From Tabrizicola soli (lineage in GTDB: Bacteria; Pseudomonadota; Alphaproteobacteria; Rhodobacterales; Rhodobacteraceae), in assembly GCF_015999335.1 (NCBI RefSeq), contig NZ_JAEACP010000010.1, positions 1 to 64,000 on the forward strand: DNA of 64,000 bases, given 5' to 3'. The stretch's first letter is position 1. Each line of letters starts with the position of its first letter. A program made the position numbers and the translations under genes. Under the pieces are notes generated by a model. That model saw only the letters and a program-made list of their open reading frames with translations, was not told where the DNA came from and did not search any database. This document shows, piece after piece, positions 1 to 64,000 of this stretch.

Positions 1-36
1 TCGACTGTAGACGGTAAGGCGGGCACCTTGGTGCGG

Positions 37-106
37 GTTGTTCATCCTGCGGGGTCCTCGGCTGGAGTTTGGCGATTGCAGCCTAACCCCGCCTCGGGTG
101 AACAAC
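37..106. repeat. Imperfect inverted repeat at the window edge
   Basis: GTTGTTCA at 37-44 is exactly inverted as TGAACAAC at 99-106. The pairing continues inward with a small gap (CGGGGT against ACCCCG). The arms are about 20 bp and the loop is long. There is no T-run, so this is not a typical terminator. It could be the end of a decayed mobile element or an operator. The rest of 1-154 shows no gene. Confidence 0.35.
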
Positions 107-154
107 CTCCTGAGAATTCACAGCTAGCGACGCACCCCGCTCCGGGCCAGCCGG

Positions 155-1426
155 TCATCTCGCGCAATTCCATCCACCGCCTTCCGCCCGGCAGAACAAG
201 CCGCTCAGGGGCGGCAACGTCAAGGTCCGGTCGGCAAACTGCAATTCCACCTCGCGCGGAGTGGCATTGTAGGCCACCAGCCCACTGGCAAAGAGCCGAT
301 ACCCCACGCCGGGCGCGACCGGGGTCGCGCCGCTGGTCGGCTGCCCCAGATCGGTGCGGTAGATGTCATAGTAGAAATGGCCATGGTCGTCCGAGTCGCG
401 GTCGCGGGCGTTGTCGGTGTAGATGACATAGCCGTTGCGCGGCACCACGGCCGCCATCGCCGCGAACAGCCCCGCCCAGCGGAGATTCGCCGCGGTCTTG
501 CGGTCCGCCGCGCTCGATCGGCGGGTCTGGCGCCAGGGCTCGAACACAATCAGCTTCGGCTGGGCCAGCTTGCGGTCGTGGAGGGCCAGCAGGTCCTCCA
601 TCAGCAAAAGCTCCGCGCAACTGTAGCCGCGCTTGCTGGGCTGCTTCCACAGCTCGATGAACACGCCGTTGAGATAGGCATGGGTCGATGCATCGCGGCT
701 CCAACCGACATTGCCCATGATGATCGCGCCGGGACCCACGCGCTCGCGGATCGTCTTGGCCAGCGCCACGCGGGCCTTGCGGACCCGCTCGGCCGGAAAG
801 GCGGGCTGCTTGTCGATCCAGAGGTCCAGAAGGATGCCGTCCGCGCCGGTCTCGGCCAAGGTGCGTTCGACGGTATCGGCGATGTAGGTCGGGAAGTCCG
901 GCCGTTCGAAGGCCATGCGGAAGGTCGGGCCGTATTCGGCCAGCGTCGGCCAGGGTTCGCTGGTCAGGTAGCGGTCGAGGTTCGGGCCGTGGAACCGGAA
1001 CGCCTCGCTGCGGGGTTGCCAGGGCCTGTAGGCCCAGTAGACCTCGCGCAGGAAGATCACGTTTCCGCCGGGATGGCGCGGCAGGCTGTGCCAGACGATC
1101 CCGTAATCCGCCAGGGAATGCGCCGACTGGTCCAGCCACGGGCCGGCCACGTTGACGGTCTTGCGATGGCCCAGGGCAGTCTTGATCCGGCCTGTCGCCT
1201 GCGGCCTTTCCTCAAGCGGACGGGCGGGCGGGGCGTTCAGTTCCTGCCGCTTGCCCGCCGGCTCGCATGTCGCTTGCGGCAGGCCCGGCTCGGCCCGGGC
1301 CGGCGGGCTTGAGAAGGCCAGCGCGGCATAGAGAAAGGCCGGAAGGATCCCCCTGCCTTGCAGGCCCGACCGGCGACGTCCGGTCTCTGCCTGCAAATCC
1401 GGGCCCTGCCGAAGCTTCCAACGCAT
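155..1426 (-). CDS. Secreted glycoside-hydrolase-like protein (GHL15-type TIM barrel)
   Basis: 423 aa. The first ~45 residues look like an export signal: a basic stretch, then a hydrophobic run (LPAFLYAALAFSS) and a PARA-E cleavage-like site. The body has a barrel-type motif ADGILLDLW near the middle, where hypothetical glycosyl hydrolase family 15 proteins carry a conserved acidic strand end. Other strand-like segments are GAIIMGNVGWS and KLIVFEPW. It is the last gene of a minus-strand polysaccharide cluster, 123 bp after the glycosyltransferase, so a role in processing an exported glycan is likely. The start is uncertain because no strong ribosome site precedes 1426. The fold assignment comes from motif memory, and the substrate is unknown. 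Confidence 0.6.
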   Translation of the reverse strand: MRWKLRQGPDLQAETGRRRSGLQGRGILPAFLYAALAFSSPPARAEPGLPQATCEPAGKRQELNAPPARPLEERPQATGRIKTALGHRKTVNVAGPWLDQSAHSLADYGIVWHSLPRHPGGNVIFLREVYWAYRPWQPRSEAFRFHGPNLDRYLTSEPWPTLAEYGPTFRMAFERPDFPTYIADTVERTLAETGADGILLDLWIDKQPAFPAERVRKARVALAKTIRERVGPGAIIMGNVGWSRDASTHAYLNGVFIELWKQPSKRGYSCAELLLMEDLLALHDRKLAQPKLIVFEPWRQTRRSSAADRKTAANLRWAGLFAAMAAVVPRNGYVIYTDNARDRDSDDHGHFYYDIYRTDLGQPTSGATPVAPGVGYRLFASGLVAYNATPREVELQFADRTLTLPPLSGLFCRAEGGGWNCAR

Positions 1427-1549
1427 CTGAACGTGCCTGAATCAATCACCGATATGGCGGAAGGGGGCCCTTGATCGCCCCGCGGTGTCAAGCCGCTTTC
1501 ACCACCTTCCCGGACCGCCTGCGATCTCTCGAAGCAAAGCAACGCGCCC

Positions 1550-2680
1550 TCACGCCTTCCGCGCCAACCTGCGGTAAAGCGCAGCAAGCCGCGCTGCGGT
1601 CACGTCGATGCTGTAGTTCTCCTCGACCTTCCTGCGCAGCGCCCGGCGGCGGTCGGGGCCGGACCCGGTGTCGGTCAGCGCCTCGGTCAGCGCCCGGATC
1701 AGCGCCGGCCCGTCATCGACCGGAACCAGCCAGCCGCGCCGGTCGCCCAACAGTTGCGGTGCCGCGCCCACCGCGGTCGCCACACAGCCCAGCCCGGACG
1801 CCATCGCCTCGAGCATCGCATTCGACAGCCCCTCGGCCTCGGAAGGCAGCACGAACAGATCAGCCGCCGCGAAGAGCCGGGGCATGTCGGTATGCCGGCC
1901 CAGGACCCGCACGCCCTCGCCCGCCGCGCGCCGCACCGCCGCTTCGCGCGCGCCGGTGCCCGCGATCAGCAGTTCTGCCCCCGGCGCCGCGGCGCGGACC
2001 TGGGGCCAGAGCGCAGCCAGCTGCTCCGCCCGCTTCTCGGGCTCCAGCCGCCCGGCGAACAGCGCGACCGGCCCCTCGCCCAGGCCCAGGGCGGCGCGGG
2101 CAGCGGCGCGCTCCCCGGCGGTGGCCGGGCGGTAGCGGTCGGTGTCCACCCCGTTCGGAATGAAATTCCGGCGCGCGTCCTCGACCCCGAAGGCGGCCAG
2201 TTCGCCGTCGATTTCGTCGCTGATCACCGCGAAGGCATCGATCGAGCGCAAGAGCCGGTTCAGCCGCAGCCGGCCCAGCCGGTTCCGCGACAGCGCCGCC
2301 ACATCCCCCAGCGACCCGCCGCGCAGGACCTTGGCGACGACCGGCGTGCCGGTCAGCATCCGATAGGCGATCGCAGTGGTCGAGGGCGAACGCAGCTCGT
2401 GCGCGTGGACGACGTCGGGGCGAAAGCGCCGCAGGACCGGCAGAGCGCGCGCGGTATAGGTCAGCGAGGCCAGTTCGCGCGACGTGCCGACCGGAATCCG
2501 GTGCACCGGAATGCCGTTCACCACGTCGTCGACCGGGCTGCCGTCGTGCCGACGGGCGATGACCATCGCTTCGATCCCCAGCGCCGGAAGCCGTTCCAGA
2601 ACCGAAGACAGCTGTTTTTCCGCCCCACCCAGGAAGGGCAGGTAAAGCTGGCTCAGCATTGCCACGCGCACAGGTTTCAA
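1550..2680 (-). CDS. Glycosyltransferase family 4 (GT-B)
   Basis: 376 aa, the usual GT4 length. The N-terminal half has the GGAEKQ donor-side glycine loop near residue 18 and VVHAHE near residue 92. The linker has FIPNGVDTDRY, and the C-terminal half has ALFAGRLEPEKR and the retaining-GT signature PSEAEGLSNAMLE near residues 285-300 (EX7E-type glutamates). It is predicted to transfer a sugar from a nucleotide donor to a lipid-linked or growing glycan at the inner membrane. The apparent start is TTG immediately after the upstream asparagine synthase stop (TGATTG), with GGAAGGG upstream, so the two genes are probably translated together. The sugar cannot be read from sequence. Confidence 0.85.
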   Translation of the reverse strand: MKPVRVAMLSQLYLPFLGGAEKQLSSVLERLPALGIEAMVIARRHDGSPVDDVVNGIPVHRIPVGTSRELASLTYTARALPVLRRFRPDVVHAHELRSPSTTAIAYRMLTGTPVVAKVLRGGSLGDVAALSRNRLGRLRLNRLLRSIDAFAVISDEIDGELAAFGVEDARRNFIPNGVDTDRYRPATAGERAAARAALGLGEGPVALFAGRLEPEKRAEQLAALWPQVRAAAPGAELLIAGTGAREAAVRRAAGEGVRVLGRHTDMPRLFAAADLFVLPSEAEGLSNAMLEAMASGLGCVATAVGAAPQLLGDRRGWLVPVDDGPALIRALTEALTDTGSGPDRRRALRRKVEENYSIDVTAARLAALYRRLARKA

Positions 2681-4564
2681 TCAGCTTGTCCCTTCCGTGG
2701 GCAGCCAGGTCCGGGCCCAGGCATCCAGCACCAGCAACCGCCAGATCAGCTGGGCGGCATGGGTTCCCATCGCGCCCGCGTCCTGCAACAGCCGCTCCGC
2801 CCCCGGGCGCGACCAGAGGCCGGCGGTCAGCGCATTGCGCTCCAGCAGCCGCTCGCGGGCGAAGGCCAGGCCCCCCGGGGCGCGCAACCACTCCTTCAAC
2901 GGCACCCCGAAGCCCTTCTTCCGCCCCGCCCAGACATCGCGCGGCAACCGCTCGCGCGCAAGGTCGCGCAGGATCAGCTTGCCCTGCCGGTCCGAGACCA
3001 GCAGCCGGTTCGGCAGCCGCGCCGCGAATTCGACAACCCGGTAGTCCAGGAAGGGCGACCGCAGTTCGGTGGAATGTGCCATCGAGGCCCGGTCGGACTT
3101 CACCAGCACATCGTCCGGCAGGTAGAGCCCATAGTCGAACTGCCGTTGCCGCGACAGGATGTCCCGGCCTCGGCTTGCCGACCAAAGCCGCGCGACCTCG
3201 GCCGGAACGTCGCCTGCGGTCCCGGCAAGATCCGACGGCAACAACGCCCGCACCCCGGACTCACGCAAGAGGCCAAGCCCGTCGAAGACCGCACCGATCA
3301 GCCCGTCGGGCAGGGTCGCCTTGGCCAGGCGGTATTGTCGCGACGGGCCAAGCCGGCCGCGCAGCCCCGTCCAGGCCGCCCTGCGCAGCCAGTTCGGCAG
3401 CATGAGCAGGGACTGGTGGCGCTGCATCTCGACATAGCGGCGATAGCCCCCGAAGGCCTCGTCCCCGCCATCGCCCGACAGAAGCACCGTCGCTTCACGC
3501 CGCGCCGCCTCGCAGATGCGGAACATCGGAATCGCCGAGGGGTCGGCAAAGGGCTCGTCATGGATCCGGGCCAGCTCGTCCACATCCGCCAGGCTGGCGG
3601 CATGGATCGGCAACTCGCGCAGCGTCAGGCCCAGGTGGCGCGCGACGGTCCGGGCGAGGGCGGTCTCGTCCTCGTCCGCCCCGGCAAAGCCCGCGGTCAG
3701 CGCGACCGGAGTCGCGCCCGATGCCTGCGCAAGGGCGGCGACCAGCGTGCTGTCCACCCCGCCCGACATCAGGATCGCCACCGGCACGTCGCTGCGCATC
3801 CGCAGCCTGACCGCATCGGCCAGCAGTGCCTGCAACTCCTCGCGCGTGGCGGCGTCGGTCTGCGGCGGGCGGTCGTCCGGCGCGACCGTCACCGACCAAT
3901 AGCAGCGCGGCTCGGCCCGGCCGGCGTTGTCGAGGTCGCCCTCGAGGCAATGCCCGGCAGGAAGCTTGGCGTAGCCCTGGAAGATGCAGGTCGCATTCGG
4001 CAGATAGCCCAGCGACAGGAAATCCAGCAATGCCGGCCGATTCAGGCTCCGGCCCGCGCCCTGCCAGGCCAGCAGGGCCTTCAGTTCGGATGCGAAGCGC
4101 AGGCCGCCGCCCTGGCGGCAAAGGTACAGCGGCTTGACCCCCAGCCGGTCGCGCACGATCAGGAAGCGCCGCGCCAGCTTGTCGATGAAAACGAAGGCGA
4201 ACATGCCGTTCAACCGTCCCAGGGCGGCCGCGCCCTCGCGCATCAAGAGGCGCAGCACGACCTCGGTATCCGTACCGCTGCGGAACCGTTCGCCCTGCGC
4301 CAGCAGTTCCTCGCGCAGTTCGAGGTAGTTGTAGACCTCGCCGTTGAAGGCGATGACATAGCGGCCGTCCTCGCTGTGCAATGGCTGGTGGCCCGCTGCC
4401 GACAGATCCAGGATCGCAAGCCTGCGGAACCCCAGCATCCAGCCCGGCCCCGTTTTGCTGCCGCCGTCATCCGGGCCACGGTGGTGGATGGTGCGCGAGA
4501 TCGCCTCGATGTCCGCGGGATCGCGCAGCGCCTCCGGACCGAACTCACCGAACAGGCCGCACAT
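2681..4564 (-). CDS. asnB: Asparagine synthase (glutamine-hydrolysing), polysaccharide-cluster type
   Basis: 627 aa starting MCGLFGEFG, so Cys2 is the class II glutaminase nucleophile after Met removal. The N-terminal amidotransferase domain (to ~210) has RLAILDLS, FNGEVYNY and SGTDTE. The C-terminal synthetase domain has the PP-loop SGGVDST near 265 and LSGDGGDEAFGGY further on. The start at 4564 is preceded by GGAGGAAGG; an in-frame extension upstream overlaps the acyltransferase and lacks support. It overlaps the upstream acyltransferase by 20 bp and abuts the glycosyltransferase, so it is an operon member. Such AsnB copies in glycan clusters are thought to amidate a sugar acid or precursor rather than feed aspartate metabolism; that specific role is inference. 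Confidence 0.88.
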   Translation of the reverse strand: MCGLFGEFGPEALRDPADIEAISRTIHHRGPDDGGSKTGPGWMLGFRRLAILDLSAAGHQPLHSEDGRYVIAFNGEVYNYLELREELLAQGERFRSGTDTEVVLRLLMREGAAALGRLNGMFAFVFIDKLARRFLIVRDRLGVKPLYLCRQGGGLRFASELKALLAWQGAGRSLNRPALLDFLSLGYLPNATCIFQGYAKLPAGHCLEGDLDNAGRAEPRCYWSVTVAPDDRPPQTDAATREELQALLADAVRLRMRSDVPVAILMSGGVDSTLVAALAQASGATPVALTAGFAGADEDETALARTVARHLGLTLRELPIHAASLADVDELARIHDEPFADPSAIPMFRICEAARREATVLLSGDGGDEAFGGYRRYVEMQRHQSLLMLPNWLRRAAWTGLRGRLGPSRQYRLAKATLPDGLIGAVFDGLGLLRESGVRALLPSDLAGTAGDVPAEVARLWSASRGRDILSRQRQFDYGLYLPDDVLVKSDRASMAHSTELRSPFLDYRVVEFAARLPNRLLVSDRQGKLILRDLARERLPRDVWAGRKKGFGVPLKEWLRAPGGLAFARERLLERNALTAGLWSRPGAERLLQDAGAMGTHAAQLIWRLLVLDAWARTWLPTEGTS

Positions 4565-5276
4565 GCGCCCGCCTTCCTCCCGACCCTGCGCTCCCCTGCG
4601 GACGCCCGGCGCCAGCTTGCTCCGGTCCGGTGCGGGTCGTCCGGCCGCCGGCGATGTTCTCGGCCGGCACCCCGACCAGAACCGCCCCATCGGGAAACGA
4701 GCGGTTGACCACCGCGCCGGCGCCGATCTTCACGTCATTGCCCAGAGTGATTCCGCCGATGATGCTGGCATTGGCCCCGATGAAGCAATTGTCTCCGATC
4801 ACCGGCGACCGATCCTTCGACCGGCCGATCGTGACGCCCTGATGGATGCGGCAGTTCCGGCCGATGCGGGCCTGGCTGTCCACCGCGATCGTGCCCCAAT
4901 GGGCGATGGACAGGCCTGGCCCGAAGGTGTGCAGCGGGATGCTGAACCCCAGCCGGATGCTGTTGCGCCGGTGCAGGTACTTCAGAAGATGGAAGATCAC
5001 CTTCCGGACGCCGGTCTTCCGGCTGTGGTCCATCCGTTCCAGCTGCCGCTGCCGTCTCTGCCAGGCAAGGACCGGATATCGTACTGCATACCGCCACTTC
5101 CACGAGGACAGCGGCGGTTCATGGGTCTGCATGTCTGTCTGAAAGACCAGGTCGGGCATCCGATCGAGAAACCCTCTGCAGATTCTCCCGCTGACTCTCG
5201 CCCCAATCGCGGCGCAGGCCAAGCGGAAAGGAAGCGCCTGGCAGATCCGCAAGCGTCTCGCTGCGCCGGTCCGCAC
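4545..5276 (-). CDS. Hexapeptide-repeat acyltransferase (serine acetyltransferase-like)
   Basis: About 243 aa. The C-terminal half is a left-handed beta-helix acyltransferase: [58 protein letters not shown] and a GVPAENI end. The layout (helical N-terminus, then hexapeptides) matches CysE-like and colanic-acid-type acetyltransferases. It is first in the minus-strand cluster and overlaps asnB by 20 bp, so O-acetylation of a glycan is likely. The start used is GTG at 5276 with a GGGGG stretch before it; ATGs at about 5159 and 5129 are alternatives without better ribosome sites. Residues after about 225 are low-complexity and may be tolerated read-through into the overlap. Confidence 0.75.
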
Positions 5277-5412
5277 TGCCCCCGGACAGGCACCGCCGAA
5301 TAGCGTCCGATGGCCATCCCGACCTCGGGCGACGCTTCAGGGTCTCGCCATTGTGCTTTGGGATCGGACGGATGGGGCGTACTCTTGGCGCTTCAGTTCA
5401 AAGGAGGACCCG

Positions 5413-6312
5413 ATGAAACAGCTGAGGGACCGCATGACCGCGAAGGACTTCGCGCCTGAACTTCTTGAGCTTTACGATTTCTATGCGCACGGCAGGATCA
5501 CCAAACGCGAGTTTCTGGATCGAGCCGGGAGATATGCGGTCGGCGGCCTCACGGCGACCGCGATCCTGGGGATGATGAGCCCCGACTATGCCCTGGCCGA
5601 ACAGGTCAGCTTCAATGACCCGGACATATTGGCCGAATACGTCATGTACCCCAGCCCGAACGGCCATGGCGAGGTGCGGGGGTATCTTGTCCGTCCCGTT
5701 GCCGCGGACGGAAAGCTGCCGGCGGTAGTGGTGGTGCACGAGAACCGGGGACTGAATCCCTACATCGAGGATGTGGCGCGACGCCTTGCCAAGGCGGGTT
5801 TCCTCGCTCTTGCCCCCGACGGCCTGACCAGCGTCGGCGGTTATCCCGGGAATGACGAAGCGGGACGGGAGCTGCAGTCGACAGTGGACAGCGCCAAGCT
5901 CATGAACGACTTCTTTGCCGCCGTCGAATGGCTGATGGACCATGAGATGTCTACCGGAAGGGTGGGCATCACCGGGTTCTGCTATGGCGGAGGTGTCGCC
6001 AACGCTGCCGCAGTTGCCTATCCGGAACTGCGAGGCGCAGTCCCCTTCTATGGCCGCCAACCCGCATCGGAAGACGTCGCGAAGATCAAGGCGCCGCTCT
6101 TGATCCACTATGCCGAACTGGATCAGCGGGTGAATGAGGGCTGGCCGGCTTTCGAAGCGGCGCTCAAGGCGGCGGGCGTTCGGTATGAAGCATTCATCTA
6201 TCCCGGCGTGAACCATGGTTTCCACAACGACAGCACGCCGCGTTACGATCAAGCGGCCGCGGAACTGGCCTGGGAGCGGACCATCGCGTTCTTCAAGGAA
6301 AATCTCGCCTAA
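5413..6312 (+). CDS. Dienelactone hydrolase family alpha/beta hydrolase (YghX-like)
   Basis: 299 aa, with AAGGAGG 7 bp before ATG 5413; a longer frame from 5353 lacks a ribosome site. An N-terminal amphipathic leader is followed by a hydrophobic export-type segment ([14 protein letters not shown] ending at YALA). The catalytic domain carries the family motifs: [10 protein letters not shown], the cysteine nucleophile in GFCYGGG, an acidic residue after LLIHYAELD, and the C-terminal [11 protein letters not shown] that supplies His. This Cys-Asp-His triad is that of carboxymethylenebutenolidase relatives. It stands alone, divergent from the polysaccharide cluster, so its substrate cannot be inferred from neighbours. 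Family assignment is firm; periplasmic location is likely. Confidence 0.85.
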
Positions 6313-6360
6313 CCGACGCCACCATCAGCTGCGACAGGGCGGGCCGGCGCAGAGCCCGAG

Positions 6361-6416
6361 GTCACACCTTCGCCGCCCAGACGCGGAACCGCCCCTGCCC
6401 GGTGACCTCGCGCGCC
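6361..6416. repeat. 56-bp duplicated fragment (copy 1)
   Basis: These 56 bases are identical to 25658-25713, which is the 3' end of the plasmid HTH-protein gene (last codons and stop, minus strand). Nothing else of that gene is present here. The copy abuts the decayed transposase that starts at 6436, so it looks like a scar from recombination or transposition. The flanking bases differ at both ends. Confidence 0.85.
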
Positions 6417-6435
6417 GGGAGAGGAGCGGAATCGC

Positions 6436-6716
6436 ATGAAGGCGAGCAAGTTTTAGGATGCCCAAAAGTCGTTCATCCTGAAGCAGGGCGAGGAGAGAAC
6501 GCCGGCCACGGAGATCTGCCGCAAGACGGGAATCAGCCAGGCGACCTACTTCAGCTTGAAGAAGAAGTATGCGCTGGCGACGGGCAGGTTCTGACCGCCG
6601 TCGACACCTTCTCGCGCTTCGTTCCGGTGCTCGCTACAGTTACCGCGGCGAGGATGTGGTTGCGACGCTCGACCGGGTTTGCCGGAAGGTCGGCTATCCG
6701 CCGCACCACCGGGTGA
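6436..6716 (+). pseudogene. Decayed IS3-family transposase (OrfA start joined to an OrfB fragment)
   Basis: From ATG 6436 the frame reads MKASKF, an in-frame TAG, then DAQKSFILKQGEE and EICRKTGISQATYF, which is the helix-turn-helix N-terminus of an IS3-family OrfA, ending at TGA 6592. Overlapping in another frame comes LTAVDTFSRFVP and then, after a further frame change, RYSYRGEDVVATLDRVC. These are pieces from the DDE-catalytic OrfB. The roughly 700 bp expected between them is missing, so the element is internally deleted, frameshifted and nonfunctional. No terminal inverted repeats were identified. Together with the 56-bp repeat it fills the gene-free stretch 6313-6850. Confidence 0.8.
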
Positions 6717-6850
6717 CTGCATGATCCGACCAATCTGCCTTGACCCGTTGCACTCTCCGAAACATAAGCGGGGCACAGGTCCACCGCCGCCCGAATGCCC
6801 AAGATCTTCTGGCGTGGACATGGATATCAGACGCCCGGTTGGAATTGCCC

Positions 6851-8473
6851 GTGCAGCCATGCATCGCCACAGTGTCGCTTTCGGGCGACCTCCAGCAGAA
6901 GATGACCGCCGCGGCGGCGGCTGGCTTCGAAGCCATAGAGTTGATCGAGCAGGACCTGCTTGCAAGCGGCTTGAACGTGACGAGCGTGCGGCAACTGGCG
7001 GCTGACCTCGGGATCGAGATCGCGGCGTTCCAGCCTTGTCGTGATATCGAAGGCATGCCGGAGCCGCACCGCAAGGCGGTGTTCGACCGGGTGGCCCGAC
7101 AGCTGGACATTGCCGCATCGCTTGGCGCGAGGATGCTGCTGGTCTGTTCCGCGGTCTCGCCGGTGGCACTTGCGGATCAGGGACGCGCGGCCGCCGATCT
7201 TGCCGCGCTGGCGGATCTGACACAAGCACGGGGCTTGAAAGTGGGATACGAGGCCCTGTCCTGGGGGACGCATGTCGCAAGCCACAGCTCCGCCTGGCAG
7301 ATCGTGCAGCGGGCCGACCATCCGGCCCTTGGCCTGGTGCTTGACAGCTTTCATTCCCTTGTCCTGGATATTCCGACGGATGATATCCCGGCCATCCCCG
7401 GAGACCGGATTTTCCTGGTCCAGATCGCAGACGCGCCGCGCCTGCAGATGGAGATCATCCGGCTGTCGCGCCACCATCGTCGCCTTCCGGGCCTTGGCGA
7501 CCTTGACCTGACGCGGTTCATCGCCGCAGTCGAAGCCACCGGATACGCGGGGCCCCTTAGTGTCGAGGTCTTCTCCGACGAGCTGCGCGCAACCGAGCCG
7601 GTCGCAACTGCGCGCGATGCGATGCTGTCATTCGCCGGCCTGCGCGCCCGGCAGGCACCACAACGGCTTGGCACCAAAAGGATCGCGCTACCGGAAACCT
7701 TTCGCACCAGGCGGCCGGTTGAGGCCGCCCTGCGCTCTCTGCCAAGCGACCGGCTTCGGTCGCTTGGGGTCAGGCTTTCGATCGACCAGGCTCAAGGATC
7801 GGTCCGGATGATGCTGGATCCACAACCAGACCTGGCAATCAACGGCTCGAGACCAGCTGTGGAGGAGGTCCCACTACGGGGTCTGTTCCACAAGGCGGGG
7901 ATCTCGGGCGTCGACCACCTGCTGGTGCAGGGCCCCCCGGGAGCATCACGCCGGGCAAAGCTGGGCTTGTCCGCAGCCCTGCGTCTTGGCTGGCGGGACC
8001 TGCCTGACCTGCCTGACCCTGATGGCCCCATTCACCTGTCGCGTCTGGACACCGAAGCCATCCGGTTCCTGATGGCCACGCCGGCGACCGAGCGTGCCGA
8101 CGCCCATCTTCCGGCTGAACAACAGGACAGTCTGGACGCGGACCTGCTTTGCCTTGCAACTGCAGATATCCTTGCCGCCTCGGAAGCCCTGGTCGACGCC
8201 GGACATAAGCTCTTGCCGGTCCCGCAGGCGCATCTTGATGTTTCTGGGGCACAGTTGGGACTGTCCGACCTCCTTATGGCGAAGTTGGCAGCTGCAGAGG
8301 TCTTCCTTGATGCCGATGACAACGGCTGGTTTCAGCAGGTCTTTCTGGCGCGCCCATTTGACGGAACCGTGATTTCTGTGGCGCAGAGATGCGGAAGTTA
8401 CGCGGGATACGGACTCGGCAACGCTGCGATCTGGCTTAGCCATCGGCGCCGGCTTGACCAAAACCGGCGCTGA
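6851..8473 (+). CDS. 3-dehydroshikimate dehydratase-like protein (xylose-isomerase-like barrel plus VOC/HPPD-like domain)
   Basis: 540 aa from GTG 6851 (VQPCIATVSLSGDL), where QuiC-type proteins begin; the frame stays open upstream to 6740 but runs into transposase debris. The N-terminal half (~1-270) is an AP-endonuclease/xylose-isomerase-like TIM barrel with candidate metal ligands: Glu in YEALSWG, Asp in LDSFHSL, Gln in LVQIADAP and Glu in SVEVFSDE. The C-terminal half resembles the degenerate vicinal-oxygen-chelate module of 4-hydroxyphenylpyruvate dioxygenase, as in bifunctional-looking bacterial DHS dehydratases. The reaction would be 3-dehydroshikimate to protocatechuate. No ribosome site is obvious, and the promoter region has been replaced by IS remains, so expression is doubtful. 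The DNA looks less GC-rich than its neighbours. Confidence 0.72.
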   Translation: MQPCIATVSLSGDLQQKMTAAAAAGFEAIELIEQDLLASGLNVTSVRQLAADLGIEIAAFQPCRDIEGMPEPHRKAVFDRVARQLDIAASLGARMLLVCSAVSPVALADQGRAAADLAALADLTQARGLKVGYEALSWGTHVASHSSAWQIVQRADHPALGLVLDSFHSLVLDIPTDDIPAIPGDRIFLVQIADAPRLQMEIIRLSRHHRRLPGLGDLDLTRFIAAVEATGYAGPLSVEVFSDELRATEPVATARDAMLSFAGLRARQAPQRLGTKRIALPETFRTRRPVEAALRSLPSDRLRSLGVRLSIDQAQGSVRMMLDPQPDLAINGSRPAVEEVPLRGLFHKAGISGVDHLLVQGPPGASRRAKLGLSAALRLGWRDLPDLPDPDGPIHLSRLDTEAIRFLMATPATERADAHLPAEQQDSLDADLLCLATADILAASEALVDAGHKLLPVPQAHLDVSGAQLGLSDLLMAKLAAAEVFLDADDNGWFQQVFLARPFDGTVISVAQRCGSYAGYGLGNAAIWLSHRRRLDQNRR

Positions 8474-8580
8474 GGAGCGCCATTGCCTAGAAGCGGATTT
8501 GGGGCCCGGTTGTATTCGCCTGGAAGCTGGACGAAACTGCCCCAGTCTGACCACCTTTGGACCTGACAGAGAGGACACGC

Positions 8581-9243
8581 ATGACCCTCAAGGTGATCGG
8601 CGCCGGGTTCGGGCGCACCGGAACGTTGTCGCTGAAACTGGCGCTTGAGCAGTTGGGGTTCGGGCCCTGTTATCACCTGTATGAAATCCGGGAGCACCCC
8701 AGCTTTCTGGCACCCTGGATGGCGGCACTTGGCGGACAGACTCCGGACTGGTCAAAGGTTTTCGAAGGCTACGTCTCGCAGGTGGACTGGCCCGCCGCCG
8801 TCTACTGGAAGGAATTGCACGCAGCCTTTCCCGAAGCCAAGGTGATCCTTACCCTGCGCAACCCGGTGGCCTGGTTCGACAGCCTCCAGGCGACCATCGT
8901 GCCCTCGGTCACCATCGGCAGCGAGTACGGCGACAGCGAACATGCGCGGGCGGTGTCGGAAATGGTCTATCGACTCATCTACAAGGGCTTGTTCAAGGAC
9001 CGGATGACCGACCGCGACTTCGTGCTCAAGGTCTGGCAGGACCATGTCGACGAGGTGCGCCGCACCGTTCCCCCGGAGCAACTGCTGGAATTCGACGTGC
9101 GGCAGGGTTGGGGGCCACTCTGCGATTTTCTTGGCGTGCCAGTCCCGGAGGCGCCGTTCCCGCGCACCAATTCGACCGAGGATTTCCTTGATCGCAAGCC
9201 CTACCTGCGCGAGCGGCTGGCTGGCGCTGCGAAACCGGGCTGA
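8581..9243 (+). CDS. Sulfotransferase family protein
   Basis: 220 aa, ATG 8581 with GAGAGGA upstream; an in-frame ATG at 8557 is less well placed. The N-terminal strand-loop GAGFGRTGT (residues ~7-15) fits the PAPS 5'-phosphosulfate-binding loop of the P-loop sulfotransferase family. A central VILTLRNPVAWFDSL provides the Arg/Ser-type 3'-phosphate-binding region. The size matches the short sulfotransferases common in Alphaproteobacteria (often annotated only as sulfotransferase family). It would transfer sulfate from PAPS to a small molecule or glycan. It lies alone and ends at a strong bidirectional terminator. Acceptor unknown. Confidence 0.8.
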   Translation: MTLKVIGAGFGRTGTLSLKLALEQLGFGPCYHLYEIREHPSFLAPWMAALGGQTPDWSKVFEGYVSQVDWPAAVYWKELHAAFPEAKVILTLRNPVAWFDSLQATIVPSVTIGSEYGDSEHARAVSEMVYRLIYKGLFKDRMTDRDFVLKVWQDHVDEVRRTVPPEQLLEFDVRQGWGPLCDFLGVPVPEAPFPRTNSTEDFLDRKPYLRERLAGAAKPG

Positions 9244-9260
9244 GCGCCGCGCGGAACGGA

Positions 9261-9288
9261 AAAGGCCGGACCATCGGGTCCGGCCTTT
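9261..9288. terminator. Bidirectional rho-independent terminator
   Basis: AAAGGCCGGACC (9261-9272) pairs perfectly with GGTCCGGCCTTT (9277-9288) around an ATCG tetraloop. The A-run on one side and T-run on the other allow termination both ways, fitting the convergent sulfotransferase (plus) and outer-membrane gene (minus). Confidence 0.9.
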
Positions 9289-9310
9289 CGCTTCCCGGCA
9301 AGCCGGAAGA

Positions 9311-9922
9311 TCAGAAGTGGAACGCACCGCGCAGCGAGACCTGCTGGTGATTGGTGGTGATGTCACCGTCCGAGCTGTCGTAGCTGTCGACGTTCCGGCC
9401 CATGAGCTCGAGGCCGATCGAGAACGCCTCGCTTACCTTCATTTCGGCGCCGAGGCCGTAGTTGTAGCCGGTGAAGCTGTAGTCGCCGTAATACATGGCG
9501 ACGTTGCCCGAGCTCATCCCGGCGAAGCCGTAGAGAAGAATCGGCTTGCCGCCGGCGGCAACCTGGGTCCCGACCTTGGCCTTCAGGTCGATGACGTTCT
9601 TGATCGAGTAGGTGTCGTAGCTGGACCCGTCGTCGTCATCACCGCCCGTTTCGCCCTGGAAGGCAAGTTCGGCACCGACCACCAAGCCGCTGGCCATCGA
9701 CTGGTTGTAGCCGACGAACATGCCCGGCGTGCCGTGCTTTTCAAGCTTGTACTGGTCGCTGGTGTAGCCGATCGGGGTATCGCCCGAGAGCATGCCGACC
9801 GACACACCCATGTAGAAGCCGTCGAAATCCTGCGCCTGTGCGGCCCCGGCCATCAAGGCAACGGCTGATGCCATGCCAGTCGTTGTAAGCGTTGCCTTTT
9901 CGAAAGTGTTCATGGTTCGCAT
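9311..9922 (-). CDS. Outer-membrane beta-barrel protein (OmpA/Omp25-like porin fold)
   Basis: 203 aa. A signal peptide (ATLTTTGMASAVALMAGAAQA) is cleaved before QDFDGFYMG. The mature part alternates polar and aromatic residues in short strands (YMGVSVGML, GMFVGYNQ, LVVGAELAF, PILLYGFAGM, YNYGLGAEMKV) and ends LRGAFHF, with the terminal Phe needed for BAM-dependent insertion. The length and eight-strand pattern match small Omp25/RopB-like barrels. Start at 9922 because AAGGAT lies upstream at suitable distance; an ATG three codons later is possible. A single-gene unit ending at the shared terminator. Function is probably envelope structure or adhesion. Confidence 0.8.
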   Translation of the reverse strand: MRTMNTFEKATLTTTGMASAVALMAGAAQAQDFDGFYMGVSVGMLSGDTPIGYTSDQYKLEKHGTPGMFVGYNQSMASGLVVGAELAFQGETGGDDDDGSSYDTYSIKNVIDLKAKVGTQVAAGGKPILLYGFAGMSSGNVAMYYGDYSFTGYNYGLGAEMKVSEAFSIGLELMGRNVDSYDSSDGDITTNHQQVSLRGAFHF

Positions 9923-10211
9923 TCTACAGATCCTTCAACTGTCCCAAGTTTCTTTTTTTGCCGACAAAGGTAGTCAGAGAGGGCGACTGAAACGGGATGG
10001 CCTTGGTAAACAGGCGATCCAGACTGTCCAGCCGCAAACTTCACTCGCCATCCTTTTGACCGCGACGCTGTTCTTCAAATGCCTTTGCGTCAAGTTCTAT
10101 TGCGAAGCCGGCCGCTGGTGACGCTGAACCAGAAGAAGAAATCTGCACATAGTTGCATTCTTTCTACACTCGCCATGCGTCCGGCTTCTTGATTCCCAAC
10201 AGCTTGCGGTA
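9923..10211. other. Intergenic region without a recognised gene
   Basis: Nothing convincing is seen here beyond the upstream region of the outer-membrane gene. A short plus-strand frame (9873-10121) mostly overlaps that gene and has no family features. The stretch is visibly more AT-rich than its surroundings and could hold the barrel gene's promoter. Confidence 0.5.
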
Positions 10212-11678
10212 TTAGTCAGCCGACTCCGCCGCGCGTGCGGCGGCCTCCAGGATCAGCGATTTGCAGGTTTCACGGTCGGGGGATCCATCGGGCAGTCTTG
10301 GCAGGTCTGCAATCGGTCGGATCACGGCCGGGGTCAGCCGGGCGCCCAGAACCTCGGTGCAGCGCTGACGGGCGCGCTCGACGACCTGCGGGCGGTTCAC
10401 GTCCCCGTCGAACACGGCGAAGGCGATCAGCCTGCCCTCGGCCTCTGGCTTCGGGCTGGGAAAGACCACCGCCTCGCGGATGCCATCCACCGACGCAAGA
10501 ACCCGGTCGATGCCGGGCAGGCCGATCTTGGAACCTTCGGCATTGACGAATTCGCCGGCGCGCGGCCGGATCACCAGCGCGCCGTCTTCACCCCACAGGC
10601 CGCGGTCGCCGGGGTGGAACCAGCTGTCGCGGAAGGCGCGGGCGGTCGCCTCGGGCGCGTCCAGGTAGCCGGTCGCCATATAGGCGTTGCGGATGCGCAG
10701 TTCGCCCTCTTCGTCGGGGCCTGCCGGCGTGCCGTCGGCGCGCAGAATCTGGATGATGCTGTCACGCGGATGGGGTGTGCTGACCACCTCGCCCGAGGAA
10801 CTAAGCGTCTTGAAGTGGGAGAAGGTCTTGTTCGTCTCGGTGGCGCCGTAGGTATCGTCCACCCGTTCGAACGACCGCAGCAGCAGCGCTGCGTCGGCAT
10901 CCGAAAGACGTGCGCCCGAAACCTCGATCTCGGGAATGCGCGGCACCAGAACGCGGTCGGTGCACAGCGCCTTGGCTTGGGCCAGAGATCCGGTCACGCG
11001 GGTGACGCCGGCGCGCGCCCAGACCTCGGGATCTCGGCTGTCGACCAGGGTGGCGCCGTTCCAGAACGTGGCCAGCATGCGGGCAAGGAAGGGACGGCTA
11101 TCCGATGGAAACAGGGCGGCGATGCGTGCCTCATCGGGACGGAATTCGTCGGCCACGGCGGCCGAACGCCCGGCCATCATGCGCTGCGTCAGCGCGACGA
11201 ACTTGGGCAGGCCGGTGGTGCCCGAGGTATAGACGATCAGCCACGGGGCATCGGGACAACGTGCGTCATCCTCGGGCGACCAGGCGAGCCCTTCGGCCCG
11301 CACGGTCGCAGGCGACCAGCTGGCGTCGATCGCGACCGCGTGTCCGCTGTCCTCAGCTGCATCCGGCCCACGCAGCGCATGGGTCACATGGGGCAGGCCG
11401 GTCTGGTCCAGCGTGCCGACATTCTGCAGGAACCTCGCGCCCAACAGGGCGGTCGCCAGCACGACCGGCACTACCACTGCGGTGTCACGGCTGTTCAGAT
11501 GCACCGTCGCCTCTGGCCCGACGCCAAGACCGCGCAGGCGCAGGGCGAACGCCTCGGTCAGGGACATAAGCGCGCGGTAGGAAAACGCCTGGTCCGGGTA
11601 GACGATGGCCGGACGGTCGGGGGCCCGGGCGGCTATCGCGCGCAGCGCCGTTGCCGGATTGAGCGTGGACTCGAGCAT
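10212..11678 (-). CDS. Adenylate-forming (ANL) enzyme 1, A10 lysine missing
   Basis: 488 aa from ATG 11678 (GGAGAGGGAGAG upstream). An ANL superfamily protein: P-loop-like A3 YTSGTTGLPKF, A5 YGATETNKTF, A7 WFHPGDRGLW, and the hinge region RPRAGEFVNAEGSKIG. It would normally adenylate a carboxylate and pass it to CoA or a carrier. In the small C-terminal domain the expected NGK-type A10 motif reads LPDGSPDRE, so the catalytic lysine of the adenylation half-reaction appears to be Ser. It is third in a tight three-gene operon of paralogues, 31 bp after ligase 2. Either it performs only the second half-reaction or another function, or the lysine is supplied differently. Confidence 0.82.
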   Translation of the reverse strand: MLESTLNPATALRAIAARAPDRPAIVYPDQAFSYRALMSLTEAFALRLRGLGVGPEATVHLNSRDTAVVVPVVLATALLGARFLQNVGTLDQTGLPHVTHALRGPDAAEDSGHAVAIDASWSPATVRAEGLAWSPEDDARCPDAPWLIVYTSGTTGLPKFVALTQRMMAGRSAAVADEFRPDEARIAALFPSDSRPFLARMLATFWNGATLVDSRDPEVWARAGVTRVTGSLAQAKALCTDRVLVPRIPEIEVSGARLSDADAALLLRSFERVDDTYGATETNKTFSHFKTLSSSGEVVSTPHPRDSIIQILRADGTPAGPDEEGELRIRNAYMATGYLDAPEATARAFRDSWFHPGDRGLWGEDGALVIRPRAGEFVNAEGSKIGLPGIDRVLASVDGIREAVVFPSPKPEAEGRLIAFAVFDGDVNRPQVVERARQRCTEVLGARLTPAVIRPIADLPRLPDGSPDRETCKSLILEAAARAAESAD

Positions 11679-11709
11679 GGTCTCTCTCTCCCTCTCCTGC
11701 CTACTGCGG

Positions 11710-13164
11710 TTAAGGTGCGTCAAGCCCGACCCCAGCCGCCTTGAGATAGAACTCCCGGCAGGCGCTGCGTCGGGGAACGCCATCGGCGGTCAAGGGCAGC
11801 GCCGCAACGACCATGATCTCGCGCGGGGTACTATCTGGTCCCAGCACCTGCACGCAGGAGACACGGGCACGGGCCACGATGGCATCCGCCGTCGCGATGT
11901 CGTGCACTTGCAGCAGCGCAGCAAGCTCGTCCTGCCGATCCTCGGCTGGATGGCGGAATGCCACGGCCTGCACCACCCCCGGAACTGCCGCAAGAAGCTG
12001 GTCCACATCGGTCAGCGAGACCTTGCGCCCGCCCAGGTTGACCACGTCGTTGGCCCGCCCGATCACGTCCAGCCGCCCGTCTGGTCCCCAGGTGGCAAGA
12101 TCGCCGGGAAGGAACCAGCCATCCCGGAAGCTGCGCGCGGTCGCCGCGTCGTCGTCCACATAGCCGCTGGCCATGCAGGCCGTGCGGATGTGCACCGTCC
12201 CGATCTCGCCCTCGATGCAAGGTTGGCCATTCTCGTGCAGTATCTGGATCTCGGCCCCGGCGGGTTGGCCGCGGGTAACGACGGCGCGCCCCTCCAGTCT
12301 GCTGATGTTGACATGCGCCTTGATAGTCTCGCTGGAGCCGTAGACATCCTCGACCACGGTGAAGCTGTCGAGAAGCCGTCGGGTTTCCTCGGCCGAGAGC
12401 TTCGCCCCGCTGCACTGAAGGCGGGCGATTGGCGGGTCGATACGCCGGTTGCCCAGCCACTCACGCACCTGCCGCGGAGAGGCGCAGAGTAGCGTCACGT
12501 CCTGAGACTGCAGAAAGTCGATATCCATGCTGTCCACGATGGCGCAGCCGCTCAGAAGGGCAGCGGCGGCACGGATCAGGAAGGGCCGCGATCCGCTATG
12601 GAACAGCGCCGCCATGCGCGTTCGCTGGGGTTCGAACTCGGACATGACGGCGTGCACGCGGCGATGCACCAGCGCCTGTGACAAGCGCATGAACTTCGGC
12701 CGCCCGGTGGTACCCGATGATTGAACGATCCAGGCAGCAGCGTCGGGCCCAGCGTATCCCGACCAGGAAGCGCCGCCATGGGTAGAGCCGGAGCCCGAAC
12801 GTGGCGACCAGGTTTCATCCAGTACCAGAAAGGGCATCCCGGGCATCCCTGCCGCCTCGGGCGAGCGCAGAAAATGCGTTGGCCGCAGCGCCGGAACCTG
12901 CATCAGATGGGGGTCCAGCGTCACAAACTCTGCCCCGACCAGGGCCGAAGCGAACATGGTGCAGATCGCAACTATTCGGTCAGTGGTTTCAAGAGCCACA
13001 CGCGCGTGCTGATCGATGCCCGCCTCGGCCATGCGGCAGGCGAAGCAATCGACCAGTTGCCAGAGCTTGCCAAAGGGCAGGGTCAAGTCGGCGGCGATCA
13101 GCGCCGGCAAGTCGGGCGTGGCGGCAGCGCGAGCGCGCAGGTCGAGAGCGATATTTGCCTGCAT
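11710..13164 (-). CDS. Adenylate-forming (ANL) enzyme 2, A10 lysine missing
   Basis: 484 aa. Start ATG 13164 lies two bases after the stop of ligase 3, so translation is coupled. Core motifs are QSSGTTGRPKF (A3), YGSSETIKAH (A5), WFLPGDLATWG (A7), IGRANDVVNLGGRKVS (A8) and LADVDQLL-type docking helices. At A10 it reads LTADGVPRRS, where a catalytic lysine is expected after Gly. The N-terminal ~130 residues are shorter and more divergent than in typical acyl-CoA ligases. Similar spacing and shared idiosyncrasies (SRPFL after the A3 region) show it arose by duplication with its neighbours. Substrate unknown; no carrier protein gene is visible nearby. Confidence 0.82.
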   Translation of the reverse strand: MQANIALDLRARAAATPDLPALIAADLTLPFGKLWQLVDCFACRMAEAGIDQHARVALETTDRIVAICTMFASALVGAEFVTLDPHLMQVPALRPTHFLRSPEAAGMPGMPFLVLDETWSPRSGSGSTHGGASWSGYAGPDAAAWIVQSSGTTGRPKFMRLSQALVHRRVHAVMSEFEPQRTRMAALFHSGSRPFLIRAAAALLSGCAIVDSMDIDFLQSQDVTLLCASPRQVREWLGNRRIDPPIARLQCSGAKLSAEETRRLLDSFTVVEDVYGSSETIKAHVNISRLEGRAVVTRGQPAGAEIQILHENGQPCIEGEIGTVHIRTACMASGYVDDDAATARSFRDGWFLPGDLATWGPDGRLDVIGRANDVVNLGGRKVSLTDVDQLLAAVPGVVQAVAFRHPAEDRQDELAALLQVHDIATADAIVARARVSCVQVLGPDSTPREIMVVAALPLTADGVPRRSACREFYLKAAGVGLDAP

Positions 13165-13166
13165 GT

Positions 13167-14657
13167 TCAGCCCTGTTGCCGCTCCGCTGACAGAGTTGCG
13201 ACCTTCTCAAGGATCATCTTCTGTGCGACCGCCCGCAACGGCTTGCCGTTCTCGTTGCGGGGAATGGCGTCGATGGCGTGGATATTCCGTATCGGAAGCA
13301 TCACGCCAAACTTGTCGGTGATCGACTGGCGGATCCGCTCTATGCAGTCGGCACGATTGACCAGCGGGTCGAACTTGACAAAGGCCAGCAACTCATCAGC
13401 AGCACCGGCCTTAGGATTCTTGAAGCAGATCGCCTCCTGCACGCCGGGCACGACCGACATCATCAGGTCGATCAGAGTTGCATAGACCTTGACGCCGCCG
13501 ACCGACATCAGATCGTCCTCGCGACCGATGACCTCGAGTGCGCCGCGCGGTGTCCAATGGCCGATATCGCCGGGATAAAACCAGCCGTCGCGGAAAACCT
13601 TCGCCGTCTGATCGGGCTGACCGATGTATCCCGGTACCATATAACCGTTGCGCACACGGACCGTGCCGGTCACTTCGACCGGACAGGGCTGTCCATTCCG
13701 GTCCACGACCTGTACCTCGCTGTCCAGTGGCCGCCCGATGCGCAGGATCGTCCCGTCCGGTCCGCGTTCGATCAACGTGGCGAATGTCTTGTTCGTCTCG
13801 CTGGCGCCATAGATGTCGATTACAGTCTTGAAATGGTCCAGGAGCACGGCGGCGTCCGGCTCCGATAGACGACCGCCGCTAGTTTCGATGCGTTGGAACT
13901 TGCGCGCGGGCTCGACGCTGCGGAAGAATTCCGCTGCCTGTAGCGGAGAACCGCAGATATAATTGACGCCGCATCGCCGCCACTGCGCAAGATCCGCTCC
14001 GGTCACGATGGTGCAGGCGTTCAGCAAGGCTCCAATCGCTCGGGCCTGGAAGGGCCTCGAGGTGGCGGAAAAGAGCATGGCAACGGTCGTGGCGGCATGC
14101 GGGAAGTCGCCCGCGATGGCAGCCGTGCGATTCAGGACTATCCGCTGGCTGAGAGACAGGTACTTGGGCGTTCCCGTCGTACCCGAGGTGTGCTGAGCCA
14201 GCCAGGGAGCATCCAGATCGACGGGCTCGAACTCAGCCACAGAGAAATCGGCCTCCTGCTCCGGCTCCGGCCACCATGTCTCATCGATCAGATGGTATGT
14301 TCTGCGCCGTCCCTCATCCATTTCGGCTGATCGGAGAAAGAGCGTCGGTTGAAGAGCCTTTGTACGAGCGAGATTGGGCCCCGCGACTACAAACTGACTG
14401 CCCAGTAGCGCGCTCGCCAAAAGCGCAGCGATCGAAACGAGAGGATCAGACGTGTTCAGAGCTACAATGCCGTGTCGATTCACGCCAAGTTCTTTCATCC
14501 GCAGCGCAAAACGCCGGACAACAGACCAGAGCTCTCGATAGCTTACACCTGCTCCCCGCAGCACGATGGCTGGAAACTCAGGATGCCGACGCGCCACCTC
14601 ACAGAAGCAAGCGCCGATTCCTTTGTCCTTTTCCACTCTCAATCCTGATGTTGGCAT
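13167..14657 (-). CDS. Adenylate-forming (ANL) enzyme 3, motifs intact
   Basis: 496 aa from ATG 14657 (MPTSGLRVEKDKG); upstream frame extension to 14741 has no support and the ribosome site is weak. It keeps the full set: HTSGTTGTPKY (A3), YGASETNKTF (A5), WFYPGDIGHW (A7), IGREDDLMSVGGVKVY (A8), and a canonical A10 IPRNENGKPLR with lysine. So this is probably the member that actually activates a carboxylic acid with ATP. It is first of the three-ligase run and lies 116 bp downstream of the decarboxylase gene on the same strand. Its base composition looks less GC-rich than its neighbours, suggesting a separate origin. Acid and acceptor unknown. Confidence 0.84.
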   Translation of the reverse strand: MPTSGLRVEKDKGIGACFCEVARRHPEFPAIVLRGAGVSYRELWSVVRRFALRMKELGVNRHGIVALNTSDPLVSIAALLASALLGSQFVVAGPNLARTKALQPTLFLRSAEMDEGRRRTYHLIDETWWPEPEQEADFSVAEFEPVDLDAPWLAQHTSGTTGTPKYLSLSQRIVLNRTAAIAGDFPHAATTVAMLFSATSRPFQARAIGALLNACTIVTGADLAQWRRCGVNYICGSPLQAAEFFRSVEPARKFQRIETSGGRLSEPDAAVLLDHFKTVIDIYGASETNKTFATLIERGPDGTILRIGRPLDSEVQVVDRNGQPCPVEVTGTVRVRNGYMVPGYIGQPDQTAKVFRDGWFYPGDIGHWTPRGALEVIGREDDLMSVGGVKVYATLIDLMMSVVPGVQEAICFKNPKAGAADELLAFVKFDPLVNRADCIERIRQSITDKFGVMLPIRNIHAIDAIPRNENGKPLRAVAQKMILEKVATLSAERQQG

Positions 14658-14773
14658 CCGTTGCCGCCTGATGCGATGACCTTTCGAGACTGTCAGGTGG
14701 CATGTTGTCGACAGCTGAAACCAATTTTCGCAGATCATCACAGTGGTTGCAGAGTGTCAACGTGGCCTGCCCC

Positions 14774-16420
14774 TTACGGGTGGCGACGAAGGGCTTCCGT
14801 CTGCCCCGACAAGCCGGGCGTCAGACTGCGGCGCAGCCGGTCGTCGTAGAGGACCATCGTGCACGCGCCCCGCCCCGCCGCGGCGACGAGTTCGGCGCGC
14901 AGGGCATCGCCGGTTGCCACTTCGGTCACGGTCCAGCCGCAGGCGCGGGCGATCGCAGCAAGGTCGGGGGTCAGTATGTCCACACCGAGCGGAGGCACGT
15001 TCTGCGCCAGCATGGCCGACTTGATCTCGCCATAGCCCTTGTTGTCGTAAAGCATCAGGATGACCGGGGCCTTCGCCTCGATTGCGCTGGTCAGCTCGGC
15101 AAGCGAGAATTGCAGCCCGCCGTCGCCTGAAAGCGCGATCACCGGGCGGCCTTCGGCCAGGGCGGCGCCGATGGCGGCAGGCAGGCCATAGCCAAGTGTG
15201 CCGTATCCGGTGGCCGAGTTGAAATAGCCGCCCGGACGCGCGGCGGCAAAGCCCATGTTCCCGGCATAGACCGCCTGGGTCGAATCCCCCACGATCAGCG
15301 TGCCCGGCAGCGTGTCGCGCACAAGGCCCAACAACTCGAGGTCGTGGCGCAGCATCTCCGGCAGGGCCGCAAGCCCGGCTTGGGCCGCGGCGGCCCGCGC
15401 CGCACCGTCCCCCGGTGTCCGTGCCGGGATCGCAGCCCGGAGCGCCTCGGCCCCCAGGGCGGCATCCCCGACGATCCCGAGAGCCGGGACCGGGCCGCAC
15501 ATCACCTGCGCAGGGTCGATGTCCAAGCGGATAAAGGTGCCAGACAGGCGGAAACCGCCGTCCTCGTACATGTCGTAATCGGTCGGCCCCATCTCGGTGC
15601 CGATGGCGAGCACCACGTCCGCCCCGGCGACCAGCGCCCGGGTGGCGGGCATCGAGGCGGTCAGGGTCACGGCAAGCGGATGGCCCGGCGGCAGGATGCC
15701 GCGGCCGTTCGTCGTCATCACCAGCGGTGCGTCCAGCGCCTCGGCCAGCGCAGGCAGGGCGGACGCGCGGGTGGCGCCGCCCCCGGCCAGGATCACCGGC
15801 GCCTTCGCAGCCGACAGAAGCTCGACCGCCCTGGCGATCCGCGCGGGGTCGGGTGCCGGGCGCGACAGGCGGGCGGCGCGGTCCGGCAGCGGCAGGTGGC
15901 CGGCGGGCGCAAGCATCACGTCGATCGGCAGTTCCAGATGCACCGGACGCGGGCGGGCGCTGTCGAAGACGGCGAAAGCCTGCGCCAGGGCCGGGGCCAG
16001 TTCCTCGGGCCGGTGGATGGTGCGGCTGAAGGCGGCAACCCCCGCAACCATTGCCTGCTGGTTCGGCAGTTCGTGCAACCAGCCCTCGCCCGAGCCCATG
16101 CGGCCATGCGCGTTGACGGTCGAGATCACCAGCATCGGCACCGAATCGCCATAGGCCTGACCCATGGCGGTCAGGATATTGGTCATGCCGGGGCCGGAGA
16201 TGATGAAGCAGACGCCGGGTCGGCCCGAGGCGCGGGCATAGCCGTCGGCCATGAAGCCCGCGCCCTGTTCGTGGCGCGGCGTGACATGGCGGATGCCGCT
16301 GCCGGAAAGCCCGCGGTAAAGCTCGATCGTATGGACGCCGGGAATGCCGAACACGCACTCCACGCCGTAGGCGCGCAGCAGATGGGTCAGATAGACCCCG
16401 GTCGAGATTTCAGTGGTCAT
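14774..16420 (-). CDS. aruI: Thiamine-diphosphate decarboxylase, 5-guanidino-2-oxopentanoate decarboxylase-like (AruI family)
   Basis: 548 aa; ATG 16420 has GGAAGGAAGG upstream and overlaps the permease stop (ATGA). It has the three-domain layout of acetolactate-synthase relatives: the N-terminal pyrimidine domain with catalytic Glu51 in RHEQGAGFMADGYAR, the central domain, and the C-terminal diphosphate domain with GDGGLQFS and DNKGYG (around residues 440-475). The opening FGIPGVHTIELYRGL and SGSGIRHV strongly recall AruI of the Pseudomonas arginine-transaminase route, which converts 5-guanidino-2-oxopentanoate to 4-guanidinobutanal. The neighbouring polyamine-type importer and guanidino-hydrolase support that. 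Other 2-oxoacid substrates remain possible. Confidence 0.8.
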   Translation of the reverse strand: MTTEISTGVYLTHLLRAYGVECVFGIPGVHTIELYRGLSGSGIRHVTPRHEQGAGFMADGYARASGRPGVCFIISGPGMTNILTAMGQAYGDSVPMLVISTVNAHGRMGSGEGWLHELPNQQAMVAGVAAFSRTIHRPEELAPALAQAFAVFDSARPRPVHLELPIDVMLAPAGHLPLPDRAARLSRPAPDPARIARAVELLSAAKAPVILAGGGATRASALPALAEALDAPLVMTTNGRGILPPGHPLAVTLTASMPATRALVAGADVVLAIGTEMGPTDYDMYEDGGFRLSGTFIRLDIDPAQVMCGPVPALGIVGDAALGAEALRAAIPARTPGDGAARAAAAQAGLAALPEMLRHDLELLGLVRDTLPGTLIVGDSTQAVYAGNMGFAAARPGGYFNSATGYGTLGYGLPAAIGAALAEGRPVIALSGDGGLQFSLAELTSAIEAKAPVILMLYDNKGYGEIKSAMLAQNVPPLGVDILTPDLAAIARACGWTVTEVATGDALRAELVAAAGRGACTMVLYDDRLRRSLTPGLSGQTEALRRHP

Positions 16421-17232
16421 CGGGCCTTCCTTCCGGTTGCGCGCCATTGCCAGAGGGTCTTGCCCAGGACGACCGTCACCACGATGACGATCAGCACGAC
16501 CGAGATTGCGGCAATCGCCGGGTCGATATTGTCGCGCAGCCCCATCCACATCAGCCGCGGCAGGGTCACCGCATCGACCGAGGTGATGAACAGCGTCACG
16601 CCGATCTCCTCCCAGGACAGCACGAAGGTCAGGAACAGCGCGGTGAGCAGGGTGAATCGGATATTCGGCAGGATGATGCGGAAGACCCGCGTGCCGATCC
16701 CCGCCCCCATCGAGCGCGCGGCCAGGTCGATCCGTCGGTCGAGCTGCGACAGCGCGACCGAGATCAGCACCACCGCAAAGGGCGCGATCATCACCGCGTG
16801 GGCCAGCGCCACCCCGGCCCAGGTGTCATAGGCGACAAGGTCGTTCACCTTGCTGAGCGTGGTGAGGAAGAAATACAGCGTCAGCGCCGAGACCACCGGG
16901 GGCGCGACCATCGGCAGAAGCGCAAGCCCCATCAGCACCCCGGCAAAGCGCGGCTTCAGCATCCAGATCCCCAGGCTGAAAGCGGCGGCAAGCGCCGTGG
17001 CGACCAGCGAGGCGACGACGCCGATGCGGATCGACAGCCAGATACCCTGCGCCCAGGCGGGGTTCTCGATCAGCGCACGATAGTGACGCAGCGACCATTC
17101 GCCATCCGGAACCGCAAGATATCGGGTGGGCGTGAAGCTGACCGGGATCACGGCGACCAGTGGCATCAGCAGGAAGACCGCGATCAGCGCGGCCAGCGTG
17201 GTGGCCAGAAGGCCCGGACGAAGCTGGATCAT
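16417..17232 (-). CDS. ABC transporter permease, polyamine-type (PotC-like)
   Basis: 271 aa starting MIQLRPGLL at 17232, overlapping the preceding permease by four bases (ATGA). It has six hydrophobic segments: a first near residues 10-32 (TLAALIAVFLLMPLVAVIPVSF), then five in the binding-protein-dependent transport core. The cytoplasmic EAA-like loop is LAARSMGAGIGTRVFRIILPNI around 170-190. Together with the previous gene it forms the heterodimeric channel of a spermidine/putrescine-type importer. A longer open frame upstream is only overlap with the neighbouring gene. Confidence 0.88.
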   Translation of the reverse strand: MIQLRPGLLATTLAALIAVFLLMPLVAVIPVSFTPTRYLAVPDGEWSLRHYRALIENPAWAQGIWLSIRIGVVASLVATALAAAFSLGIWMLKPRFAGVLMGLALLPMVAPPVVSALTLYFFLTTLSKVNDLVAYDTWAGVALAHAVMIAPFAVVLISVALSQLDRRIDLAARSMGAGIGTRVFRIILPNIRFTLLTALFLTFVLSWEEIGVTLFITSVDAVTLPRLMWMGLRDNIDPAIAAISVVLIVIVVTVVLGKTLWQWRATGRKAR

Positions 17233-18041
17233 CGCGCGGCCCCCCTGTTCTGCCGCATCATCACGCCCAGGAGCAGGCCGACCGTCACCATCAGGATGAC
17301 GCTGATCGCCGCGCCAAGACCCCAGTCCGGACTTTGGAAGATGCGCAGGTAGATAAGCTCGGCCACCATCACGCTGCGTCCGCCACCAAGGATCGCCGGG
17401 GTCACGAAGAAGCCAAGCGCGAAGACGAAGACCAGCAGCGCCGCGCCGAGAACGCCGTTCTTCGTCATCGGCAGGAAGATCTGCCAGAAGATGCGCGTCC
17501 GCGATGCCCCCATGCCGCGCGCGGCCAGAAGCACGCGCTCGTCCACGCTGCGCATGGCGGTGGCCAACGGGAAGGCGGCGAAGGGGATCAGGAAATGCAC
17601 CATGCCGACCACGACGCCGAATTCGTTGCGCACCAGCGTAAGCGGCTCGGACAGGAAGCCCAGCGATTGCAGCCAGCCGTTGATGATGCCCTTGTTCGAC
17701 AGAAGCGCCAGCCAGCCGAAGGCGCGGGTCAGGACAGAGATCCAGAACGGGATCATGATGCAAAGCTCGACCAGGGTGCGCGCAGTCCTGCCGCCACGCA
17801 CCCAGATCAGCGTCAGCGCGTAGGCGGCGGCCACTGCGATCACCGTCACGACCGCGCAGATCCGCACGGTGCGCCAGATCACCCCCAGCACCAGCGGATC
17901 GCTCAGTGCCGCGTGATACTGGCCGAAGCCGGGCTCAGGCAGGGTGACGCTCCAGCGCATCACGCCGAGAAAGGGCAGAAGATAGGCCGCGCCCAGAAGC
18001 ATCAGAAGCGGGCCAAGCAGCAGGACATGGCGGGCGGTCAT
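17229..18041 (-). CDS. ABC transporter permease, polyamine-type (PotB-like)
   Basis: 270 aa from ATG 18041 with CGGAG upstream. Six predicted membrane helices, the first VLLLGPLLMLLGAAYLLPFLGVM. The family loop AARGMGASRTRIFWQIFLPMT lies at ~180-200 and contacts the ATPase. It pairs with the PotC-like gene that follows. Order on the transcript is ATPase, binding protein, PotB-like, PotC-like, decarboxylase, which ties transport to the decarboxylase substrate. Confidence 0.88.
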   Translation of the reverse strand: MTARHVLLLGPLLMLLGAAYLLPFLGVMRWSVTLPEPGFGQYHAALSDPLVLGVIWRTVRICAVVTVIAVAAAYALTLIWVRGGRTARTLVELCIMIPFWISVLTRAFGWLALLSNKGIINGWLQSLGFLSEPLTLVRNEFGVVVGMVHFLIPFAAFPLATAMRSVDERVLLAARGMGASRTRIFWQIFLPMTKNGVLGAALLVFVFALGFFVTPAILGGGRSVMVAELIYLRIFQSPDWGLGAAISVILMVTVGLLLGVMMRQNRGAAR

Positions 18042-18103
18042 GCCGGAACTCCGGTCGGGTTGCCCCCCGACGGCACTCTGGCCGCAAGGGGGCAACGGAT
18101 TGG

Positions 18104-19219
18104 TCAGGCCGAGATGATCTTCAGGTATTCATCCAGCGCGGCACCGTAGTTTTCCTCATACCACGGCATGTCGAGCGGGATCTGAAGCGCGAAATTCGCC
18201 GGATCCACCGGGTTGTAGCGCGCCTCTTCCGGCGGCAGCATGGCATCGGCGGCCGGGTTGGCGGGACCCTGCCCCAGCATCCGGAACATCACCAGCTGCT
18301 TTTCGGGATCCTGCGCCGAGGCGATGAACTGCATCGCCGCCTCCTTGCCGCCGGGGTTGCCCTTCAGCACGCCCAGGGCACCCGGCGCGATGAGGCCCTG
18401 ATCCCAGATGAAGGCGATATCGCCGCCCGAATCCTGTTCGATCAGCTTGGCGCGGGTAGACCAGATCAGCGCCATCGACGCCTCGCCGTTCAGCAGGATC
18501 GACTGGCTTTCCGAGCCGCCGCCCCAATAGGCCACCACGTTGTCCTTGAACGCCGCGATCTTGTCATGCGCCCGCTTGAGGTCGAGCGGGTAAAGCTCGT
18601 CGGGTGCCACGCCATCGGCCAGAAGCGCGGCCTCCCACATGCCGGCGCCCCATTTGTAAAGCGAGCGTTTGCCGGGGAACTTCTCGACATCGAAGAAATC
18701 CGCCATGGATTTCGGCGGGTTGTCTTTGAACTTGGTCGCGTCATAGGCGATGATGTAGCTGTAGAAGTAGGACGAGGCGGAAAACTCCCAGCCGAAGCCT
18801 TCGCGCATCTTGGTCTTGTCGACCACGGCATAGTCGATCGGCTCCATCATGCCTTTCTTCCCAAGCGCCTCGGCCGAGAAGGGATCGACGTCGACGATGT
18901 CCCAGGCGGGCTTGCCGCTTTCGATCTGCGCGGCGATCGCACCTTCGGTCGGGCCCGAGCCGTCCTGCTTGACGGTAATGCCGGTGGCTTCCAGGAAGGC
19001 CTTGCAATAGGCCTCGTCATAGGCGGGTCCGGCGTCGCCACCCCAGTTGACCAGGACAAGCCCCTTGTCCTGTGCCATGGCGGGCGTGCTGCGCATCCCG
19101 ATCGCCGAGGTGCCCAGAAGCAGGGCAAGGCCGGTGGTGAAGTCACGCCGCGAAATCTGGCCGCGCTTCAGCCTCGTATGAAGAATGTCAAGCGCATCGC
19201 GTTGGATGGGTCCGTTCAT
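18104..19219 (-). CDS. Periplasmic substrate-binding protein, polyamine-type (PotD/extracellular family 1)
   Basis: 371 aa from ATG 19219 (GGAGAG upstream). A twin-arginine leader is visible: LKRGQISRRDFTTGLALLLG, cleaved near TPAMA-QDKG, so it is probably exported folded. The mature protein has the PotD-like opening LVLVNWGGDAGPAYDEAY, WDIVDVDPFSAEAL and the hinge segment EASMALIWSTRAKL. It captures substrate for the two permeases that follow. Family members bind polyamines, but also guanidino acids, opines and other cations, so ligand identity is open; context favours a guanidino compound. Confidence 0.87.
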   Translation of the reverse strand: MNGPIQRDALDILHTRLKRGQISRRDFTTGLALLLGTSAIGMRSTPAMAQDKGLVLVNWGGDAGPAYDEAYCKAFLEATGITVKQDGSGPTEGAIAAQIESGKPAWDIVDVDPFSAEALGKKGMMEPIDYAVVDKTKMREGFGWEFSASSYFYSYIIAYDATKFKDNPPKSMADFFDVEKFPGKRSLYKWGAGMWEAALLADGVAPDELYPLDLKRAHDKIAAFKDNVVAYWGGGSESQSILLNGEASMALIWSTRAKLIEQDSGGDIAFIWDQGLIAPGALGVLKGNPGGKEAAMQFIASAQDPEKQLVMFRMLGQGPANPAADAMLPPEEARYNPVDPANFALQIPLDMPWYEENYGAALDEYLKIISA

Positions 19220-19271
19220 TGAAGCTCTCCCTATGGTCGTTTCATTATCGCGGCCCGATTGCCGTCGGCAG

Positions 19272-20303
19272 TCAAAGCAGAAATCCGCGCGCGGGGGCCC
19301 AGCCGGCCCAGACGGACGCGCCGGGGGCAAGCCCGTCGGGCAATGAGTTGGTGGGATGGTGCAGGATCAGTGGCACACCCCCCGCAGTCAGCAGGGTGAG
19401 CCGCGTCTCGGCGCCAAGATAGGTAAGATCGGTCAGCCGTGCGGGCAGGGCATTGCCCTCGGCGGGCTCGGTGACGGACAGCCCCATGTATTCCGGCCGG
19501 ATCGCCAGATCGCCGGCGTTGCCGGTGCCGGGCAGGATGACCGGCCGCCCTTCGATCTTGCCACCGGCGACCGGCAGGATGTTGATGTCGCCCAGGAATT
19601 CCGCGACGAAGCGGTTGGCGGGGCGTTCATAGACTTCACGCGGCGGGGCCAGCTGTTGCAGGCGGCCCCTCTCGAAGATGGCGATCCGCGACGAGAGCGC
19701 AAGCGCCTCCTCCTGGTCATGGGTCACGAAGACGAAGGTGGTGCCGGTCTCGCGGTGGATGCGGCGCATCTCGTCCTGCATCTGCCCGCGCAGGTTCTTG
19801 TCCAGCGCCGAGAAGGGTTCGTCAAGCAGAAGGACCGGCGGCTCATAGGCCAGCGCGCGCGCCAGCGCCACACGCTGCTGCTGCCCGCCCGACAGGCCGG
19901 AGGGCAGCTTGTGGCCATGGCCGCCAAGCCCGACCATCTCGACCATCTCGGCCACGCGGGTTCTGATCTGCGCGGGGCTGCGGCGCTGCACCTTCAGCGG
20001 GAAGGCGATGTTCTCCTCGACCGTCAGGTGGGGAAACAGCGCATAGCCCTGAAAGACCATGCCGAAGCCGCGCGCCTCGGGTGGCTGGTCGGTCATGTCG
20101 CGGCCATCCAGTGTGAGGCGGCCGGTGGTCGGCGCCTCAAAGCCCGACAGGACCATCAGGAAGGTGGTCTTGCCCGATCCCGAAGGGCCGAGCAGCGTCA
20201 GGAACTCACCCCGCGCGATCGTCAAGGTGATGTCGGCCAGGGCCGTGAACTGCCCGAAAGTCTTGCCGATGGCTGTTGCGCCGATCTCTGCCGCCTGAAT
20301 CAA
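19272..20303 (-). CDS. ABC transporter ATP-binding protein, polyamine-type (PotA-like)
   Basis: 343 aa. Walker A LGPSGSGKTTF (~38-48), Q-loop VFQGYALFPH, signature LSGGQQQRVALARAL, Walker B VLLLDEPFSALD and the switch His in FVTHDQEEAL are all intact. A C-terminal TOBE-type regulatory domain runs from ~240 (RPVILPG, LAIRPEYM, LGAETRLTLL). First gene of the minus-strand operon; it powers import by the two permeases downstream. Confidence 0.92.
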   Translation of the reverse strand: MIQAAEIGATAIGKTFGQFTALADITLTIARGEFLTLLGPSGSGKTTFLMVLSGFEAPTTGRLTLDGRDMTDQPPEARGFGMVFQGYALFPHLTVEENIAFPLKVQRRSPAQIRTRVAEMVEMVGLGGHGHKLPSGLSGGQQQRVALARALAYEPPVLLLDEPFSALDKNLRGQMQDEMRRIHRETGTTFVFVTHDQEEALALSSRIAIFERGRLQQLAPPREVYERPANRFVAEFLGDINILPVAGGKIEGRPVILPGTGNAGDLAIRPEYMGLSVTEPAEGNALPARLTDLTYLGAETRLTLLTAGGVPLILHHPTNSLPDGLAPGASVWAGWAPARGFLL

Positions 20304-20401
20304 AGGGACCGTCCTGCACAGGGATTACGGGACAGAGCCTAGGAACAGATGCGCCGTCGTGGCAATGGAAACTTATTCGCCCCGTCGGCAAATGCGATTT
20401 G

Positions 20402-21304
20402 TCAAAGATGCGACAGGACCTGTTCGGGGTGCAGCTCCGAGCGGATCCAGCCCCGGAAGGCGGCGCAGGCCGGATTTTCCGCCTTTTCAGGGGGAACGAT
20501 CATGAAATAGGACCGCGCCGAGCGGATCGCCAGATCGAACGGCCGCACCAGTTGACCGGCCGCCATGGCGTCGTGGCAGATGAATTCATCCCCCATCGCC
20601 ACGCCTTGCGAGCCAAGCGCCGCGGCATAGACAAGGTTCATGTCCGAAAAGACGATACCCGTGCGGCCGGTGCAGTCGCCAAGTCCGGCCAGCCGGAACC
20701 AGTTCTCCCAATCGTCGTGGTCGCCGAGGTGCAGAAGGACCGTCTCGCGCAGCATTGCGGGCTGGGGCAGACCGTCGAGCCGGAAAAGCAGCGCGGGGCT
20801 ACACAGCGGGGTGAATTCCACCGCGCGCAGCAACTCCACCTCCATCTCTGGCTGGTTGCCGAATCCGAAAGTTATGAACACATCCACGTCGGGGTTGCTG
20901 ACATCGTCAAGTCGGCGCGGGGTTTCGACCGACAGTGACACATCCGGGTAGGCCGCCACGAAAGCGCCGATCTTGGCGCAAAGCCAGCTTGAAGCAAAGC
21001 CGGGCGGGCAACTGACCCTCAGGCCGCCCGAGACGCCGCGCGCAGCATTGCGCGAGGCCGAGCCGGAAATCATCGCCAGTGCGCGCCGGACGTCGAGGGC
21101 ATAGGCCAGGCCCTGCGGCGTCAGTTCCACCCGGGTGCCGATGCGCGAGGTAAGCCGGAAACCCAGGTCACGCTCCAGCAGGCGCAACTGGTGGCTGACT
21201 GCGCTGCGGGTCAGGTTCAGCTCGTCGGCCGCCTGCCAGACCGTGCCGTGGCGGGCAAAGCTTTCCAGCGCACGCAGCGCCTGGGTCGAGGGGATACGTG
21301 CCAT
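20402..21304 (-). CDS. LysR-family transcriptional regulator
   Basis: 300 aa; ATG 21304 follows GGAGG at good spacing (a frame open to 21589 lacks any signal). The N-terminal winged helix (~1-65) reads IPSTQALRALESFARHG, then AADELNLTRSAVSHQLRLLER, the GcvA-like subtype. The effector domain from ~95 has FASSWL, DVDVFITFG and GVAMGDEF. It lies between the importer/decarboxylase operon (same strand) and the divergent amidohydrolase operon, so it probably controls both in response to the imported compound. A perfect palindrome lies 59 bp upstream of its start. Confidence 0.88.
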   Translation of the reverse strand: MARIPSTQALRALESFARHGTVWQAADELNLTRSAVSHQLRLLERDLGFRLTSRIGTRVELTPQGLAYALDVRRALAMISGSASRNAARGVSGGLRVSCPPGFASSWLCAKIGAFVAAYPDVSLSVETPRRLDDVSNPDVDVFITFGFGNQPEMEVELLRAVEFTPLCSPALLFRLDGLPQPAMLRETVLLHLGDHDDWENWFRLAGLGDCTGRTGIVFSDMNLVYAAALGSQGVAMGDEFICHDAMAAGQLVRPFDLAIRSARSYFMIVPPEKAENPACAAFRGWIRSELHPEQVLSHL

Positions 21305-21362
21305 CTGGGCCTCCGGTCCTGGCGAAAGCCTAGCGCAGCCGGATGGATTGTGACAGGGAAAG

Positions 21363-21378
21363 GTGAAATCCATTTCAC
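21363..21378. promoter_or_regulatory. Candidate LysR operator
   Basis: GTGAAAT-CC-ATTTCAC is a perfect 7-bp inverted repeat in the 158-bp space between the divergent lysR and amidohydrolase genes. A further half-site TTTCAC follows at 21394-21399. Position and symmetry fit a LysR-family recognition and activation pair. Confidence 0.6.
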
Positions 21379-21462
21379 GCTGAACGGAAAATGTTTCACT
21401 TTTCGCAACGGGGGCGGCGGCGCTAGCCCTGTTGGCAGAGACCCGAACCGAAAGGCGCGTCC

Positions 21463-23067
21463 TTGTCGCCCATTGCCCCCAACCCCGATCTGACGGCTGC
21501 GCAGCGCGACGCGCTGGCGGCGATCGCCGCGCGCCAAGGCGAGTTGTCGGACTGGTGCGCCACGATCTTCGACTTCGGCGAAACCGCATGGCGCGAGTAC
21601 CGTTCTGCCGAATGGTATGTGGCGCGGCTTCGCGCCGAGGGCTTCACCGTCGAGGAAGGTTCCGGCGGCATGCCGACCGCCTTTTGCGCCGACTGGCGCA
21701 ACGGCGACGGTCCGGTGATCGGGATGTATGCCGAATACGATGGCATCCCCGGCAACTGTCAGGCGGCCGACCCCCGGCGCGGACCGCGAAGCGGTCTGGG
21801 CTTTCAGGCGGGCGGGCATACCGACCCTCATTCCGGGCTCGGCATTGCCGGACTTGGCGCCGCGCTGGCGGTCAAGGCCGCAATGCAGAAGCATGGCATC
21901 CGCGGTGGCATCCGTTTCACCGGGGAACCGGCCGAGAAGGTGCGCGGATCGAAGCCGATCCATGCGGCCAAGGGCTATTACGACGGCCTGGCGGCGATCC
22001 TGTCCTTCCACCCGTTCTACATGCTGCCGATGTGCAACACGGTGCGCTGGGACACGCATTGCGGCGCCGGCTGGTCGATGATCTACCGCTTCATCTGCGA
22101 CGCGCCCGAGGGTTGGGGCCGCCACGACGGCGCGCCCATCCCGCAATCGCACAGCGCGATCCGGGCTCCGGGCGGCAATGACGCGCTGAACCTGATGTTC
22201 ATGACCTCGAAATCCCTGCGGGATTCGATGCTACCACATCAGGGCGGCTGGTCGATTTCCGAGGCGATCCTGACCGCCGGACAGGCCACGGCCGACAACC
22301 AGCCTGCGGGGCTGGCGGAAATCCAGTACATGATGCGGGTTCCGACGATCGCCATGGCCGAAGCGGTGACGGAGGCGCTGGACCGCAACGCCGCGGCCGC
22401 CGCGGCCATGACCGGCTGCCGCTGGGAGCGCCACTGGGTCTGCAAATCGCGCCCCGGTCTCGCCAATCACGCGATGGCGCGCGTCGTCTGGACCGAGTTG
22501 CAGCGGATGGGCGCGCCCGTCTGGGGCGAGGCGGCCTGTGCCGTGGCGCGCGAGATTCAGGCGAACCTGGGCCTTGCCCCGCTGGAAGATCCATTCATCC
22601 CCGAGATGTCGCGGTTGATCGACCCCGAGGAGGCCGAGGCGATCCTGCGGCGCGACCTTCCCCCCAGCCAGACACATTCGACCTCGGACGACTATACCGA
22701 CATGTGCTGGCACGCGCCGACTGCGCGGTTCTATGTGGCCCGCCCGTCGCTGCGCGGGCCGGACGGCTATGCCTATCCTGCCTGGGTGATGAATGCGCTT
22801 GGCGGCATCCGGGCTACGATAGATCCGATGGTGGAACGTGCCGCACAGGTGCTGGCGCTGTCGGCGCTGCGGCTGATCGAGGACGGCTCCGCGCGCGAGG
22901 CCGCCTGGGCCGAGTTCCGCGAAAGGACCGGCGGCGGCGTGGGCGGCACGACCTGGACGCCGCCCCAGTGCGACTACGAACCGCCCATCCACTTCCGCTG
23001 GCCCGAATATGTCACGACACCGCGCGGGCGGGACTGGTGGATTCCCTCCGCCATGCCCGGCGCCTGA
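21463..23067 (+). CDS. M20-family amidohydrolase (AbgB-like), altered metal motif
   Basis: 534 aa from TTG 21463 with AAAGGCG upstream; no better start is visible. It resembles the peptidase M20D p-aminobenzoyl-glutamate hydrolase subunit B group, which cleaves amide bonds of N-acyl amino acids: VIGMYAEYDGIPGN, GHTDPHSGLGIAGLGAA and RFTGEPAEK, then LSFHPF. The usual HxCGHN is replaced by HTDPH, and the usual adjacent Glu-Glu pair reads Glu-Lys, so metal binding may differ. A long C-terminal segment (PPQCDYEPPIHFRWPEY) is outside the standard fold. It leads a three-gene plus-strand operon, 18 bp before the guanidino-hydrolase. Removing an acyl cap from a guanidino amino acid is a plausible role. 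Confidence 0.75.
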   Translation: MSPIAPNPDLTAAQRDALAAIAARQGELSDWCATIFDFGETAWREYRSAEWYVARLRAEGFTVEEGSGGMPTAFCADWRNGDGPVIGMYAEYDGIPGNCQAADPRRGPRSGLGFQAGGHTDPHSGLGIAGLGAALAVKAAMQKHGIRGGIRFTGEPAEKVRGSKPIHAAKGYYDGLAAILSFHPFYMLPMCNTVRWDTHCGAGWSMIYRFICDAPEGWGRHDGAPIPQSHSAIRAPGGNDALNLMFMTSKSLRDSMLPHQGGWSISEAILTAGQATADNQPAGLAEIQYMMRVPTIAMAEAVTEALDRNAAAAAAMTGCRWERHWVCKSRPGLANHAMARVVWTELQRMGAPVWGEAACAVAREIQANLGLAPLEDPFIPEMSRLIDPEEAEAILRRDLPPSQTHSTSDDYTDMCWHAPTARFYVARPSLRGPDGYAYPAWVMNALGGIRATIDPMVERAAQVLALSALRLIEDGSAREAAWAEFRERTGGGVGGTTWTPPQCDYEPPIHFRWPEYVTTPRGRDWWIPSAMPGA

Positions 23068-23085
23068 TCGAAAAGGAGAGATCCG

Positions 23086-24009
23086 ATGAACGCCCCCACC
23101 CGCCCCGAGCCCTTCAGCCTGCAACGCCGCGATCCGAAGGGCGGCACAAAGCCGCTGACAAGCTGGGGTTTCCGCAATGAAACCGACCGGCTGACCGACG
23201 TGCTGCTGGGCAGCCCGGCGCATCTGCGCCACCTGTCCACCTCCAGCCTGTCGCGCAAGCACCTGCGCGAGGCGCCCTGCAACATCCAGGTTGCGCAGGC
23301 CCAGCACAAGGAACTGGTGGCCGCCTATGAGCACTTCGGCGTCAAGGTGCACATGCACCAGCCCACGCCCGAACTTCCGATGCAGGTCTATGCCCGCGAT
23401 TCCAGCGTGATGACCCCCTACGGCGCCTTCATCACCGCGATGGCCAACTGGTGGCGGCGCGGCGAGAACTATGCCGCCATCCGCACCTATGAACAGCTTG
23501 GCATCCCGATCTACGACATGGTGACCGCCGGCACCTTCGAGGGCGGCGATTTCAACGTGATCGAGGAAGGCTGCGTGCTGATCGGCTGTGGCGGCGCACG
23601 CACGCAGGAAGAGGGCGCGCTTCAGGTCAAGGACTGGTTCGACAAGGAAGGCTGGGAAACCCGTCTCGCCTTCATCGACGAATACTATGTCCACATCGAC
23701 CTCATGGTGGTGCCGATCGCGCCCAGGCTGACCGCCGTCTGCCTGGCCTGCACCGACCCCGGCATCGTCGACTGGCTGAAGGCGAAAGGGCATGAGATCA
23801 TCGATGTGCCGTTCCAGGACACGATGGCGCTCGGCTGCAACTTCATGTCGCTGGGCGGCGACCGGGTGATCGCGCCGACCTCCTCCAGGACGCTGATCGC
23901 CCAGCTCAAGGCGCGCGGCTTCGAAGTGGCGGCAGTCGACATGTCGGAGATATCGAAGACGGGCGGCGGCATCCACTGCATGGCGCAGGCGCTGAAGCGC
24001 GTGGCCTGA
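23086..24009 (+). CDS. Guanidino-group hydrolase/amidinotransferase superfamily protein (dimethylargininase-like)
   Basis: 307 aa, ATG 23086 with AAAGGAGAG upstream. A pentein (alpha-beta propeller) fold of arginine-modifying enzymes: VYARDSSV (Asp105), FEGGDF (Glu152, Asp155), YVHIDLMVV (His203) and the nucleophilic Cys298 in GGGIHCM. These match the Cys-His-Glu/Asp set of N,N-dimethylarginine dimethylaminohydrolase and arginine deiminase. It is longer than Pseudomonas DDAH (~254 aa), with a ~25-residue N-terminal extension. The reaction would convert a methylated or substituted arginine to citrulline plus amine, or a related hydrolysis. The linked decarboxylase of the AruI family strengthens a guanidino substrate. 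Exact substrate unproven. Confidence 0.82.
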   Translation: MNAPTRPEPFSLQRRDPKGGTKPLTSWGFRNETDRLTDVLLGSPAHLRHLSTSSLSRKHLREAPCNIQVAQAQHKELVAAYEHFGVKVHMHQPTPELPMQVYARDSSVMTPYGAFITAMANWWRRGENYAAIRTYEQLGIPIYDMVTAGTFEGGDFNVIEEGCVLIGCGGARTQEEGALQVKDWFDKEGWETRLAFIDEYYVHIDLMVVPIAPRLTAVCLACTDPGIVDWLKAKGHEIIDVPFQDTMALGCNFMSLGGDRVIAPTSSRTLIAQLKARGFEVAAVDMSEISKTGGGIHCMAQALKRVA

Positions 24010-24021
24010 CGGGGCCGCGCC

Positions 24022-25392
24022 ATGCTTTCGGAACACGTGCTGGAGGAGTTGCGCGCGGCGCTCGGGCCACGCGGCTGCCTCACCGGGGCCGAGGTGCCCG
24101 AAGCCACCCGTTCGGACGCAAGCCGGACGGGACGCACCCTGCCCCAGGCGCTCTTGCGCCCGGCCACGGTCGAGGAGGTCTCGCAGGCCATGGCGATCTG
24201 CCACCGCCACGGCGTGCCCGTGGTGCCGCAGGGGGGCATGACCGGGCTTGCCGGCGGGGCCAATCCAGGCCCCGCTGCGGTGGCGCTGTCGCTTGCGCGG
24301 CTGACCGGAGTCGAGGAGATCGACCATGAGGCGATGGCCATGGTGCTGCGCGCCGGGACCGTGCTGGAAGTGGCGCAGAAGGCGGCCGAGGCCGAGGGAC
24401 TGCTGTTCCCCATCGACCTTGGCGCGCGGGGATCGTGCCAGATCGGCGGCAACATCGCCACCAATGCCGGGGGCCTGCGGGTTCTGCGCGATGGCATGAC
24501 ACGCGACAATCTTCTGGGCATCGAGGTCATCCTGGCCGACGGCACGGTGCTCAGCCGACTGACGAAAGTGGTGAAGGACAACACCGGCTACGACCTGCGC
24601 CATCTGTTCGCAGGGTCCGAGGGAACGCTTGGCATCATCACCCGCGCGGTGATCCGGCTTCGCCCGCTGCCGGGGCCGCGTGCCACGGTGCTGGCGGCGC
24701 TGCCGGATTTCGCCGCCGTGCTGCGGCTTCTGGCGCTGGCGCGGAAAAGCCTGCCCGGCCTTTCCGCCTTCGAGGCGATGTGGGCCGATTATTTTGCCCT
24801 GAACCAGCGTCTGCTGGGCCAGACCTTCTTTGCCGACCCGCCCCCCTTCGCGGTGCTGATGGAAGCGGACGAGGGCGCGGCGCTGGAAGCCGTGCTGGAG
24901 GAAGCGCTGGTCGAAGGCATCGTCTCCGACGCGCTCCTTGCCCGATCGATGGCCGAGGCGCGACGGTTCTGGGACCTGCGCGAGGGCCATGCGATGGATG
25001 CGGCGCTTCCGGGGCTGATCAATCTCGACGTCAGCCTGGCCGTGGGGCAACTCGATGACTTCGCCACCGCCTGCCGGCAGGCGCTGCTGGCTCGGTTTGC
25101 GCAGGCGCATGTATCGTTCTTCGGCCACATTGCCGACAGCAACCTGCACGTTGCCGTCGCGCTTCCGGGTGGCGGCACCGAAGCCGAGGCGCATCAGGTG
25201 GACGACATCGCCTATGGGGTCGTACGCGATCTCGGCGGTTCCATCTCCGCCGAACATGGCATCGGGAACCTGAAGCGCGACTGGCTTGGCCATTCGCGCA
25301 GCCCGGCCGAACTGGCGGCGATGCGGGCGGTCAAGGCCGCACTTGACCCCAAAGGAGTGCTGAACCCCGGCAAGGTGCTGCCGACAGGCTGA
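24022..25392 (+). CDS. FAD-linked oxidase, D-2-hydroxyacid dehydrogenase type (GlcD/D2HGDH-like)
   Basis: 456 aa. The PCMH-type FAD-binding domain (~35-215) carries VPVVPQGGMTGLAGGAN, the pyrophosphate loop GGNIATNAGGLRVLRDG and GSEGTLGIIT. The C-terminal FAD-oxidase domain has HIADSNLHV (metal-binding histidines) and SAEHGIGNLKR. It oxidises a D-2-hydroxyacid to a 2-oxoacid. Third gene of the amidohydrolase operon, 12 bp after the guanidino-hydrolase. Its 2-oxoacid product could be the substrate of the divergently encoded decarboxylase, which links the two operons; that link is inference. Confidence 0.87.
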   Translation: MLSEHVLEELRAALGPRGCLTGAEVPEATRSDASRTGRTLPQALLRPATVEEVSQAMAICHRHGVPVVPQGGMTGLAGGANPGPAAVALSLARLTGVEEIDHEAMAMVLRAGTVLEVAQKAAEAEGLLFPIDLGARGSCQIGGNIATNAGGLRVLRDGMTRDNLLGIEVILADGTVLSRLTKVVKDNTGYDLRHLFAGSEGTLGIITRAVIRLRPLPGPRATVLAALPDFAAVLRLLALARKSLPGLSAFEAMWADYFALNQRLLGQTFFADPPPFAVLMEADEGAALEAVLEEALVEGIVSDALLARSMAEARRFWDLREGHAMDAALPGLINLDVSLAVGQLDDFATACRQALLARFAQAHVSFFGHIADSNLHVAVALPGGGTEAEAHQVDDIAYGVVRDLGGSISAEHGIGNLKRDWLGHSRSPAELAAMRAVKAALDPKGVLNPGKVLPTG

Positions 25393-25657
25393 CCTTCAGG
25401 CCACCGATCCCCTGGCCGCGACGCAGCTCTGCCAGAGCCACCCGAGCGCGGCAGACCTGGGTGAGCCGGGGCACCTTCGCAAGGAACCAGGCGACCCTCG
25501 AGTGACCCGCCATAGCAAGCGTTGCGTTGCCGTGCGGCGATCAATCTCCTGACCGGAGACCAGGCCCTCGCAGCTGAATGCTTTTGCCCTGGACTTGCAG
25601 GGAAACCCAGCGCGCAGCCTTTTGGCTCCATGGTTGACTTCCGCCCGACGGCAACCA

Positions 25658-25713
25658 GTCACACCTTCGCCGCCCAGACGCGGAACCGCCCCTGCCCGGT
25701 GACCTCGCGCGCC
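25658..25713. repeat. 56-bp duplicated fragment (copy 2)
   Basis: Identical to 6361-6416. Here it is the intact 3' end of the HTH-protein gene, so this is the parent copy. The 265 bp between the FAD oxidase and this point (25393-25657) contain no recognisable gene. Confidence 0.85.
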
Positions 25714-26681
25714 AGACCGCGGGCTTCCAGCAGGTCGAGGTTGCGCTGCACCGCCGCCCGGCTGGCGCCAGTCTCGGCCTCGGCCTGCGCCGCGCCCAGC
25801 ATGGGTTGCGCCGCCAGCGCCGCGATCAGCCGCGCGGGGGTGCGGCCTGACAGGTCCGCTGTTCCGGCCTCCGCCTTCGCCCGCCAGTCGGCCAACCGCT
25901 CCAGCCGCATCAGCGCCGCCAGCACCGCCCGCTGCGCGCCCTGGATCCAGCCCGCCAGCCGCCGCTCCGGCGGGCCCGCGGCGGTCAGCCCCCCGAAGCC
26001 GGTGAGGCTGAGCGGCAGGAAGGGCAAGGTCCCCTGCCCCGCTTCCCGCGCCCCCAGCACCGCCGCCTCCAGCCCGCGCAGATGCTCGGGCCGCTCGTCC
26101 AGGCTCTGCCAGAGATGAAAGAGCGCGCAGCCCCGGGTCGCCGCCGAAAGGCCCGCGACCGGCTGCAATGCCGCCTCCACCTCGCCGGCCAGAAACGGGT
26201 CGCCCCTGCCCTCGCCGCCCAGGACATCGGCCAGCGCCGCCTGCAGCGCGCGCCCGGCCGGAGCCATCAGCCGCCGCGCGGCCCAGGCGGTGCGGATCAG
26301 CCCGGCGCCATCCGCCTCGGCCGCGCCGATCCGGTACGAGGTCCAGAGCGCCAGCCGGTCGGCGGCGATCCGGTCCCCCGTCCACCAGCTGAGGGACGCC
26401 GCCTCCTCCAGCGCCAGCCGCTGCACCGCCCCCGGCCCGGCCATGCGCAGCCGCTCGGCCAGCCGCCCGGCATCGAAGCCAAGCTCGGCCAGCTCGCCCG
26501 CCAGCTCCGCCTCGGCCGCGCGCCAGGGGCCGGCCTCGACCAGACCGGCCGCAGGCGCGCGGGGCAGCGGGCCCTCCTCCTCCGGCCCTGCGGGCAGGAA
26601 CCACGGCGCCTCCGCTTCCGCGCCGTCATAGGGGCCGGGCGGGACGAGGCACTCATCATCTGGCGCAGGGCATCGCTGCAT
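25659..26681 (-). CDS. Uncharacterised plasmid protein with C-terminal winged helix (resembles DUF1612/HTH proteins)
   Basis: 340 aa if started at ATG 26681; a GTG at 26747 gives 362 aa. The body is Ala/Leu-rich helices without a motif I can name (SLSWWTGDRIAADRLALW, GCALFHLWQSLDERPE). The last ~55 residues form a clear DNA-binding module: LGAAQAEAETGASRAAVQRNLDLLEARGLAREVTGQ-type sequence ending RFRVW, as in plasmid-borne DUF1612/RHE_PE00001-like proteins. It sits beside VapBC, a recombinase and the partition genes, so it belongs to the backbone. The shorter start is favoured because a promoter-like pair and an inverted repeat occupy the sequence between the two starts. Function unknown. Confidence 0.6.
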   Translation of the reverse strand: MQRCPAPDDECLVPPGPYDGAEAEAPWFLPAGPEEEGPLPRAPAAGLVEAGPWRAAEAELAGELAELGFDAGRLAERLRMAGPGAVQRLALEEAASLSWWTGDRIAADRLALWTSYRIGAAEADGAGLIRTAWAARRLMAPAGRALQAALADVLGGEGRGDPFLAGEVEAALQPVAGLSAATRGCALFHLWQSLDERPEHLRGLEAAVLGAREAGQGTLPFLPLSLTGFGGLTAAGPPERRLAGWIQGAQRAVLAALMRLERLADWRAKAEAGTADLSGRTPARLIAALAAQPMLGAAQAEAETGASRAAVQRNLDLLEARGLAREVTGQGRFRVWAAKV

Positions 26682-26685
26682 AATA

Positions 26686-26719
26686 TGTGCAGAATATCCG
26701 CATTTTGCACAGCACCCAA
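26686..26719 (-). promoter_or_regulatory. Putative leaderless promoter with overlapping inverted repeat
   Basis: Read on the minus strand: -35-like TTGGGT (26714-26719), 17-bp spacer, -10-like TATTCT (26691-26696), then nine bases to ATG 26681. TGTGCA (26686-26691) and TGCACA (26706-26711) form an inverted repeat 14 bp apart across the spacer, suitable for autoregulation by the gene's own winged helix. Confidence 0.45.
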
Positions 26720-26830
26720 GCGGAAATCTTCCCTCCCCATCAATCACGATAAGTCCCGCTTATCATGGCTATTGAGTTTCCCCGCCTCCGCGCGCAGAAT
26801 CCCCCGCGAAACCGCCTCGAAAAGGTCAGA

Positions 26831-27241
26831 TCAATGGTCCGGATTCGCACCCAGAAGCCGCATTCCGGCGATGCCGGCGGCCTTGCGGTCGAAGGTCGCC
26901 GTTTCCCGGCAGCCCGCGCCCTGCCCGGCGAGCGAAATCATCTGATCGGCGAAGCCAGGCCCGCCCTTGCGATAGCGATCGGCCGCCACGGCCACCCGAT
27001 CCGCGGCCTCCAGGGTCAACTCCCGCGCCTCCAGCAGCCCGTCCAGGGCCCGCACGATGTCGGCGCGGTCCAGGCCATAGGCGCGCTCCAGCACCCAGAC
27101 CAGCTCGACCATCACCTCGCGGCAGACAAAGCCCGGCGCGGCTTCGGTCAGGCCGGAGATCAGCGCAGCCGCAGCGGCCGCCTGTTCGGGTTCATCCTGG
27201 ACCAGGAAGCGCACCAGCACATTGGTATCCAGCCCGATCAC
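26831..27241 (-). CDS. vapC: VapC-type PIN-domain ribonuclease toxin
   Basis: 136 aa from GTG 27241, which overlaps the antitoxin stop (GTGA). Starts VIGLDTNVLVRFLVQDE, with the first PIN aspartate in LDTNV. Further acidic residues are Glu in EVMVELVWVLE, Asp in GFADQMI and the final Asp in TATFDRKA; these four make the Mg-binding site of VapC RNases. The length is typical. Pairs with the AbrB-fold antitoxin immediately upstream and lies close to the partition genes, so plasmid maintenance is the probable role. Confidence 0.88.
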   Translation of the reverse strand: MIGLDTNVLVRFLVQDEPEQAAAAAALISGLTEAAPGFVCREVMVELVWVLERAYGLDRADIVRALDGLLEARELTLEAADRVAVAADRYRKGGPGFADQMISLAGQGAGCRETATFDRKAAGIAGMRLLGANPDH

Positions 27242-27477
27242 TGCTCCGCCGCCCCTTCGGCGATCGCAGCCTCCATCTCCTCCAGGCTGACCACCCGCCG
27301 GGCCTTGTCCTTGAGAAGGCCGGCAAGCCCCGCCACCGGCTGCGAACGCACCAGCCGCACTTCGCCGCCATCCAGGATCAGGTACCGGACCCGGTCGCCG
27401 GGGTTGAGATGCAGAGCGGCCCGCACATCCCTGGGCAGGGTCGTCTGGCCCTTGATCGTCACCGTCGATTCCGGCAT
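27238..27477 (-). CDS. vapB: VapB-type antitoxin, AbrB/SpoVT fold
   Basis: 79 aa. The N-terminal swapped-hairpin DNA-binding domain is TVTIKGQTTLPRDVRAAL, with LNPGDRVRYLILDGGEVRLV. The C-terminal ~30 residues (LLKDKARRVVSLEEMEAAI) would wrap the toxin. Translationally coupled to vapC by a four-base overlap. Probably represses its own promoter immediately upstream. Confidence 0.87.
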   Translation of the reverse strand: MPESTVTIKGQTTLPRDVRAALHLNPGDRVRYLILDGGEVRLVRSQPVAGLAGLLKDKARRVVSLEEMEAAIAEGAAEQ

Positions 27478-27493
27478 GACAGCCCCCAAGGTG

Positions 27494-27522
27494 AAAATAC
27501 ATCTTGCATTACATATAGGCAA
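27494..27522 (-). promoter_or_regulatory. vapBC promoter and operator region
   Basis: On the minus strand TTGCCT (27517-27522), a 17-bp spacer and TATTTT (27494-27499) form a sigma70-like promoter in an unusually AT-rich patch. ATGTA occurs twice in the spacer region as a direct repeat, a likely antitoxin site. The divergent recombinase gene starts 28 bp beyond, so both may share control. Confidence 0.55.
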
Positions 27523-27549
27523 AGCGCCTTGTTCTCGCAAGGCCCCCGG

Positions 27550-28593
27550 ATGACCCTCCTCGCCCTGCCCGGCTATGCCCAGCTCTCCGAGGCCGACGAG
27601 GCCGCCCTGACCGAGCTCTACCGGCGCGGCACCCCGGCCAATACCCTGCGCGCCTGGGAGCGGGACCTGGCCTATGTCGCGGCCTGGAAGATGGCCGCCT
27701 TCGGCCAGCCCCTCGCCTGGCCCGAGGCCGAGAAGGTCGCGCTGCGCTTCATCCTGGACCATGCCCAAGACCTGACCGACAGGCCCGGCCCGGCGCAGGA
27801 CGTGGCGCTCGAGCTCATCGCGATCGGCCTGCGCAACGCGCTTGCCTGCCCGGCCCCGGCCACGCTGGACCGGCGGATCGCCTCCTGGAAGGCATTCCAC
27901 CGGATGCGCAACCTCGCCTCGCCCTTCACCTCTCCGCTGGTCCAGCAGGCCCGGCAAAAGGCCCGCCGCGCCAATGCACGGCCGCGCGTCCCGAAGTCGC
28001 CCAAGCCGGTCACCCGCGACATCCTCGAGGCGCTGCTTTCCACCTGCGACGACAGCAATCGCGGCATCCGGGACCGGGCGATGCTGATGCTGGCCTTTGC
28101 CAGCGGCGGGCGGCGGCGGTCCGAGGTCGCGGGCTTGAACGCCGAGGACATCGGACGCGACGACTTCAAGGCCAGGGGCCTGCTCTGGATCCGGCTCTTG
28201 GAGACCAAGACCACCCGCAAGGACCAGGCCCCGAGGCTGCCGCTGAAGGGCCGCGCCGCGCGGGCGGTGGTGCATTGGCTGGAGGTCACCGGCATCAGCC
28301 AGGGCCCGCTGTTCCGCCCGGTCTCCAAGGGCGACCGCCCCCTGCCCCGGCGCCTGGCTCCGGATGCGCTGCGGACGATCCTGCGCCACCGGCTGCGGCT
28401 GGCGGGACTGCCCGAGGATTTCGCCACCCCGCACGGCCTGCGCGCCGGCTTCCTGACCCAGGCCGCGCTGGACGGCGCCCCCCTGGCGGCGGCGATGAAG
28501 CTGAGCCTGCACCGCTCGGCCGTGCAGGCGCAGAAATACTATGCCGATGTCGAGATCAGCGAGAACCCGGCGACCGACCTGCTGGGAGACTGA
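27550..28593 (+). CDS. Tyrosine recombinase/integrase
   Basis: 347 aa from ATG 27550. An N-terminal SAM-like core-binding domain (~20-150) precedes the catalytic domain with the full set: Arg in SGGRRRSEVAGL, Lys in ETKTTRKD, His-x-x-Arg in TPHGLRAGF, His in LHRSAVQAQ and nucleophile Tyr in KYYADV. It is like plasmid-borne XerC/D-type enzymes rather than phage integrases. It sits between VapBC and parB and ends two bases before a parS-like palindrome. A GCCTTG-CAAGGC hairpin lies just before the start. Likely roles are plasmid multimer resolution or cassette integration. Confidence 0.85.
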   Translation: MTLLALPGYAQLSEADEAALTELYRRGTPANTLRAWERDLAYVAAWKMAAFGQPLAWPEAEKVALRFILDHAQDLTDRPGPAQDVALELIAIGLRNALACPAPATLDRRIASWKAFHRMRNLASPFTSPLVQQARQKARRANARPRVPKSPKPVTRDILEALLSTCDDSNRGIRDRAMLMLAFASGGRRRSEVAGLNAEDIGRDDFKARGLLWIRLLETKTTRKDQAPRLPLKGRAARAVVHWLEVTGISQGPLFRPVSKGDRPLPRRLAPDALRTILRHRLRLAGLPEDFATPHGLRAGFLTQAALDGAPLAAAMKLSLHRSAVQAQKYYADVEISENPATDLLGD

Positions 28594-28594
28594 A

Positions 28595-28616
28595 AACCTT
28601 CCCCGCGGGGAAGGTT
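28595..28616. promoter_or_regulatory. parS-like centromere palindrome 1
   Basis: A 22-bp perfect palindrome with core CTTCCCCGCGGGGAAG fills the gap between the recombinase stop and the parB stop. It can also fold as a hairpin between the convergent genes. Further copies lie within 2.6 kb, which fits a partition-site cluster. Confidence 0.8.
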
Positions 28617-29726
28617 CTAGCCGTCAAGCTGGTCCAGCATCAGCCGGACCGCCAGCTCCAGCTGGCGCCGGTCGATGGTGGTGAAGTCGCGGTCCAGCTG
28701 GATTTCCAGCTTGCCCACCGCCGCCACGCATTTGCCGCGCCCCTCGGCCCGGTCGAACTGAAAGCTCGTCCTGGCCCTCGCGGGCTTGCTGGGGCGGGCG
28801 GGCCGGGGGGCGGGCGCCTCCCCTGCCCCGGCCTCCTCGGCCGTCTCGCCGGCAAAGCGGCGCAGGACGGCAAGCTCGTCCATGATCGCGCGATTGTCCC
28901 AGCCCTTCAGCTCGGACTGGATCATCTGCACCAGGCCCGGCACCTCCTCCAGCCGCCGGGCAAGCGCCAGACCCAGCGCGCGCGGGATCTCCTGCGGGTA
29001 AAGCAGCGCGCCACCCAGCCGCTCCATCACCGCGATGAAGGCGCGGATGTAGCTGCGTTTCTGATAGCCGGCCGACTTGAACAGCAGCGCCACCGCCTTC
29101 TCGGGGTCGCTGACCCTTGTGCCGGGGTCGCGGGCATAGTCGAGCGCCAGGAGCGCCATCTCGGCAAAGGAGATGTCCTTCCGCACCAGGTTCTCGTCCA
29201 CCATCTTGCGGTAGAGCGCGTCGAGGTCCTCGCCCGGCTGGCTGACGGCGGCGGGAATCCGGCCCCAGGTCTCGCTGTCGCCGGTCTCGGCCAGAAGCTC
29301 GCCAAAGGCGGCAAGGCGGCGGTAGCCCTGGATCAGCTCGAACCGGCCATCGGCGCGGGCCTCGAGCCGGATCGGGTTCGACAGGCCCAGGTCGGCGATC
29401 GAGGCCTTCAGCTCGGCCAGCTGGTCGTCGGGGCCGGGCTTGCGGTCGCGGACCAGCTTGTACATGTCGATCCGGTCCAGCGGCACCAGCTCCAGCACCA
29501 GGCCAAGGCGCTTCAGCCGGACATGCTCATGCGCGAGGTTGTCGTTCTCGGCCCGGATCCGCGCCTCGACCTCCTGCCGTTCGCGGGTGGCGTCGGCGGT
29601 CTCGGCGATCGCGGCGGCCATCGGGCCGCGCCGGGCCGGGGGATCGGAAACCTTCCCCGCGGGGAAGGTTTCGGGCACCGGCCCCTCGGGCAGGTCGATG
29701 TCGAACATGCGGCGCTTCCTGGACAT
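28617..29726 (-). CDS. parB: ParB-family partition protein
   Basis: 369 aa, ATG 29726 with AAGGGGG upstream. The ParB/Sulfiredoxin-like N-terminal domain (~75-170) has LVPLDRIDMYK, GLSNPIRLEARADGRFELIQGYRRLAAF and DLDALYRKMVDENLVRKDIS, the arginine patch region and CTP-fold signatures of ParB/RepB. A central HTH region with GYQKRSYIRAFIAV follows. The Pro/Ala-rich linker (~300-325) leads to a C-terminal part likely to dimerise. It binds the CTTCCCCGCGGGGAAG sites and works with ParA; the gene itself contains one such site near its 5' end. It is 11 bp downstream of parA. Confidence 0.88.
   Translation of the reverse strand: MSRKRRMFDIDLPEGPVPETFPAGKVSDPPARRGPMAAAIAETADATRERQEVEARIRAENDNLAHEHVRLKRLGLVLELVPLDRIDMYKLVRDRKPGPDDQLAELKASIADLGLSNPIRLEARADGRFELIQGYRRLAAFGELLAETGDSETWGRIPAAVSQPGEDLDALYRKMVDENLVRKDISFAEMALLALDYARDPGTRVSDPEKAVALLFKSAGYQKRSYIRAFIAVMERLGGALLYPQEIPRALGLALARRLEEVPGLVQMIQSELKGWDNRAIMDELAVLRRFAGETAEEAGAGEAPAPRPARPSKPARARTSFQFDRAEGRGKCVAAVGKLEIQLDRDFTTIDRRQLELAVRLMLDQLDG
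29647..29672. promoter_or_regulatory. parS-like palindrome 2, inside parB
   Basis: The longest copy: a 26-bp perfect palindrome around CTTCCCCGCGGGGAAG. It lies in the parB coding sequence near codons 18-26 and is translated as TFPAGKVS. Confidence 0.82.
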
Positions 29727-29737
29727 GGCGGCCCCCT

Positions 29738-31030
29738 TCAGATCCGATCCCAGGCGGCGAGCACGCTGCCCCGGAATTCCTCATAGGCGCGGTCGAAGCT
29801 GGCGCGTGCGCGGCGCCAGGTCTCGCGCGTCATCTCGCGGTAGTCGATCTCGTAGACCGAGGAGAGGAAGCGGCCGGACTGTTCGACGGCGCGGGTCATC
29901 TCGATCGGGCTTTCGGCGACATGTGGGCCAAAGACCTTGCGGAAAGCTTCGAACATCGCGCGGTGCAGGTCGTTGCCGGGCTCGTAGCGCGTCATCAGGA
30001 AGCGGATGTCGGCGAAGGCCTTGGGCAGCGAAACCTTCCCCGCGGGGAAGGTCGGGCCGAAACCGGAGAGATCCTCCAGCGCCTCGGCGAGCTGGCCGAT
30101 GAAGCTGGTGGTGGAATCGTATTCCCAGTAGCCGGGGCCGGAGGGGATGTAGAGCATGTCGGCCGCGAAGACCGCGTTCATCGACTGGTAGCCGATGGCG
30201 GGCGGGCAGTCGAAGAGGATGAGGTCGTAATCGTCGTCGCCGAGACCGTCGAGATAGCGCGAGACGGCGGCGAAGAAGGACCATTCGGGGTTCAGGTGGC
30301 GGTACTGGGCGCTGGCGAACTCCACGAAGGCGGCGTTGGCGCAGGAGGGGACGATGTCGATGGTGGACCAGGCGGTCGGCTTGATGAAGTCGCCGTGGCG
30401 CAGCTCGCCGAGGCCGAGGTCGCGGATCGAGCCCGGGATCTGGCGGCGGGGCAGGGCGGTCCCGCTGGCGGCCCCGGTGGCGGCGGCGTTCATCCGGTCG
30501 GTCTCGCGGATGAGGTCGCGGGCCATGATGCCCCAGACGGTATAGTCCTCGGCGACGTCGTTGAGGCCCATGGAATGCGAGAGCGTGGCCTGGGGGTCGA
30601 AGTCCACCAGGAGCACCCGATAGCCGTCCAGCGCGGCGGCATGGGCGAAGTGGAGCGCGACGGTCGACTTGCCGGCGCCGCCCTTGAAGTTGGCGACAGC
30701 CGCACGGAAGGCGCGCTTGCCCTGGGGGCGGGGGGGCATCAGGGTCTTGCGGTTGATCTTCATCTTGCGGCGCAGTTCGTTGATCTCGTCCAGGCTGAAC
30801 CAGCGCTGGCGGCCGTCGGGCTCGACTTCCCCGCCGGGAAGGTCGGGCTCGGCCACGAGGCGGCCGCGGAAGGTGGACTGGTTGATGCGGAAGATCAGCT
30901 CGGCCACCTCCCACGAGGAGAATCGGCGCAGCGTCTTCTGGTTTTCGGGGCTGAAGGTCTGCTGGCGGATCCAGCTTTGCATCTTCAGCGACTGCGCCTG
31001 CAGGCGCGAGAGATCTTCGTGCGTGTACAT
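29738..31030 (-). CDS. parA: ParA-family partition ATPase
   Basis: 430 aa from ATG 31030 (MYTHEDLSRL, with AGAGG upstream); the frame is open to 31297 but that part spans the origin. The N-terminal ~100 residues include a MerR/HTH-like region (SSWEVAELIFRINQSTFRG), as in plasmid ParA proteins that repress their own operon. The deviant Walker A is NFKGGAGKSTVALH, with Walker A' LLVDFDPQATLS and Walker B YDLILFDCPPAIG. C-terminal helices follow. It drives plasmid segregation together with ParB. One perfect and one degenerate palindrome lie inside the gene. Confidence 0.9.
   Translation of the reverse strand: MYTHEDLSRLQAQSLKMQSWIRQQTFSPENQKTLRRFSSWEVAELIFRINQSTFRGRLVAEPDLPGGEVEPDGRQRWFSLDEINELRRKMKINRKTLMPPRPQGKRAFRAAVANFKGGAGKSTVALHFAHAAALDGYRVLLVDFDPQATLSHSMGLNDVAEDYTVWGIMARDLIRETDRMNAAATGAASGTALPRRQIPGSIRDLGLGELRHGDFIKPTAWSTIDIVPSCANAAFVEFASAQYRHLNPEWSFFAAVSRYLDGLGDDDYDLILFDCPPAIGYQSMNAVFAADMLYIPSGPGYWEYDSTTSFIGQLAEALEDLSGFGPTFPAGKVSLPKAFADIRFLMTRYEPGNDLHRAMFEAFRKVFGPHVAESPIEMTRAVEQSGRFLSSVYEIDYREMTRETWRRARASFDRAYEEFRGSVLAAWDRI
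30033..30052. promoter_or_regulatory. parS-like palindrome 3, inside parA
   Basis: A 20-bp perfect palindrome with the CTTCCCCGCGGGGAAG core, within parA and read as TFPAGKVS, the same peptide as in ParB. Confidence 0.8.
30826..30841. promoter_or_regulatory. Degenerate parS-like site inside parA
   Basis: CTTCCCCGCCGGGAAG differs from the shared 16-bp core by one base at the centre of the palindrome. It may be a weak or decayed site. Confidence 0.45.
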
Positions 31031-31120
31031 GCCGCCTCTTGGAAACGTAAATTCCTGCCGCTTTCCGAAATACGCCGGATTTGCCAGAAATGCAAAAGCG
31101 AAGTTATCATCGGGCGAAAC

Positions 31121-31136
31121 CTTCCCCGCGGGGAAG
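31121..31136. promoter_or_regulatory. parS-like palindrome 4, upstream of parA
   Basis: The 16-bp core CTTCCCCGCGGGGAAG 90 bp upstream of the parA start, placed to act both as centromere and as operator. Confidence 0.75.
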
Positions 31137-31218
31137 ATTCCGGGCCGCGGGCAAGGGTTGCGCTGCGAATCGGCCGGGACGGGCGGGCAGGGGGTCGCGG
31201 GCGGGACGGGGCATAAAA

Positions 31219-31280
31219 TGGGGGACATCCGGGGAGGCCCTACCGTATATTGGGGGACATTTCCCGGCAATTGGGGGACA
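31219..31280. repeat. Iteron-like repeats of the origin
   Basis: TGGGGGACA occurs at 31219-31227, 31251-31259 and 31272-31280, spaced 32 and 21 bp (about three and two helical turns), each preceded by an A/T pair. TGTCCC at 31289-31294 is a partial inverted copy. This is a typical arrangement for Rep binding. Confidence 0.65.
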
Positions 31281-31361
31281 GCCACAATGTCCCGCAATAC
31301 CAGTGATACCCATTTTCTTCAAAATGGTTTCGGGTTGAACCGGCTTCCCGAGCCAGAGTGC

Positions 31362-31390
31362 TTGACAGAATCGGAAATGCGGACGCAAAT
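31362..31390 (+). promoter_or_regulatory. Possible rep promoter
   Basis: A perfect -35 TTGACA at 31362-31367, 17 bp, then a weak -10 GCAAAT at 31385-31390, 114 bp before the rep start. Confidence 0.4.
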
Positions 31391-31503
31391 GGCGATCATG
31401 CGCCAAAGAGCGTTGCGTTAACCGCTTGAGAACCCGATCACGGGCAGGATGACGAGGCAGGCCGGGACTTGAGGGAAGTCCTGGCGAGGGACAGGAGACG
31501 GTC

Positions 31504-32190
31504 ATGCAGCTTCCCCGGCCGGTCGGGCGCGAGGCCGCATCGCGGAAATACGACATCCTGTCGGCGCTCATGGCCTTTGCCCTGTCGCAGGACAAGCATG
31601 TGCAGCGGCAGATCCTGCGGATCATGGCGCTGATCACGACGCGCTACAACTGGCAGCGCGACGAGCTGACCATGGGCCAGGCCGAGATCGCGCGGATGTG
31701 GTCGGTGGACGACCGGACGGTCAAGCGCGAGATGGCGCGGCTGCGGGCGCAGGGCTGGCTGGTGCTGAAGCGGCAGGGCGCGCGGGGGCGGGTGAGCGTC
31801 TATGGCATGGATCTGAACCGGATGCTGGAGGACACGCGGCCGGCCTGGCCGCTGATCGGCGAGGACTTCGTGGCACGGCTGGATCCGGCCGGGACGGCGC
31901 CGGCGGGGCAGGGGACCTCGAACGTGGTGCCGCTGCGGGCGGCGCCGTCGCCGGTGGCGGACGGCTCGGTCTGGGCGGCGGCGCAGGCCCGGCTGCATCA
32001 GGAGGATGCGGCGATCTACGGCGCCTGGTTCCACGCCCTGACCAGCGCGGGGCTGGAGGCCAATTGCCTGACGCTGGCCGCGCCGACGCGGTTCCACGCG
32101 ACCTATGTCGCCACCAACCTGAAGGAGCGCCTTCTGCGGGCGCTGCGCCAGATCGACCCCAGCCTGCGCGACGTGCGGCTGCTGGGCTGA
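31504..32190 (+). CDS. DnaA-like plasmid replication initiator
   Basis: 228 aa, ATG 31504 after AGGAGA. The N-terminal ~110 residues contain a winged helix: AEIARMWSVDDRTVKREMARLRAQGWLVLKR. After a flexible linker, the last ~75 residues (SVWAAAQARLHQED through TRFHATYVATNLKERLLRAL) closely follow the pattern of the DnaA N-terminal oligomerisation/helicase-loading domain. This two-part plan is that of the DnaA-like replicases described from Rhodobacterales plasmids; there is no AAA+ ATPase domain. It is transcribed divergently from parAB with the iterons between. It likely binds the iterons and recruits DnaB. Confidence 0.83.
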   Translation: MQLPRPVGREAASRKYDILSALMAFALSQDKHVQRQILRIMALITTRYNWQRDELTMGQAEIARMWSVDDRTVKREMARLRAQGWLVLKRQGARGRVSVYGMDLNRMLEDTRPAWPLIGEDFVARLDPAGTAPAGQGTSNVVPLRAAPSPVADGSVWAAAQARLHQEDAAIYGAWFHALTSAGLEANCLTLAAPTRFHATYVATNLKERLLRALRQIDPSLRDVRLLG

Positions 32191-32323
32191 GCCGGGCGGT
32201 CGGGAAAGGCCCCTGGAAAGGCGGAAGGGCAGGATGCGGACGGCGACCAAGCCGGTCCAGCCGCCGGTCATCCGGGCAGGCGACTCGTGTGGTGCGGGCG
32301 GCGGGTGTGCGCCGCCCTTGGGG

Positions 32324-33025
32324 CTAGAGATACATGTGCCGGATCGTGTCGTCGCGCAGAAGGTCGGCGCTGGCCCCTTGCAGCGCGATCCGGCCGCGGA
32401 CGAGGAGATAGCCCCGCTCGGCGATGGACAGCGCGGTCTCGGCGTTCTGCTCGATCAGGAGGACGGCCTTGCCCTGGTCGCGGATGCGGGCGACGATCTG
32501 GAAATACTCGTCGATCAGCTTGGGCGAGAGGCCGAGCGAGGGTTCGTCCATCACCACCAGCCGCGGCTCGCCGATCAGGGCGCGGGCGAGGGCCACCATG
32601 GCCTGCTCGCCGCCCGACATGGTACCGGAACGCTGGTCCAGACGCTCGCGGATGCGGGGAAAGAGCTGCGCCATCTTCTCGATCTGCGCCGCGAATTCCA
32701 GCGCGGGGGCGCGGGCGGCATCGAAGGCGAGGCGCAGGTTCTCGCGCACGGTGAGGGTGGGAAAGAGGCGGCGGCCCTCGGGGACGAAGCCGACGCCGAG
32801 ACTGGCCAGCGCCTCGGTGCCGCAGTCGCGCACATCGCGCCCGGCGATGCGGACCTGCCCGCTTTCGGCGCGCAGAAGGCCGCAGATCGCGTTGAAGGTC
32901 GTGCTTTTCCCCGCCCCGTTCGGGCCGAGAAGGCAGACCATCTCGCCCTCGCCGACGCGCAGGGAGACCTCGCGCAGCATGGGCACGGTGCCGTAGCTGG
33001 TGTTGACCCGTTCCATCTCAAGCAT
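32324..33025 (-). CDS. livF: Branched-chain-amino-acid-type ABC transporter ATPase LivF
   Basis: 233 aa from ATG 33025 (AAGGCAG upstream; a start at 33046 is less likely). Walker A LGPNGAGKST, Q-loop VPEGRRLFPTLT typical of LivF, signature MSGGEQAMVALARAL, Walker B LVVMDEPSLGLS and H-loop LLIEQNAE are present. Overlaps livG by eight bases. Last gene of a four-gene minus-strand importer operon whose binding protein is encoded divergently at 36129. Confidence 0.92.
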   Translation of the reverse strand: MLEMERVNTSYGTVPMLREVSLRVGEGEMVCLLGPNGAGKSTTFNAICGLLRAESGQVRIAGRDVRDCGTEALASLGVGFVPEGRRLFPTLTVRENLRLAFDAARAPALEFAAQIEKMAQLFPRIRERLDQRSGTMSGGEQAMVALARALIGEPRLVVMDEPSLGLSPKLIDEYFQIVARIRDQGKAVLLIEQNAETALSIAERGYLLVRGRIALQGASADLLRDDTIRHMYL

Positions 33026-33809
33026 GTTGTGCTGCCTTCTGACCAAGGTAGGCCTCCTGCACGCGCGGCATCAGCCGCACCTCGGCGAACTGGCCGTCGG
33101 CGATCTTGCGGCCGTAGTCGATGACGGCCACCCGGTCGGGCAAAGCGGCGACGAGGCGCATGTCGTGTTCGATGATCAGGAACGAGAGGCCCGGCCGTTC
33201 CGCCATCACGCGGCGGACATCGGCCATCAGCGCGTCGGTGTCGCGGTCGTCCATGCCCGAGGAGGGTTCGTCCAGCATGATGACCTTCGGTTCGGAGGCC
33301 AGCGCGCGGGCGATCTCCAGCCGGCGGCGGTCGGCCTGGGGCAGGGCGCCGGCGAGCATGTGGCGACGGGCGTAGAGATGCGGCGAGATTGAGCGGATCA
33401 GCTCGGTGGCGCGCTCGGCGGCCTCGGTGAGTTCCGCCCTGGCCTTGCGGGGGCGCAAAAGCGCGTCGAGCACGCCGGAGCGGGTGCGCGTATGCATCCC
33501 GATCACCACGTTGTCGACCAGCGTCAGGTCGTTGAACAGGCGGCTGGACTGGAAGGTCCGCGCGATCCCGGCCGCGGCGATCCTGTGCGCGGGCCAGCCG
33601 GTGATGTCGCGTCCGTCGAGTTCCACCTTGCCGGAGCTGGGCCGGTAGATGCCCGAGATCAGGTTGAAGAGCGTGGATTTCCCCGCCCCGTTCGGGCCGA
33701 TGATGCACAAGACCTCGGACGGGTTCAGCGTCAGGTCGACATCGGCCACCGCGACCAGCCCGCCGAAGCGGATCGACAGGTTGGTGACCTGAAGGGCAGA
33801 GCGGGTCAT
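33018..33809 (-). CDS. livG: Branched-chain-amino-acid-type ABC transporter ATPase LivG
   Basis: 263 aa with Walker A IGPNGAGKSTLF, the LivG-specific long insertion after ARTFQSSRLFNDLTL, a signature region variant LPQADRRRLEIARAL (the family's usual LSYG/LPQG variation), Walker B VIMLDEPSSGMD and H-loop LIIEHDMRLV. Four-base overlap with livM. Partner of LivF in powering import. Confidence 0.91.
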   Translation of the reverse strand: MTRSALQVTNLSIRFGGLVAVADVDLTLNPSEVLCIIGPNGAGKSTLFNLISGIYRPSSGKVELDGRDITGWPAHRIAAAGIARTFQSSRLFNDLTLVDNVVIGMHTRTRSGVLDALLRPRKARAELTEAAERATELIRSISPHLYARRHMLAGALPQADRRRLEIARALASEPKVIMLDEPSSGMDDRDTDALMADVRRVMAERPGLSFLIIEHDMRLVAALPDRVAVIDYGRKIADGQFAEVRLMPRVQEAYLGQKAAQHA

Positions 33810-34990
33810 TGCGGGCCTCCGTAATGGCGCGGACGCTGCGGGAACAGGCCCTGGGGCCGCAGGATGAGGAACAGGATCACGATGACGCCGACGAACAGGA
33901 GCCGGTAATCCGCGAAGATGCGCAGCTTTTCCGGCAGGAGCGTGAGCAGGAAGGCCCCGAGGATCACCCCCAGCGTGTTGTCCATGCCGCCGACGATCAC
34001 CATGGTCATGATCGTGACCGAGACCAGGAAGGTGAAGTTGTCGGGCGAGATGTAGCTGACGTAGAAGGCGTAGATCGTGCCGGCGAAGGCGGCGAGGAAG
34101 GCGTCGACGCCGAAGGCCAGCATCTTGTACCAGACCACGTCGATCCCCTGGCAGCGCGCGGCCAAGGGGTCGGCCCGCAGGGCGTTCCAGGCCAGCCCGA
34201 CCCGGCTGTCGTGCAGGCGCTTGGCCGAGAGGATCGAGAGCGCGACCAGGGCGGCCGAGAGGTAGTAGAAATTGGCCTGGCTGGGCAGGCGGAAGCCGAG
34301 AACCTCGATCGGCTGGGCGAAGGAATGGCCGAAGATCGTGGGCGCCGGGATGCCGACAAGGCCGTTCGGGCCGCCGGTCCAGCTGAAGTTGTTCAGAAGC
34401 TGGTGCACGACGATGCCGAAGGCGATGGTGACGAGGGCGAGGTAGCTTTCCCGCGTGCGCATCGAGGGAAAGCCGAGGAGGAAGCCGAAGATCGTGGCGA
34501 CCACGGCGGCGACCGGCAGGGTCAGCCAGAACGAGACGCCGAAGTTCAGCGCCAAAAGCGCCGAGGTATAGGCGCCGATCCCGTAGGAGGCGCCGGTGGC
34601 GAAGTTCGGGATGTTGGCGCTGCCGAGCTGGAAGTTCAGCGCCAGCGCCAAGACGGAATAGAGAAGCGCGATGACCAGCAGGTGCAGGGCGTAGCTGGAG
34701 CCCTGCATGAAGAAGGGATAGGCCAGCACGATCCCCACGCCGAGGGCCAGGGCAGGGCGGCGTTGGGCGCGGAAGGCGGAGACGATGCGTTCCTCCAGCC
34801 CCGGGCGCAGTTGCAGCAGTGCGAAGATCGCGCCCATGACGGCGAGGAGGGCCACGACGACGGCGGTTTTCTCGCCCAGCAGGAAGGCGCCGAGCAGCGC
34901 CGCGCCGCCCAGCTGGACCCCGGCGACGATGGCGAGGTCAGGGCCGGTGGCCGGGCGCGGCTGGGCTAGCGAAAGCTCGTGGTTGGCCAT
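33806..34990 (-). CDS. livM: Branched-chain-amino-acid-type ABC transporter permease LivM
   Basis: 394 aa from ATG 34990 (GAAGGTG upstream); the open frame extends far upstream but only by overlap. Multiple hydrophobic segments from residue ~20. The BPD_transp_2 core begins near LLVIALLYSVLALALNFQLGSANIPNFATGASYG, and the LivM-type motif PSMRTRESYLALVTIAFGIVVHQ is present. N-terminal extra helices (~20-110) are a usual LivM variation. Confidence 0.9.
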   Translation of the reverse strand: MANHELSLAQPRPATGPDLAIVAGVQLGGAALLGAFLLGEKTAVVVALLAVMGAIFALLQLRPGLEERIVSAFRAQRRPALALGVGIVLAYPFFMQGSSYALHLLVIALLYSVLALALNFQLGSANIPNFATGASYGIGAYTSALLALNFGVSFWLTLPVAAVVATIFGFLLGFPSMRTRESYLALVTIAFGIVVHQLLNNFSWTGGPNGLVGIPAPTIFGHSFAQPIEVLGFRLPSQANFYYLSAALVALSILSAKRLHDSRVGLAWNALRADPLAARCQGIDVVWYKMLAFGVDAFLAAFAGTIYAFYVSYISPDNFTFLVSVTIMTMVIVGGMDNTLGVILGAFLLTLLPEKLRIFADYRLLFVGVIVILFLILRPQGLFPQRPRHYGGPQ

Positions 34991-34992
34991 GG

Positions 34993-35910
34993 TCACACCT
35001 TCTCGAACACGGGTTTGCCCAGGACGCCGCTGGGTTTCAGCACGAGGACGAGGATCACCAGGGCGAAGATGAACACCAGCCGGTAGGAGGCCCCGTCCGG
35101 GATCGTCATCTGCACCGTCGTGTCCACTCCGGCGATCAGCAGGCTGCCGAGGATCGCGCCCTGCATCGAGCCGAGCCCGCCGATGACGGCGGCGGAAAAG
35201 CCGATCAGGCCGAGCTGGACGCCGAAGTCGAAGCGGACCACGCCGGCGTGGCTGGCGAAGAACACCGCGCCGACCGCGCCGATGGCCGAGGCGATGAAGA
35301 AGGTGATGGCGAAGATCCGGTCGGGGCGGATCGCCATGAGGCGCGCCACGGCGCGGTCCTCGGCCACGGCGCGGATCCGCAGGCCGACGGGGGTGCGGTT
35401 CAAGAGCCAGAACAGCGCCGCGACCGTGGCCACCGAGACGAAGATCACGATCAGGCTGAAGACTGGGACCGCCACCTCGCCCAGGCGGAGGACCTCGGTC
35501 GTCAGCGCGGGGAAGGGCTTGGGGTTGGAGCCTTGCGGATAGAGCGTGCGGATCAGCTCGCGCACCACGGTGCCGAGGGCCACGGTCGCCACCAGCGCCA
35601 TCATCGCGGGGGCGGCGCGGAAGCGGCGGATCACCAGCCAGTCGACCAGCACGCCGAAGAGGCCGACCACCAGCGTCGCGGCGAGGATCGCGAGGATCAG
35701 CGTCGCGGTGCCGCCGTCGGGCACCAAGGTCACGGTGACGGCCTGGATCACGGCCAGCGCCACGAAGGGCGCGGCCATCGACACGTCGCCATGCGAGAAG
35801 TGGATGACGTCCAGGACGCCGAACAGAAGACTGAAACCAAGGGCGACAAGGGTATAGATACTCCCGAGCACCAGCCAGTTGAGCAGGTGCTGCGCGACCA
35901 GTGCGTCCAT
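34993..35910 (-). CDS. livH: Branched-chain-amino-acid-type ABC transporter permease LivH
   Basis: 305 aa from ATG 35910, with GGAGGAG seven bases upstream. Eight or so membrane helices; the opening LLNWLVLGSIYTLVALGFSLLFGVLDVIHFSHGD is characteristic of LivH, as are RIRAVAEDRAVARLM and GLGSMQGAILGSLLIAG. First gene of the importer operon, divergent from the binding-protein gene across a 218-bp control region. Confidence 0.91.
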   Translation of the reverse strand: MDALVAQHLLNWLVLGSIYTLVALGFSLLFGVLDVIHFSHGDVSMAAPFVALAVIQAVTVTLVPDGGTATLILAILAATLVVGLFGVLVDWLVIRRFRAAPAMMALVATVALGTVVRELIRTLYPQGSNPKPFPALTTEVLRLGEVAVPVFSLIVIFVSVATVAALFWLLNRTPVGLRIRAVAEDRAVARLMAIRPDRIFAITFFIASAIGAVGAVFFASHAGVVRFDFGVQLGLIGFSAAVIGGLGSMQGAILGSLLIAGVDTTVQMTIPDGASYRLVFIFALVILVLVLKPSGVLGKPVFEKV

Positions 35911-36009
35911 CGGACTCCTCCCTGAATTTCGGTGGCGCGGTGCGTTCTGACCGGAATAGTCGGGCGGTCGTGTCCGGTGCAAAGGGAAAGCCCCCGACCT
36001 TGGCTAGGG

Positions 36010-36033
36010 TTTTCCGATGCATGATATCGGAAA
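36010..36033. promoter_or_regulatory. Candidate LysR operator (liv/binding-protein control region)
   Basis: TTTTCCG-N11-CGGAAA with a perfect inner repeat TTTCCGAT-N7-ATCGGAAA, midway between divergent livH and the binding-protein gene. The same arms and the same 11-bp spacing recur at 41619-41643 before the reductase fusion gene, so one regulator, presumably the LysR at 40681, may act on both. Confidence 0.62.
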
Positions 36034-36128
36034 TTGCGACTTTCTGTCGCAGCGCGCTTCCAACAGCTTCCTTCTGGGCCCGGCACCCGCCGGCGGACCG
36101 CAAGAGAAGACTCAAAGGGAGTGATGGA

Positions 36129-37262
36129 ATGAACGAACTGAAAACGCGGCGTCGTTCGGTGCTGGCCGGTCTCATGCTGGCCGGGGCGATGGCGGCCATG
36201 CCGGCGATGGCGCAGGACAAGCCCCTGATCAAGCTGGGTTTCATCGGCCCGATCTCGGGCGGGAACGCGGCGCAGGGCCTGGGCGCGCAGAACGGATTCC
36301 TGCTGGCGATCGAGCAGGCGAATGCGGGCGACTATCCCTACAAGGTCGAGCCGGTGGTGCTGGACGACGCCTCGGACCCGCAGACCGGCGTCGCGGCGGC
36401 GCTGAAGCTGGTCAACGATCCCGAGGTGATCGCGGCGACCGGCCACTGGAACAGCCCGGTGGCGCTGGCGACGATGCCGGTCTTCAACCGCTTCCAGATG
36501 CCGATGATCGTCTGGGGCGCGATCAGCCCGAAGATCACCGAGCAGAACCTGCCCGAGATCACCCGCGTCACGCCCACCCTCGTCACCGAGAACAAGCCCC
36601 TGGCGGAATGGGCGGCCACCGGCCTTGGCGCGAAGAAGATCGCGATCGTCGCCGATACTTCCGACTATGGCGTCGCCAATACCGAGGCCTTCCGCGGCTT
36701 CTTCACCGAGGCGGGCGGCGAGATCGTGTCCGAGGACCTGTTCCCGGTCGGCACCATCGACTTCCGCACCGCTCTGACCAAGCTGCGCGATGGCGGGGCC
36801 GAGGCGCTGTATTTCGGCGGCGTGATCGCCGAGGCGGGCATCCTGCGCAAGCAGATGGCCGAGGTCGGGCTGGACATCCCGATGATCGGGATCTCGGGCT
36901 TCTACGACCCCGAGTTCATCGCGCTGGCGGGCGACGCGGCCGAGGGCACGATGGTCAGCTATCCGGCGGCGCAGTCGAACCCGAAGCAGGATCAGCTGAT
37001 GGCGGATTACGCCGCGCGCGGCTTTGCCGAGGAAAGCAGCCCCTATACGAAATACGCCTATGACGCGACCAACATCCTGCTGGAGTCGATCGCCGCGACG
37101 GGGATCGAGGACAAGGCGGCGCTGGCGGCGGCGATCCGGGGCATCAGCCATGACGGCGCCCTGGGCGTGACCACCTTCGACGCCAACGGCCAGACCCAGA
37201 TCCCGGTCGAGATCGAGATCAAGGAGGTCAAGGACGGCGCCTGGGTGACCCGCGCCGAGTGA
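36129..37262 (+). CDS. Periplasmic binding protein of the Liv-type transporter
   Basis: 377 aa from ATG 36129 (GGGAG upstream; an earlier in-frame start is unsupported). Signal sequence with an RRR motif and hydrophobic core, cleaved after AMPAMA. The mature Leu/Ile/Val-binding-fold protein opens IKLGFIGPISGGNAAQGLGAQNG and has GHWNSPVALATMPVFN, KKIAIVADTSDYG and YAYDATNILLESI. The ligand could be an amino acid, amide or aromatic acid; the co-located flavin monooxygenase argues for the latter. It pairs with LivHMGF. Confidence 0.88.
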   Translation: MNELKTRRRSVLAGLMLAGAMAAMPAMAQDKPLIKLGFIGPISGGNAAQGLGAQNGFLLAIEQANAGDYPYKVEPVVLDDASDPQTGVAAALKLVNDPEVIAATGHWNSPVALATMPVFNRFQMPMIVWGAISPKITEQNLPEITRVTPTLVTENKPLAEWAATGLGAKKIAIVADTSDYGVANTEAFRGFFTEAGGEIVSEDLFPVGTIDFRTALTKLRDGGAEALYFGGVIAEAGILRKQMAEVGLDIPMIGISGFYDPEFIALAGDAAEGTMVSYPAAQSNPKQDQLMADYAARGFAEESSPYTKYAYDATNILLESIAATGIEDKAALAAAIRGISHDGALGVTTFDANGQTQIPVEIEIKEVKDGAWVTRAE

Positions 37263-37427
37263 CGCGCCTGCCGGTGCCGGGGGTGCGCCCGCGGCATCGG
37301 ATTTCCTACGGCAGGGCCACGGAAACGCATATTTTCCCCGGCCCGCCGCAGCTTGCTACCAGCAGGGGACCCCGGGCCGCTGGCCTGACGGCAGAACCGA
37401 ACATCCGAAACGAATGAGGGATCAGCG

Positions 37428-38960
37428 ATGATCAGAACAGGTCAACAGTACAGGGATTCGATCCGGGATGGCCGGCGCATCTGGGTGAATGGCGAGCGGG
37501 TGGACGATGTCACCACCCATCCGCAGTTCAAGCCCCTGGTCGACATCCGCGCCCGCATCTTCGACATGCAGCACGAGGCCGCGCATCAGGAGCTGATGAC
37601 CGTGGTCGAGGACGGCGAGCGCAACGCACTCGGCTCGGCCCTGCCTTACAGCCAGGACGACTGGTGGGCCAAGCGCCGGGCGACCGACCACATGCTGAAC
37701 GAGATCGGCGGCGTCGTCACCCGCGTCGGCGACGAGACCGTGGGCGAGATGTGGTCGCTGTATGACGGCCAGGACGTGCTGAACGAGGTCGATCCGCAGT
37801 TCGGCAAGAACATCAAGGCGCATATCACCCGCGTCTTGCGCGAGGATCCGTTCCACGTCTCGGCCAATACCGACCCGAAGGGCGACCGTTCCAAGGCGCC
37901 GCAGGACCAGGACCCCGACATGCTGCTGCATGTGGTCAAGGAGACCGACGCCGGGATCGTGGTGCGCGGCGCGAAATACGAGACCGCGGCGGCCTATGCC
38001 AACCAGGCCTTCACCAAGCCGACCATCGCCAACTGGGGCAACAACGCGCTCTCGGACTATGCCGTGGGCTTCATCTGCGACCTGGGCAGCCCGAACCTGC
38101 GCTTCATCTGCCGCACCGGATTCGCCGGCCGGGCCGATGCGCGCGACTATCCGCTGGCGAACAAGTTCGACGAGGTCGACACCATCGTCATCTTCGACGA
38201 CGTGCTGATCCCCTGGGAGAACGTGCTGTTCTACCGCCATACCAAGGCGGCGACCTTCATCCGCGCCACCCTGCACCGCTATTCGGCCTTCGCCTTCGTG
38301 CAGCGCAACCTGAAGCTCGCCGACATGATGATCGGCGCGGCGCTGTTCAACGCGCGGCAGACCGGCCTGGACAAGCAGCAGGCGGTGCAGGAGAAGCTGG
38401 CGCAGCTGGCGGTCTACCGCGAGGGGATCAACGCGCACCTCACCGCCGCCATCGCGCTGGGGGAGCGGTCCCCGGCCGGGCTGATGATGCCGAACCAGTC
38501 GCTGCTTTATACCGGGCGGGTGCTGGCCTGTTCGCAGCTGCACGAGATGATGCATATCGCGCGCGAGCTGTGCGGCGGGCAGATCTGCGTGACGCCGGAT
38601 GTCGGGTCCTTCGAGAACCCCGAGACCAAGCCCTGGCTGGACAAGTACTATACCATCAACGACGAATGGCAGGCCGAGGATCGCCGCAAGCTTCTGGCCT
38701 TCGCGCGCGACATGCTGAACTCGGACTATGCCGGGCACCGGCTGACCTTCCAGCTGTTCGCCCAGTCCCCGCCCTTTGCGCATCTGGCGGCGGTCTACCG
38801 CAACTTCGGCTGGGACGGGCCCTTGGCTTTCGTCAAGGAAGCGGCCGGCCTGTCGGACCGGGTGATGGGCGGCAAGACCCTGTCCGCCGGCGACAGCGCG
38901 GTGTCGAGCTGGTTCTCGACCGACATCAGCACCCACGCCCGGCGCACCGCCGCCGAGTGA
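37428..38960 (+). CDS. FADH2-dependent monooxygenase, 4-hydroxyphenylacetate 3-hydroxylase family (HpaB-like)
   Basis: 510 aa, ATG 37428 with GAGGGATC upstream. The acyl-CoA-dehydrogenase-like fold of HpaB/PvcC large components: N-terminal domain (YRDSIRDGRRIWVNGERVDDVTTHPQF), middle beta domain (FICRTGFAGRADARDYPLANKFDEVDTIVIFDDVLIPW) and C-terminal helical bundle (GERSPAGLMMPNQSLLYTGR; LAFARDMLNSDYAGHRLTFQLFAQ). Such enzymes hydroxylate aromatic or heteroaromatic rings using reduced flavin from a separate reductase, here presumably the fusion protein at 41725. RidA and DUF1028 follow at short distance. The substrate is not inferable from sequence alone. Confidence 0.86.
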   Translation: MIRTGQQYRDSIRDGRRIWVNGERVDDVTTHPQFKPLVDIRARIFDMQHEAAHQELMTVVEDGERNALGSALPYSQDDWWAKRRATDHMLNEIGGVVTRVGDETVGEMWSLYDGQDVLNEVDPQFGKNIKAHITRVLREDPFHVSANTDPKGDRSKAPQDQDPDMLLHVVKETDAGIVVRGAKYETAAAYANQAFTKPTIANWGNNALSDYAVGFICDLGSPNLRFICRTGFAGRADARDYPLANKFDEVDTIVIFDDVLIPWENVLFYRHTKAATFIRATLHRYSAFAFVQRNLKLADMMIGAALFNARQTGLDKQQAVQEKLAQLAVYREGINAHLTAAIALGERSPAGLMMPNQSLLYTGRVLACSQLHEMMHIARELCGGQICVTPDVGSFENPETKPWLDKYYTINDEWQAEDRRKLLAFARDMLNSDYAGHRLTFQLFAQSPPFAHLAAVYRNFGWDGPLAFVKEAAGLSDRVMGGKTLSAGDSAVSSWFSTDISTHARRTAAE

Positions 38961-39013
38961 GCGAAACCGGCGGCGCCCGATGGGTGGCGCCGCCCGCCAA
39001 TGGAAACGGAACG

Positions 39014-39433
39014 ATGATTCACAAACGCCTTCGCCCCTTCAACACCAAAGAGACCTATCCCGAGCAGAAGCTGGACAACGACCTGAGCCAGGGCGTCGTC
39101 GCCCGCGGCACGATGGTCTTCCTGCGCGGCCAGGTCAGCCAGGACCTGGACACGCGCGCCTGCCTGCATGTCGGCGATGCCGGCAAGCAGACGGAAAAGA
39201 CGATGCAGAACATCAAGATGCTGCTTGAGGAAGCGGGCAGCTGCATGGAGCACATCTGCCGCATCGTCGTCTACCTGACCGACATCCGCTATCGCGAGGC
39301 GGTCTATCAGGAGATGGGCAAGTGGATGAAGGGGGTGCATCCCTGCTCCACCGGGCTGGTCGTCCCGGCGCTGGCGCGGCCGGAATGGGTGGTCGAGATC
39401 GAGGTGACGGCCGTCATCCCCGATGCGGCCTGA
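39014..39433 (+). CDS. RidA-family protein (enamine/imine deaminase or related)
   Basis: 139 aa, ATG 39014. YjgF/RidA trimer fold: VVARGTMVFLRGQVSQDL, ARACLHVGD-type strand, KTMQNIKMLLEEAGSCMEHICRIVVYLTDIRYR and the C-terminal PEWVVEIEVTAV. It contains the conserved basic or near-basic position of the domain in the PALARPEW loop (the usual R of the active site). RidA members deaminate reactive enamines or act on ring-cleavage intermediates in catabolic operons, which fits its place after the monooxygenase. Confidence 0.85.
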   Translation: MIHKRLRPFNTKETYPEQKLDNDLSQGVVARGTMVFLRGQVSQDLDTRACLHVGDAGKQTEKTMQNIKMLLEEAGSCMEHICRIVVYLTDIRYREAVYQEMGKWMKGVHPCSTGLVVPALARPEWVVEIEVTAVIPDAA

Positions 39434-39445
39434 CGGGGGCACGCG

Positions 39446-40123
39446 ATGACCTTCTCGATTTCGGCAAGATGCGAGCGGACGGGGATGCTGGGCATCGCCG
39501 TCTCGTCCTCCTCGCCCTGCGTCGCGGCGCGCTGCGCCCATGCCAGGGCCGGGGTGGGCGTGGTGGCGACGCAGAACATCACCGACCCGCGGCTGGGGCC
39601 GAAGGGCCTGGACCTGATGGAATCCGGCCTGTCGGCCGAAGCGGCGCTGGAGGTGCTGAAGCAGGATGCGCCGCATCTGGAGTATCGCCAGCTGGCGCTG
39701 GTCGATGCGCAGGGGCGGACGGCCTCGTTCTCGGGCGCGAACACGCTGGGCACGCATCGGGTGGTGACCGGACCGGGCGTCGCGGCGGCGGGGAACCTCC
39801 TGTCCAGCCGCGCCGTGCCCGAGGCCATGGTCGCGGCCTTTGCCGCCGCCGCGGGGCAGGGGCTGGGCGACCGGCTGCTGGCCGCGATGCGGGCGGCCGA
39901 GGAGGCCGGGGGCGAGGAAGGGCCGGTGCATTCCGTGGGGATGCTGCTGGTCCGCAAGGAAGCCTGGCCGATCGCCGACCTGCGGGTGGACTGGGCCGAT
40001 GCGGACCCGATCGGCGCGCTGGCCGGGCTGTGGGAGCGGTGGAAGGGCGAGATGGAGGCCTATGTCTCGCGCGCGCTGAACCCGTCGCAGGCGCCGAGCT
40101 ACGGCGTGCCGGGCGATCTGTGA
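39446..40123 (+). CDS. DUF1028 family protein (Ntn-hydrolase-like)
   Basis: 225 aa. Begins MTFSISARCERTGMLGIAVSSSSPCVAARCAHARAGVG, the hallmark of DUF1028. GLDLMESGLSAEAALEVL, RQLALVDAQGRTASFSG and GPGVAAAGNLLSS also match. Structural relatives suggest an N-terminal-nucleophile-like hydrolase fold, but no general reaction is established. Twelve bases after the RidA gene, so part of the same operon; a ring-opening or amide-cleaving step downstream of the monooxygenase is plausible. Confidence 0.84.
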   Translation: MTFSISARCERTGMLGIAVSSSSPCVAARCAHARAGVGVVATQNITDPRLGPKGLDLMESGLSAEAALEVLKQDAPHLEYRQLALVDAQGRTASFSGANTLGTHRVVTGPGVAAAGNLLSSRAVPEAMVAAFAAAAGQGLGDRLLAAMRAAEEAGGEEGPVHSVGMLLVRKEAWPIADLRVDWADADPIGALAGLWERWKGEMEAYVSRALNPSQAPSYGVPGDL

Positions 40124-40128
40124 GCCTG

Positions 40129-40155
40129 CCCCCGGCCGGGCGTTCCGGCCGGGGG
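40129..40155 (+). terminator. Strong GC stem-loop after the monooxygenase operon
   Basis: CCCCCGGCCGG (40129-40139) pairs with CCGGCCGGGGG (40145-40155) over a five-base loop, six bases past the DUF1028 stop. There is no T-run, so it is either a weak terminator or an RNA-stabilising hairpin. Confidence 0.6.
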
Positions 40156-40249
40156 ATCGGGAAAGCCGAGGCCGAAGCTCTGAACTTGCGATTTTCCCGA
40201 CGGGCCGAAAGGGCGCATGCTCGGGCCGCAACAACAAGGGAGCCATGCG

Positions 40250-40612
40250 ATGAACGGGTTCGGACGTCTTGTGCGGCGTGTCATCGAGCGGGTCAGGATC
40301 GAGCGCGAGCTTGCCGCCCTGCCTGCGGAGGGGGCTGCGGATTTCGGCAGCACCGCGGGGGAACTGGCCGCGGCGTCGCGGATGAAGGCGGATGTGCCCG
40401 AGCGGATGGGCCGGATGGCCGAGAAGCTGGGCGCCGCCGGGGAATTTGCCGGGGTGGACCGCTACCGGGTGCTGGACATGGCGCGGGTATGCGACCGCTG
40501 CGGCGCGCGGCGGGTCTGCGGCCACGTGCTTTATGAGGACGGCGGGGCGGATCCCGCGGATTTCTGCCCGAACGCCGCGAATTACCGCGAACTGGTCGCA
40601 GGGCAGGCCTGA
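40250..40612 (+). CDS. Small zinc-ribbon-like protein (DUF6455 family)
   Basis: 120 aa from ATG 40250 with AAGGGA upstream. N-terminal helix-rich part (RLVRRVIERVRIERELAALP), then MGRMAEKLGAAGEF. The C-terminal cysteine cluster is CDRCGARRVCGHVL followed by FCPNAANYREL, a likely metal site. It matches the Rhodobacterales DUF6455 family, whose role is unknown. It lies between the monooxygenase operon and the LysR gene as a separate unit. Confidence 0.72.
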   Translation: MNGFGRLVRRVIERVRIERELAALPAEGAADFGSTAGELAAASRMKADVPERMGRMAEKLGAAGEFAGVDRYRVLDMARVCDRCGARRVCGHVLYEDGGADPADFCPNAANYRELVAGQA

Positions 40613-40680
40613 AGGCGGTCGCGCGCCTCCCTAACCTCGTGCAACATGGGGCCGGGGCCCCGCCCCGGTCAGGAGACGGC

Positions 40681-41616
40681 ATGCGCTTTACCCTTCGCCA
40701 GTTGAGCTATTTCGTCGCCGCCGGCGAGACCGGCAGCGTCACCCGCGCCTCGGAGCAGGTGAACATCTCGCAGCCCTCGATCTCGGCCGCGATCTCGCAT
40801 CTGGAGACGGAATTCGGCGTCCAGCTTTTCGTGCGCCACCATGCCCAGGGCCTGTCGCTGACCCCGGCGGGACAGCGGCTGATGGTGGCGGCCAAGGAGG
40901 CGCTGCGCAGCTCCTACAGCCTCTACGAGGTCGCGAGCTCGGCCATGGGCGCGGTGGCGGGGCCGATCAACGTGGGTTCGTTCCGCACCTTCGCGCCGCT
41001 GATCATGCCCGAGTTGTGGCGCGGCTTCGTGGCGCGCCATCCCGATGTGCGGATGCATGTGACCGAGGGCAGCGAGGCCGAGCTTCTGGAGGGCTTGCGC
41101 ACCGCCCGCATCGACCTGGCGCTGACCTATGAGATCAGCATGACCCCGGAGATGGAATTCGTGCCGCTGGCGGAACTGCCGACCTATGTCCTGCTGGCGG
41201 CGGATCATCCGCTGGCCGGGCGGCCCAGCCTGAAGCTGGCGGATCTGGAGTCCGAGCCCTTCGTCCTGCTGGACCTGCCGCTGACCCGGCAGTATTTCCT
41301 GTCGCTGTTCGATCGTGCGGGCTGCGCCCCCCGGATCGCGGCCGAGACCAGCGCGCCCTCGGCGCTGCGGTCCTATGTGGCGGCGGGGATCGGCTATTCG
41401 CTGATGACGGTGCGGCCGAAGAACATGGCGGCCGAGAACGGCCTGCCGCTGGCCTATGTCGAGCTTCTGGAGGACTGCCCGCCGATGAAGGTGGGCCTGG
41501 CCTATCTGAAGGAGCTGCGCCGGTCGCGCGTGGCCGAGGAGTTCGAGACCTTCTGCCGCGAGCTGATCCGCGAGGGCGGGCTGCCGGGCATGGTTCCCGC
41601 CGGAGGGACCGCATAG
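40681..41616 (+). CDS. LysR-family transcriptional regulator of the monooxygenase locus
   Basis: 311 aa, ATG 40681 after AGGAGA. The N-terminal winged helix (1-~62) has LRQLSYFVAAGETGSVTRASEQVNISQPSISAAISHLETE. The effector domain from ~92 is INVGSFRTFAPLIMPELW, LALTYEI, FVPLAELPTYVLLAADHPLAGR and GIGYSLMTVRP. That effector domain is clearly homologous to the C-terminal half of the reductase fusion encoded next, so both should sense related ligands. It probably binds TTTTCCG-N11-CGGAAA sites at 36010 and 41619. Confidence 0.9.
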   Translation: MRFTLRQLSYFVAAGETGSVTRASEQVNISQPSISAAISHLETEFGVQLFVRHHAQGLSLTPAGQRLMVAAKEALRSSYSLYEVASSAMGAVAGPINVGSFRTFAPLIMPELWRGFVARHPDVRMHVTEGSEAELLEGLRTARIDLALTYEISMTPEMEFVPLAELPTYVLLAADHPLAGRPSLKLADLESEPFVLLDLPLTRQYFLSLFDRAGCAPRIAAETSAPSALRSYVAAGIGYSLMTVRPKNMAAENGLPLAYVELLEDCPPMKVGLAYLKELRRSRVAEEFETFCRELIREGGLPGMVPAGGTA

Positions 41617-41618
41617 CT

Positions 41619-41643
41619 TTTTCCGGTCCAAGGCAGCGGAAAA
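41619..41643. promoter_or_regulatory. Candidate LysR operator upstream of the reductase fusion
   Basis: TTTTCCG-N11-CGGAAAA, flanked by GC on both sides, lies immediately after the lysR stop and 82 bp before the fusion gene. It has the same half-sites and spacing as 36010-36033. Confidence 0.6.
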
Positions 41644-41724
41644 GCGTTCTTTCGCCGAAGCGGTCCCTGTTGGAAACATGGGCCGGAGGGGCGACGGGAG
41701 CCCCGGCGTGAAGGAGTCGCTATC

Positions 41725-42897
41725 GTGGACATGCAGCCCGACCAGGCCATCCGCAGCAAGTTCCTGGAAGGGATGAGCCACGCCGCCTGCACGGTGAACA
41801 TCGTCACGACCGACGGGCCCGCCGGGCGGGCGGGGGTGACGGTCTCGGCCATGGCCTCGGTCTCGGCCGACAGCGCGCGGCCGACGCTGCTGGTCTGCGT
41901 CCACCACCTGAGCCCGGCGGCCGCGCGGATCGTCGAGAACGGGGTTCTCTGCGTGAACGTGCTGCGCGACGACCAGTCCTATATCTCGGACACTTTCGCG
42001 GGCCGCTTCAAGGACGAGGTGGGCGACAAGTTCGACTGCGCCGAATGGACCGCCATGCCGTCCGGCGCGCCGCGGATCGTCGATCCGCTGGTCGCCTTCG
42101 ACTGCCGGCTGCTGTCGGCCGAACGGGTCGGCACGCACCACATCTTCCTGTGCGAGGTGCATGAGCTGCATGTGACGCGCGGCGGCTCGCCCCTGATCTA
42201 TGCCAACCGGGCCTATGGCGCCTCGATGCGGATCGAGGGGGCGAGCAACCTTGCCGTGGGGCGGGCGCGGGCCGGGGCGGGGCTGACGGTGGGCTGTTTC
42301 CACACCTTCGCGCCCTATGTGATGCCCCGGCTGATCCGGCAGATGGAGACCACGCCCCTGCGCCTGATCGAGGGCGACCAGAGGCGGCTGCGGGAGAGCC
42401 TCGCCTCGGGGGAATGCGAGGTGGCGCTGCTGTATGACATCGACATCGAGCCGGAGTTCGAGCGTCTGCCGCTGGCCGAGCTGGAGCCCTATGTGCTTCT
42501 GCCCGACAATCACCGGCTTGCGCGGCAGTTCGAGGTGATGCCCGAGGACCTGGCCGAGGAGCCGATGGTGCTTCTGGATGCGCCGCCGAGCGCGGAGTAT
42601 TTCCTGGGCCTGTTGCGCGCGGCGCGGGTCGAGCCGCTGGTGGCCTACCGCTCCGCCTCGTTCGAGATGGTGCGGGGCATGGTCGGGCATGGGCTGGGCT
42701 ATGCGCTGCTGGTCACGAAGCCGGCGGCGGACATGACCTATGACGGGATGAAGCTGGTGACGCGGCCGCTGGTCGGGGGCAACGCGGCCTCGCGGATCGT
42801 GCTGGCCCATGCCAGGGGCGCGGAGCTTTCCCCGGCGGCCGCGCGGTTCGCCGCACTTTGCCGCCGGGTGTTCGGGCCGGAGATGCCGCAGGGCTGA
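41725..42897 (+). CDS. Flavin reductase fused to a LysR-type ligand-binding domain
   Basis: 390 aa from GTG 41725 (AAGGAG eight bases upstream; ATG 41731 also possible). Residues ~1-170 are an HpaC-like FMN-binding-split flavin reductase: GVTVSAMASVSADSARPTLLVCV, VLCVNVLRDDQ, CEVHELHV and PLIYANRAYG. Residues ~186-385 are a LysR substrate-binding domain without any helix-turn-helix: GLTVGCFHTFAPYVMPRL, CEVALLYDIDIEPEFERLPLAELEPYVLL and GHGLGYALLV. This half is closely related to the effector domain of the LysR protein just upstream. It probably supplies reduced flavin to the HpaB-like oxygenase, gated by substrate, analogous to the MarR-like domain on the Acinetobacter 4-hydroxyphenylacetate reductase C1. 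The gating idea is inference. Confidence 0.85.
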   Translation: MDMQPDQAIRSKFLEGMSHAACTVNIVTTDGPAGRAGVTVSAMASVSADSARPTLLVCVHHLSPAAARIVENGVLCVNVLRDDQSYISDTFAGRFKDEVGDKFDCAEWTAMPSGAPRIVDPLVAFDCRLLSAERVGTHHIFLCEVHELHVTRGGSPLIYANRAYGASMRIEGASNLAVGRARAGAGLTVGCFHTFAPYVMPRLIRQMETTPLRLIEGDQRRLRESLASGECEVALLYDIDIEPEFERLPLAELEPYVLLPDNHRLARQFEVMPEDLAEEPMVLLDAPPSAEYFLGLLRAARVEPLVAYRSASFEMVRGMVGHGLGYALLVTKPAADMTYDGMKLVTRPLVGGNAASRIVLAHARGAELSPAAARFAALCRRVFGPEMPQG

Positions 42898-42900
42898 GGG

Positions 42901-43463
42901 TCAGGCGGGCGCGACGGGGACCACCAGCGCGCGCGCCAGGGGGCCGGGCTTGGCCAGCACCTCGCCCGAGGCGATGGCGGTATCGCCCGGTTTCAGCGCC
43001 AGCGCCGCGGTGGCGCTGGCGAGGGTCCAGTCGCCGAGCGCATGGATCACCGTAAAGCCGCCGGGGTCGGGGCGGAGGGGGCCGGCGGCGTCCAGCATCC
43101 GGGCCGGGCCCGGCTGCCAGACCGCACGCGCGACCATCACGTTCAGCACCCGGACCATGCCGCCAAGCGGGGTGCCGACCGGGGTCAGGCCGGAATCGAA
43201 GCGGCAGGGTTCCCCGGGGGCCAAGAGCGTGGAATGGCCGGCGAAGTCCAGCCGCAGGCCGGCGCCTTCGATCACGGTGATGATCCGCTCCACCCCCGGA
43301 AAGGCCGAGAAGGGCGCCTCGGCGGCGATGGTGGCGCGGCTGATGCGCAGCTCGAACGCGTCGCGGTCGGCGGTCTCGGGCCTGAGGCAGATCTCGTCGG
43401 TGGTGCCGAGGCCGTTCTTCCAGGGCAGGGTGACATAGCCCGTGGCGGGCAGGGGATGCAGGG

Positions 43464-43467
<4 letters not shown>
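42901..43467 (-). CDS. hutD: HutD/Ves family cupin-like protein
   Basis: 188 aa. The family opening YVTLPWKNGLGTTDEI is exact, followed by FELRISRATIAAEAPFSAFPGVERIITVIEGAGLRL and the second barrel lobe near TPLGGMVRVLNVM. A bicupin fold; HutD is thought to modulate histidine-utilisation flux, but its biochemical role is not settled. It overlaps the aspartase gene by four bases (ATGA), so the pair is co-translated. There are no hut genes in the window. Confidence 0.82.
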
Positions 43468-44882
<1,415 letters not shown>

Positions 44883-44888
44883 CTGCGG

Positions 44889-45680
44889 TCAGCCTTTTGC
44901 GAGCAGGTGCCAGGGCGCCGGGCCTGGGATCTTCCGTCCCGGCAGGTGGAACTCTCCCGCCGCGCCGATGAGGACGGGAACCGGAGCCGTCCCCTCCTGC
45001 CGGGCAAGGTAGCGGCCGGGCCGCGGGCGGCAGAGGTCGGGGTGCAGGCCGGTGCCGTCGGCGGTGGTCTCGACCAGCCAGGGGGCGCCGAGAAGCCGGT
45101 TGGCCACCTGGATGTCGCCCGTGCGGATATGGTCGCGGATTGCGGTCGACGAGGCGCGAGCGCCGGCCAGCGTCACCTGCGCAAGGCTGCCCACGGCAAA
45201 GCCATGGGCGCGGCCAAGGGCGCGGAGCAGGGCCATGTCGCCGGAGCGGCGGTGACCGAAGCGGAAATCCGGCCCGGCATGGACCGCATGGATGCCAAGG
45301 CCCGCGACCAGCACCTGGTCCACGAAATCCTGCGGCGAGAGGCTGGCGAAGTCGCGGTCGAAGCGGGGGGCGAAGATGTAGTCGATGCCATGCGGCGTCA
45401 GCAGGAGGGGCTTGAGCCCGGCGGTGGTCAGGCGGAAGGGCCGGGACTCGCTGCCGAAAAAGCTGCGGGGATGCGGTTCGCAGGACATGACTGCCACGGG
45501 CCGCCCTCTGGCCTGGCGCCGCGCCGCGCGCAGCAGCGCCTGGTGGCCCAGGTGGAAGCCGTCGAAATTCCCCAAAAGGAGGACGGCCCCCCGCAGCGGA
45601 TGCCCCAAAGGCAATGCCCCGGAAACCACTTGCGGCAGAAACGGGCCACAGGCGACCGGGGACGGGGCAGGCAGGGACAT
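44889..45680 (-). CDS. ribF: FMN adenylyltransferase (RibF N-terminal module without riboflavin kinase)
   Basis: 263 aa. The nucleotidyltransferase motif GNFDGFHLGHQALL (~residues 37-50), VMSCEPHPRSFF, FAPRFDRDFASLSPQDFVDQVL, GPDFRFGHRRSGD and RASSTAIRDHI are those of bacterial bifunctional RibF. The C-terminal flavokinase domain is missing or reduced to ~60 atypical residues, against ~310 aa for complete RibF. It would make FAD from FMN only. As a second, plasmid-borne copy near a flavin-dependent monooxygenase it could raise local FAD supply. First gene of the operon with aspA and hutD. Confidence 0.83.
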   Translation of the reverse strand: MSLPAPSPVACGPFLPQVVSGALPLGHPLRGAVLLLGNFDGFHLGHQALLRAARRQARGRPVAVMSCEPHPRSFFGSESRPFRLTTAGLKPLLLTPHGIDYIFAPRFDRDFASLSPQDFVDQVLVAGLGIHAVHAGPDFRFGHRRSGDMALLRALGRAHGFAVGSLAQVTLAGARASSTAIRDHIRTGDIQVANRLLGAPWLVETTADGTGLHPDLCRPRPGRYLARQEGTAPVPVLIGAAGEFHLPGRKIPGPAPWHLLAKG

Positions 45681-45762
45681 GGGCTGGACGCTCCTGGACA
45701 GGATCGCCCGACCCTAGGCGGCTTCCGGCGCGCGCCATAATCGGATGTTGCGTGGCAGTGGA

Positions 45763-47454
45763 TCAGGAAGTCCGATCCGCCGCCAGCCAGTCCGGGAGCG
45801 TCCGGGACGCATGGCCGGTCAGGGCCGCCTCGGCGCAGGCGGCAAGGCCGCCGAAGCGGACGGCGCGGCCGGAGAGTCCGGGGCCGTAATGCGCGTATTT
45901 GCCCGAATTGGTCATCAGGGCGCGGGTTCCGGGGGGAAAGACGGGCTCGGAGATCGAGCACCAGCAGAGATCGGGGAGGACCTGCACGCCTGCCTCGGTC
46001 AGCCGGGCGAGGATGCCGTCGGCCTGCGCCTGCTGCATCACCGCGCGGCCGGCGGTGACGATGGTGGCAACCGCCACCTTGCGCCCGGCCAGGGCATCGG
46101 CCAGCGCGCGGCATTCCAGGATCGAGGCATGCGGGCTGCCGATCGCGATCAGTTCCACCTTCTCCGGCCCGTCGTTCAGGGTGCGCCAGCCCGCGGCCAT
46201 GTCGGCGCGGGTGATGCGGGCATGGTCGGCATCCGGGGCGATGCGCCGCGCCTCGGGGGTGACGCCTTCGACATGCAGCATCGGCGCGGCGGACGTGGTG
46301 CCGAAGGCGGCGCAGAGTGCCTTGAGGTTTTCCGGTGAGGGCTGCGCCCCTGCCAGCCCGCGCAAGAGCGGGATGCGGTCGGGCGCGGCCTTGCCGGCCA
46401 GCCAGCCGATCAGGGGCCAGAAGGCGTCGTCGATCCCATCGGGCAGGTCGATGTCGAGGATCCGTGTGGCCTGCCGGTTCTCGTCCAGATAGACGCCGGA
46501 CAAGGGCGCCCGGCCGGTCATCGCGCTGCAGAGGTCGAGGAAATCCGGGTGCTTGGCGGTACGGGCGCCAAGGACGCTGTTGGCATAGATCACCGCGTTG
46601 GATTCCGACCAGGCGATGGCCTCGCCCTCCGCAGGCGCGGTGTCGAGGAGATAGGGCGAGCAGGTGAAGGTCGGCTGGCAGCCCATGCGCACATAGGCGT
46701 CGGCCAGGCGCTGCGCCGGGCCGCCGAAGCTGGGCGGCACGCCCTGGACGCGCCAGTTGGCGTGATCGACCGAAATGGCGTTCATCGTGGTCGGGATGCG
46801 GACGCGGGCGCCCATGTCTGCCATCTTCTCGGCGAAGGTCAGGTTGGCGGGGCTGGCGTAGATGCAGCCGTCGATATGGCCCTGGGTCACGTCGATCAGC
46901 CGCGTCGCGCCCTGGTTCACCGCCATGGCGCAGAGAATGCGCATGGCCTGCGCCGTTGCCTCGCCCTGGGCGCCGTCCAGCATGGCGCGGTCATGCCCGG
47001 TCAGCGTGAGCGCCCCGGTGGCCGGGGGGGCGATGGCGAGGGTCATTCCGTCGGCTTCCAGCTCCGTCTCGGTGATGCGGGCGGTTTTCGCCGTGGCCAG
47101 CCGGGCATGGGCCTCGGGCGAGAGGCGCAGCACGGGCAGGGGCTTGCCGAACATCCCGGCCGCGATCAGCGCGCCGAGGGTCACCACATCCTCGGGCTCG
47201 CTGAAGACCAGCGCCGCCGGGGCCTTGCCGTTCAGCGCCATGTCGAGAAGGACGCCCGAGCCGGTGCAGGAGCCGCGGGTGCCCGGCATCACCAGGATGC
47301 GCCCGGCCATGCTTTGCCCGGCCAGCGGGTGATGCACGTCGATGACCTGGCCCGTCGCCGGATCGACCCCGCCCCAGAAGCTGAGGGGTTCGGTGGTGGC
47401 GAGGATTCCGGCCTCGGCCTGACCGGAGAGGATGAAGCGGGCGGAGAGGGTCAT
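45763..47454 (-). CDS. Aconitase X, cis-3-hydroxy-L-proline dehydratase-like (fused subunits)
   Basis: 563 aa. The N-terminal ~140 residues form the small swivelling domain ([49 protein letters not shown]). The large catalytic domain follows ([63 protein letters not shown]). Fusion of both parts defines type I AcnX, characterised as cis-3-hydroxy-L-proline dehydratase giving delta1-pyrroline-2-carboxylate. The start overlaps the epimerase stop by four bases. Last gene of the minus-strand hydroxyproline operon; the reductase for its product lies at 52849. Confidence 0.86.
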
Positions 47455-48452
47455 TTGACGACAAACCCGTGGGCGAAGGGGTCGCGGTCGTCGATGAAGA
47501 TCGTGTTGTAGCCGGTCATCCGGGCCCAGCCGGCGACCGAGGGGATGATCGCATCGCGGCCCGCGACGGAGGCCGCCGCCTCGACCCGGCCCTTGAAGAT
47601 CGAGCCGATGATGGATTCGTGGTGGAAGTCGTCGCCGACCTTCAGCCTGCCCCTGGCGGCAAGCTGTGCCATCCGGGCCGAGGTGCCGGTGCCGCAGGGG
47701 CTGCGGTCGATGGCCTTGTCACCGTAGAAGACGGCATTGCGGGCATGGGCGCCCTCGACCGTGGGCTTGCCGGTCCACAGGATATGGCTGAGGCCGGTGA
47801 TCGCGGCATGTTCGGGATGGGTGAAGTCGTATTTCGCGTTCAGCGCCGCGCGGAGTTTCGGCGACCAGCCGATCAGCTCTCCCGCCGTGTGGTCGGCCAT
47901 GTCGCGGAAATTCTTCTGCGGCTCGACGATGGCGTAGAAGTTGCCGCCATAGGCCACGTCGACCACGATCTCGCCCAGGCCCTCGACCTCGGCGGTCAGG
48001 CCTTCGGCGTAGAGGAAGGCGGGGACGTTGGTCAGGCGCACCTCCTCGACGAAGCGGCCTTCCTGGCGGTATTCGATGTCCACCTTGCCGGCCGGCGCGT
48101 CGATCGACAGGCGGCCGGGGGTGCGCGGGGTGATCAGGCCGTTCTCGATCCCCATGGTGATGGTGCCGATGGTGCCGTGGCCGCACATCGGCAGGCAGCC
48201 CGAGGTCTCGATGAAGAGGACGGCGACGTCGCAGTCGGGGCGCGTGGGTGGGTAGAGGATCGAGCCGGACATCATGTCATGCCCGCGCGGTTCGAACATC
48301 AGGCCGGTGCGGATCCAGTCGAACTCGCGCAGGAAATGGGCGCGGCGCTCCAGCATGGTCGCGCCCTCCAGCCGGGGGCCGCCGCCCGAGACGAGGCGCA
48401 CGGGGTTGCCGCAGGTGTGACCGTCGATGCAGGAGAAGGTATGCGTTGCCAT
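47451..48452 (-). CDS. 4-hydroxyproline 2-epimerase (proline racemase family)
   Basis: 333 aa. Two catalytic cysteines are present: Cys90 in [13 protein letters not shown] and Cys253 in [14 protein letters not shown], which indicates a two-base epimerase rather than the Ser/Thr-containing trans-3-hydroxyproline dehydratase. The opening [16 protein letters not shown] is typical of hydroxyproline epimerases. The reaction is trans-4-hydroxy-L-proline to cis-4-hydroxy-D-proline, which the next gene upstream would oxidise. Overlaps the AcnX gene (ATGA). Confidence 0.89.
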
Positions 48453-48459
48453 GGGGGCC

Positions 48460-49704
48460 TCAGAAGCGTTGCGGCGAGAAGGGGGTCAGGTCGATGGCGG
48501 GCGGCGCGCCGGTGACGAGGTCGGCGACCAGCCGGGCGGTCGCGGTGGCCTGCGTCAGGCCGAGGTGGCCGTGGCCGAAGGCATAGGTGACGCGCGGCGT
48601 GGCGCGGGCGGGGCCGATGGCGGGCAGCGTGTCGGGCAGCGAGGGGCGGAAACCCATCCACTGCTTGCCGCCGGTGGGCTTGAGGCCGGGCAGGAAGGCC
48701 TGCGCCTTCTTCAGCATCGCTTCGGCCCGGGCGAAGTTCGGCGGCAGCTTCAGCCCGCCGAGTTCCACGGCGCCGCCGATGCGGATGCCGCTGGTCAGGC
48801 GGGTGACGACAAAGCCGTGGCCGCCGAAGGTGACCTGGGTGCGCAGGTCGAAGGCATCGGGGGGCAGCGTCGTGTTGTAGCCGCGTTCCGTTTCCAGGGG
48901 GATGCGGTCGCCGAGGCCGCGCGCCAGATGGTGCGAATGGGCGCCGGCGGCAAGGACGACATGCCCGGCGGTGCGGGTTTCGCCGCCGGAAAGGGCGAGC
49001 GTCACGCCGTCGCCGGCGGGGGCGAGGGCCAGAACCTCGGCCCGGTGGATCTGGCCGCCGTTGGCCCGGAAGCGGTCGGACAGGGCCAGGGTGAAATCCT
49101 TCGGCTCGGTGACCGACTGCCAACCCGGCGTGAAGGTGCCGCGCAGGAAGCGGGGCGCGAGGCCGGGTTGCAGCGCGTCCATTTCGGCGCGGCCCATGTG
49201 GCGGACCTCGATCCCGTGGTCCAGGCGCACCTGCCAGCCGGGCAGGGCGGCGCGGAACTCGGCCTCGGATTCGTAGACCTGGAGGTTGCCCTCCTTGCGC
49301 AGCATCGGCAGGGTTCCGGTGGCGGCGAGAAAGGGTTCCAGCTCGGCGCGCGACAGGTCCATCAGCGCGGTCTGCGCCACGGTGGAGCGCCGCACCTGCG
49401 CCGGCGAACAGGCCCGCCAGAAGCGCAGCATCCAGGGTGCGATCCGCAGCGCATAGGCGGGCGGGACGCTGAGCGGGCCGAGCGGGTCCAGCAGCCATTT
49501 CGGCGCCTTGCGCAGGATGCCGGGCGAGGCGAGCGGCAGGATGTCGGAGAAGGCCAGCGCCCCGGCATTTCCCGCCGATGCGCCCGCCGCCGGGCCCTCG
49601 CGGTCGACGACCGTGACCGCAAGGCCGCGCATCTGCAGGGCCAGCGCGGCGGAGAGGCCGACGACACCGGCGCCGACGACGATCACTTCGGAGTTGGGAG
49701 ACAT
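48460..49704 (-). CDS. FAD-dependent D-amino-acid dehydrogenase, D-hydroxyproline dehydrogenase-like
   Basis: 414 aa. The N-terminal Rossmann loop VIVVGAGVVGLSAALALQMRG and the DAO-family GASAGNAGALAFSDILPLASPG are present. C-terminal FAD contacts are RPSLPDTLPAIGP and FGHGHLGLTQA. This matches DadA-type flavoproteins found beside hydroxyproline epimerases, which oxidise cis-4-hydroxy-D-proline to delta1-pyrroline-4-hydroxy-2-carboxylate. Seven bases before the epimerase gene and seven after the ABC ATPase gene, so tightly in the operon. Confidence 0.87.
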   Translation of the reverse strand: MSPNSEVIVVGAGVVGLSAALALQMRGLAVTVVDREGPAAGASAGNAGALAFSDILPLASPGILRKAPKWLLDPLGPLSVPPAYALRIAPWMLRFWRACSPAQVRRSTVAQTALMDLSRAELEPFLAATGTLPMLRKEGNLQVYESEAEFRAALPGWQVRLDHGIEVRHMGRAEMDALQPGLAPRFLRGTFTPGWQSVTEPKDFTLALSDRFRANGGQIHRAEVLALAPAGDGVTLALSGGETRTAGHVVLAAGAHSHHLARGLGDRIPLETERGYNTTLPPDAFDLRTQVTFGGHGFVVTRLTSGIRIGGAVELGGLKLPPNFARAEAMLKKAQAFLPGLKPTGGKQWMGFRPSLPDTLPAIGPARATPRVTYAFGHGHLGLTQATATARLVADLVTGAPPAIDLTPFSPQRF

Positions 49705-49711
49705 GATCGGC

Positions 49712-50434
49712 CTAATGCGTGGCGGCGAGGAACTTCTGCAGCTCGGGGTCCTTCGGCGCGTCGAAGAGCTGCTCGGGCGCGGCGATCTCGGCCATGATGC
49801 CCTGATGGAAGAAGGCGACGCGGTCCGAGACCTCGCGCGCGAACTTCATCTCGTGCGTGACGCAGATCATCGTCATGCCTTCGGAGGCCAGCATCCGCAG
49901 CGTGTCCAGAACCTCGCCCACGAGCTGCGGGTCCAGCGCCGACGTCACCTCGTCGAAGAGCATGTAGTCGGGCGACATCGCCAGGGCGCGGGCGATCGCC
50001 ATGCGCTGCTGCTGGCCGCCCGACAGGCGCGAGGGATAGACCTTGAGCTTGTCGCCGAGGCCGACGTGGTTCAGCTGTTTCGCCGCCTCGGCCTCGGCCT
50101 GGGCTTTCGACCGCTTCAGCACCTTGACCTGGGCCAGCATCACGTTCTCCAGCACGGTCAGGTGCGGGAAGGCGTTCCATTGCTGGAAGACGATGCCGAT
50201 CTTCTGGCGCAGCTTGTTCAGGTCGGTGGACTTGGCGTGGACCTCGATCCCGTCCACCAGGATGCGGCCGGAATCGATCGGCTCCAGCCCGTTGATGCAG
50301 GTCAGTAGCGTCGACTTGCCCGAGCCCGAGCCGCCGATCACGGTCAGCACCTCGCCCTTGGCCACGGTCAGGTCGATCCCCTTGAGGACCTTCAGGTTGC
50401 CGAAGGACTTGTGGACGTTTTCGATTTCAATCAT
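49712..50434 (-). CDS. Polar amino acid ABC transporter ATPase
   Basis: 240 aa. Walker A IGGSGSGKSTLL (first G-x-S variation of GlnQ/HisP), Q-loop VFQQWNAFPHLTVLENV, signature LSGGQQQRMAIARAL, Walker B YMLFDEVTSALDPQLVGEVL and H-loop CVTHEMKFAREV. It overlaps the upstream permease by eight bases. Energises import of the hydroxyproline-type substrate used by the following enzymes. Confidence 0.92.
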   Translation of the reverse strand: MIEIENVHKSFGNLKVLKGIDLTVAKGEVLTVIGGSGSGKSTLLTCINGLEPIDSGRILVDGIEVHAKSTDLNKLRQKIGIVFQQWNAFPHLTVLENVMLAQVKVLKRSKAQAEAEAAKQLNHVGLGDKLKVYPSRLSGGQQQRMAIARALAMSPDYMLFDEVTSALDPQLVGEVLDTLRMLASEGMTMICVTHEMKFAREVSDRVAFFHQGIMAEIAAPEQLFDAPKDPELQKFLAATH

Positions 50435-51083
50435 TGGACCACCGTTTCTCCAGATAGCCGCCGAAGCGGGCGATCGGGAAGGAGATGAGGAAGTAGAACA
50501 GGCCGCAGATCATCAGCAGGAACAGCGGTTCCTGCAGGCGGGTGATCAGGATCTGGGTGGATTTCAGCAGTTCGACCACCTGCACGATGAAGACCAGCGC
50601 GGAATCCTTCATCACGCCGAGCGCGAGCCCGATCCAGGAAGGCAGGGCGACACGGGTCGCCAGCGGCAGCACGATCGAGGTCATGTCCTGGCCCCAGGTC
50701 ATGCCCAGCGACCGCGCGGCCCGGCGCAGGGTCTGCGGCACCGATTCGATCCCGCCGCGGACGATCTCGGCGCAATAGGCGGCGGTGTAGAGCGACAGGA
50801 CCCCGCAGGCGACGGTGAAGCCGGAGATGCGCCAGCCGATGATCGTGGTGACGAAGGCATTGGCCAGCACCAGCTGGATCAGGAGTGGGATCGACCGGAA
50901 GATGTCCAGCACGAAGGTCAGCGGCGCGGCCCACCAGGGGCCGACCTGATAGCGGAAGACGCCGAAGACGATGCCCAGGATCGTGCCGAAGAAGACCGAG
51001 ATGCCGGTGACGATCAGCGTCATCCCGGCACCCTTGGCCAGGAAGATCAGGTCGTTCGTGGTGAGGGCGGTATCGAACATCAT
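50427..51083 (-). CDS. Polar amino acid ABC transporter permease
   Basis: 218 aa, HisM/GlnP fold with about five helices. TLIVTGISVFFGTILGIVFGVFRY, RSIPLLIQLVLANAF and the cytoplasmic loop RRAARSLGMTWGQDMTSIVLPLATR are diagnostic. Second of two paired permeases. Confidence 0.9.
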   Translation of the reverse strand: MMFDTALTTNDLIFLAKGAGMTLIVTGISVFFGTILGIVFGVFRYQVGPWWAAPLTFVLDIFRSIPLLIQLVLANAFVTTIIGWRISGFTVACGVLSLYTAAYCAEIVRGGIESVPQTLRRAARSLGMTWGQDMTSIVLPLATRVALPSWIGLALGVMKDSALVFIVQVVELLKSTQILITRLQEPLFLLMICGLFYFLISFPIARFGGYLEKRWSND

Positions 51084-51090
51084 TGCCCCC

Positions 51091-51756
51091 TCAGTAGCGG
51101 AAGAGCCGGGCCGCGAGCAGCCGGGCCGAGATGGTGATGACCTTGGTGATCACATAGAAGATCACCGCGGCGATGGCGAAAAGCTCGAAGGTGCGGAAGC
51201 TGCGCGCGTTCAGGTCGCTGGTCACGCCGTAGAGGTCGGTGTTCATCGCCACCACGGCCCCGAGCGAGGTCATCAGGATCGCCCAGACCATCTGGTTCGT
51301 CATCGGCAGGAAGGAAATCCGCAGCATCTGCGGCATGATCACGTTCTGGAAGGCCTGGATCGGGGTCATCCCCAGCGACCGGGCGGCGCGGGTCTGGGTG
51401 TCGGGGATGGCCTTCAGCGCGCCGCGGAAGTTCTCGGTCAGGTAGCCCGCGTTGTTGAAGGCGATGCCGATCAGCAGCGACAGGTAAGGCGAGAGATGGA
51501 CGCCGAAGCCGCCCAGACCGAAATGCACCATGTAGATCTGGAACAGGGCGGGCGTGTTGCGCGCGATCTCGACCCAGGTGGTGGCGATGGCGGACAGGAT
51601 GCGGTTGCCGGACAGCCGGAACAGGGTCAGCAGGATGGCGACGCCGATGCCGATGGCCATCGACAGGATCGCGATCTCCATGGTGACCAGCGCGCCCTCC
51701 AGCATCTGGGGCAGCGAGCTCAGCGCCTGGTTCCAGCGGAAGTTGTAATTGAACAT
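51091..51756 (-). CDS. Polar amino acid ABC transporter permease
   Basis: 221 aa. EGALVTMEIAILSMAIGIGVAIL, ARNTPALFQIYMVHFGLGG and RAARSLGMTPIQAFQNVIMPQMLR identify the first permease of a HisMQ-type pair. Seven bases before the second permease. Separated from the binding-protein gene by a hairpin. Confidence 0.9.
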   Translation of the reverse strand: MFNYNFRWNQALSSLPQMLEGALVTMEIAILSMAIGIGVAILLTLFRLSGNRILSAIATTWVEIARNTPALFQIYMVHFGLGGFGVHLSPYLSLLIGIAFNNAGYLTENFRGALKAIPDTQTRAARSLGMTPIQAFQNVIMPQMLRISFLPMTNQMVWAILMTSLGAVVAMNTDLYGVTSDLNARSFRTFELFAIAAVIFYVITKVITISARLLAARLFRY

Positions 51757-51783
51757 GGCCGCCCCGGAGAGGATGCTGGAATG

Positions 51784-51812
51784 CGTGATGCGGGGAGTGC
51801 CCCCGCATCACG
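51784..51812 (-). terminator. Intercistronic hairpin after the binding-protein gene
   Basis: CGTGATGCGGGG (51784-51795) pairs with CCCCGCATCACG (51801-51812), loop of five. Without a T-run and placed between binding protein and permeases, it probably stabilises the binding-protein mRNA and lowers downstream expression rather than ending transcription fully. Confidence 0.65.
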
Positions 51813-51823
51813 TCACGTCCGTA

Positions 51824-52633
51824 TCAGCGGTAGACGCCGTCGATCGTCAGCTTGGCCGGCTCGCCCTCGCCGACCCATTTCTTGTAGAGCTCGGCATAGC
51901 GGCCGGTGCGGACCTGCTGGTTGATGAACAGGTTCATGTAGTTGATCAGGCCGTATTCCTCGCGCAGGGTGATCAGCGCGACATAGTCGGGCACCATCGG
52001 GGCCTTGTCGACGATCTTGATGCCGGGGAAGTTGCCGGATTTCACGTTGGCCTCGGCCACCTCGACGGTGGAGACGGTGGCGTCGAGCTGGCCCTGGCTG
52101 AGGGCGAGGAAGACGTCGGCCTGGTTCTGGTAGGGCCGGAATTCGCCTTCGCCCCATTCCTTGACCTTGCCTTCCAGCCAGATCGCCTCGTAGGTGCCGG
52201 CGGTGGCGCCCACGACCTTGCCCTTCATGCCTTCCCAATCCGCCATCTCGACGCCCTCGCTGGCGACGACGGCGTTCTCGAAGGCGTAGTAGGGGATGGA
52301 GAAGCCCACGGTCTTGGCCCGCTCCAGCGTGTCGGAGGTCGAGGCCACGGCCACGTCGACCGAACCGGACATCAGGGCCGGGATACGTTCGGGGAAGGTG
52401 GTTTCCACGACTTCGGCGGTCACGCCAAGGGCGGCGGCCAGGTCGTTGCAGTAGTCGACATCGAAGCCGATCGGGTTGTTGTCGGCATCGCGCGAGCCCA
52501 TCGGCGGGAAGTCCAGCACCACCGCGCAGCGCAGGGTTCCGGCGGCGATGATGTCGTCCAGCTTGTCCGCCTGTGCGGGCATGGCCAGCGCGGCGGCCGC
52601 CAAGAGACCAGTCGTGAAGAGTGCCGGTTTCAT
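51824..52633 (-). CDS. Periplasmic amino-acid-binding protein of the hydroxyproline locus
   Basis: 269 aa with a signal peptide (PALFTTGLLAAAALAMPAQA cleaved before DKLDD). Family 3 solute-binding fold: GTLRCAVVLDFPPMGSRDADNNPIGFDVDYCNDLAAALG, then VEMADWEGMKGKVVGATAGTYEAIWLEGKV. First gene of the minus-strand operon running through the importer, dehydrogenase, epimerase and AcnX, so its ligand is probably a hydroxyproline. Confidence 0.89.
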   Translation of the reverse strand: MKPALFTTGLLAAAALAMPAQADKLDDIIAAGTLRCAVVLDFPPMGSRDADNNPIGFDVDYCNDLAAALGVTAEVVETTFPERIPALMSGSVDVAVASTSDTLERAKTVGFSIPYYAFENAVVASEGVEMADWEGMKGKVVGATAGTYEAIWLEGKVKEWGEGEFRPYQNQADVFLALSQGQLDATVSTVEVAEANVKSGNFPGIKIVDKAPMVPDYVALITLREEYGLINYMNLFINQQVRTGRYAELYKKWVGEGEPAKLTIDGVYR

Positions 52634-52848
52634 GTTCTTCCTCCCATGGATGACGTTCTGATTCCAGTTGTTGCAACAATCGGGTCGCTACGCAAACAAA
52701 TCAATCACAAAATACAGGCAATATACAAGACTTATTCAAGATTCCGGATTGCGGATCGGATCGGGCCGAAGGGGCTGGACCTCCCTGCCCTTTTGCATTC
52801 TTGTTGTATGCAGATATTCCGCCACATACCAGACAGGAGGCAGGCGCC
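52634..52848. promoter_or_regulatory. Divergent control region of the hydroxyproline operons
   Basis: 215 bp between the binding-protein gene (minus) and the reductase gene (plus), clearly AT-rich. It holds the 12-bp palindrome TTGTTGCAACAA (52668-52679) just upstream of the binding-protein start and a partial TTGTTGTATGCA near 52798-52810. These resemble, but do not equal, the TTGTCGACAA site near the gntR gene, so control by that regulator is possible. Confidence 0.5.
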
Positions 52849-53877
52849 ATGGGCATGACATTCTCCGTCGCAACCCTTCAGGCCCGAGTCGAGGCCATCT
52901 TCCGCCGGGCCGGACTGAACCAGGTTCAGGCCGCGGCGCTTTCGCGGGTGATCGTCGCGGGCGAGCGCGACGCCTGCACCTCGCACGGGATCTATCGCAT
53001 CGAGGGCGTCCTGCGGACGGTCAAGGCCGGGAAGGTCAAGGCGGATGCGCTGCCGGTGCTGGACCGGGGCGAGGGGGCGATCCTGCGGGTGGACGCGGGC
53101 GGCGGGTTCTCCAACCCGGCCTTCGAGCTTGGCCTGCCGGTGCTGGCGGAGCGGGCGCGCGAACTGGGGCTTGCGGCGCTGGCGGTGAACGATTGCACGC
53201 ATTTCGCGGCCCTCTGGCCCGAGGTCGAGGCGATCACGGAACAGGGTCTGGCCGCGCTGGTCATGTGCCCGAGCTATGCCACGGTGGCCCCGGCGGGGGG
53301 CACGCGGCCGCTGCTGGGGACGAACCCGCTGGCCTTCGGCTGGCCCCGGCCGGGACGCGATCCCTATGTCTTCGACTTTGCCACCTCGGTGGCCGCGCGC
53401 GGCGAGATCGAGCTGCACCGGCGGGCGGGCAAGCCCCTGCCCGAGGGCTGGGCCATCGACGCGGAGGGGGAGCCGACCACCGATCCGGTTGCGGCGCTTG
53501 GCGGGGCGATGCTGACCTTCGGCGGGCACAAGGGCTCGGCGATCAGCACGATGGTCGAGCTTCTGGCGGGGGTGATGATCGGCGACCTGACCAGCCCCGA
53601 GGCGCTGGAGGCGCTGGGGACCACGACCCTCGCCCCCCGGCATGGCGAGCTGATCCTGGCGCTGTCGCCGGAGATGTTCGCCGCGGGCCGTCCGGGAGAT
53701 CCGTTCGCGCGGGCCGAGGTGCTGCTGCAGGCGATCACGGGACAGGGCGCGCGCCTGCCCTCGGCGCGGCGCTATGCCGCACGGGCGAAGTCGGTGGCCG
53801 AGGGCATCGCGCTGATGGCGGCGGAGGTCGAGCTTCTGGACCGGCTGCAGGAGCAGGGCCTGGACGGGGTGGCCTGA
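52849..53877 (+). CDS. Delta1-pyrroline-2-carboxylate reductase-like (Ldh_2/malate dehydrogenase-like family)
   Basis: 342 aa, ATG 52849 with ACAGGAGG upstream. An NAD(P)-dependent Ldh_2-fold enzyme: GERDACTSHGIYRIEG, AVNDCTHFAALWPEVE (catalytic His region), GTNPLAFGWPRPGRDPYVFDFATSVAARGE and FGGHKGSAISTMVELLAGVM. Relatives linked to AcnX or hydroxyproline racemase-family genes reduce delta1-pyrroline-2-carboxylate to L-proline. That fits the AcnX product here. Separate plus-strand unit, divergent from the importer operon. Confidence 0.85.
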   Translation: MGMTFSVATLQARVEAIFRRAGLNQVQAAALSRVIVAGERDACTSHGIYRIEGVLRTVKAGKVKADALPVLDRGEGAILRVDAGGGFSNPAFELGLPVLAERARELGLAALAVNDCTHFAALWPEVEAITEQGLAALVMCPSYATVAPAGGTRPLLGTNPLAFGWPRPGRDPYVFDFATSVAARGEIELHRRAGKPLPEGWAIDAEGEPTTDPVAALGGAMLTFGGHKGSAISTMVELLAGVMIGDLTSPEALEALGTTTLAPRHGELILALSPEMFAAGRPGDPFARAEVLLQAITGQGARLPSARRYAARAKSVAEGIALMAAEVELLDRLQEQGLDGVA

Positions 53878-53901
53878 CGGGCCGGAGGAGCGGGGAAAGG
53901 C

Positions 53902-53940
53902 TTGCTTTCAATCGGGCCGGGTGTATATATTGATGTATAT
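53902..53940 (+). promoter_or_regulatory. Promoter and repeat operator of the AbrB-Doc pair
   Basis: TTGCTT (53902-53907), 18 bp, TATATT (53926-53931). TGTATAT occurs at 53922-53928 and 53934-53940, so two direct repeats spaced 12 bp cover the -10, as expected for autorepression by an antitoxin. Confidence 0.6.
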
Positions 53941-53955
53941 CCACGGAGGCGTGTC

Positions 53956-54180
53956 ATGTTTGAAACCAGAATCCGAAAGGTCGGAAACTCGGCCGTCATG
54001 ACCCTGACGACGGACATGCTCGCCATCCTCGACGTGAGGGAAGGGGACACGCTCTTCGTCTTGCGCGGAGACGACGGCAGTCTGAAAATCACGCCGCACG
54101 ATCCGGCGGTCGCCGCCGCGCTGGCCGCAGCGGAGATCGTGATGGATGAAAACCGCGACCTGCTTCAGGCGTTGGCGTGA
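53956..54180 (+). CDS. AbrB/MazE-type antitoxin
   Basis: 74 aa, ATG 53956 with GGAGG upstream. Swapped-hairpin DNA-binding domain: TRIRKVGNSAVMTLTTDMLAILDVREGDTLFVLRGDDG. A short acidic C-terminal tail would neutralise the toxin. The downstream toxin is a Doc-type Fic protein whose start overlaps this stop (GTGA), so they form a pair. Doc is classically partnered by a Phd-fold antitoxin; here it is AbrB-fold. Confidence 0.85.
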   Translation: MFETRIRKVGNSAVMTLTTDMLAILDVREGDTLFVLRGDDGSLKITPHDPAVAAALAAAEIVMDENRDLLQALA

Positions 54181-54563
54181 GGGAACCCGTCTGGGTTCCG
54201 CTTGCCGCCGTCCTTGCCATCCATGATCGACAGATCGCCCGGCATGGCGGCGCGTCCGGGATGCGTGACCGGGCCCTTCTGGAGATGGGCTGCGCCCGCG
54301 CGATGAACCTTGCGGCCTATACCGACCCGGGGCTTGCGGGGATCGCCGCGGCCTATGCCTTTGGGATATCGAAGGCGCATGCCTTCGTGGATGGCAACAA
54401 GCGCACGGGGTTCGTGACGGCGCTCACCTTCCTGCGGCTGAATGGCTACTCTTTCCGCCCCGATACCATCGAAGGCGTCAGGATGATGGAGAACCTGGCG
54501 GCCGGGGAGGTCAGCGAGGCGGATTTCGCCAGGTGGCTGGCGACCGGCATGAGCGCGGTCTGA
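54177..54563 (+). CDS. doc: Doc-type Fic-domain toxin (death-on-curing)
   Basis: 128 aa from GTG 54177. The Fic core HAFVDGNKRTGF (H-x-F-x-D-G-N-K-R) near residues 66-77 is of the Doc subtype that phosphorylates EF-Tu rather than AMPylating. Upstream it has VLAIHDRQIARHGGASGMRDRALLEM, typical of Doc. The typical length agrees. Ends before a strong terminator shared with the convergent deaminase gene. Confidence 0.9.
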   Translation: MREPVWVPLAAVLAIHDRQIARHGGASGMRDRALLEMGCARAMNLAAYTDPGLAGIAAAYAFGISKAHAFVDGNKRTGFVTALTFLRLNGYSFRPDTIEGVRMMENLAAGEVSEADFARWLATGMSAV

Positions 54564-54583
54564 TTTCCACGAAGCGGAGATCA

Positions 54584-54609
54584 GGGCCCCGCTGGATCGC
54601 CAGCGGGGC
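54584..54609. terminator. Bidirectional rho-independent terminator
   Basis: GGCCCCGCTGG (54584-54594) pairs with CCAGCGGGGCC (54599-54609) around an ATCG tetraloop followed by TTTCG. It lies between the convergent doc and deaminase genes and has the same loop as the terminator at 9261. Confidence 0.88.
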
Positions 54610-54623
54610 CTTTCGTAATAGGC

Positions 54624-55586
54624 TCAGACCTTGCAGGCCTGCACGGCGCCGGGCAGCTTGCTCCATTCGGCATACCAGGTCTTGAACTGCGCCAGTTGCG
54701 CCTCGGCCCAGCCGCGCTGGCTGGGGGTCAGGGCGTCGGTCGGGTTCAGGTGCAGCGCATATTCGGCATCGCCCTGCAGGACCATCATGTGCTTGTAGTA
54801 GAGCACGAGATCGCCGCCCTCGTCCCAGGTGGACAGGACCTCCAGCGCCTCGCCCAGCTCCTGCGCGCGCTGGCGGGCATCGACGTCGCCCGCCGCGGCC
54901 GCCTTGGCCAGCGCAACGAAATGCAGGATCTCCTTCGGGATCACGTTGCCGATGCCGGTGATCGTGCCCGTCGCCCCGCATTTGACATAGCCGTGATAGA
55001 CGCCGGTATCGACGCCGGCCATCAGGATCACGTCGTCATCGGCGCTGGTGATATGCTCGGCCGCATAGCTCATCGCCTTGGCGCCGCCGAACTCCTTGAA
55101 GCCGAGGAGGTTCGGATGCTCGGCCCGCAGCGCGAAGAACAGGTCGGCCCGGGTCTCGAAACCGTAGTGCGGGCTGTTGTAGATCACCGCCGGAAGCTCG
55201 GGCGCGGCGGCGAGCAGGGCCTTGAAATGGTTGCGCTGCGCCACGGGCGAGGAGCCGCGCGACAAGACGCGGGGGATCAGCATCAGCCCCGCCGCGCCGA
55301 CCTTCTGGGCATGGGCGGCATGGGCCACGGCGGTGGCGGAGTTCACCGCGCCCGTGCCCACGATCACCGGGACGCCGGCCTTGACCAGGCGCTCCACGCC
55401 CTCCATCCGCTGGGCGTCGGTCAGGAGGGGCCAGTCCCCCATCGAGCCGCAATAGACCACGCCGGTCATGCCGGCGGCCATCAGCTCCTGCCCCTTGCGC
55501 ACCAGCGCGTCGAAATCGGGGGTGCGGTCCGCCTTGCAGGGCGTCATCAGCGCGGGGATCACGCCCCGGAAAATCGCCGTATCCAT
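54624..55586 (-). CDS. Delta1-pyrroline-4-hydroxy-2-carboxylate deaminase-like (DHDPS/NAL family)
   Basis: 320 aa from ATG 55586, AAGGAG upstream. TIM-barrel class I aldolase family: FRGVIPALMTPCKADRTPDFDALVRKG, VIYNSPHYGFETR (Tyr136) and the Schiff-base Lys164 in LGFKEFGGAK. In hydroxyproline catabolism this family deaminates and dehydrates the D-hydroxyproline dehydrogenase product to 2-oxoglutarate semialdehyde. Context supports that. No semialdehyde dehydrogenase gene is in the window. A perfect palindrome 78 bp upstream is the likely regulator site. Confidence 0.86.
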   Translation of the reverse strand: MDTAIFRGVIPALMTPCKADRTPDFDALVRKGQELMAAGMTGVVYCGSMGDWPLLTDAQRMEGVERLVKAGVPVIVGTGAVNSATAVAHAAHAQKVGAAGLMLIPRVLSRGSSPVAQRNHFKALLAAAPELPAVIYNSPHYGFETRADLFFALRAEHPNLLGFKEFGGAKAMSYAAEHITSADDDVILMAGVDTGVYHGYVKCGATGTITGIGNVIPKEILHFVALAKAAAAGDVDARQRAQELGEALEVLSTWDEGGDLVLYYKHMMVLQGDAEYALHLNPTDALTPSQRGWAEAQLAQFKTWYAEWSKLPGAVQACKV

Positions 55587-55663
55587 ATCGGAACTCCTTG
55601 TCATGCGCGTTGACCATGCGTCGGCCGGGGCCGAATCTCCCCGCCATGATAGCTTTTGCATTT

Positions 55664-55679
55664 TTCTTGTCGACAAGAA
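55664..55679. promoter_or_regulatory. Candidate GntR operator
   Basis: TTCTTGTCGACAAGAA is a perfect 16-bp palindrome located between the gntR 3' end and the deaminase start. TTGTCGAC recurs at 56423-56430, before gntR. FadR/FCD-subfamily regulators bind TTGTNNACAA-like sites, so repression of both genes is probable. Confidence 0.7.
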
Positions 55680-55688
55680 TCCGCGGCG

Positions 55689-56396
55689 CTAGAGCGGAAC
55701 CCTCTGGCGTTCGTCGCGGGCGAAGAGCTTCTGGATCTGGCGCACGATCTGGTCGGCATGGGCGCTGGCGATCCGGTCGCAAAGCGCCACGTCCCGCGCG
55801 GCGATGGCGGCGATCATCGCCTCGTGCTCGTCGACATATTCCTGGGGCAGGCGGTCGTCGAAGGATTGGTAATAGAGCCGCAGGATCCGCCGCCCCTCGT
55901 TCAGGAGCCGCAGCGTGAGGGTGGTGAAATAGGGATTGCGCCCCGCCTCGGCGATGGCGGCGTGAAGCTCGCGGTTGATGGCGATCATCGCCAGCGCGTC
56001 CTGCGCGGCGACGGCGGCGGCATAGTCGGCCTGGTGGGCGCGGATCCTCACAAGGTCTTCCGGCCGGTGATACTGGGCCGCGAGGCGGGTCGTGACCCGA
56101 TACATCAGCGTGATCGCGTCATAGAAGGTGTGCAGGTTCAGCACGTCGATGGTCGCCACCATGGCCGAGCGGTTGGGCAACGTCTCGACCAGCCCTTCCC
56201 CTGCCAGGCGGACCAGCGCCTCGCGGATCGGGGTGCGCGACATGCCGAAACGCTCGGCCAGCTGGACCTCGTCGATATGGGTGCCGGGCGCGAGCTTCAG
56301 ATTCAGGATCTCGTCGCGCAGCATCTCGTAGACGACTTTCACCCCCGAGCCGCGCTTGCGCTCGGGAAGGCCGCCCTCACCACCGTCAGTCGTCAT
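55689..56396 (-). CDS. GntR-family regulator (FadR/FCD subfamily) of hydroxyproline use
   Basis: 235 aa from ATG 56396 (a TTG at 56408 is possible; neither has a clear ribosome site). Winged helix ~20-85: VVYEMLRDEILNLKLAPGTHIDEVQLAERFGMSRTPIREALVRLAGEGLVETLPNR. C-terminal all-helical FCD ligand domain with INRELHAAIAEAGRNPYF and the metal-type His in EHEAMIAAI and SAHADQI. Adjacent to the deaminase gene and the matching palindromes, so it likely represses the hydroxyproline genes until substrate or an intermediate binds. Confidence 0.88.
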   Translation of the reverse strand: MTTDGGEGGLPERKRGSGVKVVYEMLRDEILNLKLAPGTHIDEVQLAERFGMSRTPIREALVRLAGEGLVETLPNRSAMVATIDVLNLHTFYDAITLMYRVTTRLAAQYHRPEDLVRIRAHQADYAAAVAAQDALAMIAINRELHAAIAEAGRNPYFTTLTLRLLNEGRRILRLYYQSFDDRLPQEYVDEHEAMIAAIAARDVALCDRIASAHADQIVRQIQKLFARDERQRVPL

Positions 56397-56422
56397 GCGA
56401 ACACCCAAGGCCGGGAAACATT

Positions 56423-56430
56423 TTGTCGAC
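56423..56430. promoter_or_regulatory. Second GntR site (half palindrome) before gntR
   Basis: TTGTCGAC here repeats eight of the ten core bases (TTGTCGACAA) of the 55664 palindrome, 26 bp upstream of the gntR start; suggests autoregulation. Confidence 0.45.
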
Positions 56431-56493
56431 GCGGAAAATACAGCGTTGCCGGGTGGGTGGCAACCGCCGCCCCTCGGGTGGAGGACAGGGCCG

Positions 56494-57441
56494 TCAGCGC
56501 GGTTCGGCGGCCAGGCGTTCGGCCACGACCTCGTTGACGATGAGGACGGTGGGGCGCAGGAGCTTCATCGCGGCGCGGATCACGGTCAGCTTGTGCCAGC
56601 CGCCCGAGGCCAGCACGATCTGCCTTGTGCCGCGCAGCGACAGGGGATCGACGGCCAGCACGCGCCTGTTGACCGGATGGTCGATCACATTGCCCTCGGC
56701 GTCGATGAAATGGCACAGAAGGTCACCCACCGCGCCGGCGGCTTCCAGCGAGGCGATCTCGTCGCGGGTGAGAAGGCCGTATTCCGAAAAGACCGAATGG
56801 GGGGTCAGGTCGCCGACGGACAGCACGGCCATGTCCAGCGATTGCGCGCGGGTGAAGACCTCGGCGATGCCGGGATGGGCCATCAGCGCCTCACGCGTGC
56901 GGGGGTCGGGGGCGTAGACGGGCGCGGCGAGCATGTAACATTCGGCGGACAGCCGGTCGGCGACGCGCCAGGCGAATTCGGAGGGGTTGATCGCGCTGAC
57001 CCGGGTCAGGCCGCCCAGCATCGACAGGACCTTCACCCCGTCCGCCGGGCGCGGCTCGATCGCGGGGACGCCGGAGGTGAGCGTCTTGCCCCAGCCGAGG
57101 CCCACGGTCATGTTCGCGGTCACGGCCTGAGACATGTAGGCGCCGACCTCGGCCCCGATGATCTCGCGCAGGCGGTTCGGATCCTGCGGCTCGGGGACGA
57201 CGATGGCGCGGGTCAGGCTCCAGCGGCTTTCCAGCTCGCGCTCAAGCTCCACGCAGCGCGACATGCGGGTGGTGACGCGGATCTGCACGGTGCCGTCCTG
57301 GCGCGCGGCGGCAAGGGTGCGCAGGACGCGGGAACGGTTCATGCCGACGAGGTTCGCCACCTCGTCCTGGGTCATGCCTTCGACGTAGTAGAGCCAGGCG
57401 ATCCGGGTTTTCACGTCGTCGTTCACGTCTGCCGTCGTCAC
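56494..57441 (-). CDS. SorC-family sugar/polyol-responsive regulator 1
   Basis: 315 aa from GTG 57441 with GGAGG at ideal spacing. N-terminal HTH (RIAWLYYVEGMTQDEVANLVGMNRSRVLRTLAAAR), then the sugar-binding domain with VGLGWGKTLTSG, LGGLTRVSAINPSEFAWRVADRL and IDHPVNRRVLAVDP. Same class as SorC, DeoR-like central glycolytic regulators and EryD of erythritol catabolism. Downstream of the PfkB kinase on the same strand and paralogous to the regulator at 61298. Confidence 0.88.
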   Translation of the reverse strand: MTTADVNDDVKTRIAWLYYVEGMTQDEVANLVGMNRSRVLRTLAAARQDGTVQIRVTTRMSRCVELERELESRWSLTRAIVVPEPQDPNRLREIIGAEVGAYMSQAVTANMTVGLGWGKTLTSGVPAIEPRPADGVKVLSMLGGLTRVSAINPSEFAWRVADRLSAECYMLAAPVYAPDPRTREALMAHPGIAEVFTRAQSLDMAVLSVGDLTPHSVFSEYGLLTRDEIASLEAAGAVGDLLCHFIDAEGNVIDHPVNRRVLAVDPLSLRGTRQIVLASGGWHKLTVIRAAMKLLRPTVLIVNEVVAERLAAEPR

Positions 57442-57533
57442 TTTGGGCCTCCACGCGCAAGCCGGCGGCCAGCGGGGCCGCACATTTGTCGCAACATGGA
57501 AGGTTATGTCACGCGCCGCAAGGGCGCAGGGGA

Positions 57534-58481
57534 TCAGGCCGCCTTGACCGAGCAGGCGCGCATGAAGGCGATGGTGTCGGCCAGCGAGACCACGCCCGCC
57601 TGGCTGCCGAGCCCGGTCGCGTTCAGCGCCGAGGAGGCCTGGGCAAGGCGGACCGAATCCTGCGGACTGAAGCCGTTCAGCAGGCCCGCCGCGAAGCCCG
57701 CGTTGAACACGTCGCCGCAGCCGCAGGTGCAGCGGACATCGACGGCGAAGGCGGGGATGCGGAAGCTCAGGCCGGTCTTGTCGCGGTAATAGGCGCCGTC
57801 GCCGCCCAGGGTGAAGATGCAGGCCCCGGCGCCGCGCTCCATGAAGAAGGCGGCCATGGCGTCGAGATCGGTCAGGCCGGTCAGGGCCTGCGCCTCCTCG
57901 ACCGAGGGGATGAAATAGTCGGTATGGGGCAAGACGGCCGCGACATCGGGCAGGTCGGCGGGAGAGCCGGCGAAGATGTCCACGGTGGTGATGCAGCCGC
58001 GCGCCCTGGCATGGGCCATCAGCGCGGCGTTGGGCGCCCCGTCCATCGCATCCATCAGCCCGACGCCGCCAAGGTGGAAGACGCGGGTGTCGGTGACGCG
58101 GTCGAACTCCGCTTCCGGGACCACGAAATGCCCGGTCGCGCCCTTGAGGTGCAGTGCCGGGCGCGAGCCGTCGGTGCGGGTCAGCACGATGGAGGAAGAG
58201 GTCGGGATCCCCTCCAGCCGCTGCAGTCCCGAGGTGTCGATGCCGAAGCTTTCCAGCCGCGCCACGGCCCAGTCGCCCATCATGTCGCGGCCGTAGCCGC
58301 CGACGGCCAGCGTCTTCAGGCCAAGCTTCGCGCCGACGATGGCGGCGGTGCCCGCCGCGCCCGAGACGGCGAGGGTCAGGTCCTGGATGAAGCTGGTGCC
58401 ACCGCCGGGCGGAATCCCGGACACCGGCCAACCCAGGCAGTCGAAGGTGTAGAACCCGACCGAGACGTAATCGTAGCGCAT
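57534..58481 (-). CDS. PfkB-family carbohydrate/polyol kinase
   Basis: 315 aa from ATG 58481 with GGGGGGAA upstream; the open frame continues upstream without support. Ribokinase fold: PPGGGTSFIQDLTLAVSGAAGTAAIVGAKLG near the N-terminus, IPTSSSIVLTRTDGSRPALHLKG (lid), TVDIFAGSPADLPDVAAVLPHTDYFIPSVEEAQAL, and the catalytic loop CGCGDVFNAGFAAGL (Asp as base). It would phosphorylate a sugar or polyol. Divergent from the dehydrogenase operon across a 212-bp control region, 92 bp before SorC 1. Substrate unknown. Confidence 0.86.
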   Translation of the reverse strand: MRYDYVSVGFYTFDCLGWPVSGIPPGGGTSFIQDLTLAVSGAAGTAAIVGAKLGLKTLAVGGYGRDMMGDWAVARLESFGIDTSGLQRLEGIPTSSSIVLTRTDGSRPALHLKGATGHFVVPEAEFDRVTDTRVFHLGGVGLMDAMDGAPNAALMAHARARGCITTVDIFAGSPADLPDVAAVLPHTDYFIPSVEEAQALTGLTDLDAMAAFFMERGAGACIFTLGGDGAYYRDKTGLSFRIPAFAVDVRCTCGCGDVFNAGFAAGLLNGFSPQDSVRLAQASSALNATGLGSQAGVVSLADTIAFMRACSVKAA

Positions 58482-58693
58482 GGCAATTCCCCCCTTGGCC
58501 GCGCCAGTATTCTGAACATTTGCGATATTGTCAATAATTATGTGCAGCGATACCCGGGGAGGGTCGGCGGTTTCGATTGGCTGTGCGGGCCTTCGCGCGC
58601 AAGGGTCCGGAGTGGAGGGAAGGCTTTTGAAGTTTGGTGTTGCGCAAAAGTAAAATCTATGTGCATATTGTGCAAACCATGCAGGAGGCCGAT
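58482..58693. promoter_or_regulatory. Divergent control region of the polyol operons
   Basis: AT-rich patches contain TGAACATTTGC (from 58513) and GTGCATATTGTGC (from 58661), near-symmetric half-sites of the kind SorC regulators bind. TGAACATTT recurs at 62341 in front of the DRL gene. The 58630-58680 part is very close to the alcohol-dehydrogenase start. Confidence 0.5.
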
Positions 58694-59725
58694 GTGAAGG
58701 CTGCAATACTCCATGCCCCGAACCGGATGCTTCTGGACGTGGCGGCCGATCCGGTCACCGAAGCCGGAGACCTGGTGCTGCGGGTCAAGGCGGCGACGAT
58801 CTGCGGCACCGACATCCGCGTCTTTCGCGGCCGCAAGACTGCCGGGATCCGCTATCCCTCGATCATCGGGCACGAGTTTTCCGGCGAGGTCGTCTCGGGC
58901 CCCTCGCCCTTCCGGCCCGGCCAGCGCGTCGGCGTCTGCCCGGCGATTCCCTGCGGCCGCTGCCCGCAATGCCTGCGCGGGCGCGAGAACCTGTGCCCGG
59001 AGCTGCAGGCCATCGGCTATGAGATCGACGGGGCCTTCGCCGAGTTCATCCGCATCCCGGCCCGCGCGGTGGAGCTGGGCAATGTGCATCTCCTGCCCGA
59101 TCGGGTGAGCCATGACGAGGCGGCGCTGATCGAGCCCCTGGCCTGCGTGCTGAACGGGCAGAACAAGGTGGGGCTGCGGCAGGGCGATACGGTGGCGATC
59201 CTGGGGGCGGGGCCGATCGGGACGCTGCATGTCAAGCTTGCGCGGCTGCGCGGGGCGGGGCGGGTGATCGTCTCGGAGCCCAACGCGGCGCGGCGGGCGG
59301 CGGCGCTGGCGGCGGGGGCGGACGTGATGCTGGACCCGACGGCGGGCGACCTGAGCGCGGCCGTCCGGGCCGAGACGCGGGGGCTGGGGGCGGATGTGGT
59401 GATCTGCGCCATCGGGATCCCGGCGCTGGCCTCGCAGGCGGTGGGCCTGGCGGCGAAGGGCGGGCGGGTCAGCCTGTTCGCGGGATTCTCCAAGGGCGAA
59501 ATGGGCAACCTGGACGTCAATGCGATCCATTATGAGGAATTGCGCCTGACCGGGGCCTTCGGCCTGTCGCGCAAGGACTACGAGGATGCGCTGCACATGA
59601 TCGCCGATGGCCGGATCGAGGTGCGGGACATGATCACGCATCGCTATGGGCTGGATGAGGTCGGGGCCGCCTTCGACATGGCGGAAAGCGGGGCGGCGAT
59701 GAAGGTGGCGATTGCCGATGGCTGA
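58694..59725 (+). CDS. Zinc-dependent medium-chain alcohol/polyol dehydrogenase
   Basis: 343 aa from GTG 58694 (VKAAILHAP) because AGGAGG sits five bases upstream; ATG 58679 is in frame but lies before the ribosome site. Catalytic zinc ligands: Cys in ICGTDIR and the GHEFSGEV His/Glu pair. Structural-zinc cysteines are in CPAIPCGRCPQCLRGRENLC. NAD-binding VAILGAGPIGTLHVKLA is followed by an acidic residue (SEPN), favouring NAD. It resembles sorbitol/threonine-dehydrogenase-type enzymes acting on polyols. First gene of the plus-strand operon. Confidence 0.9.
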   Translation: MKAAILHAPNRMLLDVAADPVTEAGDLVLRVKAATICGTDIRVFRGRKTAGIRYPSIIGHEFSGEVVSGPSPFRPGQRVGVCPAIPCGRCPQCLRGRENLCPELQAIGYEIDGAFAEFIRIPARAVELGNVHLLPDRVSHDEAALIEPLACVLNGQNKVGLRQGDTVAILGAGPIGTLHVKLARLRGAGRVIVSEPNAARRAAALAAGADVMLDPTAGDLSAAVRAETRGLGADVVICAIGIPALASQAVGLAAKGGRVSLFAGFSKGEMGNLDVNAIHYEELRLTGAFGLSRKDYEDALHMIADGRIEVRDMITHRYGLDEVGAAFDMAESGAAMKVAIADG

Positions 59726-61301
59726 GGATTTCGACGTCATCATCCTGGGCGCGGGGATCAACGGCTGCGGCACCTTCCGCGACCTGGCGCTGCAGGGCCT
59801 GCGGGTGCTGATGCTGGAGCGGGGCGATTTCTGCCAGGGGGCCTCGGCGGCCTCGTCCCGGTTGATGCATGGCGGGCTGAAATATCTGGAGACGGGCGAG
59901 TTCCGGCTGGTGCGGGAATCGCTGACCGAGCGGAACATGCTGCTGGCGACCGCGCCGCATTATGTGCAGCCCCTGGAGTGCATCGTGCCGGTGCGGTCGA
60001 CCTGGGGCGGGATCGCGGGCTCGGTCCTGCGGTTCTTCGGGGTGAAGGCGCGGCTGAACGACCGGGGGTTCCTGATCACCGCGCTGGGGCTGCGGCTTTA
60101 CGACCTTTACGGCCGGGCGCTGCGGTCGATGCCGGCCTCGCGGATGCTGCGGCGGCGGGCGCTGCGGCGGCTGATGCCGGGGCTTGCGCCGGGGATCAGC
60201 GGGGCGGGCGTCTATCACGAGGGCCAGATCACCCATGCCGAGCGGCTGGGGCTGGAGCTGGTGCTGGACGCCGAGGCCGCCAATCCGGGCGCGCGGGCCG
60301 AGACGCATGTCGAGCTGCTGGGAGTCGAGGGGGATGTGCTGCGCTGGCGGCGGCCCTCGGGCGGGGTGGCCGAGGCGCGGGCGCGGGTCATCGTCAACGC
60401 GGGCGGGGCCTGGATCGACGCGGTGAACGCGCGGCTGGGGATCGAGAGCCGGGTGATGGGGGGCAGCCGCGGCTCGCATCTCATCGTGGAGAACCCGGAG
60501 CTGTTGCAGGCGCTGGATGGGCGGATGGTCTATTTCGGCACGCCGGACGGGCGGGTGAACCTGCTTTATCCGTTCCAGGGCAAGGTGCTGGTCGGCTCGA
60601 CCGATCTGGCGCAGGACGACCCCGATCAGGCGCAGTGCAGCGCGGAGGAGGAGGATTATCTCCGCGCGGCGGTGGCCGAGGTGTTTCCGGGGATTCCCGT
60701 CACCCCGGGGCAGATCCTGCATCGGTTCTGCGGGGTGCGGCCCCTGCCGCGGGCGGGGGGCGACGTGGGGGCGGTGACGCGGGACCATTCCATCGTGACG
60801 CTGGCCCTGCCGGGCGCTTCGGTGCCGGTGCATTGCCTGGTCGGCGGGAAATGGACGACCTTCCGGGCGTTTGCGGAACTGGCGGCCGAACGGGTGCTGG
60901 CCGACCTGGGCCGGGAGCGGACGGTTTCCACCGCCGGGCTGGCCATCGGCGGCGGGCGCGATTTCCCGCGCGATCCGGTGGCGCGGCGGGCGCTGGCCGA
61001 GGCGCTGGCCCGGCGCGGCGGGATCACGCCGGGGCGGGCAGGGGTGCTGCTGGCACGCTATGGCACCAGGGCGGGCATCTATGTCGAGGCGCTGGCGGGG
61101 CAGGGCGAGACGATGCTGGCCAGCGCGCCGGATTATGCCCGCGAGGAGATCCGCCATATCGCCGCGACGGAACGGGTCGGCGGGCTGGAGGACATCCTGT
61201 ACCGCCGCACGCTCCTGGCGCTGACCGGGCGCGACCGGCCCGAGGTGCGGGCGGAACTCTCGGCCCTGCTGGAGGCGCGCGCCCTGCGCGAAAGCGCGTG
61301 A
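59718..61301 (+). CDS. FAD-dependent glycerol-3-phosphate dehydrogenase family (GlpD/EryB-like)
   Basis: 527 aa, ATG 59718 overlapping the dehydrogenase stop by eight bases with GAAGGTGG upstream. Rossmann loop VIILGAGINGCGTFRDLALQGLRVLMLERGDF, then SAASSRLMHGGLKYLETGEFRLVRESL, the GlpD signature. VNLLYPFQGKVLVGSTDLAQDDPDQ and GGKWTTFRAFAELA complete the FAD/substrate domain, with a C-terminal helical cap. The same family contains EryB, which oxidises erythritol phosphate, so with a kinase present it may oxidise a polyol phosphate at the membrane. Cofactor and family are firm; substrate is inference. Confidence 0.89.
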   Translation: MAEDFDVIILGAGINGCGTFRDLALQGLRVLMLERGDFCQGASAASSRLMHGGLKYLETGEFRLVRESLTERNMLLATAPHYVQPLECIVPVRSTWGGIAGSVLRFFGVKARLNDRGFLITALGLRLYDLYGRALRSMPASRMLRRRALRRLMPGLAPGISGAGVYHEGQITHAERLGLELVLDAEAANPGARAETHVELLGVEGDVLRWRRPSGGVAEARARVIVNAGGAWIDAVNARLGIESRVMGGSRGSHLIVENPELLQALDGRMVYFGTPDGRVNLLYPFQGKVLVGSTDLAQDDPDQAQCSAEEEDYLRAAVAEVFPGIPVTPGQILHRFCGVRPLPRAGGDVGAVTRDHSIVTLALPGASVPVHCLVGGKWTTFRAFAELAAERVLADLGRERTVSTAGLAIGGGRDFPRDPVARRALAEALARRGGITPGRAGVLLARYGTRAGIYVEALAGQGETMLASAPDYAREEIRHIAATERVGGLEDILYRRTLLALTGRDRPEVRAELSALLEARALRESA

Positions 61302-62269
61302 ACCTGCGCGGGCAGGGCTTTGCCGCCGAGGCCGATGGCGCGCGCCGCCGCTCCTCGCGCCTCAGGCTGCGGGTGGCCTGGATGTATTATGCCGAGGACA
61401 TGACCCAGGGCGCGATCGCCGAGAAGCTGGGCATCGGCCGGGTGACGGTGACGCGGCTTCTGGCCGATGCCCGCGCGCTGCACGAGGTGTCGATCACGCT
61501 GTCGCGCGAGATCTCGGACCTGCCCCGGCTGGAGATCGGGCTGGAGCGGCGGTTCGGCCTGCGCGAGGCGATCGTGACCCCGCTGTCTTCGCCCGAGGCC
61601 GACCCGACCGTGGCGATCGGGGCGGCGACGGGGGCCTTCCTGTCGGGTTTCCTGCAGCCCGAGACCCGGATCGGGGTGGGCTGGGGGCGCACGCTCTACA
61701 GCTCGCTGGATTTCGTCGGGGGCGGTCAGGCGGATACCGTGGTCTCGCTTCTGGGCGGCGTCTCGGCGGTCGAGCATTACAACCCGGCCGAGTTCGCCTG
61801 GGCCTTCGCGCGGCTGTGGAAGGCGCGCTGCTATCTGGTGGCGGCCCCCGCCATCGTGGACGATGCCGACACCCGCCGGCGCCTGATCGAACGCTGCGGC
61901 ATCGGCGAGACCTTCGCGATGACCGAGGCGCTGGATGCGGTGCTTCTGTCGGTGGGCGGCCTGCCGATGGGAAGCGCGGAGGACCGGCTGAACCCGTTCT
62001 CGCCCGCCACCCTGGCCGAGCTTGCGGCGCTGGGGGCGGTGGGCAACGTGCTTTACAATTGTTTCGACGCCTCGGGTCAGCTGGTGGACCACCCGCTGAA
62101 CGACCGGATCATGAGCGCGCCGATTGCCGACCTGGCCAGGGCGCCCGAGCGGATCGTCGCCTCGGGCGGGGTGGCGAAGGTGGCGGCGATGCGCGGCGCA
62201 ATGGCGCTGATCCGGCCCACGGTGTTGATCACCGACGAGGTGACGGCGGCGGCGCTGCTGGCGCAATGA
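61298..62269 (+). CDS. SorC-family regulator 2
   Basis: 323 aa from GTG 61298, overlapping the previous stop (GTGA). HTH: LRVAWMYYAEDMTQGAIAEKLGIGRVTVTRLLADAR. Sugar domain: IGVGWGRTLYSSL, LLGGVSAVEHYNPAEFAWAFARLW, VDHPLNDRIMSAPIADL and IVASGGVAKVAAMRGAM. It is clearly paralogous to the regulator at 56494 but differs in its ligand pocket region. Encoded inside the catabolic operon, so likely its local repressor or activator. Confidence 0.88.
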   Translation: MNLRGQGFAAEADGARRRSSRLRLRVAWMYYAEDMTQGAIAEKLGIGRVTVTRLLADARALHEVSITLSREISDLPRLEIGLERRFGLREAIVTPLSSPEADPTVAIGAATGAFLSGFLQPETRIGVGWGRTLYSSLDFVGGGQADTVVSLLGGVSAVEHYNPAEFAWAFARLWKARCYLVAAPAIVDDADTRRRLIERCGIGETFAMTEALDAVLLSVGGLPMGSAEDRLNPFSPATLAELAALGAVGNVLYNCFDASGQLVDHPLNDRIMSAPIADLARAPERIVASGGVAKVAAMRGAMALIRPTVLITDEVTAAALLAQ

Positions 62270-62340
62270 CCCCTTTCCCATGCGCGGAAGGCGGAGCCTC
62301 GCGGCGGCGGGCGGCTGCTTTCTGGCTGTTACATCGAAGA

Positions 62341-62366
62341 TGAACATTTAGCATTTGTATTTGACA
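62341..62366 (+). promoter_or_regulatory. Control region of the DRL gene
   Basis: TGAACATTT (62341-62349) matches the motif at 58513, and a perfect -35 TTGACA lies at 62361-62366, with a poor -10 downstream. The 191-bp gap 62270-62460 therefore probably carries an internal promoter under SorC control. Confidence 0.45.
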
Positions 62367-62460
62367 AAAGATCAGAACTGGAGCTAGATCGCCCCATGCC
62401 CTGTCGGCCCTGCGACTCATGCTCGCCCGGCCCGGCCCCGGATCCAGAGGAGGACCACCA

Positions 62461-63788
62461 TGCCCATCAACGTCGCCCCCACCGGCCTTGCCCGCGACCT
62501 GCGCGCCCGCGCCGAGACCGGCCGTCCGGTCCGCATCGGCCTGATCGGCTCGGGCGAGATGGGGACGGATATCGTGGCCCGGGTCGCGCATATGGAGGGG
62601 ATCGAGATCGGCGCGATCTCGGAGCTGAACCCGGCGGCGGCGGCCAGGGCGGTGGACATCGCCTTCCGCGAGAAGGGCCACGCCAGGGAGGCCGGCGGCA
62701 CCGACAGCGTCAACGCGGCGATCGAGGCGGGGAAGGTCGCGATCACCGCGGATGCCGATGCGATCCTGAACTCGGGCCTGATCGACGTGGTGGTGGATGC
62801 GACCGGGGTTCCGGCGGTGGGGGCCGAGATCGGCCTGCGCGCGATGGAACATGGCAAGCACCTGGTGATGATGAACGTCGAGGCCGACGTGACCATCGGG
62901 GCCTATCTGAAATCGGAAGCCGACCGGCTGGGCGTGACCTATTCGCTGGGCGCGGGGGACGAGCCGTCCTCCTGCATGGAGCTGATCGAGTTCGTCTCGG
63001 CCATGGGTCACCGGATCGTGGCCGCGGGCAAGGGCAAGAACAACCCGCTGAACGTGGACGCGACGCCCCCGGCCTATGAGGAGGAAGCGGCGCGGCGGCA
63101 CATGAACGTGCGGATGCTGGTCGAGTTCGTGGATGGCTCGAAGACGATGGTGGAAATGGCCGCCATCGCCAATGCCACCGGCCTGGTGCCGGATGTGGCG
63201 GGGATGCACGGCCCGGCGGCGGTGCTGGACGAGCTGAACAAGGTGCTGGTGCCCAAGGCGGATGGCGGGGTGCTGGATCGGGTGGGTGTCGTCGATTACT
63301 CCATCGGCAAGGGCGTGGCCCCCGGCGTCTTCGTGGTGGCCGAGATGGACCACCCCCGGATCTGGGAGCGGATGGAGGACCTGAAGATGGGCAAGGGCCC
63401 GTACTTCACCTTCCACCGGCCCTATCACCTGACCAGCCTGGAGGTGCCGCTGACCTGCGCCCGGGTGGTGCTGTACGGCAAGCCCGACATGGTGCCGCTG
63501 GCCAGGCCCGTGGCCGAGGTCTGCGCGGTGGCGAAGAAGGACATGGCCGTGGGCGAGAAGCTGGACCAGATCGGCGAGTATTGCTACCGCGCCTGGATCA
63601 TGGAGGCTTCGGCCGCGCGGTCGGACAAGGCGATCCCCTGCGGCCTGCTGGCGGGCGGCACGGTGACGGCCCCGATCCGCAAGGGCGAGCTGATCACCTG
63701 GGCCAACGCGAAGCCCGCCGAAGGCAGCCGCATCGCCGCGCTGCGCGCCCGGCAGGACGCGCTGGTGCTGGGGCTGGAGGTGGCATGA
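62461..63788 (+). CDS. DRL-type oxidoreductase (DXP reductoisomerase-like; homoserine-dehydrogenase-like with C-terminal SAF domain)
   Basis: 442 aa, ATG 62461 with GAGGAGG upstream. N-terminal NAD(P)-binding fold: VRIGLIGSGEMGTDIVARVAHMEGIEIGAISE, then VVVDATGVPAVGAEIGLRAMEHGKHLVMMNVEADVTIG. The catalytic region includes GAGDEPSSCMELIEFVSAMG, AGKGKNNPLNVDATP and KTMVEMAAIANATG. A C-terminal SAF-type domain ends CGLLAGGTVTAPIRKGELITW. This is the COG4091 family that includes the Brucella DRL enzyme interconverting 1-deoxy-xylulose 5-phosphate and methylerythritol phosphate. Its setting in a polyol operon suggests a catabolic direction. The next gene overlaps by four bases. Confidence 0.85.
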
Positions 63789-64000
63789 TGCGCGACAGCC
63801 AGGAGAATATCCCCTTCGCCCTGCGCCAGTTCACCCCGGCGCAACTGCGCGAGGCGCTGCGGAAGATGCACCTGATCCGGCTTTTCGAGGAGGGGGCCGA
63901 GGAAAGCTACATGCGCGGGCTGATCCACGGCACGATGCACCTGTCCATCGGCCAGGAGGCCAGCGCGGTCGCCACCTGCATGGAGCTGACCGACGCCGAC
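63785..64000 (+). CDS. Thiamine-diphosphate dehydrogenase E1 alpha subunit (partial, cut by window end)
   Basis: The first 72 residues from ATG 63785, overlapping the DRL stop (ATGA); ATG 63788 is equally in frame. REALRKMHLIRLFEEGAEESYMRGLIHGTMHLSIGQEASAVATCMEL matches the opening of pyruvate/acetoin/branched-chain dehydrogenase E1 alpha proteins. The rest of the subunit, and presumably E1 beta and E2, lie beyond the window. Acetoin-type E1 cleaves acyloins, which is relevant because deoxyxylulose phosphate is an acyloin. Confidence 0.8.
   Translation, partial: MMRDSQENIPFALRQFTPAQLREALRKMHLIRLFEEGAEESYMRGLIHGTMHLSIGQEASAVATCMELTDAD

Follow-up and report, generated by a model that had tools for sequence, protein, structure and literature searches.

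A fused flavin reductase at the end of an oxygenase gene cluster

We analyzed a window of 64,000 nucleotides of Tabrizicola soli DNA (contig NZ_JAEACP010000010.1, positions 1 to 64,000). One gene in this window joins a flavin reductase to the effector-binding domain of a LysR-type regulator. The fusion gene is the end of a conserved cluster encoding an HpaB-like oxygenase, a RidA family protein, a DUF1028 protein, and a LysR regulator. The genes and features run in the following order, the last three genes lying beyond the fusion on the opposite strand.

32324..35910, minus strand: divergent livFGMH-type ABC transporter genes
36129..37262, plus strand: branched-chain-amino-acid-type ABC substrate-binding protein (livK)
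37428..38960, plus strand: HpaB-like flavin-dependent oxygenase, the likely partner (PF11794 and PF03241; under the NCBIfam HpaB equivalog cut-offs)
39014..39433, plus strand: RidA family protein (PF01042)
39446..40123, plus strand: DUF1028 protein (PF06267)
40250..40612, plus strand: DUF6455-like protein (22.1 bits, under the 23.7 cut-off)
40681..41616, plus strand: adjacent full-length LysR regulator (HTH_1 and PF03466; Pfam)
41711..41716, plus strand: likely ribosome-binding site AAGGAG, 8 nt ahead of the GTG of the fusion gene (from the sequence)
41725..42897, plus strand: fused flavin reductase/LysR effector-domain protein (390 aa, GTG start)
41773..42219, plus strand: flavin reductase domain PF01613 (residues 17-165; Pfam)
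42220..42282, plus strand: linker (residues 166-186; predicted helix 176-185)
42283..42873, plus strand: LysR effector-binding domain PF03466, HinK-like (residues 187-383; Pfam and HinK match)
42901..43467, minus strand: HutD family protein (PF05962)
43464..44882, minus strand: aspartate ammonia-lyase-like protein (over the NF008909 subfamily cut-off, under the aspA equivalog cut-off)
44889..45680, minus strand: FAD synthetase-like protein (PF06574)

The DUF6455-like gene occupies the spot taken in some related clusters by an M20 amidase. Farther along the minus strand are genes for AcnX, proline racemase, and a DAO-type oxidoreductase (45763-49704), followed by amino-acid-type ABC transporter genes (49712-52633), which together resemble a hydroxyproline catabolic operon. 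These genes raised pyrrole-2-carboxylate as a possible substrate, for which we found no support in the open-access literature among the matches listed. On the other side of the cluster, genes for a tyrosine recombinase and a ParB/RepB-like protein, together with one more long gene (27550-31030), suggest that the contig may be a plasmid or chromid. Small overlapping minus-strand genes at 26831-27477 resemble, by eye, a VapC/AbrB-type toxin-antitoxin pair.

The fusion is a real, conserved domain combination

A preliminary description of this DNA had read the gene as one 390-aa frame consisting of a flavin reductase and a complete LysR effector domain, without a DNA-binding part. The frame and the Pfam matches agree with this reading: the frame has no internal stops over its 390 aa, PF01613 scores 98.1 bits (cut-off 27), and PF03466 scores 114.5 bits (cut-off 28). 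At E ≤ 0.001, the Pfam matches to the fusion include no HTH and no MarR family; the N-terminal winged HTH PF00126, present in the adjacent LysR, was not matched. Structure prediction likewise bears out both halves, as the AlphaFold2 model has two confident domains (mean pLDDT 85.7, pTM 0.64). The join between them is weak at residues 160-170 (low pLDDT), and at this pTM the relative orientation of the modeled domains is uncertain.

How widespread is this architecture? We searched with the window protein, scoring 7998 candidates, and among the best 120 of 1597 matches at E ≤ 1e-3 (including the window's own cluster), 120 of 120 carry both PF01613 and PF03466, giving at least 120 two-domain clusters. 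A second search, using a member about 42% identical as query, again returned both domains in 120 of 120 among the matches listed. The two lists share nine repeats and each includes the window protein's cluster, so there are at least 231 two-domain clusters in all. Within the same family, 10 of 198 genomes contain a near full-length match at E ≤ 1e-60, and there are matches in 5 of 385 genomes at the class level at E ≤ 1e-70 (three with both halves, two with the reductase half only) and in 6 of 398 at the phylum level (four and two, respectively), the window's own genome being included in each count. The fusion is also found in 6 of 72,556 records of a plasmid collection at E ≤ 1e-40, four of them from Paracoccus. 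A divergent branch (L060 to L062 and Aminobacter L097) retains both halves, at 37-39% identity.

Since every listed protein in each search has two domains and 10 of the 198 same-family genomes carry the fusion, it is neither a chance nor an assembly join. A frame error or chimeric assembly, considered as an explanation, is ruled out by the stop-free frame, the same-family matches, and the 231 listed clusters with both domains (the window's own included), together with the purifying selection on the effector half described below. The fusion is thus confirmed as a real, conserved domain combination that recurs in many bacteria. Databases already name its members “LysR substrate-binding domain-containing protein” or “flavin reductase”. 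Among the matches listed from the open-access literature, where most subscription papers are missing, no title or abstract opening mentioned a LysR effector domain attached to a flavin reductase; DUF1028 had no match in that literature.

Three listed relatives (P0277, P0318, and P0349) have a shortened effector half, with total lengths of 248-292 aa. These are perhaps sensors being lost, or assembly or sequencing errors.

The reductase half is shared with stand-alone relatives

Comparison of 40 fused and 50 stand-alone relatives, with three distant stand-alone rows and three shortened fusions excluded, identified 37 positions of the reductase half at which the same residue is at least 93% conserved in both. 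The active site therefore looks to have been kept; seven positions are conserved in the fusions only. The fusion stays below the cut-offs for the named subfamilies, scoring 109.7 bits against 205.95 for the HpaC equivalog (TIGR02296, NCBIfam), 140.3 against 254.75 for the RutF equivalog (TIGR03615, NCBIfam), and 42.9 against 340 for the C1-type reductase (NF045919). We read the protein as the probable NAD(P)H:flavin reductase component of a two-component oxygenase.

Fused and unfused forms are intermingled in a reductase tree of 96 rows, whose bootstrap had not settled. Mapping the fused label onto the tree takes eight changes, and starred branches force four or more of these. In one genome (G372), an unfused copy, L057, groups with the fusion of the same genome, L058, which is consistent with sensor loss. 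Gain and loss are not distinguishable from these counts, and the effector tree is compatible with one origin, so the fusion may have arisen once or repeatedly.

The effector half is constrained and HinK-like

Purifying selection acts on the effector half, all 12 pairs compared having a dN/dS far below 1. By the Nei-Gojobori method, values ranged from 0.02 to 0.39 in the effector half and from 0.01 to 0.19 in the reductase half, and were higher in the effector half for 10 of the 12 pairs; the pairs have sequences in common, and some show extensive synonymous divergence.

Where did this domain come from? The preliminary description had noted its resemblance to the LysR gene directly upstream, and the resemblance is clear (33% identity over 231 aa, E 1e-31). 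It had also taken the effector half to come probably from that gene, a claim that the phylogeny does not support. For both the fused domain (39-40% identity) and the adjacent LysR (222 bits), the best solved match is HinK, orthology being left aside. We built an effector tree of 87 domains, comprising 40 fusions, 18 cluster LysRs, 27 other LysRs (mostly the best-scoring loci from the fused-domain search and so not a random sample), HinK, and 2ql3. In this tree, 17 of the 18 cluster LysRs, including the adjacent one, fall with ordinary LysRs in a fusion-free set (support 99/90). The remaining one, the regulator of locus L017, joins HinK at modest support (93/77). Constraining 30 core fusions and 10 adjacent-type LysRs to one clade, with rows picked after the tree was seen, cost 72 log-likelihood units (p-AU 3.75e-5). 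The tree and the AU test rule out the adjacent LysR as the source of the fused domain, which is instead nearer to HinK and the L017 LysR by sequence. In mean identity, the core fusions average 38% to HinK, 40% to the L017 LysR, 30% to adjacent LysRs, and 31% to other LysRs, and the adjacent-type effector domains average 34% to HinK.

Of 32 core fusions, at least 91% share each of T194, D218, E314, R317, Y339, D340, and G341. The corresponding HinK residues are T, E, E, R, Y, D, and G, and those found most often among 10 adjacent-type LysRs are T, S, A, R, E, N, and G. Ordinary LysRs also frequently have D218, R317, D340, and G341, which leaves E314 and Y339 as the informative positions. Two divergent fusion branches deviate from the conserved set at 218 or 314, and partly at 194 and 339. 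By our own alignment to BenM, T194 and D218 presumably correspond to S99 and T128 in the BenM ligand cleft. That one ligand switches both the adjacent LysR and the fused reductase, as the preliminary description proposed, is only a guess, as the fused domain does not come from that LysR; the fusion has D where adjacent LysRs have S at 218, and the two differ at 314, 339, and 340 as well. In favor of the idea, HinK is the best solved match of both.

Gene neighborhoods of fused and unfused reductases

The core order HpaB-RidA-DUF1028-LysR-fusion is common to loci of Rhodobacter, Gemmobacter, Pseudogemmobacter, Rhizobium, and Szabonella (L008 to L012). Two Paracoccus plasmids have the same order with an M20 amidase gene (annotated argE) between DUF1028 and LysR. 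Across 34 fusion loci, which are not independent events since some are near relatives (e.g., three Labrys) and some contigs are short, HpaB is present in 18 (one of them, L039, having it in pieces), RidA in 19, and DUF1028 in 20; 12 have none of the three. We searched 16 fusion genomes for HpaB, of which 15 had been picked for having no HpaB seen in the locus and some are incomplete assemblies; 12 gave no HpaB-like match at E ≤ 1e-20. The other four comprise two genomes with weak 29% matches, one with a 41% match containing a stop, and G372 with its expected 81% neighbor. The partner is thus not always HpaB, and an obligate pairing is not supported by these mostly preselected genomes.

Several loci place the fusion in other company. 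In L038, L040, and L042, the genes immediately ahead of it encode a Rieske oxygenase and an FMO-like flavin oxidoreductase, with a 4-base overlap in L040, where the oxidoreductase is MSMEG_0569-like but under the cut-off. RidA and DUF1028 are present at these loci, and their genomes gave no HpaB match. In L023 (4990-10342), L024, and L025, from Neptunicoccus, a Rhodobacteraceae MAG, and Amylibacter, the fusion lies near tryptophan 2,3-dioxygenase and M20 peptidase genes, hinting at a different ligand. On the divergent branch, in L060 (6704-10773), L061, L062, and L097 (10642-14664), it adjoins a glutamine synthetase-like gene; where looked at, there is an amino acid permease gene at L060, L062, and L097 and a TetR regulator gene at L060 and L097.

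Similar clusters also contain unfused reductases. Five unfused loci were reached via the reductase (L027, L055, L056, L057, and L059), and HpaB, RidA, DUF1028, and LysR surround two of them (L055 and L059). Sixteen plasmid records have an HpaB-like match, and seven were opened by that match. In five of these, an unfused flavin reductase gene 30-56% identical to the fusion's reductase half adjoins HpaB: Rhizobium L106, Aminobacter L107, Bacillus badius L109, and the unannotated records Caballeronia L110 and Halomonas L112. In the other two, L108 and L111, the query found no reductase. As these five loci were chosen via HpaB, they establish that the pairing of HpaB with an unfused reductase exists and do not give its frequency. 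This fits a reductase half that serves an HpaB-like oxygenase, to which the sensor would be an optional addition.

A proposed model of ligand-gated flavin reduction and its alternatives

A known problem of two-component monooxygenases is that free flavin reductases oxidize NADH wastefully. We propose that the fusion addresses this problem. The N-terminal half would reduce free flavin for the cluster's HpaB-like oxygenase, probably FAD given the FAD synthetase-like genes near the cluster. The C-terminal half, a LysR effector domain of the HinK type, would have been co-opted as an allosteric module, binding a pathway substrate between its two lobes. Ligand binding would close the domain, and the reductase would be released or stimulated. 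Only a short stretch separates the sensor from the conserved R-x-Y with which the reductase ends, so closing could pull on the edge of the active site. Without substrate, the reductase would be held back and reducing power would not be wasted. The ligand would most likely be a small heteroaromatic acid such as imidazole-4-acetate, although we regard an imidazole-acetate-type ligand as rather less likely than not. What the data show are the domains and their conservation, the gene cluster, the unfused relatives in similar clusters, and the kinship with HinK; that the domain binds a ligand, which ligand this is, in which direction control runs, and which oxygenase is served are inferences.

We give ligand gating of the fused reductase through its effector half a probability of roughly 0.52. 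In its favor are the completeness of both domains, the conserved reductase positions, the constraint on the effector half, the cleft residues, the HpaB cluster, the resemblance to the histamine pathway, and the precedents of HinK and C1. Against it count the 12 of 34 loci lacking HpaB, RidA, and DUF1028, the 12 of 16 mostly preselected genomes lacking an HpaB-like match, the higher effector-half dN/dS in most pairs, the departure from the conserved residues on the two divergent branches, the occurrence of four of these residues in many ordinary LysRs, the uncertain domain orientation, and the Rieske oxygenase gene preceding the fusion in L038, L040, and L042. Gating would in any case be optional, since similar clusters have unfused reductases.

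The effector domain might instead be a docking, oligomerization, or stability module, or hold substrate near the oxygenase, without controlling turnover. The unfused reductases in similar clusters and the variation of partners between loci would suit such a role, which we nonetheless consider unlikely; the residues that we assign to the ligand cleft are among the domain's most conserved in core fusions, as ligand binding predicts. Less likely still, the fused domain could pair with the LysR regulator, making the reductase a co-regulator that couples flavin/NADH state or ligand to transcription. LysR effector domains form dimers, and a LysR matching the adjacent one lies inside the fetched locus in 15 of 34 cases, directly upstream on the same strand in nine; in three Labrys genomes, a 68% LysR is placed by coordinates about 1.5 kb beyond the fetched stretch. 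Yet that gene stands apart from the Labrys fusion, 16 of the 34 loci have no adjacent-type LysR in or just beside them, and the two effector domains are of different lineages and only 33% identical. The three shortened relatives and the L057/L058 grouping might suggest that the fusion arose by chance and left an effector half now in decay, but this is very improbable given the dN/dS values and the at least 231 clusters with both domains.

If ligand gating holds, the fusion would offer a modular design for substrate-gated cofactor supply and put LysR effector domains to work outside transcription. The unfused relatives in similar clusters are ready controls for the LysR-sensor reductase, making gating testable by simple kinetics.

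Comparison with known systems

By profile, sequence, or fold, the fusion is related to the short-chain flavin reductases HpaC, RutF, TftC, and CobR, which we take to be single-domain proteins; most chains of the matched structures have about 150-200 residues. Nearer are the stand-alone reductases of L055, L059, L106, and L107, which are 50-60% identical to the reductase half and share a neighborhood with HpaB, RidA, DUF1028, and LysR, but lack the effector domain.

On the sensor side, HinK (PDB 3FZV, 6M5F) is a LysR of Pseudomonas histamine catabolism that has an HTH and regulates transcription, whereas the fusion has a reductase in place of the HTH. A review describes HinK as responding to imidazole-4-acetate with a weak affinity of 1.56 mM and cites mutant studies that place this ligand between the lobes (PMC8231116). 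The histamine pathway enzymes given in another paper are an FAD monooxygenase, an enamine deaminase, amidases, and an aspartate ammonia-lyase (PMC6467879), a set that resembles, by description, the HpaB, RidA, DUF1028/M20, and AspA-like genes of the window. The RidA and AspA-like genes were set against HinL and HinI by description only.

The closest parallel in design is C1 (AbHpaC; PDB 5ZC2, 5ZYR) of Acinetobacter baumannii, which the preliminary description had invoked and which a review supports (PMC10816480). Like the fusion, C1 has an N-terminal flavin reductase and a C-terminal domain of a transcription-regulator family. It serves a two-component flavin monooxygenase, p-hydroxyphenylacetate 3-hydroxylase, and the fusion's similar role is the one proposed above. 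In C1, substrate binding to the MarR domain relieves self-inhibition of the reductase, and the review calls substrate stimulation of the reductase uncommon apart from C1 (PMC10816480). The C-terminal domain is of MarR type in C1 and a LysR effector domain in the fusion, and ligand control has been demonstrated for C1 and is only proposed here. The fusion matches 5zc2 at only 34.3 bits; it would work like C1 if our inference holds, yet it is not a member of the C1 family. Though we put the odds a little short of even, these proteins may be a large ligand-gated flavin reductase family spanning several catabolic settings, in which a HinK-type sensor has been reused as a redox-enzyme switch, a second, unrelated fold for the problem that C1 solves with its MarR domain.
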